Shown here: positions 1 through 64,000 of the stretch, one piece after another
Layout of the letters: every line of letters starts with the position of its first letter
Numbering within the stretch: position 1 is the stretch's first letter
Source: Planococcus versutus
GTDB lineage: Bacteria > Bacillota > Bacilli > Bacillales_A > Planococcaceae
Direction: 5' to 3'
Assembly (NCBI RefSeq): GCF_001186155.3
Contig: NZ_CP016540.2
Location: forward strand, 2,210,001 to 2,274,000
Length of the DNA: 64,000 bases
Notes under the pieces: model-generated
What the model was told of the DNA's origin: nothing
The model's input: the letters and a program-made list of their open reading frames with translations, nothing else
Database searches by the model: none
Made by a program: the position numbers and the translations under genes

Positions 1-33
1 CTATTGCCAATTTTATATAAAATTTTTGAACGC

Positions 34-68
34 AAAAACGCTGTATCTCAATGAGATACAGCGTTTTC
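34..68 (-). terminator. Intrinsic terminator of typA-ylaH unit
   Basis: An almost perfect hairpin (ACGCTGTATCTCA paired with TGAGATACAGCGT) is followed on the minus strand by a T-rich run. The ylaH stop codon lies inside the stem, so translation runs into the terminator. Confidence 0.8.
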
Positions 69-377
69 GCGTTTTTCACGCCATAAACGGATTTTATAAA
101 GAATCAGTATGAGCGCGGCTATAACTAGCCCTTCAACAACCGGTAGGAAAAAGGCGAGAAACGTAAGCCCTAAACCACCAACTGCTAAGAATAAGCCAAT
201 CGCAGCATTTTTTCCAAGTGATAATTTTCTAGCAAACCCTAATTTATAAACGAATGCCGAAAGCAGGAAAATTACCGCAAACAACGCGTATCCTGCTAGA
301 TCGTAATTCGGCAAATTCTGATATAGAATTCGGGCTACTGGATACATATGGTCATAGACAAAAGCTTGTTCGTCCAC
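48..377 (-). CDS. ylaH: YlaH-like small membrane protein
   Basis: This encodes a 109-residue protein with about three hydrophobic segments (near residues 27-46, 58-77 and 80-94) and a basic C-terminus ending in KIRLWREKRE. It starts with GTG at 377, eight bases after the Shine-Dalgarno GGGAAGGATG. It begins 24 bases after the typA stop, the ylaG-ylaH order of Bacillus subtilis, so the two are probably cotranscribed. The YlaH assignment rests on size, membrane topology and position. The molecular role is unknown. Confidence 0.75.
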   Translation of the reverse strand: MDEQAFVYDHMYPVARILYQNLPNYDLAGYALFAVIFLLSAFVYKLGFARKLSLGKNAAIGLFLAVGGLGLTFLAFFLPVVEGLVIAALILILYKIRLWREKRENAVSH

Positions 378-401
378 GGGCTATACATCCTTCCCATTCA
401 C

Positions 402-2249
402 TTATTCTTCTATTGCAACTTTCTTTTTCTTAGCCATACGCTCACGTTCATTTTTATCAAGAATCTTTTTACGCAGACGAATCGTTTGTGGAGTAATTTC
501 ACAATACTCGTCATCATTCAAGTACTCAAGTGCTTCTTCAAGACTCATTAAACGTGCTTTTTTCATTGTTGTTGTTTGGTCTTTGTTCGCTGAACGAATG
601 TTTGTAGCAGCTTTGATTTTTACGATGTTTACAGTTAAGTCGCTATCGCGATTATGTTGTCCAACAATCATGCCTTCGTAAATTTCAGCACCAACTTCAA
701 CAAATGAAGTTCCGCGATCTTCAATACCCATCAAGCCGTATGTCGAAACTTTACCGCGCTCCATAGATACGAGTACACCTTCACGACGTCCACCTACACG
801 TCCAGTTGCAACTGGTTGGTAACTATCGAATGTGTGGTTAATAATTCCGTATCCACGAGTTTGCGTCAAAAATTCTGTTGTATAGCCAATCAAACCACGA
901 GCGGGTACATTAAACACCATGCGGACTTGTCCACTGCCGTTGTTTACCATATCCAACATTTCGCCTTTACGATCACCCAATGATTCAATGATGTTGCCTG
1001 TATATTCTTCAGGCACGTCTACTTGAACGCGTTCAATTGGTTCGCAACGAACACCGTCAACCATACGAACAATAACTTCTGGTTTTGAAACTTGAATTTC
1101 AAATCCTTCACGTCGCATATTTTCGATTAAAATCGACAAATGTAATTCTCCACGACCTGAAACTACCCAAGCGTCAGGCGAATCTGTTGCGTCTACACGC
1201 AATGATACATCTGTTTGCAATTGAGCATCTAAACGCTCTTGGATTTTTCTAGATGTAATCCATTTACCTTCTTTACCTGCAAATGGACTATTGTTAACCA
1301 AAAAAGTCATTTGTAGAGTTGGCTCATCGATGCGTAAAATTGGCAATGCTTCGCGATGTTCTGCTGGGCATACTGTCTCTCCTACGTTGATGTCTTCCAT
1401 ACCAGAAATAGCAATCAAATCGCCCGCTTCTGCTTTTTGGATTTCTACTCGCTTCAGCCCCATGAAACCATGAATTTTCGTTACACGGAAGTTCTTGTAA
1501 GAGCCATCAAGTTTCATTAAAGCAACGGATTGTCCAACTTCAATTGTTCCACGGAATACACGACCAATTCCGATACGCCCTACATAGTCACTATAGTCTA
1601 AAAGCGCAACTTGGAATTGAAGTGGCTCATTTCTGTTGTCGATAGGCGCTGGAACATGTTCCATGATTGCATCATAAACAACTTGCATGTTTTCTTCTTG
1701 GTCAGCTGGATCTGAAGAAAGGCTTGCAGTACCGTTCATACCTGATGCAAAAATAACTGGGAATTCCAATTGATCGTCATTCGCTTCAAGTTCAATGAAC
1801 AATTCGATGACTTCGTCAACCACTTCTTCAGGGCGTGCGAAATCACGGTCAATTTTGTTTACGACAACAATTGGCTTCAAGTTTTGTTCAAGAGCTTTTT
1901 TCAAAACAAAACGTGTTTGTGGCATACAGCCTTCATAAGCATCCACTACTAATAAAACACCATCTACCATTTTCATAATACGCTCAACTTCTCCGCCAAA
2001 ATCTGCGTGTCCAGGAGTATCTAGAATGTTGATTTTTGCGTCTTTGTACTGAATAGCCGTATTTTTCGCAAGAATCGTGATTCCACGTTCTCTTTCTATA
2101 TCGTTAGAATCCATCGCACGTTCATCAACGTGTTCATTTGAACGGAAAATTCCGGATTGTTGTAGAAGTTGATCTACCAAAGTTGTTTTACCATGGTCAA
2201 CGTGGGCAATAATTGCAATGTTTCTCAAGTCATTTCGTAAGTTAGTCAT
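402..2249 (-). CDS. typA: Translational GTPase TypA/BipA
   Basis: This is a 615-residue ribosome-associated GTPase of the EF-G/LepA superfamily, of normal length for TypA. It is linked in other bacteria to 50S assembly and to cold and stress growth. Visible motifs are the P-loop AHVDHGKTT (about residues 16-24), switch I ERGITI, switch [14 protein letters not shown] and the NKID guanine-specificity motif. The EF-G-like domains and TypA C-terminal domain follow. An upstream extension of the frame exists, but ATG 2249 has a good site (TTGGAGTGAAAAT) and starts at the conserved N-terminus [13 protein letters not shown]. It is divergent from ylaF and followed by ylaH. Confidence 0.97.
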
Positions 2250-2291
2250 ATTTTCACTCCAATATTCTTTTTTCATGTCTATAACTGTGCT

Positions 2292-2297
2292 AGTATA
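2292..2297 (-). promoter_or_regulatory. Possible -10 of the typA promoter
   Basis: A TATACT hexamer reads toward typA about 45 bases ahead of its start. No convincing TTGACA-like -35 stands at 16-18 bases, so this is tentative. Confidence 0.35.
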
Positions 2298-2360
2298 ACA
2301 CATATAGGTGTAAAACCCTAAGATTTTATTTCAGGCGATACGCCACAGGAGGAAATTCCA

Positions 2361-2558
2361 ATGATAGATTTCGTAAAAAACATAAAATGGATCTTTGTAT
2401 TGTATTCCTTGGCAGCACTTTTAGCGATGGTCGGAATTGGCTTGGCTGTTGGTTTGCGTAGTATATTAGGGATCTTTTTATCGGTTCTACTACTAATTGT
2501 AATTATGGGTATGGGATTTAAAAAGAAAAAAGAAATGCGGGAAGCCGGATTGCTATAA
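2361..2558 (+). CDS. ylaF: YlaF-like small membrane protein (DUF5325)
   Basis: A 65-residue protein with two hydrophobic helices (about residues 10-30 and 34-52) and a lysine-rich cytoplasmic tail (FKKKKEMREAG). The ATG at 2361 follows a strong Shine-Dalgarno, CAGGAGGAAATTCC. It is divergent from typA, as ylaF lies beside ylaG in Bacillus subtilis, and is closed by a bidirectional terminator. No biochemical function is known. Confidence 0.75.
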   Translation: MIDFVKNIKWIFVLYSLAALLAMVGIGLAVGLRSILGIFLSVLLLIVIMGMGFKKKKEMREAGLL

Positions 2559-2562
2559 TTAT

Positions 2563-2594
2563 AAAAAAAGATGCGGAATTCCGCATCTTTTTTT
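2563..2594. terminator. Bidirectional terminator between ylaF and yktC
   Basis: The palindrome AAAGATGCGGAATTCCGCATCTTT is flanked by A-runs on the left and T-runs on the right, serving the converging ylaF and inositol-phosphatase genes. Confidence 0.85.
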
Positions 2595-3384
2595 ACTTGA
2601 ATTTTATATATTTTTCTAATAGCTCTTGATGAATTGATGGATTAGCTGCGATAAATGTGTCTTGCTTTAACAAGTTTGCAGGATCATTCTTAAAACTTGT
2701 TGTCACTGCTCCCACTTCTTTTGCAATGACCATACCACCCGCAATATCCCATGGTGACAATCGCATTGACATATAAGCATCGACTCGTCCACTTGCTAAA
2801 TAAGCGAGTTCAAGTGCTGCTGAGCCATAAGAACGTGTCCCTCGAACATCACGGATCAACTGAATGATTGCATCATTATCTAAGTAGCGATTGGGAATCG
2901 CCCATGTAGCATTCATTGCTATAATTGATTCGGCTATATTTGTTTTTAAGAGTGGCTTTAATTTTTCGTCGTTAAAGTATGCCCCACCATTTTCTACTCC
3001 ATGGTATAAATCATCATTCACAACATCATAAATATAGCCAAGCTTGCCAATCCCATCGACATATATTCCAAGCGAAATAGCAAAGTTACGCTTCTGATGA
3101 ACAAAATTCATCGTGCCATCAATCGGATCAAGCAACCAAATAACTCCGTCTGTACTTTGAATGTCATCACCAAAGCCTTCTTCTCCAAAAACCTTGTGCT
3201 TTGGAAAGTCTCTGCGAATCCGTCCTATAAAAAATTGCTCGATTTCTTTATCCATATTTGTCACTAAATCATTTGCATTTGATTTGGATTCAATTGTAAT
3301 ATCTGATAAAAACGAATTACGTATTTGATGTCCCGCTTCTTTGATTAATGACTTTATGTAACTGTCCATAGCATGTAAATCCAT
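2593..3384 (-). CDS. yktC: Inositol monophosphatase family protein
   Basis: A 263-residue Mg-dependent phosphatase of the IMPase/SuhB/FBPase superfamily, expected to dephosphorylate inositol phosphates or related sugar phosphates. The metal-binding signature WLLDPIDGTMNFVH (about residues 83-96), the GEEG glutamates before it and the C-terminal SPWDIAGG motif are all intact. ATG 3384 was chosen over an in-frame GTG three codons upstream because AAGGAG lies eight bases before it and overlaps the GTG. It sits next to yktA/yktB-type genes, matching yktC of Bacillus subtilis. The natural substrate cannot be told from sequence. Confidence 0.9.
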   Translation of the reverse strand: MDLHAMDSYIKSLIKEAGHQIRNSFLSDITIESKSNANDLVTNMDKEIEQFFIGRIRRDFPKHKVFGEEGFGDDIQSTDGVIWLLDPIDGTMNFVHQKRNFAISLGIYVDGIGKLGYIYDVVNDDLYHGVENGGAYFNDEKLKPLLKTNIAESIIAMNATWAIPNRYLDNDAIIQLIRDVRGTRSYGSAALELAYLASGRVDAYMSMRLSPWDIAGGMVIAKEVGAVTTSFKNDPANLLKQDTFIAANPSIHQELLEKYIKFK

Positions 3385-3416
3385 TTTTACCACTCCTTCT
3401 TTGTTCTAGTATAACG

Positions 3417-3454
3417 AAAAAGGCATCTGCTGTCTTACTCTAGCAGATGCCTTT
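3417..3454 (-). terminator. Intrinsic terminator downstream of ykzI-like gene
   Basis: A 13-bp stem (AAAGGCATCTGCT with AGCAGATGCCTTT) and a 10-base loop are followed on the minus strand by five T residues. Confidence 0.85.
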
Positions 3455-3468
3455 ACTGTATAGATGGA

Positions 3469-3663
3469 TTAGAGCGCATGAAGGGCCTCCAGTTCTACGT
3501 GTATTTCTTGGAGTCGTTGCTTGCTTTTTGAGACTTCATGATTGTTGTCTTGTTGCATTGCATCAAAAAGTGACGCAAGTTCGTAGTCTAACTCTAGTTT
3601 CAATACATGTACATATTCTTTTTCTACGTCCGCTTTGCGGATTATCTGGACCATCTGTTTCAT
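3469..3663 (-). CDS. ykzI: Small helical protein, YkzI-like
   Basis: A 64-residue soluble, charged, predicted all-helical protein (MKQMVQIIRKADVEKEYV start, LEALHAL end) with heptad-like leucines. AAAGGGG lies eight bases before ATG 3663; another ATG one codon upstream is also possible. Its size and location between yktB- and yktC-type genes match Bacillus subtilis ykzI, so it is probably real. No function is known and the name rests on position. Confidence 0.6.
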   Translation of the reverse strand: MKQMVQIIRKADVEKEYVHVLKLELDYELASLFDAMQQDNNHEVSKSKQRLQEIHVELEALHAL

Positions 3664-3830
3664 CATGAGCACCCCTTTCTCTTCGTAAACCGAAAATTCT
3701 GTCTATTACTATTACAACTTCATAATATCACTTTTCTCTAAGAAAATCTATTGCTAAACCATATTTATATTCTTTTTTCCCAAACTTCGTTAAAATGAAA
3801 CCTGATTAGTCTAAACAGAGGAGGATTTTT

Positions 3831-4472
3831 TTGAATTCATATTGGAGCAATAAAGATTTTGAAGTTTTTAATACGCCAGGTCTTGAAGCAAGAATGGCTG
3901 CGTTAGCTGAAGTCATCCGTCCAAAATTTGAAGAATTAGGGTCTGAGTTTTCTTCGTTTTTCTCCGGAAAAACAGGAGATGAGTTTTTCCCGCACGTAGC
4001 CAAGCATATGCGGAGAACTGTCAATCCACCTAACGATAGTTGGGTAGCTTTTGCCCCATATAAAAGAGGGTATAAAGCGGTTCCGCATTTCCAGATTGGC
4101 ATGTGGGAAAGTCACGTGTTTGTCATATTAGCTGTTATTTACGAAGCACCTAATAAGGCAAGCATGGCTGAAAATTTACTACATTCGGATGTGTTGGAAA
4201 AACTACCAAACGATTTTGTCGTTTCTGGTGACCACATGAAGCCCCAGTCTGATACACTCAACGAATTGGGTGAAGAAGGTATTGAAAAGTTACTTGTTCG
4301 TCTGCGAGACGTTAAAAAAGGTGAATTGGTGATTGGTCGTCATTTGACTAAAGAACAAGCTGCTCACTTTAATAAAAAGGAATTTTTTCAATTTGTTGAA
4401 GAAACCTTCAACTCTTTACTTTCTGTTTATACGACTTTGCTTCAACCAACAAAAGAACCTGTTAGCCGATAA
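3831..4472 (+). CDS. yktB: YktB family protein (DUF1054)
   Basis: A 213-residue cytosolic protein of the conserved DUF1054/UPF0637 family. The start is TTG at 3831, directly after the Shine-Dalgarno GAGGAGG, giving the N-terminus MNSYWSNKDFEVFNTPGLEA. It has no membrane segments. Phrases such as DSWVAFAPYKRGYKAVPHFQ and the charged C-terminal helices fit the family, and the length is normal. It is a monocistronic unit with its own terminator, convergent with yktA. The function is unknown. Confidence 0.85.
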   Translation: MNSYWSNKDFEVFNTPGLEARMAALAEVIRPKFEELGSEFSSFFSGKTGDEFFPHVAKHMRRTVNPPNDSWVAFAPYKRGYKAVPHFQIGMWESHVFVILAVIYEAPNKASMAENLLHSDVLEKLPNDFVVSGDHMKPQSDTLNELGEEGIEKLLVRLRDVKKGELVIGRHLTKEQAAHFNKKEFFQFVEETFNSLLSVYTTLLQPTKEPVSR

Positions 4473-4489
4473 GGCTGCAGGTTCTTTTT
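4451..4489. terminator. Terminator between yktB and yktA
   Basis: The stem AAAAGAACCTG/CAGGTTCTTTT overlaps the yktB 3' end and is followed by T residues on the plus strand. It could also work for the converging yktA transcript. Confidence 0.8.
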
Positions 4490-4493
4490 GCAC

Positions 4494-4772
4494 TCATTTC
4501 TTTTGGAGTTTGATAACTTTGTCATCTGTTCCTGTTTTCATTTCCTTAATAACCGGAAAGCTCGCATAGCCACTTTCATCTTCAAATTCTCGAAAAAAAG
4601 TTTTTTCTTCAGAAATTGCAGGAACAATTTTCTTGAATTTTCGATAACACGTGAACAACTCTTGTCTAGTGATCCCTTTTTCATAGGCTCTTTCAATTGC
4701 TTCAAAAAAACGAACGACGTCAATAATTTCTTCCGTTGACCATTCAATTGAAAATGGATAAGAATAATCCAT
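4494..4772 (-). CDS. yktA: UPF0223 family protein YktA
   Basis: A 92-residue soluble protein with the hallmark N-terminus MDYSYPFSIEWSTEEIIDVV of the UPF0223 family. It is a small all-helical domain without known activity. The site AGAGGGATAAACG precedes ATG 4772. It begins 15 bases after the stop of the nitronate monooxygenase-like gene and is probably cotranscribed with it. Confidence 0.85.
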   Translation of the reverse strand: MDYSYPFSIEWSTEEIIDVVRFFEAIERAYEKGITRQELFTCYRKFKKIVPAISEEKTFFREFEDESGYASFPVIKEMKTGTDDKVIKLQKK

Positions 4773-4787
4773 CGTTTATCCCTCTTC

Positions 4788-5753
4788 TCATCTAGTGATT
4801 GACCATTTTTCTCGGATTTCCTCAGCTTGTTTAACCATGCCTTCAATCAATTCTTGGACAGTTGGTACGTCTTTAATCAAGCCTGTGACTTGGCCAGCCC
4901 AACCAAATCCTTGATCCTCTTCTCCATTATAGATGAAACGCTTGTTAGCTTCACCACTAATATAGTCTTTTAACGCTTCGTATGTAGGTGTTTGGCTTTC
5001 AATTTCAAGAATCCGATCAGTCCAGCTGTTTCGTAAAGTTCGTGCTGGTGCACCAATGCTACGTTTAATGATAACTGTATCGTTCTCAGAGCTATCGATT
5101 AATTGTTGTTTATAAGCACCAGACGCATGGACACATTCTTTTGTTGCAATAAAACGCGTCCCCATTTCTATACCTTCAGCACCTAACGCAAGAGCTGCCA
5201 TCCAGCCTCGCCCGTCACCAATTCCTCCTGAAGCGATAACTGGGATCTTCACTGCATCGACTACTTGTGGAATGAGTACCATCGTTCCGATGTCATCACG
5301 TCCTAAATGCCCGCCGCCTTCTTGGCCCACAACCATCACTGCGTCAGCACCAAGACTTTCCGCTTTTTCAGCTTGTCTTCTCGCAGCTACTAGCACGAGT
5401 TTTTTTATATGCGTGTCTTTTAGTTGTTCAAAAATAGGTGTTGGATTGCCACCTGTCATAGAGACGACTGGCACTCCTTCTTCAATTGCAACATCTAACA
5501 TATGAGAAAATGTACGTCCTTGATCGCCAATCGCAAAGTTAACACCAAAAGGGTTATTTGTTAGTTTTTTTACTTTTTGAATCTCAGTTCTCAACTCTTC
5601 TGGTGTGGAAAGACTCATCGCCGTAATTTGTCCAAGTCCACCTGCATTTGAAACTGCTGCTGCAAGTTCTGCATAAGCTAAATAAGCTAAGCCTCCTTGT
5701 ACAATCGGATAACGAATTCCCAATAGCTCCGTCACTTTTGTTTTGAATTCCAT
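4788..5753 (-). CDS. Nitronate monooxygenase / FabK-like flavoprotein
   Basis: A 321-residue FMN-dependent TIM-barrel protein of the 2-nitropropane dioxygenase family. It carries the N-terminal RYPIVQGGLAYLA, the flavin phosphate-binding stretch GGHLGRDD and IPVIASGGIGDGRG, and GAEGIEMGTRFIATKE near residue 200. Members are either nitronate monooxygenases or FabK-type enoyl-ACP reductases; these cannot be separated here. There is no nearby fatty-acid synthesis gene, which slightly favours the former. The start ATG 5753 follows AAGGAGTGAGTCG. The gene precedes yktA in an operon and is divergent from speA. Confidence 0.85.
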   Translation of the reverse strand: MEFKTKVTELLGIRYPIVQGGLAYLAYAELAAAVSNAGGLGQITAMSLSTPEELRTEIQKVKKLTNNPFGVNFAIGDQGRTFSHMLDVAIEEGVPVVSMTGGNPTPIFEQLKDTHIKKLVLVAARRQAEKAESLGADAVMVVGQEGGGHLGRDDIGTMVLIPQVVDAVKIPVIASGGIGDGRGWMAALALGAEGIEMGTRFIATKECVHASGAYKQQLIDSSENDTVIIKRSIGAPARTLRNSWTDRILEIESQTPTYEALKDYISGEANKRFIYNGEEDQGFGWAGQVTGLIKDVPTVQELIEGMVKQAEEIREKWSITR

Positions 5754-5886
5754 CGACTCACTCCTTTTTTCTCTACTCGTTCATGTATTCGCTTCAACAA
5801 GAGAATATCCTTTTTTATACTATAGCAAGTTCCATCATGTTATAATTCATTTTGTTTTCATTTTAATTAGCGAGGTGGGCTTATCA

Positions 5887-7356
5887 TTGTCTCAATTAGA
5901 AACTCCGTTATTTGATGCGCTTTTAAAGCATCGGAATCGGCACCCGATCCAATTCCATATTCCTGGCCACAAGAAAGGACAAGGCGTTGATCCTGCATTT
6001 CGGGAATTTGTCGGCGATAACATTCTTTCCATTGATTTGATCAATATCGAGCCTTTGGACGATTTACACGCTCCAAAAGGTGCTATAAAAGATGCGCAAG
6101 AATTGGCTGCTCAAGCTTTTGGAGCAGATTATACATTCTTTTCGGTTCAAGGAACTAGTGGTGCAATCATGACGATGATTCTTAGTGTTGTTGGTCCCAA
6201 TGATAAAATATTGGTTCCGCGAAATGTTCATAAATCGATTATGTCTGCGATTGTTTTTGCAGGAGCTATTCCGATTTTCATTCATCCAGAAGTGGATCCA
6301 GTACTTGGCATTTCGCATGGCATTTCAGCGGAAGCAGTAGAAAAAGCATTAGTTGAATACCCAGACACGAAAGCCGTGCTGGTCATCAATCCGACTTATT
6401 TCGGTGTAGCTGCTGACTTAAAACGAATTGTCGATATTGCACATGTGCGGAATGTGCCTGTTTTGGTCGATGAAGCGCATGGAGTTCATATTCATTTCCA
6501 TCATTCATTGCCTATTTCTGCAATGTCAGCAGGAGCAGATATGGCGGCTACTTCCGTTCATAAACTAGGTGGTTCTATGACACAAAGTTCGGTTCTCAAT
6601 GTTCGTGAAGGTTTGGTATCGCCAAAACGTGTGCAGTCAACGCTGTCTATGTTAACAACGACATCTACATCTTATCCAATTTTGGCGTCTCTTGATACAG
6701 CACGTCGTCAATTGGCAATTCATGGCTTTGATTTAATTGATCGAGCGATTCGATTGGCTCAAGATGCACGTAAACGTATCAATAAAATTCCTCATCTTTA
6801 TTGCGTGGGAAAAGAAGTTCTTAACTCATCAGCTACTTTTGATATGGACCCAACGAAACTGTTGATCAGTGTCAAAAACTTAGGCATTACTGGGCATCAA
6901 GCCGAGAAATGGCTGCGAGAAAATGCCAATATCGAAATCGAACTTTCTGATCTGTACAATATTTTATGTTTGATCACAATTGGTGACAGCCGAAAAGAAG
7001 TAACTTTACTCATCAACGCACTGCAACGAATGAGCAAAGCATTAGATAGTGATGCAAGCGTCATTGAACCGGTTGTATTGCTTCCAGACATACCAAGACT
7101 AGCGATGACTCCTCGCGATGCGTTTTATGCAACCACAGAAGTCATATCTATCAATAGCGCAGTTGGGCGTATTTCTGCAGAATTCATCATGGTTTATCCA
7201 CCAGGCATTCCGATATTTATTCCAGGTGAAATTATCACAGAAGAAAACATCAACTATATCCACATGAACGTAGCCGCCGGACTTCCTGTTCAAGGACCTG
7301 AAGACGACACATTACAACTGCTGCGGGTTATAAAAGAACAACAAGCAATTCAGTAG
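5887..7356 (+). CDS. speA: Orn/Lys/Arg decarboxylase, SpeA-like
   Basis: A 489-residue PLP-dependent fold-type I basic amino-acid decarboxylase, the same length as Bacillus subtilis arginine decarboxylase SpeA, which starts polyamine synthesis via agmatine. Landmarks are FHIPGHKKGQG (about residues 24-34), VDEAHGVHIHFHH and the PLP lysine in TSVHKLGGSMTQ (Lys226), with the C-terminal YPPGIP motif. I chose TTG 5887, six bases after GAGGTGG; the longer frame adds 48 residues unlike the family and runs back into the nmo start. Arginine versus lysine specificity is not settled. A polyamine importer operon lies 12 kb away. Confidence 0.88.
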   Translation: MSQLETPLFDALLKHRNRHPIQFHIPGHKKGQGVDPAFREFVGDNILSIDLINIEPLDDLHAPKGAIKDAQELAAQAFGADYTFFSVQGTSGAIMTMILSVVGPNDKILVPRNVHKSIMSAIVFAGAIPIFIHPEVDPVLGISHGISAEAVEKALVEYPDTKAVLVINPTYFGVAADLKRIVDIAHVRNVPVLVDEAHGVHIHFHHSLPISAMSAGADMAATSVHKLGGSMTQSSVLNVREGLVSPKRVQSTLSMLTTTSTSYPILASLDTARRQLAIHGFDLIDRAIRLAQDARKRINKIPHLYCVGKEVLNSSATFDMDPTKLLISVKNLGITGHQAEKWLRENANIEIELSDLYNILCLITIGDSRKEVTLLINALQRMSKALDSDASVIEPVVLLPDIPRLAMTPRDAFYATTEVISINSAVGRISAEFIMVYPPGIPIFIPGEIITEENINYIHMNVAAGLPVQGPEDDTLQLLRVIKEQQAIQ

Positions 7357-7438
7357 AAAAGCAATAGTTGACTACTTTGTTTAAAATAGCCTATGACGTA
7401 TCGACTGTGAAATTTCGACAAGTCCCTTGCATAACAAT

Positions 7439-7478
7439 AAAAAACGACCCACAGAATAGTTCTGTGGGTCGTTTTTTA
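7439..7478. terminator. Bidirectional terminator, speA / deacetylase
   Basis: The stem AAAAACGACCCACAGAA/TTCTGTGGGTCGTTTTT lies between the converging speA and polysaccharide deacetylase genes and overlaps the stop of the latter. Confidence 0.9.
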
Positions 7479-8312
7479 TATGCCTTCGATTTCTTTTGGA
7501 TCCACAAAGCCATAGCCTTTATCGGCTAATCCTTGGATGATTCTAGGCAACGCTTCAACAGTCCAATCCCGATCGTGCATTAGTAAATTAGCGCCATTGT
7601 TTAAATATTCCGTATTCACCATGATATCAGCTAGCGCTTGAGCTTCTTGATATTGCTTTTCCCAGTCATAGCCATACGTCCAGTTCATCAATACCATTTC
7701 TTCATCTGCTACTAGTTGTTTGCTAAAATCCGTATTCGAACCAAACGGTGCACGGAAAAATTTAGGTTTTTCTCCCGTGATGTCTTCAACCATTTCATTC
7801 ACTTTGGTAATTTCTTCGCGTTGTTGCTCTTCTGTTAAGCTCTTTAAATCTTGGTGACTGTATGTATGATTGCCAATAACAAAGCCCATTTCGTGAATCT
7901 CTTTTAGCTGTTGTTTTTTTTCATCGCTATCCAAGAAATGACCATTCACAAAGAAAATCGCGGGAATGTCTTGGCTTTTTAAAGTTTCAGCCATTTCCAT
8001 TGAATGCTTGTCCGGTGCATCATCAATTGTGACTAATACCACTTTTTCGTCTGCGTCTGCAATCGGTTGTACTGACCAATTAGCTGAATTAATTTGATAA
8101 CGAGGTTCAGAAACTGCTTTTTCTTCTTCGGTTTTTTCTGGTTCAGTTTCTTTTGCTTTCTCACTGCCAGTTTCTTCTTGTTTTTCTATCGCTGTATTGT
8201 CTTCTACAGGTTCCGCTTCTTTTTCTGTTGAGGAAGAAGTTGTTGTTTGTTCTCCACAAGCTGCCAATAAAAATGATGCAGCCACTATAGCCATCCATTT
8301 TTTATGTATCAA
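7476..8312 (-). CDS. Polysaccharide deacetylase lipoprotein
   Basis: A 278-residue NodB-fold deacetylase tethered to the membrane as a lipoprotein. The start is TTG 8312, after AAAGGAGTG, giving a signal peptide with lipobox LLAAC (Cys19) and a Glu/Lys/Thr-rich linker to about residue 70. The catalytic domain shows TIDDAPD (about residues 95-101; family consensus TFDDGPD), the zinc motif HTYSH, RAPFGS and LLMHD. Likely substrates are cell-wall glycan N-acetyl groups. It occupies the position held by slp in the Bacillus subtilis pdhD-slp-speA order, so a replacement at a syntenic site is inferred. The Gly-to-Ala change in motif 1 is mild. Confidence 0.88.
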   Translation of the reverse strand: MIHKKWMAIVAASFLLAACGEQTTTSSSTEKEAEPVEDNTAIEKQEETGSEKAKETEPEKTEEEKAVSEPRYQINSANWSVQPIADADEKVVLVTIDDAPDKHSMEMAETLKSQDIPAIFFVNGHFLDSDEKKQQLKEIHEMGFVIGNHTYSHQDLKSLTEEQQREEITKVNEMVEDITGEKPKFFRAPFGSNTDFSKQLVADEEMVLMNWTYGYDWEKQYQEAQALADIMVNTEYLNNGANLLMHDRDWTVEALPRIIQGLADKGYGFVDPKEIEGI

Positions 8313-8365
8313 TGTAAACACTCCTTTACACAACAAATTTTATCATATTCTATCGTTTATTTCCA

Positions 8366-8396
8366 AAAAAAAAAAAGAAGCTGCAAAAACAGCTTC
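8366..8396 (-). terminator. Terminator of the pdh operon
   Basis: The stem GAAGCTG/CAGCTTC with a six-base loop is followed on the minus strand by 11 T residues, just beyond the pdhD stop. Confidence 0.85.
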
Positions 8397-8405
8397 TCAT
8401 AAAAA

Positions 8406-9815
8406 TTACTTCATAATGTGAATAGGTGTTCCTAAAGCTACTTCTGCAGCTTCCATTGTAATTTCAGCAAGTGTTGGATGAGCATGAATCGTCATTGCGA
8501 TATCTTCTACTGTCATTCCAGCTTCGATAGCAAGACCAAGCTCGGCGATCATGTCTGATGCGCCAGCTCCAACAATTTGTGCACCTAACAGCAACCCGTC
8601 AGATTTACGTGAAACCAACTTCACGAATCCTTCAGTTGCGTTTAATGAAAGAGCACGGCCGTTTGCAGCAAATGGGAATTTCGCAGCCGCAGCTTCGAAT
8701 CCTTCTTCTTTGGCTTGTTCTTCAGACAAACCGACGCTCGCAAGTTCTGGATCTGTAAAGCAGACCGCTGGAATAGCCATATAATCAACTTCAGACTTTT
8801 CTCCTGCAATTGCTTCTGCAGCTACTTTACCTTCGTATGAAGCTTTGTGTGCTAACTGAAGGCCCGCTACTACATCACCGATTGCATAAATGTTAGAAAT
8901 GTTTGTGCGGCATTGCTTGTCAACTTCAATCAAGCCACGGTCAGACATGTTCAAGTTCAATTCTTCAAGACCCATTTCGTCTGTATTTGGACGACGGCCA
9001 ACAGTTACAAGAACATAATCTGCTTCAAGCGTTTTTTCTTCTCCGCCTGCTTCGTATGATACCGTAACGCCAGAATCAGTTTCTTTTACACCTTTAGCAG
9101 ATGCTTTAGTGATAACTTCAACGCCTTTTTTCTTCAATCCTTTTTTAACGATTGCTGTCATTTGTTTTTCAAACCCAGCAAGAATATCCGGTGTGCCTTC
9201 AAGAATCGTTACTTCAGAACCCATGTTTGCAAATGCAGTACCAAGCTCTGTACCGATATACCCGCCGCCAATAACAACAAGTTTTTTCGGAAGCTCAGTG
9301 AGTGCCAAAGCGCCAGTTGAATTAATTACACGTTTTGTAAATTTGAAAGTCGGGATTTCAACTGGACGAGATCCAGTTGCGATAATAGCATTTTTAAACT
9401 TATACGTTTGTGCTGAATTGTCATCCATGATGCGGACAGTGTTTTCGTCAACAAAATAAGCTTCACCGCGCAAAATTTCAACTTTATTGCCTTTCAAAAG
9501 AGACTCAACGCCGCCAGTCAATTTCTTAACAACGCCATCTTTGAACGCTTGCGCTTTTTCAAAGTTAAGTGAAACTTCTTTAGCTACAATTCCCATGTCT
9601 TCTGAATGCTGCGCTTCCTCAAAACGGTGCCCAACAGAAATCATTGCTTTAGAAGGAATGCAACCAACGTTTAAACAAACGCCGCCAATATATTCTTTCT
9701 CTACAATTGTTACTTTTTGGCCAGTTTGTGCTGCACGGATTGCTGCAACATAACCGCCAGGGCCTGAGCCAATTACGAGTGTGTCTGTTTCAATTGGAAA
9801 ATCTCCTACTACCAT
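8406..9815 (-). CDS. pdhD: Dihydrolipoamide dehydrogenase (PDH E3)
   Basis: A 469-residue FAD disulfide oxidoreductase that reoxidises the lipoyl arms of the pyruvate dehydrogenase complex. It has the FAD-binding [14 protein letters not shown] (residues 16-29), the redox disulfide [11 protein letters not shown] (Cys47, Cys52), the NAD-binding [10 protein letters not shown], and the dimer-interface active-site motif HAHPTLAE near the end. The start ATG 9815 follows GGAGGCGTAAAACTT, which overlaps the pdhC stop, indicating tight coupling. It is the last gene of pdhABCD and is followed by a terminator. Confidence 0.97.
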
Positions 9816-9820
9816 AAGTT

Positions 9821-11188
9821 TTACGCCTCCATTAATAGTAATTCAGGTTGACTTAATAAACGTTTAATATGATTTAATGCATGCTGTGCTGTCGCACCAT
9901 CGATCATTCTGTGATCAAAGCTTAGTGATAATGCTAACACAGGTGCAGCTACAATTTCACCATTTTTAATTACAGGTTTTTCTGCAATACGGCCAATTCC
10001 AAGAATCGCCACCTCTGGGTGGTTAATCACTGGAGTAAACCATTGTCCGCCTGCTGAACCAATATTCGTAATCGAGCAGGATGCACCTTTCATTTCAGCA
10101 GCTGATAATTTACCATCGCGCGCTTTTGTCGCCAAACCATTAATTTCATCGGAAATTGCAAAAATAGATTTGCGGTCAGCGTTTTTAATAACCGGAACCA
10201 TTAACCCTTTTTCAGTATCTGCAGCGATTCCGATATTGAAATAATGCTTTTGAATCACTTCGCTTGTTTCATCATCAAAAGATGTATTCAAAGCTGGGAA
10301 TTCACGTAACGTACTAACTAACGCTTTTACTACGTATGGTAAATAAGTCAGTTTGATCTCTTTTTCTGCTGCAATGTCTTTGAACTTTTTGCGGTGTGCC
10401 ACAAGTTCAGTCACATCGACTTCGTCCATTAACGTTACGTGAGGAGCTGTATGTTTTGAGTGAACCATCGCTTTTGCAATTGCTTTACGAATTCCAGACA
10501 TTTTCTCCCGAGTTTCAGGGAATTCACCTTCAGGAGCAACTACGGCTTTAGGTGCCGAAGCTTTTTCAGTACTTTCGTCTGTTCCTTCTTGTGGCGCTTC
10601 AGAAGTTGACGCTTGTTGGTCACCATTCATAAAGGCTTCTATGTCTTCTTTTAACACACGCCCATTATTGCCTGAACCTGTTACTTGTTTAATATCAACA
10701 TCATTGTCACGCGCAAATTTGCGAACAGATGGCATTGAAATCACACGAGCAGTTGGATCTGACTCTTCTTTTAGAGCAGCTTGCGATTGTGATCCGGCAC
10801 CTGTTTGTTTTTTCGGTTCTTCTCTGACAGGTGCTTTATCAACATCCCCACCAGATTCAGCAGTACCAGCTTGCACTTGTTCTTCGGTTTCTTCTTTCAC
10901 TTCAGGAGTCGCGTCTTCTTTAGAATCCTCGTCTTCGTCTTCTTCGGCATCAGGTGCATCAATCCGGACTAATACATCGCCAACTACGGCTACTGTGCCT
11001 TCTTCAACCAATACTTCTTCTACTGTTCCAGATACTGGTGATGGAATTTCAACGACAGCTTTATCATTTTGCACTTCAACAAGCACATCGTCTTCTTCGA
11101 TTTTATCTCCCGCTTTGACAAACCATTTTACAATTTCACCTTCATGGATACCTTCTCCGATATCCGGCAAACGAAATTTATAAGCCAT
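9821..11188 (-). CDS. pdhC: Dihydrolipoamide acetyltransferase (PDH E2)
   Basis: A 455-residue E2 core protein. It has one N-terminal lipoyl domain (residues about 1-76) with the lipoylated lysine in QNDKAVVE, a long Glu/Thr/Ala-rich flexible linker, and a peripheral-subunit-binding domain ([19 protein letters not shown]). After a second linker comes the catalytic acetyltransferase domain ending with [10 protein letters not shown], the HxxxDG active site. ATG 11188 was chosen, six bases after AAAGGGTG; an in-frame GTG three codons upstream overlaps that site. The [20 protein letters not shown] start is typical. It is the third gene of the operon. Confidence 0.97.
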
Positions 11189-11216
11189 CAATTTCACCCT
11201 TTCTTCTCTTTCTATT

Positions 11217-12194
11217 TTAAAAAGTAAGAACTTTTTTCGCTGTTTCTATAATATCTTTTGCATTCGGAAGCCAAACTTCTTCTGCTTGTGAGAACGCGAA
11301 TACTGTATCCGGAGCTGTCACACGAAGAACAGGTGCATCCAAACTTAAAATGGCACGTTCTGTGATTTCAGCTACGACATTAGCTGCGATACCTGCTTGT
11401 TTTTGTGCTTCTTGAACGACCATAGCACGACCCGTTTTTTCTACGGAGGCGATAATTGTGTCAATATCAAGTGGCTGAATCGTACGCAAGTCTACAACTT
11501 CTACTGAATAGTTTTCTTTTTCAAGTTCTTCAGCAGCTTTTATACTTTCTTGCACCATTGCACCATATGTGATAATTGACAAATCTTTGCCTTCACGCTT
11601 TACTTCAGCTTTGCCTAATGGAATCGTGTATTCTTCTTCTGGAACTTCTTGACGAAACGAGCGATAAAGTTTCATATGCTCAAGGAAAATAACAGGATCA
11701 TTATCGCGAATCGCTGAAATAAGCAAACCTTTTGCATCATATGGTGTAGATGGGATCACTACTTTCAAACCTGGTGAAGCTGCCATCAGTCCTTCGAGCG
11801 AGTCAGCGTGCATTTCAGGAGTATGAACTCCTCCACCAAATGGAGAGCGAATCGTTACAGGTGCATTTTGGCTACCACCGCTACGATAGCGCATGCGCGC
11901 CATCTGTCCGCTGATTGAATCCATTACTTCAAAAACAAAACCAAAAAATTGAATTTCCGGAACTGGACGATATCCTTGTAAAGACAAACCAATCGCAAGA
12001 CCGCCAATACCTGATTCTGCTAAAGGTGTATCAAATACTCGATCTTCGCCAAATTCTTTTTGCAGGCCTTCTGTTGCACGGAAAACTCCACCATTATTTC
12101 CGACATCTTCCCCGAAAACAAGAACATTTTCATCATTTTTCAACTCTGTTTTTAGGGCGTCCGTAATCGCTTGGATCATTGTTAATTGTGCCAT
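11217..12194 (-). CDS. pdhB: Pyruvate dehydrogenase E1 beta subunit
   Basis: A 325-residue transketolase-fold subunit pairing with PdhA to decarboxylate pyruvate using thiamine diphosphate. Family hallmarks include [15 protein letters not shown] near residue 27, [16 protein letters not shown] and [19 protein letters not shown]. The length equals that of other Bacillales PdhB proteins. The ATG lies only three bases after the pdhA stop; its Shine-Dalgarno AAAGGAG sits inside pdhA with a rather long 12-base spacer, suggesting translational coupling. Confidence 0.97.
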
Positions 12195-12197
12195 GGC

Positions 12198-13355
<1,158 letters not shown>

Positions 13356-13382
13356 TTATGATACAATTTCGCATTCTTACTA

Positions 13383-13411
13383 AGTATACGTTACGATAAT
13401 AACGTGGTCAA
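13383..13411 (-). promoter_or_regulatory. SigA-type promoter of pdhABCD
   Basis: On the minus strand TTGACC and TATACT are separated by 17 bases, 73 bases before the pdhA start codon. It is close to the housekeeping consensus and correctly placed between the ykyA terminator and pdhA. Confidence 0.75.
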
Positions 13412-13539
13412 TCATAGAGAATTCGTCATTTTAGGATGATAGCACTTACTAGAAAATCCGGATTCATTAAACTGTACTAGTCTTTTTTTTACTCTGTACT
13501 ATAATACAAACAAAACATCATCACCCTTTTATAGCACAG

Positions 13540-13566
13540 AAAAAGCAGCCAGTTCAGGCTGCTTAT
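13540..13566 (-). terminator. Terminator of ykyA
   Basis: The stem AAGCAGCC/GGCTGCTT with a six-base loop overlaps the ykyA stop codon and is followed on the minus strand by T residues. It insulates ykyA from the pdh operon. Confidence 0.8.
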
Positions 13567-14204
13567 TCTTTTTCATTAAGTTTATCCAATGTCTCATCTT
13601 TTAATGTATTAACTTGTTCTGTCAATTCATTAAACGTTGTAACAGCTTGTTGTACTTGTTCGTTTTGTTCGTTCACTTTTGCAGCTTTTTCTTGCAACGC
13701 TTGCAATTTGGTTTTTTCGTCTTTAAGCATCTCGTATAATTCTTTTTGGTAACCTATCAATTGTTCGTATGCTTTTGCAAACTCACCATGAGCTGCAAAA
13801 CGTTCTTGCATTTTTACTTTTAACGCTTTTACATCCGCTTTCACCGATGCTTCTTCCGCATCTTCGATTAGTTGATCGATGTCTGCTGATTTTTCTTCGG
13901 CAGACTCTATCGACTCTTTTTCAGTGTTCAAAAATTCTAGTCGCTCATCAGCCGAGTCAAGTGCTTGTTGCGCTTGTTTGGCAACCTTGTCTTGCTCTTC
14001 TTGAGTCAACGCCATAATTTCTTCAAACAGTTTTTGTTCTGCTTTTTCACGTTCTTCTAAATCAGCTTGAACTTCACGGTATTCTTCTTCTTCCTCAAAC
14101 GTATCATTGAGAGCGGCATCCAAATCCCCGCTAATTCCAGAACTTGAGCATGCTGACAACATAAGAAGCGCTGAAAAGCTACCTGCTATTACTATTTTTC
14201 TCAT
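13563..14204 (-). CDS. ykyA: YkyA-family coiled-coil lipoprotein
   Basis: A 213-residue exported lipoprotein with signal peptide MRKIVIAGSFSALLMLSAC (Cys19 lipobox LSAC). The mature part is almost entirely charged coiled coil (Glu, Lys, Gln-rich), consistent with the YkyA family, annotated as putative cell-wall-binding lipoproteins. ATG 14204 has AAGGAG eight bases upstream; the in-frame GTG three codons earlier overlaps that site. It lies between pdhA and divergent def, exactly as in Bacillus subtilis. The function is unproven. Confidence 0.85.
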   Translation of the reverse strand: MRKIVIAGSFSALLMLSACSSSGISGDLDAALNDTFEEEEEYREVQADLEEREKAEQKLFEEIMALTQEEQDKVAKQAQQALDSADERLEFLNTEKESIESAEEKSADIDQLIEDAEEASVKADVKALKVKMQERFAAHGEFAKAYEQLIGYQKELYEMLKDEKTKLQALQEKAAKVNEQNEQVQQAVTTFNELTEQVNTLKDETLDKLNEKE

Positions 14205-14284
14205 AAAATCCACTCCTTATTTACCATGAATTAACTATAGTATGCAAACGTAAAAAAGACAACACTATTTGTCAGCTTTTTCTT

Positions 14285-14313
14285 TTTTCAAAATAACGAA
14301 ATTGCGTTATACT
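14285..14313 (+). promoter_or_regulatory. Possible def promoter
   Basis: TTTTCA and TATACT are spaced by 17 bases, ending about 36 bases before the def TTG start. The -10 is good and the -35 is weak. Confidence 0.45.
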
Positions 14314-14349
14314 AAAAAGAGAGAAAGTTACTTGAAAGGATGAAACTAC

Positions 14350-14916
14350 TTGATACGAATGAAAGACATTATCCGTGAAGGTCATCCTACACTCAGACAA
14401 CGCTCCGAAGAAGTGTCTTTTCCACTTTCAGAAGAAGATCGTCTACTAAGTGAAGACCTGATGGAATATGTAATCAACAGCCAAGATGATGAATTGGCTG
14501 AAAAATACGATATACGCCCTGGCGTAGGAATTGCAGCTCCACAAGTTAACAAAGCAAAAAGAATTTTCGCTTTACACTTTGACGAAAGTACGCGAGAAGA
14601 TTTAAGCATAATCGCAATTAATCCGAAAATTATTAGTCACTCTGTGGAAAAAGCATATTTGTCAGCAGGAGAAGGTTGCTTATCCGTTGACCGTGCTGTA
14701 CCAGGCTATGTACCAAGATACGCTCGAATTACCATTAAAGCTTTTAACACACAAGGTGAAGAAATTAAAATGCGATTAAAAGGTCTTCCGGCTATTGCGT
14801 TTCAACATGAGCTTGATCATTTGAATGGCGTCATGTTTTTTGACCATATTGATCCTAACAACCCATTTGCAGAAATCGAAAATGCATTTGCAATAGAAAG
14901 AGACTCGGCTGAATAA
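14350..14916 (+). CDS. def: Peptide deformylase
   Basis: A 188-residue metalloenzyme that removes the N-formyl group from nascent proteins. All three catalytic motifs are present: GVGIAAPQ (GxGxAAPQ), GEGCLS (EGCLS) and QHELDH (HExxH). It corresponds to the long Bacillus subtilis YkrB/DefB type. The start is TTG 14350, preceded by GAAAGGATG, giving MIRMKDIIREGHPTLR, which lines up with the family N-terminus. It is divergent from ykyA. Its stop codon lies within the terminator. Confidence 0.95.
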   Translation: MIRMKDIIREGHPTLRQRSEEVSFPLSEEDRLLSEDLMEYVINSQDDELAEKYDIRPGVGIAAPQVNKAKRIFALHFDESTREDLSIIAINPKIISHSVEKAYLSAGEGCLSVDRAVPGYVPRYARITIKAFNTQGEEIKMRLKGLPAIAFQHELDHLNGVMFFDHIDPNNPFAEIENAFAIERDSAE

Positions 14917-14930
14917 GTCGAGTCTCTTTT
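14897..14930 (+). terminator. Terminator of def
   Basis: The 11-bp stem AAAGAGACTCG/CGAGTCTCTTT surrounds the def stop codon and is followed by TT. Confidence 0.75.
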
Positions 14931-14974
14931 GGAGTATTTTTATAGTTGAATATACAACATGAAGGCTGTTTTGA

Positions 14975-15745
14975 TCAAATAAGATTTAAGTGTTTGAACG
15001 CTTTTGCTAAACCATCATTATCTACATGATCGGTTACATAAGAAGCGCGTTTTTTTGTTTCCTCGTGGCCATTTTCCATAGCTACACTAAATCTTGCCAC
15101 ATCCATCATTTGAAGATCGTTTAACCCGTCACCAAATGCAATCGTGTCTTCAATCGAATGTCCAGTTGCTTTTATTAAATTTTTGATACCACTAGCTTTT
15201 GTGCCACCTTTTGGTGTGACGTCGCATGAAACACGATGCCATCGAACAAAATCGACTTCTTTAAATGTATCATGGTATTGTTGTTCTTCGTCTTTTCCAC
15301 AGAAAACCAACGCCTGATAAACTTCATTGTTTAGATGGAAATCTTTTTCTACTTCTGGATGTGGAATTTTTAAAGACTTAATACTTTCATCAATATCTGG
15401 ATGATAATCAATAGAAGAAATCATCTTTTCTTCATTCATAAAAACAAAGGGATGGTCACGTTGTTCCGCAAATTCAAAGATCTTTTTTAACATGTTCACA
15501 TCGAGTGCTTGTTTATGAACAGTTTTTCCATTATGTGAAATGTATTGACCGTTAAATGTAATATATGTGTTGATTTCTAGTTCCTTCAAAATTTCTTTGA
15601 TCATAAAAGGTCCTCTTCCGGTAGCAATAGCTAAGTCGTGACCGTTTAATCTTGCTTGTTGCAAAGCTTCTTTTGCAGAAGCAGGCAGTTTTTTTTGTGA
15701 ATCTAACAGCGTTCCATCAATATCGAGCAATAATAATTTTGGCAT
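14975..15745 (-). CDS. ykrA: Cof-type HAD phosphatase YkrA
   Basis: A 256-residue HAD-superfamily phosphatase with a C2-type cap. Motif I is LLDIDGTLLDS (residues 5-15), motif II includes AIATGRG, and motif III/IV is KGGTKASGIKNL with AFGDGLNDLQMM. It should hydrolyse small phosphorylated metabolites such as sugar phosphates or flavin nucleotides. ATG 15745 was preferred to a start 12 codons upstream because MPKLLLLDIDGT is the family N-terminus and GGGGA precedes it. It stands next to def as in Bacillus subtilis ykrB-ykrA. Confidence 0.88.
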   Translation of the reverse strand: MPKLLLLDIDGTLLDSQKKLPASAKEALQQARLNGHDLAIATGRGPFMIKEILKELEINTYITFNGQYISHNGKTVHKQALDVNMLKKIFEFAEQRDHPFVFMNEEKMISSIDYHPDIDESIKSLKIPHPEVEKDFHLNNEVYQALVFCGKDEEQQYHDTFKEVDFVRWHRVSCDVTPKGGTKASGIKNLIKATGHSIEDTIAFGDGLNDLQMMDVARFSVAMENGHEETKKRASYVTDHVDNDGLAKAFKHLNLI

Positions 15746-15848
15746 TTTGGAGTCCCCATTCTTATGAAATTTTAAAGACAATCGGTAAATCTAGCTGCTT
15801 TACAATTATCAGAAAACGCAGTATAATCGCGTTAAGGAGTGGTTGGCC

Positions 15849-15920
15849 ATGCTGAAACGTTTGAAAAGAAAACTTCTCAGACAGCTCAATGGCATCATGA
15901 ATAAAAAGAAAATAGCTTAA
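15849..15920 (+). CDS. Candidate 23-residue basic peptide
   Basis: The ATG is preceded by TTAAGGAGTGGTTGGCC (good Shine-Dalgarno). It encodes MLKRLKRKLLRQLNGIMNKK and three further residues, a strongly basic amphipathic helix, and is followed eight bases after the stop by an intrinsic terminator. It is transcribed away from ykrA and toward rpoY. The ribosome site plus own terminator argue that it is real, but I do not recognise a family. It could also be a leader element of the rpoY-rnjA transcript. Confidence 0.45.
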   Translation: MLKRLKRKLLRQLNGIMNKKKIA

Positions 15921-15927
15921 ACGATTT

Positions 15928-15955
15928 AGCCCTTCTTTATAAATAAGGAGGGCTA
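15928..15955 (+). terminator. Terminator between the 23-residue ORF and rpoY
   Basis: The 8-bp stem AGCCCTTC/GGAGGGCT with an 11-base loop is followed by a T-rich run (TATTCTTTATTTTA). It would end the small transcript or attenuate readthrough into rpoY-rnjA. Confidence 0.65.
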
Positions 15956-16031
15956 TTCTTTATTTTAGTACACTGTCATGATAATATAAAGGAAGTGCAT
16001 TTATTTGAGCGTGGAAAAAGGAGAGCAAACA

Positions 16032-16244
16032 ATGATTTTTAAAGTATATTACCAAGAAAACCGATTTGAAGTACCCGTTAGAGAGAATACAAAAAGCCTT
16101 TATGTGGAAGCTGCGTCCGAGCGCGAAGTCCGACACCACTTGAAAAATCGTGATTACAACGTAGAACTTGTTCAATTACTTGAAGGCAGTCATCTAGACT
16201 ATGAACAAGCGAGTCAAAACTACGAAGTTGAGAGCATTGAGTGA
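16032..16244 (+). CDS. rpoY: RNA polymerase epsilon subunit RpoY
   Basis: A 70-residue protein ([20 protein letters not shown] start) matching the Firmicutes epsilon subunit (YkzG, formerly DUF1447) that binds core RNA polymerase. ATG 16032 follows AAAGGAGAGCAAACA; nine further upstream residues in the frame are unlikely. It is translationally coupled to rnjA, whose ATG lies two bases after its stop, the conserved ykzG-rnjA arrangement. Confidence 0.93.
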
Positions 16245-16246
16245 CA

Positions 16247-17914
16247 ATGAAATTCGTTAAAAATGATCAAACTGCTGTTTTTGCACTCGGCGGACTGGGT
16301 GAAATCGGCAAAAATACGTACGGTGTTCAATTTCAAGATGAAATTATCTTGATTGACGCTGGCATTAAATTTCCGGAAGACGATTTGCTCGGAATCGATT
16401 ACGTTATTCCAGATTATACGTACTTAGTAAAAAACGTTGATAAAATTAAAGGCTTGTTTATCACACATGGCCATGAAGATCACATCGGCGGCATTCCATA
16501 TTTACTTAAAAAAATTAACATTCCCGTCTACGGTGGAAAGCTTGCGTTAGGGTTATTGCGCAAAAAACTAGAAGAACACGGTTTATTACGTCAGACAAAA
16601 ATGACTGAAATCGAAGAAGATGATGTTATTAAATTCCGTAAAACTGCTGTTAGTTTTTTCCGTACAACGCATAGTATTCCAGACGCATTTGGTGTGGTTG
16701 TTAAAACACCACCTGGTAATATTGTGCATACAGGCGATTTCAAATTTGACTTTACACCAGTTGGTGAGCCTGCCAATTTATTGAAAATGGCTCAAATCGG
16801 TAGTGAAGGTGTCTTATGTCTACTATCTGATAGCACCAATGCCGAAGTTCCAGACTTTACAATGTCTGAACGAAAAGTTGGCGAAACGATTAAAGACATT
16901 ATGAGAAAAGTTGATGGTCGCTTAATTTTTGCTACTTTCGCCTCAAATATCTATCGTTTGCAACAAGTAACTGACGAAGCCGTTGCACAAGGACGTAAAA
17001 TCGCTGTTTTCGGTCGCAGCATGGACAACGCAATGACAATTGGGCGTGAACTAGGCTATATTAATGCTCCTGAAGACGCGTTTGTTGATACGCAAACCTT
17101 GAATCGTCTGCCTGCAAACGAAGTATTAATTCTTTGTACAGGTTCACAAGGTGAACCGATGGCCGCTCTTTCAAGAATTGCTAGCGGTACACACCGCCAA
17201 ATTCAAATTCAGCCTAACGACACGGTCGTCTTCTCGTCTTCTCCGATTCCAGGTAATACGAGCAGCGTTAACCGTACAATTAATTTATTGTTCCGCGCTG
17301 GTGCAGATGTGATTCACGGATCTCTTAACAATATCCATACATCAGGTCATGGTTCAGAGCCTGAAAACAAATTGATGTTACGTTTGATCAAGCCTAAATA
17401 CTTCATGCCAATACACGGTGAATTCCGTATGTTAAAAACGCATGCTGGTTTGGCCGTAGAATGTGATGTTCCACTTGAAAACACATTTATCATGGAAAAT
17501 GGTGAAGTGCTTGCTTTAGGGCAAGATGAAGCATCTATCGCAGGCCGTATCCCTTCTGGTGATGTTTATATTGACGGTAGTGGAATCGGCGATATTGGTA
17601 ATATTGTATTACGCGATCGTCGTGTACTTTCTGAAGAAGGCTTAGTTATTGTTGTGGTCAGTGTTGACATGCAGAAAAACAAAATGGTTTCAGGTCCTGA
17701 TATCATTTCACGCGGATTTGTGTACATGCGTGAATCAGGTACAATGATTTACGAAGCACAACAAATGCTAAACCGCCATTTAAACAAAAAAATACACAGC
17801 AAAAATACAGATTGGGCAGAATTGAAAACCGATATTTCAGATGTTCTCGGACCGTACTTATACGAAAAAACTAAACGTCGTCCGATGATTTTGCCGGTAA
17901 TTATGGAAGTTTAA
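16247..17914 (+). CDS. rnjA: Ribonuclease J1
   Basis: A 555-residue metallo-beta-lactamase/beta-CASP nuclease with 5'-3' exoribonuclease and endonuclease activity in mRNA decay and 16S maturation. It begins [19 protein letters not shown] and contains the zinc motif [10 protein letters not shown] (about residues 72-81), GDFKFDFTP and the beta-CASP segment with SGHGSEPEN. The length is as in Bacillus subtilis RnjA. It starts two bases after the rpoY stop and is followed by a strong terminator. Confidence 0.97.
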
Positions 17915-17918
17915 TATA

Positions 17919-17957
17919 AAAAGGTGTGTGGGATTAATATCCCACACACCTTTTTTC
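17919..17957 (+). terminator. Terminator of rpoY-rnjA
   Basis: A 15-bp stem (AAAGGTGTGTGGGAT with ATCCCACACACCTTT) and a four-base loop are followed by TTTTTTCATTTT. Confidence 0.92.
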
Positions 17958-17970
17958 ATTTTGGCACATT

Positions 17971-18008
17971 AAAAGACCTGTAGAGGTTTTATCCGTTACA
18001 GGTCTTTT
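17971..18008 (-). terminator. Terminator of ktrC
   Basis: The 12-bp stem AAAAGACCTGTA/TACAGGTCTTTT lies just beyond the ktrC stop on the minus strand. Confidence 0.75.
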
Positions 18009-18010
18009 AA

Positions 18011-18670
18011 TCAATTCATTACTTTTTTTTCAAAGCGATTGATATCCGCATCTGATCCAATAATGATCAAAATATCTTCTTGTTCTATTTCCATGTCTGC
18101 TTGCGGAGACACGATAATGTCGTCTCCTCTTTTAATGGCCACAATGTTGATTCCGTAACGTGCTCTTATATCCAGTCCAATCAATGTATATCCAGCCAAC
18201 TTGTTGTTCACTTTGATTTCCATAATCGAATGCTCATCCGATAACTCTAAATAATCGAGTACGTTATTCGAAAGAATATTGTGAGCAATTCGGATGCCCA
18301 TATCACGTTCTGGATGAACTACTTTGTCTGCCCCAATTTTGTGTAATACTTTAGCGTGGTAATCATTTTGGGCTTTGACCGTAATTTTTTTTACGCCGAT
18401 TTCTTTTAACATTAGCGTTGTTAAAATACTCGCTTGAATGTTTTCACCAATTGCTACAATAACATGTTCAAAGTTACGAATTCCCAATGACTTCAAGACT
18501 GACTCGTCTGTTGTATCTGCTACAACAGCTTGTGTGGCAATTGAAGAAAATTCATCCACTCGTTCAGAATCTTTATCAATGGCCATTACATCTGCATCTT
18601 GTTCAATTAATTCACGTACAATACTTCCGCCAAAACGGCCAAGTCCTATGACTACAAATTCTTTTTTCAT
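18011..18670 (-). CDS. ktrC: K+ uptake regulator KtrC (RCK)
   Basis: A 219-residue cytosolic gating protein of a Ktr potassium channel-like transporter. The N-terminal RCK_N Rossmann domain starts MKKEFVVIGLGRFGGSIVRE (NAD/ATP-binding GxGxxG), and the C-terminal TrkA_C domain carries the ligand-binding region that binds c-di-AMP in homologs. ATG 18670 has GGAGG six bases upstream. It is convergent with rnjA, as ykqB-ykqC in Bacillus subtilis. A matching membrane subunit (KtrD type) is encoded at 49.7-51.1 kb. Confidence 0.92.
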   Translation of the reverse strand: MKKEFVVIGLGRFGGSIVRELIEQDADVMAIDKDSERVDEFSSIATQAVVADTTDESVLKSLGIRNFEHVIVAIGENIQASILTTLMLKEIGVKKITVKAQNDYHAKVLHKIGADKVVHPERDMGIRIAHNILSNNVLDYLELSDEHSIMEIKVNNKLAGYTLIGLDIRARYGINIVAIKRGDDIIVSPQADMEIEQEDILIIIGSDADINRFEKKVMN

Positions 18671-18811
18671 ACTCATCCTCCAACTGTTCAAGTGGCTTTA
18701 TTTTACCATATATAAGACTTTTAAAAACGCCTACTTTCAAGAATTTGCATGTTGTTGTCTTTAGTTACTTCCTATACTTCAAACGCCTACTGTTAGTAAA
18801 CTATATCAAAT

Positions 18812-18835
18812 AAAAACCCCGCTTATCGGCGGGGA
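18812..18835 (-). terminator. Terminator of the Cys-rich small gene
   Basis: The stem CCCCGC/GCGGGG on a six-base loop contains the stop codon of the gene and is followed on the minus strand by GTTTTTATTTG. Confidence 0.8.
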
Positions 18836-19119
18836 TCTAATGGTCGTTTTGGTCGATTTTCACAGTATTCACAACTAATATCAGTACAAGGCTCCTCGCG
18901 CCATTCATTGCAACTTGCACAATAACTTGCATCAAATTCATCATCAAATGTCAAGGCATCTAAGCATGTGTGACAATACGTATGAACATCCATCCAATTG
19001 ATAAATCGTTTGTTGGCCACAAGATATAAACCTTGCTGATCTTGTTTATAATTCATAATCGAAGGCTTTTGAATAACGCGGTTTTTAGGGTCGAGAAAGA
19101 AATTCATTTTTTCGTTCAT
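18823..19119 (-). CDS. Small Cys-rich, zinc-ribbon-like protein
   Basis: A 98-residue protein of unrecognised family. Its C-terminal half has eight Cys in CHTC-like, CASC and CEYC pairs (YCHTCLDAL, YCASCNEW, PCTDISCEYC), a pattern suggesting one or two structural zinc sites. The N-terminus is MNEKMNFFLDPKNRVIQK. ATG 19119 has TAGGAG eight bases upstream; an in-frame GTG three codons earlier overlaps that site. It is monocistronic, with a tight terminator and a 424-base divergent intergenic region upstream that contains strong hairpins. The role is unknown; nucleic-acid binding is only a guess. Confidence 0.65.
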   Translation of the reverse strand: MNEKMNFFLDPKNRVIQKPSIMNYKQDQQGLYLVANKRFINWMDVHTYCHTCLDALTFDDEFDASYCASCNEWREEPCTDISCEYCENRPKRPLDPRR

Positions 19120-19421
19120 TTTTATCACTCCTAAAATTTGGGTCTAACGAGTATGTTTCGGTTTCTATGCATTTGTTATATAAGTTGGAATAACGAATTC
19201 TTTTAAGTGGCGAGCCGATGGGTCTTGAGAGACCGTATATATCTATCGTACCACCTAGAGCTACGATAGAGAATGACTTTAGCCAATTTGCATTTGTATC
19301 ACTACTTTTTTAGTGTAAACCTATCTTATCATTAATCTTTCAACGAGTTATAACTTTACACTTTCTCTATGATAGTAAAAACTACCGGTAAATAGCAATA
19401 GATAAAACTTCATAACGCAAA

Positions 19422-19433
19422 TATATTTTAACT
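19422..19433 (+). repeat. Direct repeat copy 1, possible operator
   Basis: TATATTTTAACT, identical to the copy at 19488-19499. It abuts the -35 of the pot promoter. Confidence 0.5.
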
Positions 19434-19460
19434 TGAAAAATGTCAACTGTTTCGTATAAT
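19433..19460 (+). promoter_or_regulatory. Promoter of the regulator-potABCD operon
   Basis: TTGAAA and TATAAT are separated by 16 bases, about 84 bases upstream of the regulator start and flanked on both sides by the 12-bp direct repeat. This is a good SigA-type promoter that the XRE regulator may control. Confidence 0.65.
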
Positions 19461-19487
19461 GAATATATGCTATTAGTAAACTAAAAG

Positions 19488-19499
19488 TATATTTTAACT
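19488..19499 (+). repeat. Direct repeat copy 2, possible operator
   Basis: The second exact copy of TATATTTTAACT, 66 bases after the first and downstream of the likely transcription start. This is a classic placement for a repressor site, though the binding protein is inferred. Confidence 0.5.
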
Positions 19500-19543
19500 A
19501 AACTTTCTGCCATTTTAATTTAGGAGAATCGAGGAGAATTCTG

Positions 19544-20083
19544 GTGAACATCGGAACAAAAATTAAACGGCTTCGATTAAAAAACGGCTTAACACAAGAA
19601 GAACTTGGCAAACGAACAGATTTAAGTAAAGGATTTATTTCTCAACTAGAACGAGATACAAATTCTCCTTCTATTGAAACCTTTTTCACATTGCTCGAAG
19701 TACTTGGAACGACACCAAAAGAATTTTTTGCTGATGAGCATAACGTCAAAGTTGTTTATTCAGCAACAGACCATACAGCGCACGTTGACCCAGTAGCAGG
19801 TTATGAAATCGAATGGCTGATTCCTACTTCAAATGAAAAAGAAATGGAGCCTGTTTTTTTGACATTGCAATCAAAAGGAGCTTTTAAAAAATTTGAACCT
19901 TCTTCTTCTGAAACGTTTATTTATATTTTGGGCGGTCAGGTATTGCTTCAAATTGGCGATCACCGCTATGCTGCTTCTGCAGGAGATTCTATTTATTATG
20001 AAGCAACTGACCACCATCAAATAATGAATAACTATGATGGAGTATCCGAGATCATCATTGTTACTACGCAATCTTATTTATAA
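19544..20083 (+). CDS. XRE-cupin transcriptional regulator of pot operon
   Basis: A 179-residue regulator with an N-terminal XRE helix-turn-helix (residues about 6-61; LTQEELGKRTDLSKGFISQL) and a C-terminal cupin sensor domain (about 105-175). This is the architecture of PuuR-like regulators of polyamine and amino-acid metabolism. The start is GTG 19544, after GAGGAG. It is the first gene of the potABCD operon, with potA 15 bases downstream, so autoregulation through the flanking 12-bp repeats and a polyamine effector is likely but inferred. Confidence 0.88.
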   Translation: MNIGTKIKRLRLKNGLTQEELGKRTDLSKGFISQLERDTNSPSIETFFTLLEVLGTTPKEFFADEHNVKVVYSATDHTAHVDPVAGYEIEWLIPTSNEKEMEPVFLTLQSKGAFKKFEPSSSETFIYILGGQVLLQIGDHRYAASAGDSIYYEATDHHQIMNNYDGVSEIIIVTTQSYL

Positions 20084-20098
20084 TTTAGGAGGGATTTT

Positions 20099-21205
20099 AT
20101 GACTGAAATACCGATTATTCGATTTGAAAATGTTACACAAACATACGAAGGTGCTGGCAATGTATTGAATAATGTTAGCTTTACACTAGAAAGAGGAAAA
20201 TTTTATACACTTTTAGGTCCATCTGGTTGTGGAAAAACTACGATACTGCGTTTAATCGCAGGTTTCAACACGCCTACTAGTGGTGATATTTATATTGAAA
20301 ATAAAAAAATGAACAAAGTTCCCGCAAACCAACGTCAAGTTAATACTGTATTTCAAGATTATGCTCTTTTCCCTCATTTAAATGTTTTCGAGAACGTTGC
20401 TTTTGGTTTACGCATTAAAAAAATAAAAAGCACAGAAGTAGAACGACGCGTCAAAGAAGCATTAGCTTTCGTCAATTTACAAGGCTATGAAAAAAGAGAA
20501 ATTCCAGAAATGTCTGGCGGTCAGCGTCAGCGTGTTGCCATTGCTAGAGCCATCATTAATGACCCAGAAGTTATACTGCTCGATGAACCACTTTCTGCAC
20601 TAGACTTAAAATTACGTACAGAAATGCAGTATGAGCTGCGTGAACTTCAACAACGGCTTGGTAAAACTTTCGTTTTCGTCACTCACGATCAAGAAGAAGC
20701 GCTAGCGATGTCTGATGAAATTTTCGTTCTGAACGAGGGTCAAATACAACAAAGTGGTACACCAATGGATATTTATGATGAACCCATCAACCGTTTTGTA
20801 GCAGATTTTATTGGTGAATCTAATATTGTCAGCGGCGAGATGATTGCTAATTACCAAGTACGTTTTGCAAACAAAGAATTTGAATGCGTAGATGCGGGAT
20901 TAAATCCAAATGAACAAGTAGAAATAGTCATCCGTCCAGAAGATTTAGAAATCACTTCAAGCGGTATTGGTAAAATGACTGTAACCGTAGACACACAATT
21001 ATTTAGAGGCGTTCACTTTGAAATTTCAACAATTGACGAAGTTGGCAATGAATGGCTCGTTCACTCGACTAAGAAAGTAGAAGTTGGTTCACAAATCGGC
21101 TTGGATTTTTCTCCAGAAGCTATTCATGTTATGCGATTAAATGAGTCTGAAGAAGCGTTTGATGCACGTCTAGAGTCCTACGGAGCAGTTGCTAATGAAA
21201 GATAA
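20099..21205 (+). CDS. potA: Spermidine/putrescine ABC transporter ATPase
   Basis: A 368-residue ABC ATPase powering polyamine import. It shows Walker [10 protein letters not shown] (about residues 40-48), signature [14 protein letters not shown], Walker [13 protein letters not shown], the switch histidine in FVTHDQEEA, and a C-terminal TOBE domain containing [21 protein letters not shown] precedes ATG 20099. The gene overlaps potB by 11 bases. Confidence 0.93.
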
Positions 21206-22019
21206 TCCATCGCGTCCATTATATCTTGTTCCTTATTATTTATGGATTGTTTTATTTGTTATCGCACCAATTGCATTAGTCTTCTATTTTTCTTTTTTAG
21301 ATTTGACTGGTGCTTTTTCGCTTGAAAACTACAAAAACTTCTTTTCTTCTGTTTATTTACGGATGACTTTAAGTTCTTTTTGGTATGCATTCGTGATTAC
21401 ACTCATCACCGTTATTATCGCTTACCCAACAGCTTATTGGTTGACTAAAACGAAGCATAAACAATTATGGCTCTTACTAATTATCATTCCTTCCTGGATT
21501 AACTTATTGCTGAAAGCTTACGCATTTATCGGAATATTTGGATTGTACGGACCTGCTAACAAGCTATTGCAAACACTTGGTACAGGACCATGGCAAATTT
21601 TGTTTACTGACTTTAGCTTTATCTTTGTTGCTGTTTATATTTTCATTCCATTTATGGTGTTGCCGATTTTTAACTCGTTAGATAAAATCAATCCCGCTTT
21701 AATAGATGCGTCACGAGATTTAGGTGCTTCGGCTTTCACGACATTTAGACGTGTCATTTTCCCATTAGCCATTAACGGAGTGAAATCTGGCATACAAGCA
21801 GTATTTATCCCGGCCTTATCGCTTTTTGTTATTACGCGATTGATTGCTGGAAATAAAGTGATTACGCTCGGAACAGCAATTGAACAACAATTTCTCGTTA
21901 CGCAAAACTGGGGCATGGGTTCAACCATTGCAGTGTTTTTAATCTTGTTTATGATCATCATTATGATGGTAACAGGACAGAAAGAAAAAGGAGGGTCTGA
22001 CAATGGCAAAACTAAGTAA
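21195..22019 (+). CDS. potB: Spermidine/putrescine ABC permease PotB
   Basis: A 274-residue inner-membrane permease with about six transmembrane helices. The EAA-loop is [20 protein letters not shown], the coupling-helix site for PotA. The start ATG 21195 lies inside the end of potA (CGGAG ten bases upstream), and the 3' end overlaps potC. The pairing with PotC as a heterodimeric pore is standard for the family. Confidence 0.92.
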
Positions 22020-22809
22020 GTCTGCAAAAATCTACTTAATACTAGTTTTTGCCGTTTTGTATGCGCCTATTTTCTATCTGATTTTCTATTCTTTCAACAG
22101 CGGTGGGACAATGGCGAGTTTCGAAGGATTTACTTGGGAACATTACGGAGCTGTGTTTAACGATACTCGCTTATTGATTATTTTAATGAACACGGTGATC
22201 ATTGCGTTATTATCATCTCTTTTTTCCACTGCTATCGGCGTGCTCGGTGCAATTGGCATCGTCTTTTTGAGAAATCGCAAAACACGTAATACTGTGTTAT
22301 CGTTAAATACGATTTTAATCGTCAGTCCAGACGTTATCATTGGAGCCTCTTTTCTAATTTTGTTCACTTTAATTGGTGTCAAGCTCGGCTTTGCTTCGGT
22401 TCTCATTTCACACATTGCATTTAGTATTCCGATTGTGGTTATAATGGTTTTGCCGAAGCTACAGGAAATGAGTACGTCATTGATTGATGCGGCAACTGAT
22501 CTTGGTGCATCAAAACGCGACATTTTAACACGCGTCATCATTCCCTATATAAAGCCAGGTATTTTCGCAGGATTTTTCTTGGCGCTGACGTATTCATTAG
22601 ACGATTTTGCAGTGACTTTCTTCGTTACTGGAAATGGGTTTTCTACTTTGTCGATCGAGATCTATTCAATGGCACGTGCTGGAATTACATTAACGATCAA
22701 TGCGCTATCGGCTTTAATTTTCGTCGTTACACTCGGTCTGGTTCTTGGTTATTACTTTTTTAATCAACGTACAGGTCAATCTCCAGGAACGGGAGGTGCT
22801 AAACTATGA
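22003..22809 (+). CDS. potC: Spermidine/putrescine ABC permease PotC
   Basis: A 268-residue permease with six predicted helices and the EAA-loop DAATDLGASKRDILTRVIIP. AAAGGAGGGTCTGACA precedes ATG 22003, inside the end of potB. Its stop overlaps the potD start by four bases (ATGA). Confidence 0.92.
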   Translation: MAKLSKSAKIYLILVFAVLYAPIFYLIFYSFNSGGTMASFEGFTWEHYGAVFNDTRLLIILMNTVIIALLSSLFSTAIGVLGAIGIVFLRNRKTRNTVLSLNTILIVSPDVIIGASFLILFTLIGVKLGFASVLISHIAFSIPIVVIMVLPKLQEMSTSLIDAATDLGASKRDILTRVIIPYIKPGIFAGFFLALTYSLDDFAVTFFVTGNGFSTLSIEIYSMARAGITLTINALSALIFVVTLGLVLGYYFFNQRTGQSPGTGGAKL

Positions 22810-23882
22810 AAGAAATAACAAGAGCTGCAATCGCCATTTTATTGATAGCAGGTATTTTGTTATATGTTGTCAATATCATGGAAAAAAGTTCAGCAACTTC
22901 TGGGGGTGGGACAATTTCTGTCTATAACTGGGGCGAGTATATAGACCCTGAGCTCATAAAGCAATTTGAAAAAGAAACGAATATTTCGGTTGTTTACGAA
23001 ACATTCGATTCAAATGAATCGATGATGACAAAAATTGAGCAAGGCGGGACAACTTATGATGTCGCTGTTCCTTCTGAATACGCGATTGAAAAAATGAAAG
23101 AAAACAAATTACTACAACCGATTGACCATGCGCTGATTCCAAACTTGAAAAATATTGATCCTTATTTTCTTGATTTGCCTTTTGATCCAGGCAATGAATA
23201 TTCTATTCCTTATTTTTGGGGAACTGTTGGTATAGCCTTTAATCCTACCTTACTAGACGGACAGACGTTTGAAAGCTGGAACGACTTGTGGGATCCGTCA
23301 CTTGAACAAGAAGTCATCCTAGTTGATAGTGCCCGTGAAGTAATTGGTTTGGGGTTAAACAGTCTCGGCTATTCGTTAAATTCAACCGATATGGATGAAT
23401 TGCGAGAAGCAACAGACAAATTGAAAACAATGGGTCCCAACGTTAAAGCCATTATTGGCGATGAAATTGTTGAAATGATGCGACGCGAGGAAGCAGCGGT
23501 AGCTGTTATTTGGTCTGGCCAAGCTGCAGACGTCATGTGGGTTAACGAAGACATTGATTTTGTTGTTCCAGAAGAAGGCTCGAATTTATGGTTTGATAAT
23601 ATGATTATTCCTAAAACTGCGGATAACGTAGAAGGTGCTCATGCGTTTATTAACTTTATGTTAGATCCTGAAGTAGCTGCTCAAAACGCAGATTATGTCG
23701 GGTACTCTACACCAAACGAAAAAGCGATTGCTTTGATGGACCCAGAAGTTACAGAAGATAAACGGTTTTATCCACCTGAAGAACTTCGAGAGCGACTAGA
23801 AGTCTACGAAAACTTAGGACTTGAAATGCTTGGCACTTATAATGAGTTGTTTTTAGAATTCAAAATGGATATGGAAAATTGA
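22806..23882 (+). CDS. potD: Spermidine/putrescine-binding protein PotD
   Basis: A 358-residue extracellular substrate-binding protein. The polyamine-binding fold begins TISVYNWGEYIDPELIKQFE, and later stretches such as PYFWGTVGIAFNP and IWSGQAADVMW are typical. The N-terminus is an uncleaved-looking hydrophobic anchor (about residues 8-24) with no cysteine, so there is no lipobox. The protein would be anchored by the helix rather than by lipid. It is the final gene of the operon, followed by a terminator. Confidence 0.92.
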   Translation: MKEITRAAIAILLIAGILLYVVNIMEKSSATSGGGTISVYNWGEYIDPELIKQFEKETNISVVYETFDSNESMMTKIEQGGTTYDVAVPSEYAIEKMKENKLLQPIDHALIPNLKNIDPYFLDLPFDPGNEYSIPYFWGTVGIAFNPTLLDGQTFESWNDLWDPSLEQEVILVDSAREVIGLGLNSLGYSLNSTDMDELREATDKLKTMGPNVKAIIGDEIVEMMRREEAAVAVIWSGQAADVMWVNEDIDFVVPEEGSNLWFDNMIIPKTADNVEGAHAFINFMLDPEVAAQNADYVGYSTPNEKAIALMDPEVTEDKRFYPPEELRERLEVYENLGLEMLGTYNELFLEFKMDMEN

Positions 23883-23911
23883 CAGGCAGAACGTTTGCCT
23901 GTTTTTTTTTT
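23882..23911 (+). terminator. Terminator of the pot operon
   Basis: The stem CAGGCA/TGCCTG, seven-base loop, is followed by ten T residues at the potD stop. Confidence 0.88.
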
Positions 23912-23988
23912 GCGTTTTGAGGTATAGTATGTAGATTCTAAAGACTGAAATTTAGCAACACGAAATAATAACGAAAGAAGGTCCCTCT

Positions 23989-25179
23989 ATGGCCGTACAA
24001 TCAAATAAATCGGCGCTTTATGTGCTGATGTTTAATATGTTCATTGCGATGAGTGGTATTGGACTGATCATTCCCATTATGCCTGCTTATTTGGATACAT
24101 TTGGTGTAGCAGGTCAAGCACTCGGCACATTAATCGCCACTTTTGCTTTAGCACAGTTTTTATTCTCTCCTCTTTCAGGTCAGCTTTCCGATAAATACGG
24201 TCGCAAAAAACTAATTATTTTTGGTTTGATTGTCTTCGGACTGTCTCAACTTGCATTCGGTATATCTACTGAGTTATGGATGCTTTATGTAGCTCGTTTT
24301 TTTAGTGGATTGGGAGCAGCCTTCCTGATTCCGCCGATGATGGCATTTGTTGCAGATATCACGACATACGAAGAACGAGGTAAAGGCATGGGTCTGCTCG
24401 GTGCTTCTATGTCGCTTGGCTTTATGATCGGTCCCGGTATCGGTGGTTTTCTGGCCGAAGTTAGTATTCAATTTCCGTTTTATATCGCTACTGCTGTCGC
24501 CTTGATCGCGGCGTTAATTTCCTTCACTGTTCTACCTAATGTGGTACCTACGATTCAAGCAACAGGTAAAAAGTCTGAAAACTTGCTACAACAAATGAAA
24601 CGATCTACTTATACACCTTATTTTGTCATGTTATTGATTATGTTCATCTTCGCTTTTGGTTTATCCAACTTCCAATCGACCATTGCTTTATACGCCGATA
24701 AGAAATTTGGTTTCACTCCAAAAGAAATTGCTGTTTTAATAACAGTCGGTGGATTTATAGGAGTTGTTGTTCAAACATTTGTGATTGACAAACTCTTTAA
24801 GCGTTTTGGAGAAATGAAAGTTATTTTAGTCAACCTTTTAATATCCGCAGCTGGGATGATTGGTATTTTGTTCGTTAGTTCTTTCTATGCAATTCTGTTA
24901 GTATCAGCAGTTTTTTTTACTGCTGCCTCTCTACTTCGTCCCGCGATCAATACGTTAATTTCCAAACTAGCAGGTGATGAACAAGGGTTCGCAGCAGGTA
25001 TGAACAATGCCTATATGAGCTTGGGCAATATGATTGGTCCAGCACTTGCTGGCATTCTTTTTGATATCGATATGAGCTATCCTTATATTTTAGGAACTGC
25101 CATTTTAATCACTTGTTTCTTTATCGCCAACACATGGTCGATGCGAAAACAACAACTTTTGGCTACAAGCCGCAGTTAA
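23989..25179 (+). CDS. MFS multidrug-type transporter
   Basis: A 396-residue, 12-helix major facilitator of the DHA1 drug:H+ antiporter type. Motif A is GQLSDKYGRKK between helices 2 and 3, and the antiporter motif C is GFMIGPGIGGFLAE in helix 5. Closest in style to NorA/Bmr/TetA(L)-like exporters. The substrate is unknown. AAGAAGG precedes ATG 23989. It is monocistronic and shares a bidirectional terminator with the converging MoxR operon. Confidence 0.88.
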   Translation: MAVQSNKSALYVLMFNMFIAMSGIGLIIPIMPAYLDTFGVAGQALGTLIATFALAQFLFSPLSGQLSDKYGRKKLIIFGLIVFGLSQLAFGISTELWMLYVARFFSGLGAAFLIPPMMAFVADITTYEERGKGMGLLGASMSLGFMIGPGIGGFLAEVSIQFPFYIATAVALIAALISFTVLPNVVPTIQATGKKSENLLQQMKRSTYTPYFVMLLIMFIFAFGLSNFQSTIALYADKKFGFTPKEIAVLITVGGFIGVVVQTFVIDKLFKRFGEMKVILVNLLISAAGMIGILFVSSFYAILLVSAVFFTAASLLRPAINTLISKLAGDEQGFAAGMNNAYMSLGNMIGPALAGILFDIDMSYPYILGTAILITCFFIANTWSMRKQQLLATSRS

Positions 25180-25222
25180 AAAACAGCAGCTCAAACCTTA
25201 AAGGTTTGAGCTGCTGTTTTTT
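25178..25222. terminator. Bidirectional terminator, MFS / MoxR operon
   Basis: A near-perfect 21-bp palindromic stem with AAAAAACAGCAGCTC on the left arm and its complement on the right serves both converging units. Confidence 0.93.
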
Positions 25223-25242
25223 AATGGGAAAATAAAAAAGAG

Positions 25243-27816
25243 TTATTTTTTACTTTTCGCTTTTATTAATTGATCAATTGCTGTAGGTGAAGAAACTTCT
25301 TCTTTTGTAACTTTTCTTTTTGCTATAGATGCTGGAAGCCCGAAACGGCGAAGCGTGATATCCGTAAAAAACAAGACCATTGCGATAAACAAGACAATCA
25401 GCTGAATCGACCGAGTACTACCACTCTTGTAAGACATATCTCGAAAAGCTGCATCTAACGTCTCTAAGACCTGCCCACCTGTCCGATCAGCCAGTGTGGT
25501 CATTAAAGACACGTTTGTCTCTGCCGGTTGGTATTCATCTCCATAAGGAATCGTCATGCCTGTTTTATAGGCAGCCCCTGTTTCGTTGCTAATGCTCAAA
25601 AATACTAACCCGGGTTCAGCATCGATTTTCACGTCTACTTTTCCAGGTGCTACCGGTTCCGTCTGCAGCGGAATCTCGTTGCCTTGCTCATCTACTGCTG
25701 CAACCGTTAAAATCGCCGAGCTCCGAGTAGGATCCTCGACTGTATATACGCCTTGCTCTTTTCGTACGACTGAAAAAGGAATTTCTTCAAACGTAGGCTG
25801 TAATTCAGCTACAGTTTTATTCCAAAACTCTGGCCACTTCGACCAGCTCTGAAAATCTCCACTCCATGCCCCGCTCCCAGACGTAAAAGCAATTGTTTTT
25901 CCAAGGCCATAATTCCAACTCGCGAGTACCGGATCTTGTTCTTCACTTTCGAGTGCTACCGTTGCTGTATTTTTCGCGGTCGTTGCAATATAGGTATTCA
26001 ACTGCGGTACACCGTCTGCAAACAAATTATTCCATTTACTGTCGTATACCACCGGATAAAATGGCTTATCGACAATGTATGTTCGTGACATCATAATCGT
26101 TTCACGGGATAAAATAGCTGGAATTGTTGTGGCATCTGTGACATCGTAAAACCTCCCGCTACCTGTACTAGCTAGTTGCTCCAATAAATTTCGATCTGCA
26201 TCTTGACCGATGGAAACAGTCGATAAGGTAATGTTATTGTCTTTTCCGTTTTCGATTAATGCATCGTAATCATTGGATGTCGCGGATTGTCCATCTGTTA
26301 ACAGGATAATGTGTTTGCGTTGCAGTTTTAAGTCTTCTAGTTCCATATAAGCTTGCTGCAACGAACGATAAATTTCAGTTCCACCACCAGGTGTAATACT
26401 TAAAATTTTATCTACTGCTTTTTTAGAATCTGCTACTTTAGCTATCGGTAAGATTTCCCACGGTTTGTCATCAAACGCAATAACTCCTAGCGTGTCATTG
26501 GGACGCAACAGTTCAACAGAACGAGCAGCTGCTTCTTTTGCTAGTTCCATTTTCATGCCCATCATGCTTCCCGAACGGTCCATAACAATCATTAGCCCAA
26601 GTGAAGGTAATTCATGCTTGCCTTTGACTTCCATTTCGACTGGCAATAACTGTTCGATTGGCGTTTTAAAATAGCCACCTAATCCAAAGCTTTGGTCGCC
26701 ACCAACCATTATAAATCCAACACCAAATTGACGAACCGCTTGTTCAATAATTGTCATTTGTTGTTCCCCTACAGATGTTCCAGAAACATTATCAAAAATA
26801 ATTGAATCATAACGAAGGATGGCAGATAAACTGCTCGGCAATTGATCCGCGGCTAGTTCCGTTACGCCTAAATTATTCGTATCCAATAAAAGTGCTATTG
26901 GGCTTGGAACACCGCCGTTGACGACTAGCACTTCTGGGTTTCCAGAAACTTCTGTGATGCTAAACATTGAATTGTTTTCAAGGTACGCATCTTTCGCCGT
27001 TTCTATACGGACTTCATACTTTTGAAGCCCTTCTAAATTAGCAGGATACGAATAGCTATAGACATTTTGACCTTCAACAACTTTGATTTCTTTCTTATCC
27101 AACTCTTTATCATTAGCAGAAAAAATAAGTTTAGCTGTTGATTCAGTATCTGAGTCAATGGCTACAGTAAAAGTTTGCGATTCACCTAAAAATGCACGTG
27201 AGGGCGTTTCAAAGCGACTAATCGCTAGATCATTTTTGGCGATTTGTTCGACTGGCCAGATATCCACTTGAAGACGCTCTGACTGTAGTCGATTTAAACT
27301 TTCAATAGCAGACGATTGTGTTTCATTGCCATCCGTTAAAATGACAAGTCGCGTCGCTAAGTTGGTATCTCCACTATTTGAAGCAAGTTCTAACGCCCGC
27401 GCAATATTGGTGTGGCTATTGTTTCCAACGGTTAGTTCTGCCGGTAAAAGTTGCGGATCGTTGGTCATTGGTAACAAGCTTTGGAAATCCTCTGCAAATG
27501 TATAGACCGCGATAGATTGATGATCTTTTTTGGCTTCTACTGCTTCTTCAATTGCCACGGTCATTGCTGTTTGCATTCCTTCAAGAGACGCAGAACGGTC
27601 CATAAGAAAAATAACTTGTTCTTCTTTTACAGGACTAAATAACGAAGGAGCTGCCAAAGCAACTATCAACAAGGTGACAGCCACGGTTCTTAAAACAAAC
27701 ACAACCTTTATCATTTTAGAGCTAGCTGAAAAATGCTTGAGTGCAAACCACCCAAAATAACACAGCACCGGAATGAGTAACAATAGCCAGATGGGCTTAT
27801 CGAGTTGCAATTCCAC
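25243..27816 (-). CDS. Membrane protein with two VWA domains and a GATase-like domain
   Basis: An 857-residue membrane protein, last gene of the MoxR operon. Two N-terminal helices (about 8-24 and 38-60) are followed by a first VWA domain with MIDAS FLMDRSAS, a beta-rich segment, and a type-1 glutamine-amidotransferase-like domain (starting EVLVVNGG). A second VWA domain is inserted in that domain, with a complete MIDAS (VMDRSGSMMG, GGGTEIY, LLTDGQS). A final helix lies near residue 820. The GTG 27816 start follows GGAGGTG and overlaps the previous gene by 20 bases. The family occurs beside MoxR/DUF58 genes; its function is unknown, but metal-dependent protein contacts outside the membrane are likely. 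Confidence 0.85.
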   Translation of the reverse strand: MELQLDKPIWLLLLIPVLCYFGWFALKHFSASSKMIKVVFVLRTVAVTLLIVALAAPSLFSPVKEEQVIFLMDRSASLEGMQTAMTVAIEEAVEAKKDHQSIAVYTFAEDFQSLLPMTNDPQLLPAELTVGNNSHTNIARALELASNSGDTNLATRLVILTDGNETQSSAIESLNRLQSERLQVDIWPVEQIAKNDLAISRFETPSRAFLGESQTFTVAIDSDTESTAKLIFSANDKELDKKEIKVVEGQNVYSYSYPANLEGLQKYEVRIETAKDAYLENNSMFSITEVSGNPEVLVVNGGVPSPIALLLDTNNLGVTELAADQLPSSLSAILRYDSIIFDNVSGTSVGEQQMTIIEQAVRQFGVGFIMVGGDQSFGLGGYFKTPIEQLLPVEMEVKGKHELPSLGLMIVMDRSGSMMGMKMELAKEAAARSVELLRPNDTLGVIAFDDKPWEILPIAKVADSKKAVDKILSITPGGGTEIYRSLQQAYMELEDLKLQRKHIILLTDGQSATSNDYDALIENGKDNNITLSTVSIGQDADRNLLEQLASTGSGRFYDVTDATTIPAILSRETIMMSRTYIVDKPFYPVVYDSKWNNLFADGVPQLNTYIATTAKNTATVALESEEQDPVLASWNYGLGKTIAFTSGSGAWSGDFQSWSKWPEFWNKTVAELQPTFEEIPFSVVRKEQGVYTVEDPTRSSAILTVAAVDEQGNEIPLQTEPVAPGKVDVKIDAEPGLVFLSISNETGAAYKTGMTIPYGDEYQPAETNVSLMTTLADRTGGQVLETLDAAFRDMSYKSGSTRSIQLIVLFIAMVLFFTDITLRRFGLPASIAKRKVTKEEVSSPTAIDQLIKAKSKK

Positions 27817-29530
27817 GACGATACACCTCCCATTCCAGAAGCACTAACAGTAAGATGATCCCTATAATAAATGGCACAAACGAAAAACGAACGGTATCTT
27901 GTACAGCTTTTGACTGCCCCATTACATAAGACGACCCAGCAGAAAGCTCTTTTTCTTGAGAAGTTAGCTGTACAATCATGGTCATGTCTTTTTCATCACC
28001 CACCACTTGGTAAATACCCGGTTCATTAGGTGCCACAAAAGGTCCGCTCCCTTCAATATAAGAATGGCGATAAGCACCGTCTCGAAAGATTTCCCATTCT
28101 CCGGTTGGTGAAGCTAACGACATGGATCGGTGTTCATTTGGCTGGAAAAAACCAAGAAATTCCGCATCGTCTGATAAACTTTCCATGGCACTCCATAAAA
28201 ACAAAGGAAAAGAAGGAGAAAGCGGCCAGTCGGTCAATTGAACATCTGTCAACACCACAATGTCTCCTTTTGGAGACACTTGAATAAACGGATGATCATC
28301 TATTGTGGCGATGGTTTCGTAGCCTTTAAAAGGTGGATATAGTTGTGAAACATACACTTCATCCAATGAAGCATAGGTGAAAAGCGGATGTGGCTTTGTC
28401 TCAATTTGACCTGTCACTTCAAAAGGATTTTCATCATTTCGCCCAAACATAAAAATGGGTGTCGTGGCTTCTAGTAAATCACGTTGATTCGTAACTAATG
28501 GCAATCCTGCGTCAGGCTGCAATTGAGTGGCTTCGGCTAAACTAACATCTAAAGCGAGTGAACGAAAACCACTTGCGATTAATTCATGCAAAGCCGAGTC
28601 AATGACAATTGCGTTAACTGGCGGAGCTAAATATGTTGCCATTGTATTATCCGCAGCATAATCATCCGATACGTCTAGCTCTGCTTGCCATAGCTTGTAG
28701 TTTGGCAACTCATCAAACGGAACGAGCAGTTCTTCTGCCGCTTCGAGTTTTACTTCTACTGCTTTTTCAAAACTGCCAGACGATAAACGCACAGTAGCAT
28801 TCATGGATGTTTCGCTATTATTGATAACTTGGACAATGCCTCGTGTCCCTTTATCCGTTTCTGAAAGACCCAGTTGGCGAATAGCTACATTAGTCAGTTT
28901 TTCCGAAAACCCATGAACTTGATAACTTTGTCCTGTTTTATTGGCAAGGGCAGCACGGTCTAAGTAATCGGTAAAAATATGAATAATCGTTGAGTCATTA
29001 GTCGCGAGCGTATCCGCAAATAAAATCGTTTGCTCCATTTCGGCATTTTCGTAACTTACGGCTAATTGGTCAATTGCTTTTTCCACTCGCTCAACATTTT
29101 GCTCATTGCGAATAACCACTTCTGGACTAACACCCGTCGTAACAATTGTCACAGGCTTGCCTCCTGCTTGTGACGCTAATTTCTTCATTTGTGCTTGTTG
29201 CTTTTCAAAATGCGTTGGAGAACCAGCTAACATCGTTGCTGACGTATCCACAATAAAAACAAAGTCATTGCCAGCTAAAGTTTCCGATTCGTTGAAGGGC
29301 TCAATTAACGCCAGTACACAAAAAAGAAGAGCAGCCAATTGAAGATAAAACAATAAATGATGCTGTAATTTTTTCAAATAAGGCGAAGCTTGCAACTCTT
29401 TCATTCGTTCTTGCCAAAACAAAGTTGAAGAAACGCGCTGGTCTTTGTATTTTTTTCTAAAAAAATAATAGAGAATGACGGCTAGCGGCATAATTGCCGT
29501 CCAGATCATCACCCAATTTGCTACTCCCAT
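27797..29530 (-). CDS. BatA-type VWA membrane protein
   Basis: A 577-residue protein with the N-terminal BatA membrane module (helices about 5-22 and 60-77, with the linker RVSSTLFWQERMKEL). A VWA domain follows, with MIDAS FIVDTSATM near residue 93, then a beta-rich extracellular-type region and a C-terminal helix (about 553-569). AGGTGAAGCGGC precedes ATG 29530. It sits between the DUF58 and double-VWA genes, with which it overlaps or nearly abuts, so the three are expected to act together. Confidence 0.85.
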   Translation of the reverse strand: MGVANWVMIWTAIMPLAVILYYFFRKKYKDQRVSSTLFWQERMKELQASPYLKKLQHHLLFYLQLAALLFCVLALIEPFNESETLAGNDFVFIVDTSATMLAGSPTHFEKQQAQMKKLASQAGGKPVTIVTTGVSPEVVIRNEQNVERVEKAIDQLAVSYENAEMEQTILFADTLATNDSTIIHIFTDYLDRAALANKTGQSYQVHGFSEKLTNVAIRQLGLSETDKGTRGIVQVINNSETSMNATVRLSSGSFEKAVEVKLEAAEELLVPFDELPNYKLWQAELDVSDDYAADNTMATYLAPPVNAIVIDSALHELIASGFRSLALDVSLAEATQLQPDAGLPLVTNQRDLLEATTPIFMFGRNDENPFEVTGQIETKPHPLFTYASLDEVYVSQLYPPFKGYETIATIDDHPFIQVSPKGDIVVLTDVQLTDWPLSPSFPLFLWSAMESLSDDAEFLGFFQPNEHRSMSLASPTGEWEIFRDGAYRHSYIEGSGPFVAPNEPGIYQVVGDEKDMTMIVQLTSQEKELSAGSSYVMGQSKAVQDTVRFSFVPFIIGIILLLVLLEWEVYRRGIATR

Positions 29531-29541
29531 GCCGCTTCACC

Positions 29542-30402
29542 TCACCCGATCCAATTTTTTCGTATCATTTGATGAAATAACACTTGCTCGATTCCGTCTT
29601 CTACATTTACCGGTAAATAAGCAATCCCATAAGTGCGACAAAGAGATTCTAAACCTTTGCTGTGCAGTTCACTTTGCTTTTGGTATGCACGAAGTGCTTC
29701 TTCTGTCACCGTCACGCTCGTTACTTGTTGCGTTTCATCATCGATAAAACGTAAATCTCCTTTGTAAGCCGGCAATCGTTCGTCTTGTGTAGTCACATGA
29801 ATAAATCGGATATCGTGCGCAAAAGCCGGAGCCTGTCTGAAAAACACCTGCCAATCTTCAAGTGGTTCTAGTCCATCGGATACGATGAATAATACAGTAG
29901 AGTCCTTTGCGGCATGAAAACGTGCTTGACGCACGAATGATACGTTTTCAGGATCTGGCATAGCAGATACAAAATGTTCAAACAGTTTTTTTGCTGATTT
30001 TCCTTTTTTACGAAAAGGAATTATTTTTTTGGATCCCGCTGATACCGTTAAGCGGTCATCACTTCCCAACACCATTAACCCAAGTGAAAACGCCAATTGC
30101 TTGGCAAACAACCATTTATTGCTCATTGATTTTGAACTATCAAGCAAGACATGGATACGCATTTCTTGCTCATCTAGAAACCGTTTAATGTAGATGCGTT
30201 CCGTTCGGGCATAAACGTTCCAGTCGATATGGCGGACATCGTCTCCTGGATGGTATTCGCGAAAATCGGAAAAATCTAATGAACTACCAAAACGCATTGA
30301 CCGGTGAGACCCTTTATGGTGTCCTTTAATTTTTGCTTTTGTACCTATGGCATAGCGACTAAGACGCGAACCCCAATCAGCTGGTAAATTTAATACCGTC
30401 AT
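29542..30402 (-). CDS. DUF58 family protein
   Basis: A 286-residue cytosolic protein with the DUF58 signature FSDFREYHPGDDVRHIDWNV (about residues 43-62), followed by a VWA-like fold (VLLDSSKSMSNK). Family members accompany MoxR ATPases almost invariably and are thought to be their substrates or adaptors. The start ATG 30402 overlaps the moxR stop by four bases (ATGA). A second DUF58 protein, longer and membrane-anchored, is encoded at 45.8 kb. Confidence 0.9.
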   Translation of the reverse strand: MTVLNLPADWGSRLSRYAIGTKAKIKGHHKGSHRSMRFGSSLDFSDFREYHPGDDVRHIDWNVYARTERIYIKRFLDEQEMRIHVLLDSSKSMSNKWLFAKQLAFSLGLMVLGSDDRLTVSAGSKKIIPFRKKGKSAKKLFEHFVSAMPDPENVSFVRQARFHAAKDSTVLFIVSDGLEPLEDWQVFFRQAPAFAHDIRFIHVTTQDERLPAYKGDLRFIDDETQQVTSVTVTEEALRAYQKQSELHSKGLESLCRTYGIAYLPVNVEDGIEQVLFHQMIRKNWIG

Positions 30403-31391
30403 TTCAATACGCCTTTTCCAGCTGTGCTCAGCACACTATCAATCAACTCATCTGCATTTTTACCCATCGCTTCTGCTTCATAATTTAATAACAAGCGGTG
30501 CCTCAATACCGGTTTTGCCACATGTTTTAAATCACCAATTGACACATGATACCGTCCTTCCATTAACGCACGTGCTTTAGCTAAACGGATCAAACTTTGC
30601 AGACCACGAGGACCGCTACCGTATTGAACAAATTGCTGGATTTCTTGATGTTCTGAATGCTCTGGATGCGTATTTTGAATGATATCGACAGCGACCATTA
30701 AAATGTCTTCTGCTATCAACACTTCTTTCACCATATCTTGTGCATCAATTAAGCTAGCTGTATTCATTTTTTTACTAAGAAGAATTAGTTGAGATCCCGT
30801 TGTTCTGCGGCTAATTTCCGCAAGTTCCTCGCGACTTGGGTAAGCAACCAGGATTTTACAAAGAAAACGGTCCATTTGTGCTTCAGGTAACGGATAGGTC
30901 CCTTCCATTTCAATAGGATTTTGTGTTGCCAAAACGAAAAACGGTCGCGCCATTTTTTTCGTATCACCCAGTATGGTCACTGTCTTTTCACCCATTGCCT
31001 CTAGCAGCGCACTTTGTGTTTTCGGTGTAGCACGGTTAATTTCATCTGCAAGTACCATTTGGTGAAAAATCGGACCTTCTCGAAAAGTAAACTGCTGGCG
31101 TCCTTCTGCATCTCGTTCAATGAGGCTCGTCCCTGTAATATCCGAAGGCATCAAATCGGGTGTAAACTGAATTCTTGAAAACGACAAATCGAGCACATCT
31201 GAAATGGTCCGAATCAACATTGTTTTACCAAGACCGGGCAAGCCTTCTAGTAAGGCATGACCATCCGCTAGAATCGCGTACAAAGAAAACTCAACCGCGC
31301 TTTCTTGTCCGACGATAAACCGTCCAATTTCGGATTTAACTTGTTGAAGCAATTGGCTCATTTCTGTAAATTGATCGGTTGTGTATGTCAT
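30399..31391 (-). CDS. MoxR-family AAA+ ATPase
   Basis: A 330-residue AAA+ chaperone-like ATPase. Walker A is LLEGLPGLGKT (about residues 53-63), Walker B LADEINRA, sensor 1 FVLATQNPIE, and the C-terminal lid has GSGPRGLQSLIRLAKARAL. MoxR proteins use ATP to remodel or assemble partner complexes, commonly VWA proteins inserting metal or maturing surface complexes. AGAGGGC precedes ATG 31391. It lies centrally in the eight-gene unit. Confidence 0.93.
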   Translation of the reverse strand: MTYTTDQFTEMSQLLQQVKSEIGRFIVGQESAVEFSLYAILADGHALLEGLPGLGKTMLIRTISDVLDLSFSRIQFTPDLMPSDITGTSLIERDAEGRQQFTFREGPIFHQMVLADEINRATPKTQSALLEAMGEKTVTILGDTKKMARPFFVLATQNPIEMEGTYPLPEAQMDRFLCKILVAYPSREELAEISRRTTGSQLILLSKKMNTASLIDAQDMVKEVLIAEDILMVAVDIIQNTHPEHSEHQEIQQFVQYGSGPRGLQSLIRLAKARALMEGRYHVSIGDLKHVAKPVLRHRLLLNYEAEAMGKNADELIDSVLSTAGKGVLK

Positions 31392-31406
31392 AAAAAGCCC
31401 TCTTTT

Positions 31407-32786
31407 CTATTTGTCGGTTTCAATATCTGTAAAGTATTGTTCTACAATGGTTTGCAAATCAGCAGGCAATTGCAGACGATCTACACTTGAGAAGTACGAA
31501 GTCGAATAATTTCCCACTACATCCGCATAAGGATGAACGGTTCCTTTAGTTGCAGGAACAGCACCATATTGTTCACCGGCCGCTTCTCCTTCTCCGACTT
31601 TTCCGCTATCGATTGACGTGTCGCTTTGCCCTCCAATTCGGAATGGTACAGTTAACAGATCACGGCTTCCTTGACCTTTACCAGCTCCACCACCTTGCTG
31701 ACTATTTCCATTTCCTTGCCCTTGGTTTTGTCCTTGTCCTTGTCCTTGTCCTTGTCCTTGTCCTTGTCCTTGGTTTTGTGATTGGCTATTTTCTGACTCC
31801 GATTCTGACTCTGCAGCTCTTTCAGTAGTTTCACTTTCTTCGTTTTCTGATGATTGTCCACTAGCACTAGGTTCACCAGATTTACTTTCTCCGTCAGAAG
31901 ATTTATTTTCAGAAGAATCATTTTTTTTGCTACTAGTTGTTTGTTCTCGCTGAGCTATGGTTTGCTGTAATGGAAATGCTACGGGTTTTCCCATATTGCT
32001 TAAAGCCGATTGTGTGTTTCCTGCCTTCTCAGCTAACTGCCCAGCAGCTTTTTCAATATCTGCGCTAATTTCTTTAGCATTTGGATTTTTGCCTTCTGCC
32101 AGCTGCCGTTTTTTCAAGTCCAATTCTTTTTGTTTTTTGACGATTTCTTTCAGTACTGCTTCTGGATTTTCTTTTTCTTCGATGGTTGCTTGTAATGCAT
32201 CCAGTTCTTTTTTAACTATTTTTGTTTTTGCTTGTTTTTTGATTTCATCAATTTCTTTTTTGATATCTGCTACCAATTCGATTTCTTTTTCTACATCATT
32301 TGCTTGATTTTGCAAATTACTTGGAAACACTAAAAGTAAAACCAATAACGTCGCACTACCAACCGCTCCGATTAACCACTTAGGACGTAGCCATACTTTG
32401 TGTTCTTTGCGGAATAATTGGTAGCTATACGGAATGGTTTTGGCTGTTTCACGAGTCAATTCTTCAGTCAATGCATTGTGCTCTGTTAGCTTCCACACGG
32501 TCAGCAACTGATTATGAGGTATAAAACGGTCCAGTTCTTGCACTGCTTGTTGCATATGGGGCAATCCTTTACTAGATAACACAATCCAACTTATCACGAC
32601 AGCAATTCCTGCTACATATGCATAAAATTCATAATAAGGAAGCACGAACAATCGTGATACTAATAGTAACGCTGTTGCTAAAGTCAGACCTGCAAATAAC
32701 GCAAATTGAAAAACACGACTAATATGAAGCGCCTTTAACAGCCACTCAACTTTTTTGACGTATTTCCGAATATCACGATTGTTCAT
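31407..32786 (-). CDS. Membrane coiled-coil protein with Gly-Gln repeat
   Basis: A 459-residue protein of no recognised function. Transmembrane helices lie near residues 25-45, 50-70 and 140-158. A long charged coiled coil (about 165-250) follows, then a Ser/Glu-rich disordered stretch and a GQGQGQ tract (about 338-352) encoded by seven exact copies of a 6-bp unit. The C-terminus (YADVVGNYSTSYFSSVDRLQ) is conserved-looking. The overall plan resembles DUF4175-type proteins that accompany MoxR/VWA genes; this is a tentative link. AAGGAGGGAGTTTC precedes ATG 32786. Confidence 0.75.
   Translation of the reverse strand: MNNRDIRKYVKKVEWLLKALHISRVFQFALFAGLTLATALLLVSRLFVLPYYEFYAYVAGIAVVISWIVLSSKGLPHMQQAVQELDRFIPHNQLLTVWKLTEHNALTEELTRETAKTIPYSYQLFRKEHKVWLRPKWLIGAVGSATLLVLLLVFPSNLQNQANDVEKEIELVADIKKEIDEIKKQAKTKIVKKELDALQATIEEKENPEAVLKEIVKKQKELDLKKRQLAEGKNPNAKEISADIEKAAGQLAEKAGNTQSALSNMGKPVAFPLQQTIAQREQTTSSKKNDSSENKSSDGESKSGEPSASGQSSENEESETTERAAESESESENSQSQNQGQGQGQGQGQGQGQNQGQGNGNSQQGGGAGKGQGSRDLLTVPFRIGGQSDTSIDSGKVGEGEAAGEQYGAVPATKGTVHPYADVVGNYSTSYFSSVDRLQLPADLQTIVEQYFTDIETDK
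31731..31772 (-). repeat. Seven tandem 6-bp repeats inside the coiled-coil gene
   Basis: TCCTTG is repeated seven times without error on the plus strand, coding Gly-Gln on the minus strand and flanked on both sides by GTTTTG. Because the unit is six bases, gain or loss would alter length without shifting frame. Confidence 0.9.
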
Positions 32787-32798
32787 GAAACTCCCTCC

Positions 32799-33641
32799 TT
32801 ATTTGTATTTATTCATATTAACGCGCAACTTTTTGACAGCTAACAAAAGACAGCCGGCTGATACCAAAACATAGAAAATAGCATAACCGATCCACAATGG
32901 AATGGGCACCATCGTCAAACTTTGCAATTGCTCCTCCATTGGTGGTTGCAGCAAAGTGAGTAACACAGCTGGTGGATTGATCGTTGCCCAAAAGTGAGCA
33001 ACTGGCGATATTGATGGTGTTGTAGCACCTATTTGAGAAAGTTGAACCGAAATCAGTAAGAAAAAAGCAGTGACTCCCGCGATGAAAATCATGGCTCCAT
33101 ACGTTGCGATAATCGCAACAATGGTTTTACGAATCAAAGTTGACAGCATGACACCAATACTTGCGATTGCCAGTAACGTCAGCATATAAAACAAGAAGAT
33201 ATAAAATAGCTGACTAGGTGAAACGCCTCCGTATAAAAACACTAAACTGTATATTGGTAACCCTGACACAATCATCAATAACAAAAAAGCGATGGATGAT
33301 GTCATTTTCCCAAAAATAATTTGGAAAGAAGTTTGCGAAGTTGTTAGTAAAATATTCAAAGTCTGTTTTTCACGTTCTGTACTAATCGTTCCTGCTGTTA
33401 ATGCGGGCGTAATAAACAAAATCAATCCTAATTGAATATACGTCATAATGCTAAATAGCATAAAACTTTCATCTGGACGGAAAAAACCGTTACCTGTTAG
33501 AGATGTAGCTAAAAAGATAAAACCAAAAACAAAGACGCTCATCGCAATTAAATAAAACAAAATACCAGTAAAGCTTTTTAAGTTACGGAAACGCAATTTA
33601 AGTTCTTTCACTAGTACGGGATTGGCAAAAAGAGTTTTCAT
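32799..33641 (-). CDS. ABC-2 type permease
   Basis: A 280-residue membrane protein with six predicted helices, starting MKTLFANPVLVKELKLRFRN. The loop STEREKQTLNILLTT after helix 2 is typical of ABC-2 exporters (gliding-motility GldF/NosY-like). It pairs with the ATPase encoded just upstream, with a four-base overlap. It is likely an exporter or a membrane-remodelling channel rather than an importer, since no binding protein is present. The substrate is unknown. Confidence 0.87.
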   Translation of the reverse strand: MKTLFANPVLVKELKLRFRNLKSFTGILFYLIAMSVFVFGFIFLATSLTGNGFFRPDESFMLFSIMTYIQLGLILFITPALTAGTISTEREKQTLNILLTTSQTSFQIIFGKMTSSIAFLLLMIVSGLPIYSLVFLYGGVSPSQLFYIFLFYMLTLLAIASIGVMLSTLIRKTIVAIIATYGAMIFIAGVTAFFLLISVQLSQIGATTPSISPVAHFWATINPPAVLLTLLQPPMEEQLQSLTMVPIPLWIGYAIFYVLVSAGCLLLAVKKLRVNMNKYK

Positions 33642-34573
33642 CCAATTTCCACTCCTTTTGTAATCGCCATAAAGACATCTTCCAAATCCGTTTCTTCTTC
33701 TGAAAACGACAAAATCGGTAACTTTTGATGAATAGCACGTTGCAATAGTTGAAGCTGATCTTCATCTGTTCCGCGATAGAAAAACTGAATGCTGTTTTTA
33801 TCTGGTTGTACTTCTATTTGAGAAACAAACGGATCCATTTCAAAAAATGCAATGACGGATTCCATTTCGCCAACTAGTTTGACACAGAGTACTTTTTCAC
33901 TTTGAAGTTGCGCTTGAATGTCATGTACTGACCCTTGTGCGATCAGTTTTCCATTATCAATGACGCCGATACTGTCGCACATCTCAGCAAGTTCTGGAAG
34001 AATATGAGAAGAAATCAAAATGGTTTTACCCATCGCTTTTAGCTCGCGTAATATATCTCTCATTTCGACTCGTGCACGTGGATCTAGTCCCGAAGCAGGT
34101 TCGTCTAGTATTAAGATGTTCGGATCATGTATTAACGCTCTTGCTAAACAGAGACGTTGCTTCATACCACGAGACAATAAATCGACGTAGTCATAGCGTT
34201 TATGTTCTAAGTTAACTAGTTCTAGTAGCTTAGGAATTAATACTGCGCGTTCTTTTGGTTTGATGCCATAACTCGCTCCATAAAAATCTAAGTACTCGTC
34301 GGTTTTTAATTGGTCATACACTCCGAAGAAATCAGGCATATACCCAATTTGTTTCCGCACTTCTTGCGGATTTTTAGTTACACTGATGCCATTAATAAAT
34401 GCATCACCTGCTGTCGGCTGAAGCAGTGTAGCTAAAATTGAAAAAGTGGTTGATTTCCCCGCTCCATTTGCACCTACAAAACCAAACACTGTGCTATCTT
34501 CTACCACTAAATTTAAATCCTGTAAGGCATAAAACGATCCGTATTTTTTGGTTAATCCAATTGTTTCAATCAC
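33638..34573 (-). CDS. ABC transporter ATP-binding protein
   Basis: A 311-residue ATPase with Walker A GANGAGKST (about residues 34-42), signature LLSRGMKQRLCLARAL, Walker B ILILDEPASGLD, and the switch histidine in ILISSHILPEL, the style of ABC-2 export ATPases (NatA/GldA/CcmA-like). The GTG start overlaps the stop of the preceding gene (GTGA). A C-terminal extension of about 80 residues carries a ferredoxin-like regulatory fold by appearance. Confidence 0.9.
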   Translation of the reverse strand: MIETIGLTKKYGSFYALQDLNLVVEDSTVFGFVGANGAGKSTTFSILATLLQPTAGDAFINGISVTKNPQEVRKQIGYMPDFFGVYDQLKTDEYLDFYGASYGIKPKERAVLIPKLLELVNLEHKRYDYVDLLSRGMKQRLCLARALIHDPNILILDEPASGLDPRARVEMRDILRELKAMGKTILISSHILPELAEMCDSIGVIDNGKLIAQGSVHDIQAQLQSEKVLCVKLVGEMESVIAFFEMDPFVSQIEVQPDKNSIQFFYRGTDEDQLQLLQRAIHQKLPILSFSEEETDLEDVFMAITKGVEIG

Positions 34574-36927
34574 GGAGCAATCACTCCTTTCAATTTCACT
34601 TTCGGCACAACCACTTCAGGGTTGCTCATGTTTTCGGTAACTTTCAACTTTAGTTTAATGGCACCTTCTGGACCGATATACTGTTTTGCTTTTTCAGCAA
34701 ACTTTTGATTTGTCTCTGTAATTTCTTCGTAACTTCCACTTTTCACATTGAATATGCTGACGGTGACATTTTGTCCTGTTTTAGTAAGTGCTAATTCAGT
34801 CCATGTCGATTTTTCTAAATCAATTTCTTCTGGCAAAGTATATGTCAGATCAAATTCACCGGGGTCAAAATAATAAAGATACGGATCGTTTGAAACATTC
34901 TCAAAATACACACCATTATTGACACTTGTTAGAGCCATTGCAAAGGCATCAACATTTAATGTAATGTCGCCATTTAATATTAATTGAGGTTTAAAACTTT
35001 GTGCAATAAGGTGAACAGATTCTACAGATGCGCGTTGATTTTCAAGCGTAATCGGTACGATGGCATCTTTTGTATAAGCAATCACATAAGGTGATTTTCC
35101 ATTTTGTGATAATTGCTCAAATGACGTAGAAAGCAAGGTTTGACGACGTGCTTTTTTCAACTCTTTCAAATTGGCTACAGGTTGATAGCCATATGATTGA
35201 CTAACAGATGCAGCAGGTGACAAAATAGCTGACTGAGCGGTTTCATTCACTTCTAACGTTTCTCCAGGATTCAACTCGCCTACATCCATTAGACGAGTAC
35301 CTGTCCAAATAGAAACATCTTCGACTGAAAACGGAAAATTATTCTGTATTGTTCCAGTAATTTTCCCTTCTGCAACGGATAAGTCAATAGCGAAGTCACC
35401 ACTGTCTTTTATATAGGATTGCCCCATAATCGATTGCACAGACCAATAACGCATATCACGCAAAGTCATTTGATTAGTAGTGGCTCCTTTTTCCAAAATA
35501 GCTGCCAAATAAGGTTGTGTTGATGAAAATTCACTAGCTAATTGAGTCGTCATTGTAGTAGAAGTTGGTGCTGAAAATTGATAGTTTCCACCACGATTTG
35601 ATAATAAGGAATTGACATAATAGCCTTTTAATCCACTGTCTGCATCTACTTCAAAAAATCCAGTTTGTTGGATTTGAGGATTTCCAATTCGGTCTTTTGC
35701 ACCAAATGCGAACAATCCAATTGAGGTCAGTAGAGCAATAGTTGGAATAATAAACCAAGCGTATTCTCGTTTGTCTTTTTTCTTCAGTACAATGTACAGT
35801 ACTGGAACCACTATTAGAATATACAAAAAAACAATCGCTAGTATAAACGGTGTGGACACTTTAAAGCTTTCAAAAAGCTCATTTACATTTCCTACCTCAT
35901 ATGTCATAGAATCGAGTATGGATTGTCCACCCATTGTATTGTAGTTTGTAGAAGTCACCGGAAAGAAACTCGACATCATCTGACTATAACCTTTTTGACT
36001 GGAAACGGTTTCATCTCCAAGAGAAAAACTCATTTGTGTAAGACTTCCAGAGCCAATTTTCTGTGTAGCAGCAAAAATTTGACCGTCTTTTTGCAACTTT
36101 ATAGATGCCCCTTCTTTAATCTTTGTTTGGAAAACCGGTACTGCTGTTTCTAATCCTGGAACTTTTGCATCGTTCACATCTGCTAATTCCAAAGGCAAGT
36201 ATTCACTCAAATTGCCAAGTTCTGCTTGTAGATTACTTGTAGATCCTGTGACAACATGTCCACCTTGTTGAATCCATTGCAAAACAGCTTTTTGTGTAGG
36301 TGCTGGTAAATCACTATAAGCAAATTCATCAATGACCAAGTAATCGATCATTTCCCACGATTGCGCTTCTGTAGGCAGTGTAAATTCTTTTAATTGATTG
36401 AGATGTAGAACTTCAATTCCTTCGCTCGATGGAACAGTTATTTGTTTTAAAGGTGACAATCGATCTGCATTATCCGTTAACGTCGCTACAAATAGCGACA
36501 TTGACGTATAGTAGGATGGTTGTATCGTTTTTTTGCCTTTAAATTTAATAGATTCTCCTTTTTCCCAACCACCTTCAAACAAGTAAATACTTTGATCGTT
36601 AGGTCCTCCCGAATAATACATATCTGATAACCCAGACGTTGCAATTTGTAAGGTTTTACTTTCTCCTTCAGCAAGTTCAATTGGTAGCGCCATACCAGTT
36701 CCAAGGTTGTAAGTCTCGGAAAAACTAAGTACCAAGTCACCAGAAAATGCTGAACCTTCATTGGTCACTGTAAATTGAAGTGGCAATCCACTTTCATACT
36801 TTGCTTTGTTTTGAAAACCGGCACTTGAATCAATGGTAATTTGTGGCGCTGCTAAAGATGGTTGTGGCAAGATAAACAAACTAATAAAAAATACAAAAGC
36901 TAAAAATGCCAGCAGGCGTTTATGCAT
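34570..36927 (-). CDS. Large exported membrane protein, first gene of MoxR operon
   Basis: A 785-residue protein of unknown function. It has a signal peptide (hydrophobic residues 5-22, ending SLAAP) and a long extracellular beta-rich region with a GATase-like segment (YLVIDEFAYSDL, GGHVVTGS). Two helices lie near residues 360-382 and 393-412, and a second extracellular beta-rich half runs to the end. It would present large domains on the outer face of the membrane. The ATG 36927 is preceded by AAGGGGGATTACC. It leads an operon with ABC export genes and MoxR/DUF58/VWA genes. Confidence 0.8.
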   Translation of the reverse strand: MHKRLLAFLAFVFFISLFILPQPSLAAPQITIDSSAGFQNKAKYESGLPLQFTVTNEGSAFSGDLVLSFSETYNLGTGMALPIELAEGESKTLQIATSGLSDMYYSGGPNDQSIYLFEGGWEKGESIKFKGKKTIQPSYYTSMSLFVATLTDNADRLSPLKQITVPSSEGIEVLHLNQLKEFTLPTEAQSWEMIDYLVIDEFAYSDLPAPTQKAVLQWIQQGGHVVTGSTSNLQAELGNLSEYLPLELADVNDAKVPGLETAVPVFQTKIKEGASIKLQKDGQIFAATQKIGSGSLTQMSFSLGDETVSSQKGYSQMMSSFFPVTSTNYNTMGGQSILDSMTYEVGNVNELFESFKVSTPFILAIVFLYILIVVPVLYIVLKKKDKREYAWFIIPTIALLTSIGLFAFGAKDRIGNPQIQQTGFFEVDADSGLKGYYVNSLLSNRGGNYQFSAPTSTTMTTQLASEFSSTQPYLAAILEKGATTNQMTLRDMRYWSVQSIMGQSYIKDSGDFAIDLSVAEGKITGTIQNNFPFSVEDVSIWTGTRLMDVGELNPGETLEVNETAQSAILSPAASVSQSYGYQPVANLKELKKARRQTLLSTSFEQLSQNGKSPYVIAYTKDAIVPITLENQRASVESVHLIAQSFKPQLILNGDITLNVDAFAMALTSVNNGVYFENVSNDPYLYYFDPGEFDLTYTLPEEIDLEKSTWTELALTKTGQNVTVSIFNVKSGSYEEITETNQKFAEKAKQYIGPEGAIKLKLKVTENMSNPEVVVPKVKLKGVIAP

Positions 36928-37063
36928 GGTAATCCCCCTTTTACTCGTCTCTCTATTAGTACGCTAGTAAATTAAATTAGTTCCATCTTCTCACAAAGAA
37001 ATCTAACTAATTTGAACTACACAACAGCCACAGATCGTTTACCACTAAACCGGTATTTCTAAT

Positions 37064-37093
37064 ACAAAAAAACGAACAGCTAAAGCTGTCCGC
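37064..37093 (-). terminator. Terminator of dapH-dapL
   Basis: The stem GGACAGC/GCTGTTC on a tight loop is followed on the minus strand by seven T residues immediately after the dapL stop. Confidence 0.78.
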
Positions 37094-37095
37094 TT

Positions 37096-38220
37096 TCATA
37101 ATTGTAAAAATAAACCATATAAAAATTCAGGCATGACTGCAAGGACTTTTTCATCAGGATTTAGTTTTGAATGATGCAGTCCATAGGGTGACGAAACCCC
37201 TGCCCAAAACATAACGCCTGGGATTTGTTCGGTAAAGTAACCGAAATCTTCACCGGTCATCGCGGCTTTGCTTTCTATAGCATGAATGCCTTCAATGCCA
37301 TTAGCGTAGCGGAAGAAGTCTTTTACTAATCTTTCATCGTTGTTAACTTCCAAGTAACTCGAACCGTAATCAATATTGACTTGGCAGTTGTTTGCTTGTT
37401 CAACTCCATGGCAAATGGCTTCAATCCGAAGTTTCATTTGACGCATCGATTTACTAGTAAGTGTTCGGATAGTTCCTTCTAAACGTGCATGTTCTGCAAT
37501 ACTGTTTTGCGCGGTTCCTGCGCTCAGCTTGCCAATTGTCAACACGGCAGAATCCATAGGGTCCACATTTCGACTGACAACGGTTTGCAACTGCATCAAC
37601 ATCGAAGCCGCTGCAATTGCCATATCTTCTGTTAAATGAGGAAAAGCTGCATGACCACCTTTGCCGTGAAGGTCAATAAACAATTCTGATGTATTAGCAA
37701 ACAACAATCCTGGTCGTGTCCCCACCGTACCAACAGGTAACTCCGGGGCAATATGCAAAGCATAAATACAATCAGGTAAAAAGTCTGGTTTGTTCGTTTT
37801 CAGCCATTCCCGAAAAGGCAATGCACCACCAGGCCCTTCTTCAGCTGGTTGAAACAAGATGACTACATCATTTTTAATAGGTTCGTCAATTAGCTTGTGT
37901 AACAAACCTATTGCAATAGTCATATGGATATCATGGCCACATGCATGCATAAATCCCGGATGCTGTGATTGAAATTCCACTCCAGTTTCTTCGTTAATCG
38001 CTAAAGCATCAATGTCTGTTCGCCAACCAATCAGCTTTGCCGGATCTTCCCCGCGTACTTTAACCGCAATTCCTGTCCGCCATTTTACAAGTTCAATACG
38101 CTGTTGAGGAAACTGAGAAATGATGTTTAATAAATAAGCTTGTGTTTTGATTTCCTGAAAACCGATTTCTGGAATTTGATGCAAAGCTCTTCTAATTTTC
38201 ACTAGTTCCATCGCGCTCAT
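37096..38220 (-). CDS. dapL: N-acetyldiaminopimelate deacetylase
   Basis: A 374-residue M20-family metallohydrolase that removes the acetyl group from N-acetyl-LL-diaminopimelate in the acetylase branch of lysine/DAP synthesis (YkuR of Bacillus subtilis). Metal-site motifs are HACGHDIHMT (about residues 90-99), FQPAEEGPGGA and the C-terminal LHHSKLNPDE. It starts at or beside the dapH stop with no clear Shine-Dalgarno (ATG 38220; a GTG lies one codon earlier), suggesting coupling to dapH. Other M20 amidohydrolases are similar, but the dapH neighbour settles the call. Confidence 0.9.
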   Translation of the reverse strand: MSAMELVKIRRALHQIPEIGFQEIKTQAYLLNIISQFPQQRIELVKWRTGIAVKVRGEDPAKLIGWRTDIDALAINEETGVEFQSQHPGFMHACGHDIHMTIAIGLLHKLIDEPIKNDVVILFQPAEEGPGGALPFREWLKTNKPDFLPDCIYALHIAPELPVGTVGTRPGLLFANTSELFIDLHGKGGHAAFPHLTEDMAIAAASMLMQLQTVVSRNVDPMDSAVLTIGKLSAGTAQNSIAEHARLEGTIRTLTSKSMRQMKLRIEAICHGVEQANNCQVNIDYGSSYLEVNNDERLVKDFFRYANGIEGIHAIESKAAMTGEDFGYFTEQIPGVMFWAGVSSPYGLHHSKLNPDEKVLAVMPEFLYGLFLQL

Positions 38221-38223
38221 CAC

Positions 38224-38937
38224 TTAAAGTTGTCTTAGTTCTTGCTTGATTTCTGTTTTTGAACGTGTTTTTGCATCCATTAATTTTAATACACGTGCAG
38301 GTGTGCCACCCACCACTGAATTTTCTGGTACATCTTCAATAACAATTGCTCCTGCTGCAACAACTGCACCTTTACCGATACGAACGCCTTCTAGAATAAC
38401 AGCGTTAGCACCTACCATAACATCGTCTTCAATCACAACAGGAGTTGCTGATGCAGGTTCAATTACGCCCGCTAGTACTGCCCCTGCTCCAATATGACAA
38501 TTTTTTCCGACAGTCGCACGACCGCCCATAATAACACCCATATCGATCATTGTCCCGTCTCCGATAACCGCGCCGATATTGATAACTGCTCCCATCATTA
38601 TGATGCAGTTATTACCAATTTCAACATTGTCACGAATAAATGCGCCTGGTTCGATGCGGCTATTGATTTGTTTCATATCAAGTAATGGGATTGCTGAATT
38701 TCTGCGATCATTTTCAACAACAAAATCTTCAATAACAAGAGCATTTACTTTCAATGATTTTTGAATATCTGCCCATTCACCAAACACTGTTACTGAATTG
38801 CCTTCACCAAATACTTTAGAATCTGGACCGTAGTTTAAATCCGCAATGTCTTGTCCTTTTATGTATACTTTTACAGGTGTTGATTTTTTTGCATTTTGTA
38901 TGTATGAAATTATTTCTGTTGCGTCCATCTGCTTCAT
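38224..38937 (-). CDS. dapH: Tetrahydrodipicolinate N-acetyltransferase
   Basis: A 237-residue left-handed beta-helix acetyltransferase. It has an N-terminal DapH domain ([17 protein letters not shown]) and hexapeptide repeats such as [20 protein letters not shown] and [16 protein letters not shown]. It acetylates tetrahydrodipicolinate, the step before an aminotransferase and DapL. Adjacent dapL confirms the acetylase pathway. No lysine riboswitch was found in the 67 bases upstream; a TATAAT lies about 40 bases before the start. Confidence 0.95.
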
Positions 38938-39004
38938 TTATAAAACCTCTTTCTAATAAGTGATGTTGTTATTATATCTGAATTAGTATAAAAATTCATC
39001 CACT

Positions 39005-39880
39005 TCATCTTAATAAAGCGGCATGTTTTTTGACGATATCGACAAACGCTCTAACTTGTGGCAATTCAAATGCAGAATCGTATCCAATCAGCCATGTATC
39101 TCGTGTTAATTCCAACTCTTCTTCATCATTAGTCAACGGCATCATGTATACATCTTCAGTACCTGTTAATGTAATGGACGGAAGAATAGCATAGCCAATT
39201 CCGTTTACCGCCATTTGTTTACACGTTTCAATTTGGTCTACAGTAATTTGATGTTTTGGATTAGAAGCAAAATGCTTTTGCCACCATTGCTGAATTTCCT
39301 CATAATACGTCGAATCACTTTTAAACTGAATAAAAGGTCGTTCTGTTTGAAGAAGCTCTTCAAGCGACCGAATTTCTTTGTCTACTAAATAGAGTGTGTC
39401 TTTAAACAAATGCAATTTCGGACCTTTCCATTCTGTAGAACCTCGAATAATTCCAATATGAGCTTCACCTTCATAAAGTGACCGAACGATTTCTGAACTC
39501 CATCCAGTAATCAATTGGATTTTAGCTTCTGGATAGAGAGTTACAAAATCTTTTAATACTTTTGGCAGCCAATTTTGGCCGACAATTGTTGCGCAGGCAA
39601 TCTTTAATGTACCATGTACTTTTGACGTCAAAGTGTACAGCAGTTCAACTACTTCTTCTTTTTGTACAATTGTCTCATTTGCATACTGAATAATTAGTTC
39701 TCCAGCTGGAGTTGGAGACAACCCTTTTTGAGAACGAATAAATAGCTGATGTCCCCAATCTTTTTCGATTGTTTGAAGACGCTGAGATAAAGCAGGCTGC
39801 GAAATAAAAAGACGTTCTGCAGCTTTTCTCATATTGCCTTCTTCAGCTAATACTTTTATAATCATTTCTTCATTTGACAT
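39005..39880 (-). CDS. LysR-family regulator, CcpC-like
   Basis: A 291-residue LysR regulator with an N-terminal winged helix (NMRKAAERLFISQPALSQRL, about residues 15-34) and a periplasmic-binding-like effector domain. The effector stretch LITGWSSEIVRSLYEGEAHI and ERPFIQFKSDSTYYEEIQ resemble Bacillus subtilis CcpC (YkuM), a citrate-responsive repressor of TCA-cycle genes, also known as CcpE in staphylococci. It lies near cbpB (ykuL) as ccpC does. It overlaps the end of the upstream MFS gene by 11 bases, so the two are coupled. Citrate sensing is inferred. Confidence 0.82.
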   Translation of the reverse strand: MSNEEMIIKVLAEEGNMRKAAERLFISQPALSQRLQTIEKDWGHQLFIRSQKGLSPTPAGELIIQYANETIVQKEEVVELLYTLTSKVHGTLKIACATIVGQNWLPKVLKDFVTLYPEAKIQLITGWSSEIVRSLYEGEAHIGIIRGSTEWKGPKLHLFKDTLYLVDKEIRSLEELLQTERPFIQFKSDSTYYEEIQQWWQKHFASNPKHQITVDQIETCKQMAVNGIGYAILPSITLTGTEDVYMMPLTNDEEELELTRDTWLIGYDSAFELPQVRAFVDIVKKHAALLR

Positions 39881-41348
39881 GGCTCTTCACTCCTTTTTCT
39901 CCACGAAGTCCGAATATTAACCCAAAGCTAACGATCGCAAAAAATGCTGTGACTAAGTAAACGTTATCAAGTGAATTGGCCAATGCTTGCTGAAGAAATT
40001 TTAATGATTCAATAGGCATTTCAACCCGAGTGTTTTGGCTCAATAAATTATTGATAGAACTTAACGAATAATCTTGACTATTGTCTGCAAAAAAACGCAA
40101 AAGCGAACTATTTAAAATACTACCGAGCAATGCGACACCAATTGTACTTCCTAAATTCCGCATAAACATATTTGAAGCAGTCGCAGAGCCTCTTTGTTCG
40201 TATGAAACAGCTGCTTGAATTGAAACGATGAAAGCAGTACTCGTTAACCCCATCCCTATTCCAATACAAAAACTGGACAAGGCTGCCCACAACGGACCAA
40301 AACTGGGTTGCATAAGCACAAACAACAAAGTTCCTAACACTAGAAATGCTCCACCCGTGATTGATGTTTTAAAATAACCAATTTTCAGCAATAACCTACC
40401 CGAGAAAAATGATGCCAATGGCCAGCCAATAGACATTGCAGTTAATGTAAACCCTGCAATTGCTGCAGGCTGTTCCATTACCCCAGTCACATAAGTTGGC
40501 AAATAACTTGAAATACCAATTAAAATAACGCCTGTTGCTAATGAAACCAGATTCGCATAAAGAATGGTTTTATTTCGCCAAATTTCAAAAGGCATAATCG
40601 GATCGATAGCTTTTCGCTCTACTATAACGAAAAGGACCACAAACACACTACTTGCTAGCAATAAGATGACAGACTGTACAGACAACCAATCAAATGCCAC
40701 ACCACCTTCAACTAGTAAATACAACATAGTTGATAAAGAAACCATTAATAGTATGGCTCCTGTATAATCGATTACTGGCTTTTGTTTATTAACAGGCTCT
40801 TTCAAAAACAGCAAAACCCCTAAAAGTGATAAGATTCCTAGAGGTAAATTCACCCAAAATACGTACTCCCAGCCAATCGTGACAACTAAAACACCGCCGA
40901 TTGCCGGACCCGTAACAGCAGAGATTCCCCAAACACTTGATAAATACCCTTGAATTTTCGCGCGTTCTTCTCTTGTATAAATATCCCCCACAATGGTAGT
41001 CGCGATCGGCATAACAGCCCCTGCTCCAAGTCCTTGAACAAACCGGTAAAAGATAAGCTCATCCATGGACGTCGCCAAACCGCATAATAATGAGCCTAAT
41101 AGAAATAACAGCATTCCTACAGCAAATATGCGCTTGCGTCCGAATATATCCGAGAGTTTGCCATAAAGTAAGACCGTTACAGTGCTCATCAGTAAATAAG
41201 CCGAGAATACCCAACTGTATTTTGAAAACCCACCTAGTTCAGCTGCGATGCTCGGCATTGCGGTGGAGACGATGGTTGCTTCTACAGCACTGACGAACAT
41301 CGCTAACATAACAGAGATTAAAACTAACGGTCTTTTTGTTTTTTCCAA
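39870..41348 (-). CDS. DHA2-type MFS exporter
   Basis: A 492-residue 14-helix major facilitator of the DHA2 drug:H+ antiporter family (EmrB/QacA/LmrB-like). Visible motifs are VSAVEATIVSTAMPSIAAEL (motif D1 in helix 1), GKLSDIFGRKR (motif A) and AVTGPAIGGVLV (motif C). The start is TTG 41348 after CGAGGG. It overlaps the CcpC-like regulator gene downstream. The substrate is unknown. Confidence 0.88.
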   Translation of the reverse strand: MEKTKRPLVLISVMLAMFVSAVEATIVSTAMPSIAAELGGFSKYSWVFSAYLLMSTVTVLLYGKLSDIFGRKRIFAVGMLLFLLGSLLCGLATSMDELIFYRFVQGLGAGAVMPIATTIVGDIYTREERAKIQGYLSSVWGISAVTGPAIGGVLVVTIGWEYVFWVNLPLGILSLLGVLLFLKEPVNKQKPVIDYTGAILLMVSLSTMLYLLVEGGVAFDWLSVQSVILLLASSVFVVLFVIVERKAIDPIMPFEIWRNKTILYANLVSLATGVILIGISSYLPTYVTGVMEQPAAIAGFTLTAMSIGWPLASFFSGRLLLKIGYFKTSITGGAFLVLGTLLFVLMQPSFGPLWAALSSFCIGIGMGLTSTAFIVSIQAAVSYEQRGSATASNMFMRNLGSTIGVALLGSILNSSLLRFFADNSQDYSLSSINNLLSQNTRVEMPIESLKFLQQALANSLDNVYLVTAFFAIVSFGLIFGLRGEKGVKSHVK

Positions 41349-41442
41349 TATATATCCCTCGTTTCATCAGCTTACAAAAAAGAGCTTAAAGCATAGATTA
41401 ACTCATAACTTGTCTATATTCACGAATCTATTTTTTAAAGCA

Positions 41443-41472
41443 TAAAAAAGGCCCCTCGTTAGGAGACCTTTC
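41443..41472 (-). terminator. Terminator of cbpB
   Basis: An imperfect stem (AAAGG..CCCT with AGGAG..CCTTT) is followed by six T residues on the minus strand. Confidence 0.7.
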
Positions 41473-41486
41473 TACTGTTCGTATCG

Positions 41487-41930
41487 TTATTTTTTTAACT
41501 GATAAATTTGTTTTTTTAACTGCTTCAAAACGACACGTCGCGTCAAAATCCCCATAAACATTTCTTCATCATCTATGACACATAGAAAATTTTGATTGAT
41601 GACCATATCAAGCGCTTTTTGAAAACGTTCGTTGATGTGAATCAAAGGAAGATCTTTTTCCATTATTTCTTCCACACGGATATCAGAAAGTCGTTCGTAT
41701 TCTATATGATCCAAACCGAGAATTGCATCAGTTATTCGTTGTGCATTGATTAATCCCCGAAATCGGTATTTCGAATCAAGAACCGGAATAGCTGAATAAC
41801 CCGTTTTCGTTAAAACGAGCAATGCATGTTCGGCACTGTTGCCCATTTGAACATGTGCAACTTTCTCGGAAGAAATGATATAGTCTTCGATCGGTGTTTC
41901 AAGAAAATCTTTGCTTGATAAAGAAATCAT
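41487..41930 (-). CDS. cbpB: CBS-domain c-di-AMP-binding protein CbpB/DarB
   Basis: A 147-residue protein made of two CBS domains, collinear with Bacillus subtilis YkuL (KVAHVQMGNSAEHALLVLTK, TGYSAIPVLD, GILTRRVVLKQL). In other Bacillales it binds c-di-AMP and, when free, stimulates (p)ppGpp synthetase Rel and pyruvate carboxylase. The site GGAGTAGAGCGC precedes ATG 41930. Two Ktr potassium genes, the other main targets of c-di-AMP, are also in this window. Confidence 0.9.
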   Translation of the reverse strand: MISLSSKDFLETPIEDYIISSEKVAHVQMGNSAEHALLVLTKTGYSAIPVLDSKYRFRGLINAQRITDAILGLDHIEYERLSDIRVEEIMEKDLPLIHINERFQKALDMVINQNFLCVIDDEEMFMGILTRRVVLKQLKKQIYQLKK

Positions 41931-42031
41931 GCGCTCTACTCCTTTTACATTGCTTAAATAGATGCCACTATTCAGACTTTATCATAACACATCCAGATTC
42001 TTGAAACTATTTTAACGCCACAATAACTTAC

Positions 42032-42799
42032 TTAAAAAGGAAATTTATTTAGCCATTGACCACCGTCCAATGTAACAATCTCTCCATTCATGTATGAAGC
42101 TTTATCAGACATAATAAAAGCTGCAAGCTCTGCAACTTCTTCAGGTTTTCCAAGTCTACCGAGAGGAATTGACTCTAGTGTCCGTTTGGCTGCTTTTTCA
42201 GATTCCCAAAGTTTTTCTGCGCCACCTGTTCGCTCGATAGGTCCTGGTGCAATGCCATTTACACGAATACCAAACTGCGTACCCCACTCGACAGCAAGCG
42301 TCCGTGTCAATGACATAACACCTGCTTTGGCTGCTGCTGAATGAGCAACTCCCGCTCCTGCATTCCAAGCATATGTTGCAAGCATATTGATAATATTGCC
42401 TTTCGAACCATTTTCAATCCAATAATTTCCGACTGCATGAGAACAGAAAAATGTTCCGTTTAAGACAATATCAATGACCGACTTCCAGCCATTTGGAGAA
42501 AGTTTTTCTGCATGGACAATAAAGTTTCCAGCCGCGTTATTTACTAAACCATCTACCCTACCAAACTTATCATGAGCAAACTTCACCATTGCTTTAGCAT
42601 GTTCTGGTTCACGTACATCCATTTGAAACACTTCAACCGATCCACGCTCTCCTGCTATTGCTTTTACAGCTTCGTTTAATTTTTCCATATCTCGTCCTGT
42701 AATCACTACATTTGCTCCTTCAGAAGCAAATTTTTTAGCCATGTGAAGTCCCATCCCACTAGATCCACCTGTAACGATTATTGTTTGATCTGTAAACAC
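42032..42799 (-). CDS. fadH: SDR oxidoreductase, FadH/YkuF-like
   Basis: A 255-residue classical short-chain dehydrogenase. Nucleotide binding uses TGGSSGMGLHMAK (about residues 10-22); NNAAGNF follows near residue 87. The usual catalytic Tyr of YxxxK is replaced, since the segment reads ATYAWNAGAGVAHSAAAKAG (Ser-x-x-x-Lys), as in 2,4-dienoyl-CoA reductases, where Lys remains. This supports the YkuF/FadH call (NADPH-dependent 2,4-dienoyl-CoA reductase of unsaturated fatty-acid oxidation). The start is GTG 42799 after AAGGAG. Confidence 0.85.
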   Translation of the reverse strand: MFTDQTIIVTGGSSGMGLHMAKKFASEGANVVITGRDMEKLNEAVKAIAGERGSVEVFQMDVREPEHAKAMVKFAHDKFGRVDGLVNNAAGNFIVHAEKLSPNGWKSVIDIVLNGTFFCSHAVGNYWIENGSKGNIINMLATYAWNAGAGVAHSAAAKAGVMSLTRTLAVEWGTQFGIRVNGIAPGPIERTGGAEKLWESEKAAKRTLESIPLGRLGKPEEVAELAAFIMSDKASYMNGEIVTLDGGQWLNKFPF

Positions 42800-43008
42800 A
42801 TAAACATCTCCTTTGAATTAGATTGAATAGGTTGAACTTCCAATCTTTTTAACGAGATTTTACAGATTGTCTGATCTACCTTACGTAATAGAGTTCTACA
42901 AAGCCGGCGACTTCTCCTTTTATTAGGTCTGTTCATCTAGTATACAGTCCCTGAAAATTTTGATATGATGGGATTGAACTAGCTAATATATATGAAAGGA
43001 ATGAGTTC

Positions 43009-43470
43009 ATGCCAACCGCTAAATCAGATTCAGAAATTGCACAAGCTATTTTCACTGTTAACCGACATGCTAAAACGGCTCCCGATAATCATTATTTGTA
43101 TACGCTGAAGAAAGAAGCATTGAATTTAATGATTTTGAAAAAACGTGCATTAAAAATTGGTTTACACTTCAGTAAAAACCCTCAGAAAAGTCAACAACAA
43201 TCTTCAGTCCTCGTTAAATGTGGCAATTACTATTTTCATATGCTTCCCAAAAAAGAAGATTTTTCTTCACTTGAACATTTGGGGCATTTGGACGATACGT
43301 ATCGAAATCCACCAAGTCGCATGAACTTAAAAGTAGCAAAAGAAATATTGCGTGTATTGACAGGCTTCGAACCACAAAAAAAAGAAGTCACTGCTTCAAA
43401 TTTCACAAAATCCTATCAACCACGACCCATAGATCGATTTTACTCACCTAGAAAATCTTATTTTGATTAA
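43009..43470 (+). CDS. ykyB: YkyB family protein
   Basis: A 153-residue cytosolic, basic protein matching YkyB of Bacillus (DSEIAQAIFTVNRHAKTAPD near the N-terminus, HLGHLDDTYRNPPSRMNL later). It is lysine/histidine-rich with no membrane segments. AAAGGAATGAGTTC precedes ATG 43009. It is divergent from the fadH-like gene, as ykyB lies near ykuF in Bacillus subtilis. The function is unknown. Confidence 0.85.
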   Translation: MPTAKSDSEIAQAIFTVNRHAKTAPDNHYLYTLKKEALNLMILKKRALKIGLHFSKNPQKSQQQSSVLVKCGNYYFHMLPKKEDFSSLEHLGHLDDTYRNPPSRMNLKVAKEILRVLTGFEPQKKEVTASNFTKSYQPRPIDRFYSPRKSYFD

Positions 43471-43509
43471 TAATTATACATGAGGTTATCTTGTCAAAAT
43501 TCACAAATC

Positions 43510-43554
43510 AAAAACCAGCAGAGAAAAATGAATCATTTTTCTCTGCTGGTTTTA
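43510..43554. terminator. Bidirectional terminator, ykyB / ykwC
   Basis: A very strong stem of about 20 bp (AAAACCAGCAGAGAAAAATG and its complement) lies between the converging genes. Confidence 0.92.
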
Positions 43555-43581
43555 TTTGGGCTTATAGAATAACTCTGTTTA

Positions 43582-44442
43582 TTATGATCTGTAGTATTTA
43601 ATTAAGGTTTGCGTTCCATTGTCTTCATGTCCTTCTGCTGCTACTTTTTCGAACATCGCCAACGATAGACGCAGACCTGGTAAATCTAATCCCCAGTTTT
43701 CGGCTTCATCTGCTGCAATTTTCATATCTTTTATAAAATGTTTAATATAAAATCCAGGTCGGAAATCTTCATTGATCATTTTAGGTGCTAAATTAGATAA
43801 CGACCATGAACCCGCTGCACCTGAGGAAATAGATCGCAACACACGCTCTGGATCTAATCCCGCTTTTTCTGCGTAAATGAGTGATTCACAAACACCAATC
43901 ATATTGCTAGCAATATTGATTTGGTTGCACATTTTAGTATGCTGTCCTGCACCAGCAGGTCCTTGAAATACAATATTTTCTCCAAACAAATTAAGAATGT
44001 GGGAAATTTGCTTATAGATGTCTTTTTCTCCACCAATCATAATGGATAAGACTCCATTTCTTGCGCCAATATCTCCACCTGAAACAGGTGCATCTAGTGC
44101 ATGTAATCCTTTTTCTGTAGCTGCCTCAAAAATACGTTGAGCTAATTTTGGCTGCGACGTTGTCATGTCCACAAGAACCGTACCTTTTTTGGCATTTGCC
44201 AATAATCCTTGTTGTCCAAAATAAACTTGTTCCACATCAGAAGGATATCCTACCATGGTAAAAATCACTTCACTATTTCCAGCTACTTGCTGTGGAGAAT
44301 CCACGAGCATCGCACCTGCTTCTACTAAATTTTCTGCTTTTTTAGCAGTACGTGTATAAATAGAAACCTCGTGTTTGTCATCGAGTAGATGCTTTACTAA
44401 GCTATTGCCCATGACGCCGGTTCCAATAAATCCGAGCTTCAT
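43582..44442 (-). CDS. ykwC: Beta-hydroxyacid dehydrogenase family, YkwC-like
   Basis: A 286-residue NAD(P)-dependent dehydrogenase of the 3-hydroxyisobutyrate/6-phosphogluconate family. It has an N-terminal Rossmann GFIGTGVMGNSL (residues 4-15), substrate motif DAPVSGGDIGARNG (about 117-130), and the catalytic lysine region GAGQHTKMCNQI. AGGAGGATATACAT precedes ATG 44442. The specific substrate (hydroxyisobutyrate, tartronate semialdehyde, succinate semialdehyde) is not evident. The name follows the Bacillus subtilis paralogue. Confidence 0.82.
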   Translation of the reverse strand: MKLGFIGTGVMGNSLVKHLLDDKHEVSIYTRTAKKAENLVEAGAMLVDSPQQVAGNSEVIFTMVGYPSDVEQVYFGQQGLLANAKKGTVLVDMTTSQPKLAQRIFEAATEKGLHALDAPVSGGDIGARNGVLSIMIGGEKDIYKQISHILNLFGENIVFQGPAGAGQHTKMCNQINIASNMIGVCESLIYAEKAGLDPERVLRSISSGAAGSWSLSNLAPKMINEDFRPGFYIKHFIKDMKIAADEAENWGLDLPGLRLSLAMFEKVAAEGHEDNGTQTLIKYYRS

Positions 44443-44526
44443 ATGTATATCCTCCTTTTGTCTTCACCTTCAGTCTAGCAAATTTTTTTGGGAAGTACAC
44501 TTATACGTACAAAAAGAACTCCCAAA

Positions 44527-44560
44527 TAAAAAAGAAGCCGACCCGTAAACGGGCCGACCA
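44527..44560 (-). terminator. Terminator downstream of the second MoxR locus
   Basis: The stem CGACCCG/CGGGCCG with a TTTA loop on the minus strand is followed by CTTCTTTTTTATTT. Confidence 0.82.
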
Positions 44561-44594
44561 CAAAAGGGGGAAATGAGAATGTTGCTGTGTTCAA
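44527..44594 (-). ncRNA. Candidate C-rich small RNA downstream of the DUF4129 gene
   Basis: On the minus strand TTGAAT (44620-44625) and TAGTAT (44597-44602) are 17 bases apart, forming a plausible promoter whose -35 overlaps the stop codon of the DUF4129 gene. The transcript would start near 44590, carry the single-stranded C-rich stretch CATTTCCCCCTTTTG, complementary to Shine-Dalgarno sequences, and end at the terminator hairpin at 44536-44559 with a run of T. This is the design of many Gram-positive antisense regulators, but no known family is recognised. Confidence 0.4.
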
Positions 44595-44621
44595 GTATAC
44601 TATGCCCCTCTTAAACAACAT

Positions 44622-45845
44622 TCAAACATTTTCTTTCAAATAAATTTCCTTTATTTTTTCAATCTCAGCAATAAACTTTGTTGCTTGTGATTGAGGCAAT
44701 TGTTTATCTCCATAACGAACACGGTCATAAGTGTTATAAAAAGAGTCAGTTACATCCCATTGCATTCGTCTTACCCATTCTCGAACCGTTTCGTAATCTT
44801 CTCGTCCCAAATCTACGCTATTCGCCGCTCTTTCAAGTTCTCGAAACACTTCTCTAATTTGATGCAAATTTATTGTGCTTTCCGTAGACTTTGTAGCAAG
44901 TGAAACGACAGATTCCGTTGAATTGTGATCGTATCTTTTAATGCTACTTACACTTTCTTTAACTGGTACTTGTATATCTGGCTTTACTTTTCTTAACCAT
45001 AAAACAAGTACAATAATGCATGCTAGCACAATGAAACTTAGTAAAATTTCAACTGGAAAGTCTGTGGAGGAAATGTCGCTCACTACTGTTTCATTTTGCA
45101 CGGCTTCTTCGTCAGGACCTAGTTTATCGATAGTTTCTTGCATTTCCTCTTCTGGTGACAAGCCCGACAAAAATTCACTAATCTGCTCTAGCACCAGTGC
45201 AAGTGGCCAAAAGACAATTCGAATCATGCCTCCTAAAACCCAACCTACCCCACTACGAACTTCATCGGCGATAAAAAAAGTAACGAATGCCGCTATCGTG
45301 GGTATGCTTAACAAAATGCCCCATAAGGTGATCGCTTGCCCAAAGTGTGCACCGTCCAATTTGGAGTAAAGGTAATGATACAATAAATGGCTAGTCACAT
45401 AAAACAACACCCCCATTGGTACAATGGTGAAAAGTAAACGACTTGACTGCTCATCGGGATTTAATAGAAGAAAAACCCAGCATACACTAAAGACTACAAG
45501 AAACTTCATTAAAAAGTGATGTCCCGTATTAAATTCATCATAATAGCTTGAATATCTTTCATGAAGCATATAGACAAGCAATATTCCTAAAATTAGCACT
45601 AGCCATAAAGGAACGTTCATCATCCACATACTAACTGCTAGAATACTTGAAATACCAATTACCCATAGTAATTGATAAGAAAATTTCGAAAAAAAAGCAA
45701 AAGCGATTATTGAAGCGAAAAATGCTCCTAACAACCAACTCCAAGCAACAGGCAACACCATTTCTTGAGACACAAACACCAACACTAAAGAAATAATAAA
45801 AGCATCCAGCATAAAATAGATGCTAGAAATCAAACGTGAACTCAT
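44622..45845 (-). CDS. Membrane protein with C-terminal DUF4129-like domain
   Basis: A 407-residue membrane protein with about eight helices: six or seven in the first 220 residues and one near 262-284. A cytosolic C-terminal domain (about 325-400) includes FRELERAANSVDLGREDYET and VRRMQWDVTDSFYN, resembling the DUF4129 domain that ends transglutaminase-like proteins such as YebA. The extracellular transglutaminase domain itself is absent, so this looks like a shortened YebA-type partner. Its ATG overlaps the DUF58 stop (ATGA), completing a MoxR-DUF58-DUF4129 operon. Confidence 0.75.
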   Translation of the reverse strand: MSSRLISSIYFMLDAFIISLVLVFVSQEMVLPVAWSWLLGAFFASIIAFAFFSKFSYQLLWVIGISSILAVSMWMMNVPLWLVLILGILLVYMLHERYSSYYDEFNTGHHFLMKFLVVFSVCWVFLLLNPDEQSSRLLFTIVPMGVLFYVTSHLLYHYLYSKLDGAHFGQAITLWGILLSIPTIAAFVTFFIADEVRSGVGWVLGGMIRIVFWPLALVLEQISEFLSGLSPEEEMQETIDKLGPDEEAVQNETVVSDISSTDFPVEILLSFIVLACIIVLVLWLRKVKPDIQVPVKESVSSIKRYDHNSTESVVSLATKSTESTINLHQIREVFRELERAANSVDLGREDYETVREWVRRMQWDVTDSFYNTYDRVRYGDKQLPQSQATKFIAEIEKIKEIYLKENV

Positions 45846-46996
45846 GCTAACTCACGCTCCTGTCTATTTGGCAAAATCGTAAGTTCTGTTTGCATACTCC
45901 ATTTGGTTATAAAGCGTAGCGCTTCTTTTGGCTTATCGGTTAATAAATACGTTGTGTAAGGTAATTCTGTATGAATATCCAAATGACCCAACATTGTACT
46001 GTAAGGCAGCGTCGCATTGTTTTTGGAAATAATAGAAAGTAGTTCTAATGCTTGTTGCCGTTGCTTTTGCCCAAGCCCTGTAGACAAATACAAATAGGGC
46101 ATCTTTCCAGCAGAACGAACGTTGACTGCCACTGCATAAGGAATTCCAGCGCTAAAGCAATTTTCGACATACGAAGCCAATTCTTCAATACGTTCTTCTA
46201 AATCGTGAATAGTGCCATAATGTGCTGAAACATTCAGCGCAAAAAGCATGGACTCATTTGCTACTTGCGAAAAGATTTTAGTTTGGTAATTTTGCATTCT
46301 GACACTAGCTTTCCAGTGAATTTGATTAAACTGATCTGTTGACACGTAATCACGCGTGCCAATTGGCTGAAAGGCATCATCAAATAAAGAATGTTTTAAA
46401 TTAAACTGACCTGGCTTTTGAGGAGAAGGTGTATAGCCAAAAGAGTATTTCTGAAGCTTAGGAAAAACAAGTTGCTCGTGAAGTATTCTCGGTTGATACT
46501 CTAAAGTGATGCTCGCTTCTCCAAAAGGATGTGGAATGAGTACTTCCATTTTTGTAATACGAGAGATTCCTCGTCTATTACCTGTGAGTGGTACTTCTAT
46601 TTCAATGGTCTGCTTATGACCGATCGTAAAAGGCAAATCAAGTTCTATAACATCGCCAAAACTGACATTCTGTCTTCCTATTGGCTCTACAGTATGATGA
46701 AACCAAATTTTTAAATGACCACCCCAAATTGGTAAACCCTCATTATGAAAAACAAGTTGCCAAGAAGATTCTCCCTCATAAAGTACGCGTTTTCTCAGTC
46801 GTTCATTTTGAAAAACTAATTTCTTTCCTGCTTGCCTCAAGTAAATCAATTGCAAGCTCACTGCTGCCACAACAAAAATAATGGCAGCCGCAGCGGCAAA
46901 CTGTAAAAAGGCCATAGCCATAATAAATAAGACTAGTAAAAACCCCAATACCCACTTCATATTTTTGGCATCTTCATCGTGGCGTATCCAAAGCAT
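45842..46996 (-). CDS. Membrane-anchored DUF58 protein
   Basis: A 384-residue protein, YeaD-like. Two helices lie near residues 14-30 and 32-48. A beta-rich domain follows, then the DUF58 motif IGTRDYVSTDQFNQIHWKAS (about residues 213-232), a divergent form of the usual PGDDxRxIxW. The start ATG 46996 immediately follows the moxR stop, with AGAGG eight bases upstream. It shares its role with the MoxR encoded upstream. Confidence 0.85.
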   Translation of the reverse strand: MLWIRHDEDAKNMKWVLGFLLVLFIMAMAFLQFAAAAAIIFVVAAVSLQLIYLRQAGKKLVFQNERLRKRVLYEGESSWQLVFHNEGLPIWGGHLKIWFHHTVEPIGRQNVSFGDVIELDLPFTIGHKQTIEIEVPLTGNRRGISRITKMEVLIPHPFGEASITLEYQPRILHEQLVFPKLQKYSFGYTPSPQKPGQFNLKHSLFDDAFQPIGTRDYVSTDQFNQIHWKASVRMQNYQTKIFSQVANESMLFALNVSAHYGTIHDLEERIEELASYVENCFSAGIPYAVAVNVRSAGKMPYLYLSTGLGQKQRQQALELLSIISKNNATLPYSTMLGHLDIHTELPYTTYLLTDKPKEALRFITKWSMQTELTILPNRQERELA

Positions 46997-47932
46997 CTAA
47001 AATGCCTCTACCGGTGAAGAAACTGAAGTTAAAATTTCACGTAAAATTGCAACAGGATCTTGAACCAGCATTCCTTCAGCTGTCAGCATCAAGCGATGTA
47101 CAGCTACAGGCTCTAATATGTATTTGACATCATCTGGTGTTACATAATTTCGTCCTTCAATAAAGGCTCGTCCTTGTGCAGCATGAACGAGTGCTAGAGC
47201 GGCTCTTGAACTTAAACCAAGTTCTATAGACAAGTGCTCACGTGTAGCACGAACTAATGCCAATATATACGTCTCAATATCTTCGTGAACAGCTACTTTT
47301 TCTGCTTCGTCATGCCATTTTCTTACGTCTTCTACTGAAGCAACCGGAAAAATTTCTTTTTTATGAGAAACGTTGTCACGGAAATTCCGAATAATTGCAA
47401 GTTCTTCTTCATACTCTGGATAACCAATTTCTAGGCGGAACAAAAAGCGATCAAGTTGAGCTGCTGGAAGTGGAAACGTTCCTTGTTGAGATTCAACAGG
47501 ATTTTGTGTCGCAATAACAATAAATGGATTTGGTAATTGAAGCGTTTCGCCATCAATGGTTGCTTGTTTTTCTTCCATTGATTCTAATAAACTTGATTGC
47601 GTTCTTGGCGTTGCACGGTTGATTTCGTCTGCCAATAATAAATTGGTTTGCACTGGACCTGCTCTAAGTTCAAATTCTTGTGTTTTCGGATTAAAAAAAC
47701 GTATGCCTGTCACATCAGATGGCAACACATCCGGTGTAAATTGAATTCGTTGAAATTGACCCGCAAATGACCCCGCAAAGGCTTTAGCCATCCATGTCTT
47801 GCCTGAACCTGGTACACTTTCAAGCAAGACATGACCTCCTTGAATTAAAGCAATTAACATAAAATCAAGTTCTTTTTTTCTACCTACCACTAACTGATTT
47901 AACTGTGCTTTTGTTTGTGCTAACTTTTCCAC
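46997..47932 (-). CDS. MoxR-family AAA+ ATPase (second locus)
   Basis: A 311-residue MoxR ATPase, YeaC-like. Walker A is LLESVPGSGKT (about residues 35-45), Walker B LLADEINRA, sensor 1 FIVIATQNPVE, lid SSRAALALVHAAQGRAFIEG. It is clearly a different subfamily from the MoxR at 30.4-31.4 kb. The start is GTG 47932 after GGAGGCG. It is first of a three-gene operon preceded by a 62-residue ORF in the same direction, 24 bases upstream. Confidence 0.92.
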   Translation of the reverse strand: MEKLAQTKAQLNQLVVGRKKELDFMLIALIQGGHVLLESVPGSGKTWMAKAFAGSFAGQFQRIQFTPDVLPSDVTGIRFFNPKTQEFELRAGPVQTNLLLADEINRATPRTQSSLLESMEEKQATIDGETLQLPNPFIVIATQNPVESQQGTFPLPAAQLDRFLFRLEIGYPEYEEELAIIRNFRDNVSHKKEIFPVASVEDVRKWHDEAEKVAVHEDIETYILALVRATREHLSIELGLSSRAALALVHAAQGRAFIEGRNYVTPDDVKYILEPVAVHRLMLTAEGMLVQDPVAILREILTSVSSPVEAF

Positions 47933-47956
47933 TCGATCGCCTCCATTTGTATGTGT

Positions 47957-48145
47957 TTACTTTGATGGTTCTACTGTATACGTGTAAATGGTTGTACCGT
48001 GATGATATGCTGCACCTCTAAAGTGTTTAAAATCTTCACGTGTAATCAATACTGCTCGAAATTCTAAAAAATCTTCTTTTTCAATCGTCAGTGATTCGAT
48101 CGAGCCATTCTTTAACTCTTCTAGTTGCTGGTTGTAGTCAGTCAT
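47957..48145 (-). CDS. Small hypothetical protein
   Basis: A 62-residue soluble protein starting MTDYNQQLEELKNGSIESLT and ending TIYTYTVEPSK. AAAGGGGA stands seven bases before ATG 48145. It lies 24 bases upstream of the second moxR gene and may be cotranscribed with it. I do not recognise a family. The clean ribosome site and spacing support translation. Confidence 0.6.
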   Translation of the reverse strand: MTDYNQQLEELKNGSIESLTIEKEDFLEFRAVLITREDFKHFRGAAYHHGTTIYTYTVEPSK

Positions 48146-48343
48146 AAAATGTTCCCCTTTTGCCTTAGTTTTAATAAACTCTTCTGTTATAATACTAAAC
48201 GAATGATAAATAACGTATCTTTGCAAAGTTATTACGAAACAGATTTGTTAAAAACCTGCGCTAGGCATTAGTATACAACAAGTAAACAAGTTGAACATCT
48301 TTGCACATAAAGTGAACGCGTCTTTTTTTTTAGGAGGATTTAC

Positions 48344-48958
48344 ATGATTAACTTTTTAAAGCAACATCCGTTGATTTTGATGTTGCCGTTAGCTTTTTAT
48401 CTTTACGATTTAGCTTTTGAAAACACTGCTATTTTTTGGTATATGTACACTTTTGCCATGTTGATATTAATGTCGCTTGCTATTGTATTTGTTAAAATCT
48501 TTGATGAACTTGTGACGTGGAAATCATTAACTTATGGCACAGGTTTTGGTTTACTTATTTACAGTATTTTTGCATTAGGCTTTCAGTTGTTGCTCTTAAC
48601 GCCTTTTAATATAACTGAATCAGTTGGAGATTTTTTAGCTAGCTATGCACCTTTCTCAATTTGGCATTACTTACTTCTCATGTTTATTATCGTACCGAGT
48701 GAAGAAGTTTTTTGGAGAGGTCTTGTCCAACAGAAACTAAAACAATACCTTCCTGTTTCTTTAGCAGTTACAGCAAGTTCTATACTTTTCGGATTAGCGT
48801 TGATACTGATTGGATTTTGGCCTGGAGCTTTGGCAGGCGTCATAGCAGGATTGATTTTAGGATTTCTGTACGAATGGAAAAAAAGCATGCCTGTTATCAT
48901 TGTCGCTCATTTAGTAATGATTGTTGTGCTGTTTCTTATTTTTCCTTTATCAGTTTAA
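48344..48958 (+). CDS. CPBP-family membrane protein (Abi/CAAX-protease-like)
   Basis: A 204-residue protein with about six helices of the CPBP intramembrane protease family. Motif 1, PSEEVFWRG (Glu120-Glu121, Arg125), is intact. The second motif, normally FxxxH, reads FGLAL with Leu in place of His, and motif 3 is AHLVMIV without the usual Asn. Catalysis is therefore doubtful; it may be a non-proteolytic member. AGGAGGATTTAC precedes ATG 48344. It is monocistronic and divergent from the 62-residue ORF. Confidence 0.82.
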   Translation: MINFLKQHPLILMLPLAFYLYDLAFENTAIFWYMYTFAMLILMSLAIVFVKIFDELVTWKSLTYGTGFGLLIYSIFALGFQLLLLTPFNITESVGDFLASYAPFSIWHYLLLMFIIVPSEEVFWRGLVQQKLKQYLPVSLAVTASSILFGLALILIGFWPGALAGVIAGLILGFLYEWKKSMPVIIVAHLVMIVVLFLIFPLSV

Positions 48959-48969
48959 TATAGTGTTTT

Positions 48970-49015
48970 CCCTCTTAACAGTTGTCTAATGAACAACTGT
49001 TAAGAGGGAATTTTT
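48970..49015 (+). terminator. Terminator of the CPBP gene
   Basis: A perfect 16-bp stem (CCCTCTTAACAGTTGT and complement) with a seven-base loop is followed by AATTTTTA. Confidence 0.9.
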
Positions 49016-49171
49016 ATGAAGATTTTTTTACTACTGTCTACTCTGACGATTCTGTTGAAACAAAGAAGATAGCACTTCTATAACAAGTACGGACAAAGCA
49101 GTCAACGCTACAGAAGACTTTGTTAAAATTACATAAATTCCCATATCTACACAAAACTGAACGTAATTTTA

Positions 49172-49216
49172 AAAAGAAGAAAAGGCCATCCGAATTTCGG
49201 ATAACCTTCTCTTCTC
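49172..49216 (-). terminator. Terminator of the MarR gene
   Basis: The interrupted stem AGAAG..AAGG..ATCCG with CGGAT..CCTT..CTTCT overlaps the MarR stop codon; T residues follow on the minus strand. Confidence 0.7.
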
Positions 49217-49658
49217 AGTAAGATAAATCTTTAATCGACAATCCCAGTTTTTTCATTAATTCGATGGCTTGATCTTTTTCTTCGCTTGTTAAGGCCTCTG
49301 TTAATTCATGTAAGTTTTGTTCGTGCCCCGGAAAAATTGCAGCCATAAACTCTTTGCCTGCTTCCGATATTTCTGCGTACGTTATACGACGATCGCTCGG
49401 GCTGTTAACGCGTGTAATATACCCTCTTTTTTCAAGTTTATCAATTACATACGTAATTGATCCACTTGCTAACAAAATTTTTCCCCCTATTTTTTGAAGA
49501 GGTTGCTTTCCTTTATGGTATAGCAACTCTAAAACAGCAAACTCGGTGGGATTGACGCCATTTGCTTGAAAAAAATGATTTGTTTGCTCAGTGATTGCTT
49601 TATGTGCACGTGATAGCACAATGAATAATTTTAGCGATTGTTTAATGTCTTCATTCAT
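49215..49658 (-). CDS. MarR-family regulator, MhqR/YkvE-like
   Basis: A 147-residue winged-helix dimer-type repressor. The DNA-binding core runs NPTEFAVLELLYHKGKQPLQ to KLEKRGYITRVNSPSDRRIT (wing). The ASGSITYVIDKLEK recognition helix and the flanking stretches resemble Bacillus subtilis YkvE (MhqR), a repressor of quinone-detoxification genes. No target gene of that type lies adjacent, so the regulon is unknown. ATG 49658 was preferred over a GTG three codons upstream because AAGAG lies eight bases before it. It is 78 bases downstream of ktrD. Confidence 0.82.
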   Translation of the reverse strand: MNEDIKQSLKLFIVLSRAHKAITEQTNHFFQANGVNPTEFAVLELLYHKGKQPLQKIGGKILLASGSITYVIDKLEKRGYITRVNSPSDRRITYAEISEAGKEFMAAIFPGHEQNLHELTEALTSEEKDQAIELMKKLGLSIKDLSY

Positions 49659-49736
49659 CTGACTCACTCTTTCTACTTTTTAAACTCCACTGTCCTGATT
49701 ATAGTCTTTTTTCACTAGAAAGGCATCCTGTAAGGG

Positions 49737-51086
49737 TTAGCCAATAATTACGCGTTCTTTTGGATAATGGAACTTGGTCGGATCATTTTTACCGCCTATT
49801 GTGAATAAGAAAGAAATCAATCCCACACGCCCTACGAACATTAATGCCATAATGATAAACTTACCGACTTCTGATAAATCACTAGTAATTCCAAGCGACA
49901 TACCACATGTTCCAAAAGCAGAAGTGATTTCAAATATGATTTCGACTACCGTTGCTGTAGGTTCAGTAACCAGTAACGCAAGTGTAGCAGCAAAGACGAT
50001 AAAAAATGCTAAGAAAATAACGGCAAACGCTCGAAAGACATCAGTTAACTCGATTTCACGTCTGAAAATTTGAATAGTGTTTTTTCCTCGCGCAAAATTA
50101 ATCAGAAACAAAATCGCAATCGCAAAAGTCGTAGTACGGATTCCGCCCCCAGTAGAACTTGGAGATGCTCCGATGAACATTAATGCGCTCATAAAAACAT
50201 TTGTCGCATCACTAAATTGTGTGATGTCTACGGTCACCAGTCCAGCTGAACGCGTTGAAACTGAATGAAAAATTGCTGCAAACATGGACTCGTGCCAACT
50301 CATTGCTTTAAATGCTTTAACAGATTCCAACAAGAAAATTCCTATGGCTCCTACTACAAGTAATACAGCAAAAATACTTGTTGTAATTTTTGTGAAAAGA
50401 GAAAAACGAAAGTGCTTTTTTTTGTTGGATATAAATTCTTTTACTTCAATCAAAACAGGAAAACCGATAGCTCCTAAAATAATCAGAATCATATTCATGA
50501 TTTGAACAAAATAATCGTTAAAATAAGGCATCAATGATTCGCCCGTAATATCGAAGCCAGCATTAGTAGTCGCTGTAATAGCGCCAAAAACACCATGAAG
50601 GAGGGCTTCTTGGAACGTTGAGAAATACTGTGTAAAATAAATTGTCAGTATAATTGCACCAACCGCTTCTATTAGCAACATTATTTTCACAATTTCCCGA
50701 ATTAGTTTAACAACGCCTGAAATACTCGACTGATTGTGATCCACCATGATTAGTTGGCGTTCACGTAATCCAATGCGTTTACCTACGAGAAGCCAGAAAA
50801 ACGTTCCAATAGACATAATGCCAATTCCTCCTAACTGGAGGATGAACATCAATACAACAACACCGAATACTGAATAAGTTTCACTAATATTGATCACCGA
50901 TAACCCTGTGACACTTATTGCACTTACCGCAGTAAACAAGCTATCGATTAGCGGAATGGTCATCCCGGGCTTATGAACATTTGGTAACCTCAATAATGAG
51001 AAGGAAACAGCAATTGCCACAAAATAATACGCCACGATAACCTGTGCTGGTGTAAGATTCCGTACTTTTTGAAATGATTTATTCAT
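49737..51086 (-). CDS. ktrD: K+ transporter membrane subunit, KtrD/KtrB type
   Basis: A 449-residue SKT-superfamily (TrkH/KtrB) potassium transporter with four M1-P-M2 repeats. Pore-loop glycines are visible in AVSAISVTGLSV, AITATTNAGFDITG, VSTRSAGLVTVD and ITSAFGTCGMSLG. It forms a Na-dependent K uptake system with a KtrC-like RCK subunit, encoded separately at 18 kb, as in Bacillus subtilis KtrCD. AAGGG lies 12 bases before ATG 51086. The segment AATCTAT-N5-ATAGATT occurs about 85 bases upstream. Confidence 0.93.
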   Translation of the reverse strand: MNKSFQKVRNLTPAQVIVAYYFVAIAVSFSLLRLPNVHKPGMTIPLIDSLFTAVSAISVTGLSVINISETYSVFGVVVLMFILQLGGIGIMSIGTFFWLLVGKRIGLRERQLIMVDHNQSSISGVVKLIREIVKIMLLIEAVGAIILTIYFTQYFSTFQEALLHGVFGAITATTNAGFDITGESLMPYFNDYFVQIMNMILIILGAIGFPVLIEVKEFISNKKKHFRFSLFTKITTSIFAVLLVVGAIGIFLLESVKAFKAMSWHESMFAAIFHSVSTRSAGLVTVDITQFSDATNVFMSALMFIGASPSSTGGGIRTTTFAIAILFLINFARGKNTIQIFRREIELTDVFRAFAVIFLAFFIVFAATLALLVTEPTATVVEIIFEITSAFGTCGMSLGITSDLSEVGKFIIMALMFVGRVGLISFLFTIGGKNDPTKFHYPKERVIIG

Positions 51087-51270
51087 AAGACATTGATTCC
51101 CTTCAGCGTTTTACTCTCTTCTCATTCTATGAAAAGAATAGACAAAAAGAAAGAGAAATCGACAATCTATTTCAGATAGATTTTAGAATTCTCTCTATAT
51201 CTGTCATATTACCATAAAGAAACGGTTTACTAGATTTCACTGGCGTAAGTTTCTTCTTAATCTTTAATAC

Positions 51271-51308
51271 AAAAAGATGCAATGGAATTATATCCATTGC
51301 ATCTTTTT
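51271..51308 (-). terminator. Terminator of terC
   Basis: The stem AAAAAGATGCAATGG/CCATTGCATCTTTTT with an eight-base loop lies just past the terC-family stop. Confidence 0.9.
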
Positions 51309-51325
51309 AACACTTGTTCAAGCAT

Positions 51326-52111
51326 TTAGTGATTTTCTTGCTCTTTGTTTTGCTTAACTCCTAAAATACCACCTACAACAACAATACCAAGTAATACTGA
51401 CCAAAAGACCAGCGTCCAAGGTGTAGAATGTGGGAAGTCTTCAGGAAGTATACCCACGTTTTCATGAGACAAAGTCATAACGAGTAGCTTTATTCCAACC
51501 CATCCAACAATAACAAATGCTGCTGTTTCGAGTTGCGGATATTTTTCTAGCAACTGTACAAATTTGTGTGCTGCAAATCGCATGATAATTACACCAATTA
51601 ATCCACCAGCAAGCATGACCATAAACTGACCTGAGTTAATACCACCAATATCCTTCAGGCCAAACACATCCAAATGTGGCAACGTAACTGCCAAAGCCAC
51701 AGCTGCTAGCATTGAGTCGATAGCAAATGCGATATCAGCTAGTTCAACTTTCAAAACCGTCATCCAAAAACCAGAACCTTTTTTCTTTGGTTTTGCATCA
51801 ACGCCTTCAAGAATTTCATCTGTATCTCCTTTACGCTGATCGTATATACTCTTAATCGAAATAAACAACAGATAAGCCGCGCCAAGTGCTTGAATTTGCC
51901 AAATGTTAACCAATAGCGTAATCATAAATAACGCCGCAAAACGGAACACAAAAGCTCCTACTAATCCATAAAATAACGCTTTTTTCTGTTGTGCTTTTGG
52001 TAAATGCTTAACCATTACTGCCATTACCACTGCGTTATCTGCAGCTAGTAAACCTTCAAGTCCTACTAAAACCAATAAGACCCAGGCATACTCCAATAAA
52101 ATTGCTTCCAT
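51326..52111 (-). CDS. TerC-family manganese exporter-type membrane protein
   Basis: A 261-residue membrane protein with about seven or eight helices and conserved TerC residues LEGLLAADNAVVMAVMVKHL (helix 1) and KVELADIAFAIDSMLAA. In Bacillus, TerC proteins MeeF/MeeY (YceF/YkoY) export Mn2+ to metallate secreted enzymes. The yybP-ykoY riboswitch directly upstream strongly supports Mn export here. AGGAGGAGAAAGCAGA precedes ATG 52111. It is a monocistronic unit. Confidence 0.92.
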   Translation of the reverse strand: MEAILLEYAWVLLVLVGLEGLLAADNAVVMAVMVKHLPKAQQKKALFYGLVGAFVFRFAALFMITLLVNIWQIQALGAAYLLFISIKSIYDQRKGDTDEILEGVDAKPKKKGSGFWMTVLKVELADIAFAIDSMLAAVALAVTLPHLDVFGLKDIGGINSGQFMVMLAGGLIGVIIMRFAAHKFVQLLEKYPQLETAAFVIVGWVGIKLLVMTLSHENVGILPEDFPHSTPWTLVFWSVLLGIVVVGGILGVKQNKEQENH

Positions 52112-52140
52112 TCTGCTTTCTCCTCCTGTTTTTTGCCAAC

Positions 52141-52174
52141 AAAAAAGACCCTTGCCTAAATAAAGGCAAAGGTC
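52141..52174 (-). terminator. Expression-platform terminator of the Mn riboswitch
   Basis: The minus-strand hairpin GACCTTTGCC..GGCAAGGGTC is followed by TTTTTTG. Its left arm includes the CCTTTG that would form helix P1 of the aptamer, so terminator and ligand-bound aptamer are mutually exclusive. Confidence 0.85.
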
Positions 52175-52270
52175 TCGCTAAGCAAATTTCGTCTGCTATC
52201 ACAACCGATGGCTACTAACCATGTATTGACGACTGTGAAATAGGTTTCCCTATAGCTACTCCCCTTGACT
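52163..52270 (-). promoter_or_regulatory. yybP-ykoY manganese riboswitch
   Basis: The minus-strand leader carries the class hallmarks: GGGGAGTAGC (52255-52264), a middle segment with GTCGTCAATACATGG, the TAGTAGCCATCGG stretch, and the 3' closing AGCGAGACCTTTG. Binding of Mn2+ to this class stabilises P1 and lets transcription run past the terminator, switching the downstream exporter on. Its position directly ahead of a TerC gene agrees with this. Confidence 0.9.
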
Positions 52271-52300
52271 GAAAGTCAAAGTATATTGAGTTGTATTGCT

Positions 52301-52306
52301 AGTATA
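52301..52306 (-). promoter_or_regulatory. -10 of the riboswitch-terC transcript
   Basis: TATACT on the minus strand, about 37 bases ahead of the conserved riboswitch start; the -35 (TTTCAT at 17 bases) is weak. Confidence 0.5.
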
Positions 52307-52331
52307 GCATCTTTTTATACGCCATGAAAGT

Positions 52332-53411
52332 TTAAGTAATAGTGACTTGAAAGTTTTTGTCATTTTTATGTACATTGTAAAACTCGACCATTTTAGGCAT
52401 CGTTTCTAAAAAATCTGTACAACAAATATTACTCTCTTTTAACAAGCGATTAACATTTTGAGTATCAAAATCAGCAGACCACGTCAAATAATCCAAAGTT
52501 TCAATTTCAACGCGTAAAAATTTTCTCACAGTGGCTAACGACAACGACATTTTAGCTAACCTATGTGGCAACCGGCCTTTTGGGTTTTTTCCAGTCATTA
52601 AATACACCATTCTCCGATAAACTTCTTCTACGGGATGCGGATGAGGATCTGTCAGATGAACAGTTTGACCAGCTGCCTCATTTAATTTACTTAAATAAAT
52701 AGAAGCATTTAAAATATAATCAATCGGCACTACATTGATGTACGATTTAGAATAGCCTACGAAAGGAATATACGGCAAATATTTAACACGGTCAATCAAA
52801 TTAAGGAAAAAATAAGGTCCATCAAATTTAATGGTTTCTCCTGTAGTAGAATGTCCACGGACGATTCCAGGTCGAATAATGGTTACTGGCAAGGTTTTCT
52901 TTAGCTCATCTACAAGCAACTCTGCTTCGAATTTAGTTTCTTCATAAAAATTTTTAAAAGCTTGAGGACGTTTTAAGTCTCTTTCATAAATTGTTCCTTG
53001 TCGATTTCCAGCAACATAAGCCGTACTGAAATAAATATAACGCTTAAGATTTGATAATTCTGCTACAAATCTATTTACAAAACGTGTTCCTTCTACATTC
53101 ACTTTCCATGCAATGTCTCTTGGAACAGCTAAGTCATAAATAGCTGCTAAATGCCAAAAAATGATTTCTTTATTTTTAAGATAGTCTTTATCATTTTCAG
53201 TAAGTGCTAAACCTTGTTTAGTTATATCTCCTTCAATTAGCTTAATCGCTCGACAATTTGTTTCCTTTTCAATACGCTCGGCTTCTTTTTCTGCTTTTAC
53301 TCGTTCAGACGATAAGATAATAGCCGTAATCAGTTTGCCTTTTTGTGCATGCTTATAAATTAATTGACTCGTGATAAATCCTGGAAATCCAGTAAACACT
53401 ACTTCAGTCAT
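52332..53411 (-). CDS. SDR family, thioester-reductase-like (NAD_binding_4)
   Basis: A 359-residue extended short-chain dehydrogenase of the male-sterility/thioester-reductase type. It has an N-terminal VVFTGFPGFITSQLIY (GxxGF nucleotide motif), WHLAAIYDLAVP near residue 90, and the catalytic STAYVAGNR and YEETKFEAE (YxxxK). Relatives reduce acyl-thioesters or modify lipid-linked sugars; the substrate here is unknown. It is between the RND pump gene and the terC leader on the same strand, and may be transcribed with the pump only by readthrough past a hairpin. Confidence 0.8.
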   Translation of the reverse strand: MTEVVFTGFPGFITSQLIYKHAQKGKLITAIILSSERVKAEKEAERIEKETNCRAIKLIEGDITKQGLALTENDKDYLKNKEIIFWHLAAIYDLAVPRDIAWKVNVEGTRFVNRFVAELSNLKRYIYFSTAYVAGNRQGTIYERDLKRPQAFKNFYEETKFEAELLVDELKKTLPVTIIRPGIVRGHSTTGETIKFDGPYFFLNLIDRVKYLPYIPFVGYSKSYINVVPIDYILNASIYLSKLNEAAGQTVHLTDPHPHPVEEVYRRMVYLMTGKNPKGRLPHRLAKMSLSLATVRKFLRVEIETLDYLTWSADFDTQNVNRLLKESNICCTDFLETMPKMVEFYNVHKNDKNFQVTIT

Positions 53412-53463
53412 TACTTCAGCCCCTTTTCTTTCATCATACTAAACTTTCTGATGATTTACAGCC

Positions 53464-53494
53464 AAAAAAAAGTAAACCCGAAGGCTTACTTTTT
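53464..53494 (-). terminator. Terminator of the RND gene
   Basis: The stem AAGTAAGCC/GGTTTACTT with a TTCG tetraloop on the minus strand is followed by a run of T, overlapping the RND stop region. Confidence 0.82.
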
Positions 53495-56400
53495 ATTCAT
53501 TCTTCTTGTTTGTCGATCAAAAAGACTGTAGACAATTGGCACTATATAAAGTGACAATAACGTCGAACTAATAAGTCCACCAATTACTGTAATTCCCATC
53601 GGCTGATTAATTTCAGTACCTTCTCCTATACCGATCGCCAAAGGAAGCAATCCTAGAATGGTTGTTAACGCCGTCATTAAAATCGGACGACGACGATCAT
53701 GAACAGAAGTGACAATGGCATCATAAGAATCCATACCGGCTTCTTTACGTTGATTGATATAGTCAACCAATACAATCCCATTATTAACGACAATCCCGAC
53801 TAGCACAAGCAATCCGATAACGGCAGTAATGCTGACGGGTGTTTGCGTAACGAATAATGCAATCGCTACGCCAATCGCCATCAATGGAACAGTGAACATA
53901 ATAACGAGTGGATACTTAAAGGATTCGAATTGTGCAGCCATAACAATATAGACAAGCACAATGGCTAGTAAGACAGCTAGTAGCATATCGTTAATGGAGT
54001 TATCTAGTAATTCTCTATCTCCGCCAAACGAAATCATTGTATCATCGCTTAGCTCCAACTCTTCAATAGTCTTATCTACTTGATCGGCCATGTCTCCTAG
54101 TGTAATACTCGATTGGTGTTGCAAAGTAAAGGAAACACTATCTGCTTGGTCGACCCGTTGGATGCTAACAGGACCTTGAGCAACTTCAATGTCAGCTAAC
54201 TCTTGAAGCTCAACAAATTCTCCTGAAGGAGTCCGTAAAGAAAGTGTTCGAAGCTTTTCAAGACTATTTCGTTCTCCTTCTTCATAAGCCACATAAACGC
54301 TGAGAACTTCATCGTTTTCCGTTAATACTTGAGTCGCCAAAACTCCGCGTGTGATGTTATTGACAGATTGTGCTATTTGAACCGGTGGTAAGCCATATTC
54401 TGTGGCGGCTTCACGGTCGATAGTCATCTGGATTTCATCAATGGTTTCTTGACGATCGTTAGTTAATTCCGTTACTTCTGGAAGCTCTGTCAAAGCAGAT
54501 TCAATATCAGCGACTGCTTGATCCAGTCTTGAACGATCTGTATCTGTCACAGTGAAGGATAAAGTATTTGGTGAAGAACCTGCAGCTGTTTGCAAATTAA
54601 AACTAACAAGTGCACGATCCCCGACAGTCTCTAGAACACGTGGTTGCACATCGTCTACAAAGTCAAAAACAGAGCGGTCACGATCTGCTAAATCTACTAA
54701 TTTTACGTAAATTTCAGCAACATTCGTTTCTGCTGATCCTTGTGCTTGTCCTTGTTGTGTCGAACCCACTAAACTAACATACACGTCAACATCTTCTTCA
54801 AGCTTTAGTTCATCTTCTATCAAATTGACCACTTCGTCTGTCGCAGTTTTAGAAGATCCATTTTCAAGCTCGACAGACACACTGACGAAGCCTTCATCTG
54901 TAGCAGGAATAAATTCTGTTCCAACTTGCATAATGCCAAAAGCACCCACTAATAGCAAAACGAGTGCTGTAAACAACACAATAATTCTGTGTCGTAAAGC
55001 CCAAACAACCGATCCTTCAAATATTTTGACGCTCTTTGAAGTCTCTCTTTGCACTTTCGGCTTTTTACTCGGTTTGCCCAGCATTCTTGATGCCATCATT
55101 GGAATAACAGTCAAAGCAACCGCTAAAGATGCAACCAGGCTAAACGAAATGGTTAAAGCAAATTCAAAGAAAATTTCTCCTATCAATCCTGATATGAATA
55201 TGACAGGTATAAACACAGCCACAGTTGTGAGAGTAGAAGCAATAATCGCACCTGAAACTTCTTTTGCCCCTTCAGAGGCAGCTTTTTTAGCATTCTTACC
55301 CATCGCCAAATGGCGTTCAATATTTTCGATAACAACAATGGCATTGTCTACTAGCATTCCGATTCCTAGAGCCAATGCGCCTAAGGTTAAGATATTCAAA
55401 GCAAAGTCGGCAAAAAACATAAGAACAAATGTAACAATAACCGAATAAGGAATAGCTACACCGATAATGATTGGACTTTTAATGCCACGCAGGAAAAAGA
55501 AGAGAACCAGCATAGCAAAAATTCCACCCAAGATCAAAGTCTGCCCAATATTGCTGATAGCGAGTTTGACGTAATCGCCTTGGTCAAACAAAATATCTGC
55601 TTGTACTCCTTCAAAACGCTCTTCACTCAGTAATTCATCTAATCTTTCTTGGAAAGCATCTGAAACTTCAGCAGTATTAGCTTGAGATTCCTGAAGAGCA
55701 GATAGCAATACTGCTGGCTCTTCATTCGTTCTTGTTTCACTATTATTTTGACGCTCACTCAAATCAACTTTGGCGACATCAGCAATTGTCACATTATCTC
55801 CATCTACTGGATCAATGGTTAAAACAAGATCTCGTATTTCCTCTACATTTGTCAAAGTGCTAATAATACGTGTAGTTAAATTGCGACCATCTTGAGTTTC
55901 AATGGGTTCGCCAGGTAGTGAAATATTATTGGCTTGAATCAATTGCACAACGTCTGATTGTTGCAAGCCACGCTCTTCAAGTGCCGCTTGATCTAATTCA
56001 ATTTGGATTTCTTCTATTAAAGAACCTGAAACGTTAACACTTGCTACCCCTTCTGTTTGACGGAGCTCTGTTTCTAATTCTTCTGCAATGACACGCACAT
56101 CTGCATCTGGATCACTCGAACGCAACGACAATTGCAAAATTGGAAATTGAGACGGATCAAACTTTAAAAACCGTGGATCATTTGAATCATCAGGAATGGG
56201 TGTTTGGTCGATTCGTTGCGCAATATCTGTTTGCACGTCATCGATATTTGTCGACCAATCAAATTCCAAAAGGATAAAATTCGAGCCTTCTTGGCTATTC
56301 GATTGAATCGATTTAATCCCTGGTAAAGTTGCTAAATTCGCTTCTAACGGCTTCGTAATTTTTTCACTAACTTCTGTTGGACTCGCACCTGGATAATTAG

Positions 56401-56545
56401 TTACGACAACACCAATTGGTGGATTGAGTTCTGGTATTAGTGTGATGGGTATGCGTGAAAATGACACTGCTCCCAAAATAATGATTAAAAACATAATGAC
56501 CAGTGTAAAGACAGGTCGTTTGATCGAAAAGTCGCTTATTTTCAT
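53486..56545 (-). CDS. RND-family efflux transporter (AcrB-like)
   Basis: A 1019-residue inner-membrane pump with the standard 12-helix RND layout and two large extracytoplasmic loops. It shows FSRIPITLIPELNPPIGVVV after helix 1 and the proton-relay helix 4 LGIGMLVDNAIVVIENIERH. The family includes SwrC/YerP (surfactin and lipid export) in Bacillus. No membrane-fusion or TolC partner is adjacent, as is normal in Gram-positives. ATG 56545 was preferred, ten bases after AGAGAGG; an upstream TTG sits directly on that site. Its substrate is unknown. Confidence 0.9.
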   Translation of the reverse strand: MKISDFSIKRPVFTLVIMFLIIILGAVSFSRIPITLIPELNPPIGVVVTNYPGASPTEVSEKITKPLEANLATLPGIKSIQSNSQEGSNFILLEFDWSTNIDDVQTDIAQRIDQTPIPDDSNDPRFLKFDPSQFPILQLSLRSSDPDADVRVIAEELETELRQTEGVASVNVSGSLIEEIQIELDQAALEERGLQQSDVVQLIQANNISLPGEPIETQDGRNLTTRIISTLTNVEEIRDLVLTIDPVDGDNVTIADVAKVDLSERQNNSETRTNEEPAVLLSALQESQANTAEVSDAFQERLDELLSEERFEGVQADILFDQGDYVKLAISNIGQTLILGGIFAMLVLFFFLRGIKSPIIIGVAIPYSVIVTFVLMFFADFALNILTLGALALGIGMLVDNAIVVIENIERHLAMGKNAKKAASEGAKEVSGAIIASTLTTVAVFIPVIFISGLIGEIFFEFALTISFSLVASLAVALTVIPMMASRMLGKPSKKPKVQRETSKSVKIFEGSVVWALRHRIIVLFTALVLLLVGAFGIMQVGTEFIPATDEGFVSVSVELENGSSKTATDEVVNLIEDELKLEEDVDVYVSLVGSTQQGQAQGSAETNVAEIYVKLVDLADRDRSVFDFVDDVQPRVLETVGDRALVSFNLQTAAGSSPNTLSFTVTDTDRSRLDQAVADIESALTELPEVTELTNDRQETIDEIQMTIDREAATEYGLPPVQIAQSVNNITRGVLATQVLTENDEVLSVYVAYEEGERNSLEKLRTLSLRTPSGEFVELQELADIEVAQGPVSIQRVDQADSVSFTLQHQSSITLGDMADQVDKTIEELELSDDTMISFGGDRELLDNSINDMLLAVLLAIVLVYIVMAAQFESFKYPLVIMFTVPLMAIGVAIALFVTQTPVSITAVIGLLVLVGIVVNNGIVLVDYINQRKEAGMDSYDAIVTSVHDRRRPILMTALTTILGLLPLAIGIGEGTEINQPMGITVIGGLISSTLLSLYIVPIVYSLFDRQTRRMNKK

Positions 56546-56650
56546 TGCTTCCAACCCTCTCTTTACTTTGTTCTTATATCATAAGAAAAATTAGTTCTAA
56601 CCGCAAATTTTATAGAGCGTGTTCACTTATCTGCCATATTTTTAAAAAAA

Positions 56651-56677
56651 CAAAAAAAACCTGCCGAAGCAGGTTTC
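56651..56677 (-). terminator. Terminator downstream of prfC
   Basis: The stem AAACCTGC/GCAGGTTT with a CGAA-type tetraloop is followed on the minus strand by eight T residues. Confidence 0.85.
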
Positions 56678-56727
56678 ACACTGTAGACAAAGTCTATCTA
56701 AAATGAATAGCAGAAAATCAACCCAAC

Positions 56728-56800
56728 CGGTCTGGCCACTTCTCTTTCCTGCGGAGTCTTCAGCTTTCGCTGTCCCACGGAAGTCTCCGTGGCCAGACCG
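56728..56800. repeat. 73-base hairpin element (likely dispersed intergenic repeat)
   Basis: Perfect 12-bp outer arms (CGGTCTGGCCAC and its complement) enclose an inner imperfect hairpin (GGAGTCTTC with GGAAGTCTCC). The core has the phrase TTTCGCTGTCCCACGGAAG, of a kind familiar to me from dispersed intergenic repeats of Bacillales. It contains no ORF and lies between prfC and its terminator. Confidence 0.65.
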
Positions 56801-56947
56801 ATTACTATACTGAAAAAGACCAGGCTATTCATCCGTTTTTTATTCAGAGGATCTTAAATCTTTTGGTAGTTTAGGATGCGGAGCGCAAACTGGCGAAGGG
56901 CAAAGAACTCCTCTTGCATCGCTGCTCTAGCTTTGGCAGGTTTCAGT

Positions 56948-58516
56948 TTACAGTAGGCTATAAAGGCGGATATTCGAATTTTTGTCTTGGAACCAACGTG
57001 TCGCAAACTCGTTTTCAAATAAAAAGACATATCGATTGAAACGGTCACGAACTAACATAGAACGACCGCTAGACATTGATTCTTTAACATCTTCTTCATT
57101 TTCAATCCACCGCGCAATTTTCGAACCGATTGGTTCCATACGCACATCTACATTGTATTCATTTTTCATCCGGTGTTCGAATACTTCAAATTGAAGTTGT
57201 CCAACGGCACCTAAAATGACTTCTTCTAAATGAAGTGTTTTATAGTACTGAATTGCACCTTCTTGTACCAGCTGAAGAATTCCTTTATGAAAATGTTTTT
57301 GTTTCATAACGTTTTTAGCAGTTACTTTTACAAAAAGTTCTGGAGTAAATTGTGGTAAATTTTCGAACTGAAATTTCTTACCGCTCGTAATTGTATCTCC
57401 AATTTGATAATTTCCTACATCATGCAAACCAATAATATCACCAGCAACTGCTTCGTTAACCATTTCACGATCATCAGCTAAAAACTGAGTAGTTTGGGAT
57501 AGCTTAATACTTTTTCCAGTGCGTGCCAAAGTAACGTTCATTCCACGTTCAAATTTGCCAGACACAATGCGGACAAACGCAATACGATCACGATGAGCAG
57601 GATTCATATTGGCTTGGATTTTAAAGATAAATCCTGAAAATGGCATTTCAATTGGATCAACGATATCTCCATCCTGTGTCATACGCGGTTGAGGTGGTGG
57701 CGCAAATTGCAAATACGTTTCAAGAAATGTTTCCACACCAAAATTAGCTAATGCGCTACCGAAGAAGACAGGTGTTAATTCACCTTTTTTAACACGGTCA
57801 ATTGAAAAGTCGTTGCCCGCTTCGTCCAATAATTCGATATCTTCCATCGCTTGTGTGTAATATGATGTTTTTTTCATGTCATGGTCTTCGATTAATCGCC
57901 CATTTTCATCAAGCTCGAGAAAACGTTCTCCTTCTGAACGGAAAGGTTCCACACGTTTGTTATAGCGATCATAAATACCAAGGAATTCTTTCCCCATGCC
58001 AATTGGCCAGTTCATTGCGTACGATTGAATACCGAGTACTTCTTCTAACTCTTCCATCAACTCTAATGGTTCTTTTCCTTGACGATCCATTTTGTTGATA
58101 AAAGTAAAGATTGGAATTCCACGCATTTTGCAGACTTTGAATAGTTTGACTGTTTGCGCTTCTATTCCTTTAGCTACGTCAATAATCATTACCGCACTAT
58201 CGACTGCCATTAACGTACGATACGTATCTTCACTAAAATCTTGGTGACCAGGAGTATCTAAAATATTAACGCGATTTCCATCATAATCAAATTGCATAAC
58301 AGAAGATGTTACAGAAATACCGCGTTGCTTTTCAATTTCCATCCAGTCGGATGTTGCAAACTTCCCACTTTTCTTGCCTTTAACTGTTCCAGCGTCACGA
58401 ATAGCACCACCGAACAATAATAATTTCTCTGTTAATGTTGTTTTACCAGCATCTGGGTGAGAGATGATGGCAAAGGTTCTTCTATTTTGAATTTCATTCG
58501 TTAATTGGTCCGGCAT
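56948..58516 (-). CDS. prfC: Peptide chain release factor 3
   Basis: A 522-residue translational GTPase that recycles RF1/RF2 from the ribosome. It has P-loop [14 protein letters not shown] (about residues 18-31), switch [11 protein letters not shown], switch [18 protein letters not shown], and the RF3 C-terminal domain. The length is normal. GGAGCGTATAAAC precedes ATG 58516. It lies downstream of murE on the same strand, separated by a terminator. RF3 is absent from Bacillus subtilis but common in staphylococci and Planococcaceae. Confidence 0.96.
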
Positions 58517-58593
58517 GTTTATACGCTCCTTTAATCTACTCTCTTCATATTAGAGAAGCACGCTGAAAAAAACAAGGGATTTTAACGTCCACA

Positions 58594-58624
58594 GAAAAAA
58601 GAAGCCTCGTGAGGCTTCTTTTTT
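58594..58624 (-). terminator. Terminator of murE
   Basis: The stem AAAGAAGCCTC/GAGGCTTCTTT overlaps the murE stop; T residues follow on the minus strand. Confidence 0.9.
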
Positions 58625-60083
58625 ATCGAAATTTTTTCATTGCTTCTTGTATTGCAATTTCTTTATCGCTATGCGGATACTTTGTATTGCCGATGATTTG
58701 GAAATCTTCATGTCCTTTTCCTGCAAAAATAATAATGTCACCCGCTTGTGCTTGTTGCACTGCATGAATAACAGCTTCTTTTCGGTCACCGATGCAAACA
58801 AAATTTTCGTGAGTCATGCCTGTTTGTAAATCAGCTAAAATGCTGTCGTATGCTTCATCCCGTGGGTCGTCTGTTGTTAACACGACATAATCTGCAACAG
58901 ATGCTTTTTCAGCCATAATTGGACGTTTGGTTTTATCACGATTGCCACCTGTTCCAACAAGGAAAATAATACGATTTGTTTTGAAATCTGCTACGGCATT
59001 GATCGCTTTTTCAATAGCATCCGGTGTATGAGCATAATCGATAAACATAGAAATAGGCACGTCTATTTCTATTTGTTCCATGCGTCCTTCTACTGGCGCA
59101 ATTAATGCTAGTGCCTTCAAGATTTCTTCTATCTTATAACCTTCTGCATACAAAGCCGCGATAGCAGCTAATGCATTCGAGACATTGAATTCACCTAACA
59201 AAGTCATAGAAACAGAAAACTCACCTTCTACACAAGTTAACGTAAAAGTAGTTCCGGTATGCATCAAGTTGATATTCTTCGCTTGGAATTGCGCTTTGTT
59301 GTGAATTCCATACGTATAAACAGGATGCGATGTTGTTTTTGCGATTTCGTAAGACCACGGATCGTCAGCATTCAAGATGGCTTGCTTTTGATTTGCTAAA
59401 TCTTGACCTAATTGTGAAAAAAGCAATGCTTTTGCATGACCATACTCTTCCATCGTTCCATGAAAATCCAAGTGATCATGGGTTAAATTAGTGAAAATCG
59501 CTGTATCAAATTCCACGCCAGCTAAACGCCCGAGAATCAAGCCATGTGATGAAACTTCCATTGTCATGTGTGAGCAATCTTCATCTCGCGCACGTGCAAT
59601 CATTTGTTGCGTCGTTAATGCATCATTTGTCGTATTCGCTGACGGATGCAATTCACCATTTAAATTAAAACCAATTGTTCCTGACAATGCTGACTTTTCC
59701 CCTAACTCCATTAGTAGGGAATGCAAAATTCCAGCAACACTGGTTTTACCATTAGTCCCCGTAATTCCAATCATATGCAAAAGTTTCGATGGGTATTCGT
59801 AAAATTTAGCGGCAAACTGCCCTAAAACTCGCGTTGTGTCATCGACGATTAACACTGTCGCATTATCTATCGCCATTGGCTTTTCAGCTACGATTAAGGT
59901 CGCACCTCTATTCGCTGCTTGTTGCGCAAAGTCATGACCATCCACTGTATAGCCCACAATGCAAATGAACATAGAATCCGCTTGAATATCACGAGAATCG
60001 ATTGTCATATGCTGGATTTGTTCAGGCAATGCTCCTTCAAGTTGCTTGTAAGGAATTGCTGAAAGTAATTCTTTGCTATTCAT
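58623..60083 (-). CDS. murE: UDP-MurNAc-tripeptide synthetase MurE, Lys-type motif
   Basis: A 486-residue Mur ligase adding the third residue of the peptidoglycan stem peptide. The ATP site is GITGTNGKTSVAGIL (about residues 109-123), with a central-domain FTNLTHDHLDFHG and the carbamylated-lysine region near residue 220. The amino-acid-selecting motif reads TTDDPRDEAYD, that is DDPR rather than the DNPR of meso-DAP ligases, which suggests L-lysine. The gene stands alone, outside a dcw cluster. It starts 19 bases after the M42 gene with AGGAGAGGGTTTTC. Confidence 0.93.
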   Translation of the reverse strand: MNSKELLSAIPYKQLEGALPEQIQHMTIDSRDIQADSMFICIVGYTVDGHDFAQQAANRGATLIVAEKPMAIDNATVLIVDDTTRVLGQFAAKFYEYPSKLLHMIGITGTNGKTSVAGILHSLLMELGEKSALSGTIGFNLNGELHPSANTTNDALTTQQMIARARDEDCSHMTMEVSSHGLILGRLAGVEFDTAIFTNLTHDHLDFHGTMEEYGHAKALLFSQLGQDLANQKQAILNADDPWSYEIAKTTSHPVYTYGIHNKAQFQAKNINLMHTGTTFTLTCVEGEFSVSMTLLGEFNVSNALAAIAALYAEGYKIEEILKALALIAPVEGRMEQIEIDVPISMFIDYAHTPDAIEKAINAVADFKTNRIIFLVGTGGNRDKTKRPIMAEKASVADYVVLTTDDPRDEAYDSILADLQTGMTHENFVCIGDRKEAVIHAVQQAQAGDIIIFAGKGHEDFQIIGNTKYPHSDKEIAIQEAMKKFR

Positions 60084-60102
60084 GAAAACCCTCTCCTAAC
60101 TC

Positions 60103-61155
60103 TTATGAAACCAGTGGAGACAACACGTATGCATGAAGCAATGCTGCCGCCGCTTGTAATGAATCGGTATGTGTGCGCTCATACGAATGAGAAGCCTCAA
60201 TTCCTGGACCAAACAAAGCATGTTTAATATCATGACCTGCACTGATCGCAGCAGATGCATCCGATCCGTAATACGGATAAATATCAACTTTATAATCAAT
60301 GTTATTTGTTTGAGCTAGCGAAATTAAATGACGTGTTAATCCGTAATGATAAGGGCCACTTGAATCTTTTGCACAAATAGACACCGTATATTCATCTGAT
60401 TCTTGTCCATCACCAATTGCACCCATATCAACCGCAATGTATTCTTGTGTTTCTACTGGAATGCTAGCATTTCCGCCGTAGCCAATTTCTTCATTGTTAG
60501 AAATATAGAAATGAGTCGTGTGCGGAAGTTGTTCTTTTGTTTTACTCAAGTGTTTTACTAATTGAAGCAATAATGCTGTACTTGCCTTATCGTCTAAATG
60601 GCGTGATTTAATATATCCAGAAGCTGTCGTTTCAAACCTTGGGTTGAATGATACAAAATCTCCCACTTCAATGCCCAAACCCTGCACTTCTTCTTTCGAA
60701 AAAGCTTTTTCGTCTAAACGCACTTCCATATTGTCTGCGCTGCGTTCAGCAGTACCGGCATCTTTATAGACGTGAACAGTTGTTTGATGCAAAAGAATCG
60801 TTCCTGAGATTGTCGACCCATCTGCTTTATGTATAAGGCAATTTTCACCTTCGATGGCATTAAATTTAAAACCACCAACCAATGATAGTTTCAAGCGACC
60901 GCTTGGCTTGATTTCTTTTACCATTGCTCCAAGTGTATCAACATGTGCTGTCAACAACCGATGCTGATTTTGGTTTTTTCCTGGTATTGTCGCAATTAAG
61001 GCTCCTTTATGAGTCGTTTTGTACTCAACATTCCAGTCAGTCAACAACAAACTGATTGTTGACATAACATCCATCGTATAACCAGATGGACTTGGAATTT
61101 CTGCTAACTCTTTTAGTAAATCGATCGTTTCGTTTTTATTCCATTGATAAGTCAT
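60103..61155 (-). CDS. M42-family aminopeptidase
   Basis: A 350-residue cobalt/zinc aminopeptidase of the M42 (glutamyl aminopeptidase/FrvX/YsdC) family forming large tetrahedral complexes in relatives. Metal and catalytic motifs include LLTAHVDTLGAMV (about residues 66-78), HLDDKAS, NNEEIGYGGNA (catalytic Glu-Glu), AVDMGAIGDG and the final HSYERTH. Two adjacent ATG codons are possible; 61155 has AGGAG eight bases upstream. It is followed by murE after 19 bases. Confidence 0.88.
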   Translation of the reverse strand: MTYQWNKNETIDLLKELAEIPSPSGYTMDVMSTISLLLTDWNVEYKTTHKGALIATIPGKNQNQHRLLTAHVDTLGAMVKEIKPSGRLKLSLVGGFKFNAIEGENCLIHKADGSTISGTILLHQTTVHVYKDAGTAERSADNMEVRLDEKAFSKEEVQGLGIEVGDFVSFNPRFETTASGYIKSRHLDDKASTALLLQLVKHLSKTKEQLPHTTHFYISNNEEIGYGGNASIPVETQEYIAVDMGAIGDGQESDEYTVSICAKDSSGPYHYGLTRHLISLAQTNNIDYKVDIYPYYGSDASAAISAGHDIKHALFGPGIEASHSYERTHTDSLQAAAALLHAYVLSPLVS

Positions 61156-61337
61156 CATTATCACTCCTCGATCTTTTAATCATATCAAAATCTAAGATAT
61201 TCGGACAGTCCTGACTTGTAGTATTATAATATAAGTTAGCTGATAGTTTTCAGTTTTTGTTTGAACATGTAACTCTAATCTTTTGCTAATTAGCAATGCA
61301 TTTATCCAATTTAAAAGTATAAACTTTGAGGTGCTTA

Positions 61338-62903
61338 ATGGAAAGTAAAGTTATCAATCGAAAAAGAAGTCAATTATTCGTTCATATTTATGGATTTTTG
61401 AGTATTTTTCACTTCCTGCTTAATCATTTAATCTACATGAATGCTGCTATCGTTTCTCCTGTTTTTGGAATAATTTCTTATGTTTTGTTACTGATACTCA
61501 TGGTCAAAATGAACGATCTCAGTATCCAGTATGCGATTCTTTTTGCGATGAATTTATATATCCTTATTTTAAACTTCGAATCCTTGTCGCCTATCACACT
61601 TGTCTATTTTATCGTACCTATCATTGCAGGCGCTTTATACAATGATACAAAACCCATTCTTATTCTTGGACTTGTAACAATTATTGAATTCGCATTTCTC
61701 CTTACCATATACGATCGCTTTAAAACAGGTGGCACATTGTCTTATACACAAGTGTCTATTCTTATTTTCACACTATCCGTATTTTCGCTTACTGTGCTTC
61801 ACAGCTTTTACTTTAGTAGGTACTGGAAACAATTAGAACTCAAAAATGCTTCAATGGAAAAGGCTTTGCTGTCAAAAGAAGGGTATTTGCAACTTTTTTT
61901 CGAAACAGCTAAAGATGCGATCGCTGTTTTTGATTCAGACGATCGAATCATCGCGGTAAATCCTGCTTTTGAAGAACTGTACGGATGGAATTCTGAAGAA
62001 TGCATCGGACAAATTTTGCCGCTTTATCCAGAAGATCACAAACAAGCTGTCGATGCTCGCACACAACAAGTTCGAAAAGGAAAAAGTTACTCTTTGTTAG
62101 AAACAGAAGATGCTCGAAAAGACGGCAGTCGCTTTCATGCACAAGTGACTTTATCACCTATTTATGATGATTCAAAAAAAGTAATTGCGACTTCTATTAT
62201 CTCACGCGACATGAGCTATCAAAAAGAGTCAGAGAAGCTGATTATCCAATCTGAAAAACTCAAACTTGCTGGAGAAATTGCAGCAGGAGTTGCCCACGAA
62301 ATTAGAAATCCTATGACAGTGATTTCAGGGTTTATTCAACTTATGCATCATGATCCTAAAAATATGTTCCCGGCGTATACTGAACTTATTCAGTCCGAGT
62401 TAGACCGCATCAACTTGATCATTAGTGAATTTTTAGTTTTAGCCAAACCACAAGCTGCCGTCTTAAAAGTATTCAGTGTTCAAAAAGCGTTAGATGATAT
62501 CCTTCTGTTATTTAGTTCTGAGCTAAATATGAACGGCATTCAATTAAGTAAAAACTGGGAAAAAGTTATTTCATTTGAAGGTGAAGAAAATCATTTGAAG
62601 CAAGTGTTCATCAATTTATTGAAAAACGCTGTTGAATCAATGGAACAGCCTGGAGAAATTTCTGTCACGTTAAAAGCTGAAGATGAGAAGATGTTTTCTG
62701 TTAGTTTTGAAGACTCCGGAAACGGGATTTCTGAAGAAGATTTAACTGATATATTCGAACCTTTCTATACAACAAAAGCAACGGGCACAGGGCTTGGATT
62801 GCTGGTTTCACAAAAAATCATTCAAGAGTATAACGGCTCACTCTCAGTGACAAGTAAAATAGGAGTTGGAACAGTCGCAAAAATTTTACTGCCATTATAT
62901 TAA
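61338..62903 (+). CDS. Membrane sensor histidine kinase, sporulation-kinase-like
   Basis: A 521-residue kinase with about six N-terminal helices (residues 10-165), a PAS domain (about 180-290; DAIAVFDSDDRIIAVNPAFE), HisKA with AAGVAHEIRNPM (His320) and a HATPase domain (NLLKNAVES, DSGNGISEEDL, TGLGLLVS). The plan matches Bacillus KinB/KinD/KinE-type kinases that feed the Spo0F phosphorelay, and no response regulator is adjacent. ATG 61338 follows GAGGTG; a TTG four codons earlier is less likely. The signal sensed is unknown. Confidence 0.9.
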   Translation: MESKVINRKRSQLFVHIYGFLSIFHFLLNHLIYMNAAIVSPVFGIISYVLLLILMVKMNDLSIQYAILFAMNLYILILNFESLSPITLVYFIVPIIAGALYNDTKPILILGLVTIIEFAFLLTIYDRFKTGGTLSYTQVSILIFTLSVFSLTVLHSFYFSRYWKQLELKNASMEKALLSKEGYLQLFFETAKDAIAVFDSDDRIIAVNPAFEELYGWNSEECIGQILPLYPEDHKQAVDARTQQVRKGKSYSLLETEDARKDGSRFHAQVTLSPIYDDSKKVIATSIISRDMSYQKESEKLIIQSEKLKLAGEIAAGVAHEIRNPMTVISGFIQLMHHDPKNMFPAYTELIQSELDRINLIISEFLVLAKPQAAVLKVFSVQKALDDILLLFSSELNMNGIQLSKNWEKVISFEGEENHLKQVFINLLKNAVESMEQPGEISVTLKAEDEKMFSVSFEDSGNGISEEDLTDIFEPFYTTKATGTGLGLLVSQKIIQEYNGSLSVTSKIGVGTVAKILLPLY

Positions 62904-62946
62904 AAAAGCTTCGCTGGAAATCACATGATTTCCAGCGAAGCTTTTT
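62903..62946. terminator. Bidirectional terminator, kinase / PepSY
   Basis: The near-perfect 20-bp stem AAAAAGCTTCGCTGGAAATC and its complement lies between the converging genes. Confidence 0.93.
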
Positions 62947-62971
62947 AGTTTTTCGTTATTTTTTAGTTTGA

Positions 62972-63562
62972 TTAGTCACGATCATCATCATCAACATCGT
63001 CTTCGTCTTCGTCTTCGTCATCGGACTCAATTTTTAAAATAGCACCGTCTTTCGCATCGACTTCGATTTCATGTTCAATTGTGCCATCTTGAACTTCTAT
63101 CTCATAATAAGCAATACCGTTTTTTGTTTTCAACTCAAATCCATCGAATGTGCCATTGACTTGTTCTAAAGCCACTGCAATTGCTTGATCAGAGCTGATC
63201 AGTCCTTCTGTTGCAATCGTATCAGTAGACTCTTTAGCATCATCAGCATCTTTTTTCTCACGGGTTTCTTCGATTACTTCTCCCGTATAAGCGTCAAAGT
63301 CAAAATCATATTCATAGCCATCAAAATCAACTTCTACTTCGTAATGTGCTTTTTTATCGTCCATATCCAATTCGATATCGGTAATGTTGCCATTTGCTCG
63401 TTCAAGTGATTTTGCTGAAATTTCCTCGATACCGACTAACTTTTCAGTAGAGACTTTCTCGGTATCATTCTTCACTTCTGTTGATGTTTGTGAATTGGCT
63501 AATGCAATGCCCCCGAAAGCTAAAACTCCCACTGCTAATGGAATATACATTAATTTTTTCAT
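62972..63562 (-). CDS. Exported protein with two PepSY domains
   Basis: A 196-residue exported protein. The signal peptide (hydrophobic 6-22, ending GGIALANS) precedes two tandem PepSY-like domains (about residues 35-100 and 115-178; YEVEVDFDGYEYDFDFDAYT and YEIEVQDGTIEHEIEVDAKD), and an acidic Asp/Glu tail of about 15 residues. PepSY domains are thought to inhibit proteases or tune cell-surface sensors. ATG 63562 follows GAGGAGGAGAAGTTAC. A related gene lies upstream at the window edge. Confidence 0.85.
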   Translation of the reverse strand: MKKLMYIPLAVGVLAFGGIALANSQTSTEVKNDTEKVSTEKLVGIEEISAKSLERANGNITDIELDMDDKKAHYEVEVDFDGYEYDFDFDAYTGEVIEETREKKDADDAKESTDTIATEGLISSDQAIAVALEQVNGTFDGFELKTKNGIAYYEIEVQDGTIEHEIEVDAKDGAILKIESDDEDEDEDDVDDDDRD

Positions 63563-63672
63563 GTAACTTCTCCTCCTCATTTGTTGTTACTCTTACTATA
63601 ACTTTGTCATCTGAGTAGAAGATTAAAGCTTTATGAGAGTTTGATGAGAAATTCACGAAGATTTCGTTAGCT

Positions 63673-64000
63673 TCAATTATCCCACTCGACAGTCATAGTA
63701 TTGCCTCGAACAGCATGAATTTGAATCGTTGCTTCCTGATCTGTTTCTTCGTTTTCAATTTCCACTAAGTAATACCCGCCGTCTTCTGTTTCTTCAAAAT
63801 CGACGTCTTGCACTTCGCCTTCTAATGTTTTTTTCGCTCGCTTTATCGCTTCGTTGCGTGTAATGATTCGATCGGGTTCTGACTGCTCTACGCCTTCATC
63901 TGTCGCAACTGGCTCTTGCTTAATTGAACTGACTTTTCCTGACTTGGCCGACAAAACAACTATTGATAGTTGTTTGTCATCTTTAATGTGAACTGCATAC
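63673..64000 (-). CDS. PepSY-domain protein, truncated by the window edge
   Basis: The C-terminal 108 residues of a protein whose start lies beyond base 64000; the frame stays open to the edge (YAVHIKDDKQLSIVVLSAKS). The rest forms a PepSY-like domain (RNEAIKRAKKTLEGEVQDVD) ending MTVEWDN. It is upstream of the double-PepSY gene on the same strand, 110 bases away, so the two may be regulated together, as PepSY genes often are next to two-component systems. Confidence 0.75.
   Translation of the reverse strand, partial: YAVHIKDDKQLSIVVLSAKSGKVSSIKQEPVATDEGVEQSEPDRIITRNEAIKRAKKTLEGEVQDVDFEETEDGGYYLVEIENEETDQEATIQIHAVRGNTMTVEWDN

Follow-up and report, generated by a model that had tools for sequence, protein, structure and literature searches.

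The window analysed here, a stretch of 64,000 nucleotides from Planococcus versutus (NZ_CP016540.2, positions 2,210,001 to 2,274,000), carries between its positions 25243 and 36927 eight open reading frames, all of them confirmed and all codirectional on the minus strand. We refer to them as P1 to P8, the order of transcription being P8-P7-P6-P5-P4-P3-P2-P1. P8, P7 and P6 are treated as an ABC trio, and P5 to P1 as a MoxR half. The distances between neighbouring genes, from the first to the last, are -4, -4, 12, 15, -4, 11 and -20 bases, in agreement with the compact arrangement claimed in an earlier, sequence-only reading of this DNA. A purine-rich stretch resembling a ribosome-binding site precedes most of the eight starts, as judged by eye. 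The features of the locus are as follows.

25184..25216, no strand assigned: 14-bp inverted repeat with A6/T6 flanks, resembling a bidirectional terminator, which separates P1 from a convergent MFS gene
25243..27816, minus: P1, 857 aa (Pfam, structure-profile match, TM scan, conservation)
27797..29530, minus: P2, 577 aa, BatA domain and VWA, three TM helices (PF07584, PF13519, TM scan)
29542..30402, minus: P3, soluble DUF58 protein with a MIDAS-like site (PF01882, E 1e-29)
30399..31391, minus: P4, MoxR AAA+ ATPase (PF07726, AAA_3, E 8e-62)
31407..32786, minus: P5, 459 aa (open reading frame, TM scan, structure model, conserved C termini)
32799..33641, minus: P6, ABC-2 permease, GldF-like, about six TM helices (PF12679/PF12698, TM scan)
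33638..34573, minus: P7, ABC ATPase, DrrA/GldA-like (PF00005, E 5e-28)
34570..36927, minus: P8, 785 aa (open reading frame, structure model, fold matches, TM scan)
37068..37097, minus: T-tract hairpin separating P8 from its upstream neighbour, terminator-like by consensus match only

The eight genes are probably transcribed together. The inverted repeat behind P1 was located in the sequence itself and is absent from the list produced by the terminator scan. That scan placed eight terminator-like sites within the operon on the coding strand, and 18 on both strands of the whole scanned stretch, compared with 11.1 +/- 3.3 in shuffled sequences; thus, some transcripts may end inside the operon. 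Rfam and tRNA scans gave no matches.

Further genes of related or adjoining interest were noted. A second MoxR operon lies about 8 kb upstream (44622-47932, minus strand); its products are a MoxR protein (311 aa), a protein of 384 aa for which Pfam gave nothing at E 0.001, and one of 407 aa that matches DUF4129 marginally. The same genome has another MoxR match at 863811 and a weak one at 1819551, and the window also contains a full-length gene for an AcrB-type RND transporter (53486-56554, minus strand).

Proteins encoded by the operon

The identities proposed previously for the ABC-2 ATPase and permease, MoxR, DUF58 and VWA proteins agree with Pfam. P7 scores better against the DrrA model TIGR01188 (254 bits) than against the GldA model TIGR03522 (226.9 bits, cut-off 402.6), both values being under the curated cut-offs, and P6 matches the GldF model TIGR03518 at E 6.5e-8 (32.9 bits, under the cut-off of 288.5).

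P8 starts with a signal-like N terminus, continues with a strand-rich part and a GATase1-like (GIFT-type) domain at about residues 145-325, and ends in a strand-rich C-terminal half; the TM scan places two inner helices, with a basic loop between them, at 359-411. Its earlier description as an exported membrane protein has to be supplemented by these two inner helices, which P8 has in addition to the signal-like N terminus. The structure model of P8 (mean pLDDT 74, pTM 0.55) adopts a GATase1-like/GIFT-type fold, and would thus provide the GIFT feature of the third subunit of a GldAFG complex. The GIFT domain is named after GldG. In the fold search the match of the P8 model to IFT52 ties with the glutaminase Pdx2 and with glycosidase domains, hence the fold tells little about function. 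No Pfam or NCBIfam family matched P8 of the window at E 0.1. GldG models (PF09822 or GldG) did not match it either, and found nothing in the whole genome at E 10; among 16 diverse P8 sequences PF09822 gave one weak match (E 0.0028) and the NCBIfam GldG model gave none. Sequence searches thus do not place P8 in the GldG family. DUF4350 matched nine of the same 16 sequences at E <=0.1 (the best at 6.6e-5), P8 of the window not being among them. The nearest named relatives of this P8 are those of P. antarcticus and P. kocurii (87% identity).

Conservation within the MoxR half was followed in sets of 60 sequences drawn from two overlapping locus samples (three pairs of P7 rows in the tree described below are identical), so that 60 sequences do not amount to 60 independent cases. 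P4 reaches 207 bits against AAA_3 (cut-off 27), and its Walker A, Walker B and DRF catalytic-type residues are invariant in its set. P3 lacks TM helices in the TM scan and keeps D88, S92 and D176 in 60 of 60 sequences; MIDAS-type residues are conserved in P1 and P2 as well. In P2 the BatA domain matches PF07584 at E 1e-10 (41.9 bits, cut-off 25.9) and the VWA domain matches PF13519 at E 2e-10, the latter being predicted by the positive-inside rule to lie outside. P1 consists of a BatB-like VWA domain (VWA1), a second VWA domain (VWA2) inserted between the two halves of a GATase1-like domain, a C-terminal TM helix and a basic tail. Pfam recognises the two VWA stretches of P1 and part of its GATase1-like domain. 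VWA1 matches the BatB structure 3ibs (E 1.8e-8), P1 as a whole being far larger than BatB. The proposal of two VWA membrane proteins was therefore right as to the proteins and short as to the domains, of which the BatA protein has one and the 857-aa protein two.

P5 has three TM helices, a coiled coil, a disordered Gly/Gln linker and a conserved C-terminal helical piece; its structure model is poor (mean pLDDT 64). It matched nothing in Pfam, and in NCBIfam there were no more than chance-level hits to four models (E 0.06-0.08). A relative of P5 is called a DUF4175 protein in one source, an assignment that we rejected, as no such Pfam match was found in P5 of the window or in eight distant relatives. 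Distance correlations among the eight genes range from 0.72 to 0.95 (59 rows), values for which common descent alone suffices.

Distribution and history of the gene set

In a sample of 299 Bacilli genomes, in which P1 was called at E 1e-60 and BatA at the family cut-off, P8 was present in 109 genomes, and P1 and BatA in 55 each, these being the identical 55. Every one of the 55 also has P8, while 54 genomes have P8 without P1 and BatA. Places scoring above the BatA cut-off lie within 12 kb of P8 in 53 of 56 cases, the three exceptions being two on other contigs and one weak second BatA. In the family to which the window belongs, five of 28 sampled genomes, all from one genus, have neither P8 nor P1. 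Independent distribution of the two halves, which the sequence-only reading had named as evidence against a single set, was thus observed in one direction only. Since the trio occurs without P1 and BatA, and the reverse was never met in the sampled Bacilli, these counts suggest a MoxR half in the service of the ABC complex.

We read 40 of the Bacilli loci over up to 20 kb each, 19 of which were chosen with BatA and 21 without. The exact order P8-P7-P6-P5-P4-P3-P2-P1 was found at all 19 BatA-positive loci, distributed over nine families; at one of the loci (L051) two of the eight genes are each broken into two frames. The BatA-less loci have P8-P7-P6 only (21 of 21, having been chosen for this, so the count is not a rate), which indicates that the ABC part can do without the MoxR half. 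Because P8 travels with the ATPase and the permease even where the MoxR half is missing, and because its fold is GATase1-like, it resembles a component of the ABC machine; its earlier casting as export cargo is not supported.

Two gene clusters recur near the trio at trio-only loci: up to nine loci have a same-strand member of one cluster about 1 kb upstream, and at eight loci a member of the other stands immediately before P8. The scanned members include two ECF sigma factors in the first cluster and three proteins with WD40-like or PD40 matches in the second. At L060 (10477-12110), L064 (7126-8750) and related loci the lone trio is directly preceded by a gene for an ECF sigma factor and one for a WD40/PD40-like protein, and HTH proteins precede other lone trios (L063, L068). 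The presence of ECF-sigma genes upstream of some of them implies that the trio can be regulated separately.

A tree of P7 was built from 79 loci and the window, the P7 of L051 being too short and left out. Six changes between the eight-gene and the trio-only label are needed on this tree, at least five of them forced by supported branches, which speaks against a single origin of the eight-gene array. Loss or gain has therefore occurred repeatedly. One trio-only locus (L054) groups beside an eight-gene group of Bacillaceae and Planococcaceae with a bootstrap of 100, and reads as a loss of the MoxR half.

Beyond Bacilli, a genome collection was scanned with the P1 alignment, and the best 80 of 378 confirmed places were analysed with locus models trained on the Bacilli loci, L051 being left out of the training. 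The exact eight-gene order, with P5 allowed to be split in two, occurs in 39 of these 80 loci, 38 of which belong to Bacillota (including Thermincola and Clostridium neonatale) and one to Calditrichales (L114); a truncated Bacillota contig with the order 5-4-3-2-1 (L076) was left out of the 39. A locus from Phycisphaerales (L146) has the order 5-1-4-3-2-8-7, and is followed at 21345-22589 by genes that resemble, by eye, a sigma factor and a zinc-finger anti-sigma factor. Stretches from Verrucomicrobia, Poribacteria and other planctomycetes, many of them on short contigs, show 5-4-3-2-1, 4-3-2-1 or fewer genes, and no ABC trio. P8 was then searched for in the genomes behind the other 39 loci, of which two are Bacillota loci on short contigs; both positive controls, L146 and L114, were recovered. 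In 25 of the 39 genomes P8 was found at E <1e-20, and in 14 it was not. The latter indicate that the MoxR half may also work alone; the co-occurrence of P8 and P1 beyond Bacilli, having been counted in P1-bearing genomes only, is no more than suggestive.

Twenty P8 places from these genomes were read as well. A same-strand gene for an ABC ATPase lies beside P8 at 16 of them, in three cases about 1.1 kb away; of the four places without it, one is ended by a contig edge. Chloracidobacterium, an acidobacterium, has 8-7-6-5-4-3 at one place and 2-1 at another; in an armatimonad the set is split between two contig ends, as 8-7-6-5-4 and 3-2-1; and a Chloroflexi genome has 8-7-6-6-5. The set is therefore conserved well beyond Bacillales, and the linkage survives rearrangement in other phyla. 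The coupling of ABC and MoxR-VWA genes that was proposed from a single genome is thus borne out by a gene-order search in other genomes, to an extent greater than chance. Among the Chloroflexi, armatimonad and verrucomicrobial relatives we also noticed either a second permease gene (L186, L192) or a single enlarged permease of 533-553 aa (L190, L191). A Chloroflexi relative of P8 (885 aa, L188, 8819-11476) lacks a match to an ABC ATPase in the 20 kb that were read, and the same genome carries, at L119, a P1 with the tail motif considered below.

The C-terminal tail of P1

The tail of P1 that follows the last TM helix is basic and variable in length, with a crude median of 98 residues in 54 sequences; in the window it has 35 residues and ends in LIKAKSKK. 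A motif at its end, typically R-L-L-x-A-K-K/R, was found in 56 of 60 sequences by one pattern and in 58 of 60 by a wider one. The wider pattern occurs in 0-3 of 59-60 C termini of each of six other proteins of the set, and in 15 of 60 MoxR C termini. Among 39 loci without the eight-gene order, taken from the best 80 of the 378 P1 places, ten have the tail, 27 do not and two are cut by a contig end. Two of these calls were made by eye: L144, missed by the pattern, was counted as having the tail, and L149, in which the match lies inside a TM helix, as lacking it. The tail is present in the planctomycete L146, in which P8 and the ATPase are linked, and absent from all 12 planctomycete-type loci without a linked trio.

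P8 was detected at E <1e-50 in ten of ten tail-bearing genomes and in one of 27 tail-less ones, a comparison confounded by kinship, with which the scores of P1 and of P8 both fall; at E <1e-20 it was detected in 13 of the 27. These sequence relationships suggest a possible partnership in which the tail may dock to the ABC trio, as well as to MoxR. MoxR is encoded in the same stretch at 11 of the 27 tail-less loci, which argues against the tail being a universal handle for MoxR. The conserved end of the tail is nevertheless the best candidate for the part of P1 that would be gripped by MoxR and DUF58 where it is present, and it offers a short handle for probing the targets of MoxR-VWA systems.

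A proposed membrane machine and its relation to known systems

We propose that the eight genes encode one membrane machine, in which a GldAFG-like ABC motor is coupled to MoxR-DUF58 and to P1, P2 and P5, the first of these three membrane proteins having a conserved motif at its predicted cytosolic C terminus, and we give this reading a probability of about 0.5. P7, P6 and P8 would form an ABC-2 complex of the GldAFG kind, and hydrolysis of ATP by P7 inside the cell would produce a stroke, transmitted through the permease P6, that moves the outer domains of P8. Around P8, an outer collar may be built of P2 (BatA-VWA), P1 (two VWA domains, one of them inside the GATase1-like domain) and the coiled-coil protein P5. 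P4, presumably a hexamer, together with P3 as a cytosolic VWA-like adaptor, would assemble, switch or recycle this collar, gripping P1, P2 or P5 probably by their cytosolic segments. The output might be an envelope component that is assembled, matured or exported.

A more far-reaching version can be put forward tentatively, and we hold it to be possible and rather doubtful. It would see here an ancient two-motor envelope machine, in which a GldAFG-type ABC-2 pump and an AAA+ ring of MoxR are arranged around P8 and P1, both of the GATase1/GIFT type (a fold also present in IFT52). Such a machine would predate several phyla or have crossed between them, would have been reduced to the trio in many lineages, and would use the LLxAK-type tail of P1 to dock to the ABC complex or to MoxR.

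It could be argued that the locus joins, under one promoter, two neighbouring units acting separately, i.e. a stress chaperone of the Bat type and an ABC exporter. Each unit does occur without the other in the stretches read, own regulation of the trio is possible, as seen from the ECF-sigma genes, and a Bat operon alone affects stress survival in Riemerella, where moxR and batA mutants were described (PMC11834572), though bat deletions in Leptospira were reported to be without a growth or oxidative-stress defect (PMC3557215), so the published phenotypes conflict. The complete co-occurrence in the sampled Bacilli, the strict gene order and the linkage kept through rearrangement elsewhere make this separation rather improbable to our mind. 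A dedicated secretion system, of the kind put forward in the sequence-only reading and predicted for an archaeal MoxR/vWA/DUF4350 set, is unlikely for other reasons; in it, a specific surface protein or glycan would be exported by the ABC complex and matured by MoxR together with the VWA proteins. Such a system would fit the predicted outer location of the VWA proteins, the exoproteomes of gldG mutants of Flavobacterium psychrophilum, which were found to be altered (PMC5682007), and an archaeal neighbourhood of MoxR, vWA and the GldG-like DUF4350 protein (PMC5898192). However, P8 behaves as an ABC subunit rather than as cargo, and no flanking cluster (open reading frames of >=150 aa in the 20 kb read) recurs in more than four of the 19 eight-gene loci, i.e. 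no constant cargo gene was found.

Two further explanations appear much weaker. Insertion of a metal or a cofactor into an outer enzyme, with MoxR-VWA acting like a chelatase and with an ABC complex that we take to be comparable to NosDFY, agrees with the MIDAS-type residues of P1, P2 and P3 and with matches of MoxR to chelatase models. It is highly improbable in view of the facts that these matches are below the models' cut-offs, that no chelatase or Nos model scored above its cut-off and that no enzyme gene accompanies the set. An anti-phage or conflict system of the MoxR-vWA type seems the least probable of all. P4 does pass the Pfam cut-off for bpMoxR (38.6 vs 27 bits), but its AAA_3 score is far better; PADLOC, which may lack such systems, gave ATPase matches to P4 and P7 and none to the other six proteins; the fixed gene order across families is unlike that of an exchanged defence cassette; and P8 was not found in plasmid records. 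Conflict systems of this type are the subject of PMC7159879, the main text of which is without the words DUF58 and ABC transporter.

The significance of the single-machine reading lies in the fact that MoxR-DUF58-VWA sets are widespread, with a function mostly unsettled, and that the gene order described here points to a GldAFG-like partner. The same neighbours are found from Planococcus to Clostridia-type bacteria and Calditrichales, other arrangements occurring in planctomycete, acidobacterial and armatimonad genomes. The set would therefore allow the targets of MoxR-VWA chaperones, and the role of GldG-type ABC complexes outside gliding, to be tested in a bacterium that is harmless and can be cultured. 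The set can be described as a MoxR-VWA module to which an ABC trio of the GldAFG-like kind is joined. In the open-licence MoxR literature, outside which subscription journals mostly fall, no description of the full eight-gene set was found, PMC5898192 being the nearest.

Among the known systems, GldA, GldF and GldG of gliding Bacteroidota, which likely form one ABC transporter and are described for both gliding and secretion (PMC5682007), share with the trio an ABC ATPase, an ABC-2 permease and a GATase1-like/GIFT-type membrane protein. The trio differs from them in the scores of P7 and P6, well below the GldA and GldF cut-offs, in the failure of GldG-type models to match P8, and in the two inner TM helices in the middle of P8. 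MoxR-DUF58-VWA sets of the MoxR-proper (MRP) group, Bat operons and mycobacterial moxR1 have already been described (PMC12067865, PMC11834572, PMC3557215). Traits of MRP are present in the window, namely a MoxR AAA_3 core with intact residues and its DUF58 and VWA neighbours, and the Bat operon likewise has MoxR, DUF58, a BatA-domain VWA protein and an adjacent second VWA protein. Unlike in the Bat operon, TPR and BatD families match none of the eight proteins, and neither the VWA domain inside a GATase1-like domain of P1 nor the linkage to an ABC trio and P5 belongs to the Bat/MRP plan. The mycobacterial moxR1-DUF58-vWA genes beside ripAB encode MoxR, DUF58 and a membrane vWA protein, and MoxR1 was reported to interact with the wall hydrolase RipA; an ABC trio, P1 and P5 are not mentioned in that account (PMC12067865). 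The closest parallel, compared by its description, is the archaeal arCOG01314 system, predicted in 2015 by Makarova, Galperin and Koonin to serve secretion or remodelling (PMC5898192). It brings together in one neighbourhood a MoxR-family ATPase, a secreted vWA protein and a GldG-like (DUF4350) membrane protein, the first two of which have counterparts in the MoxR ATPase and the predicted outer vWA protein of the window. By the same description, it differs in containing Ig-like S-layer proteins of the arCOG02884 type, an ABC-2 pair, DUF58, BatA and P5 not being named there, whereas the Planococcus set combines these last components with MoxR in a single array.
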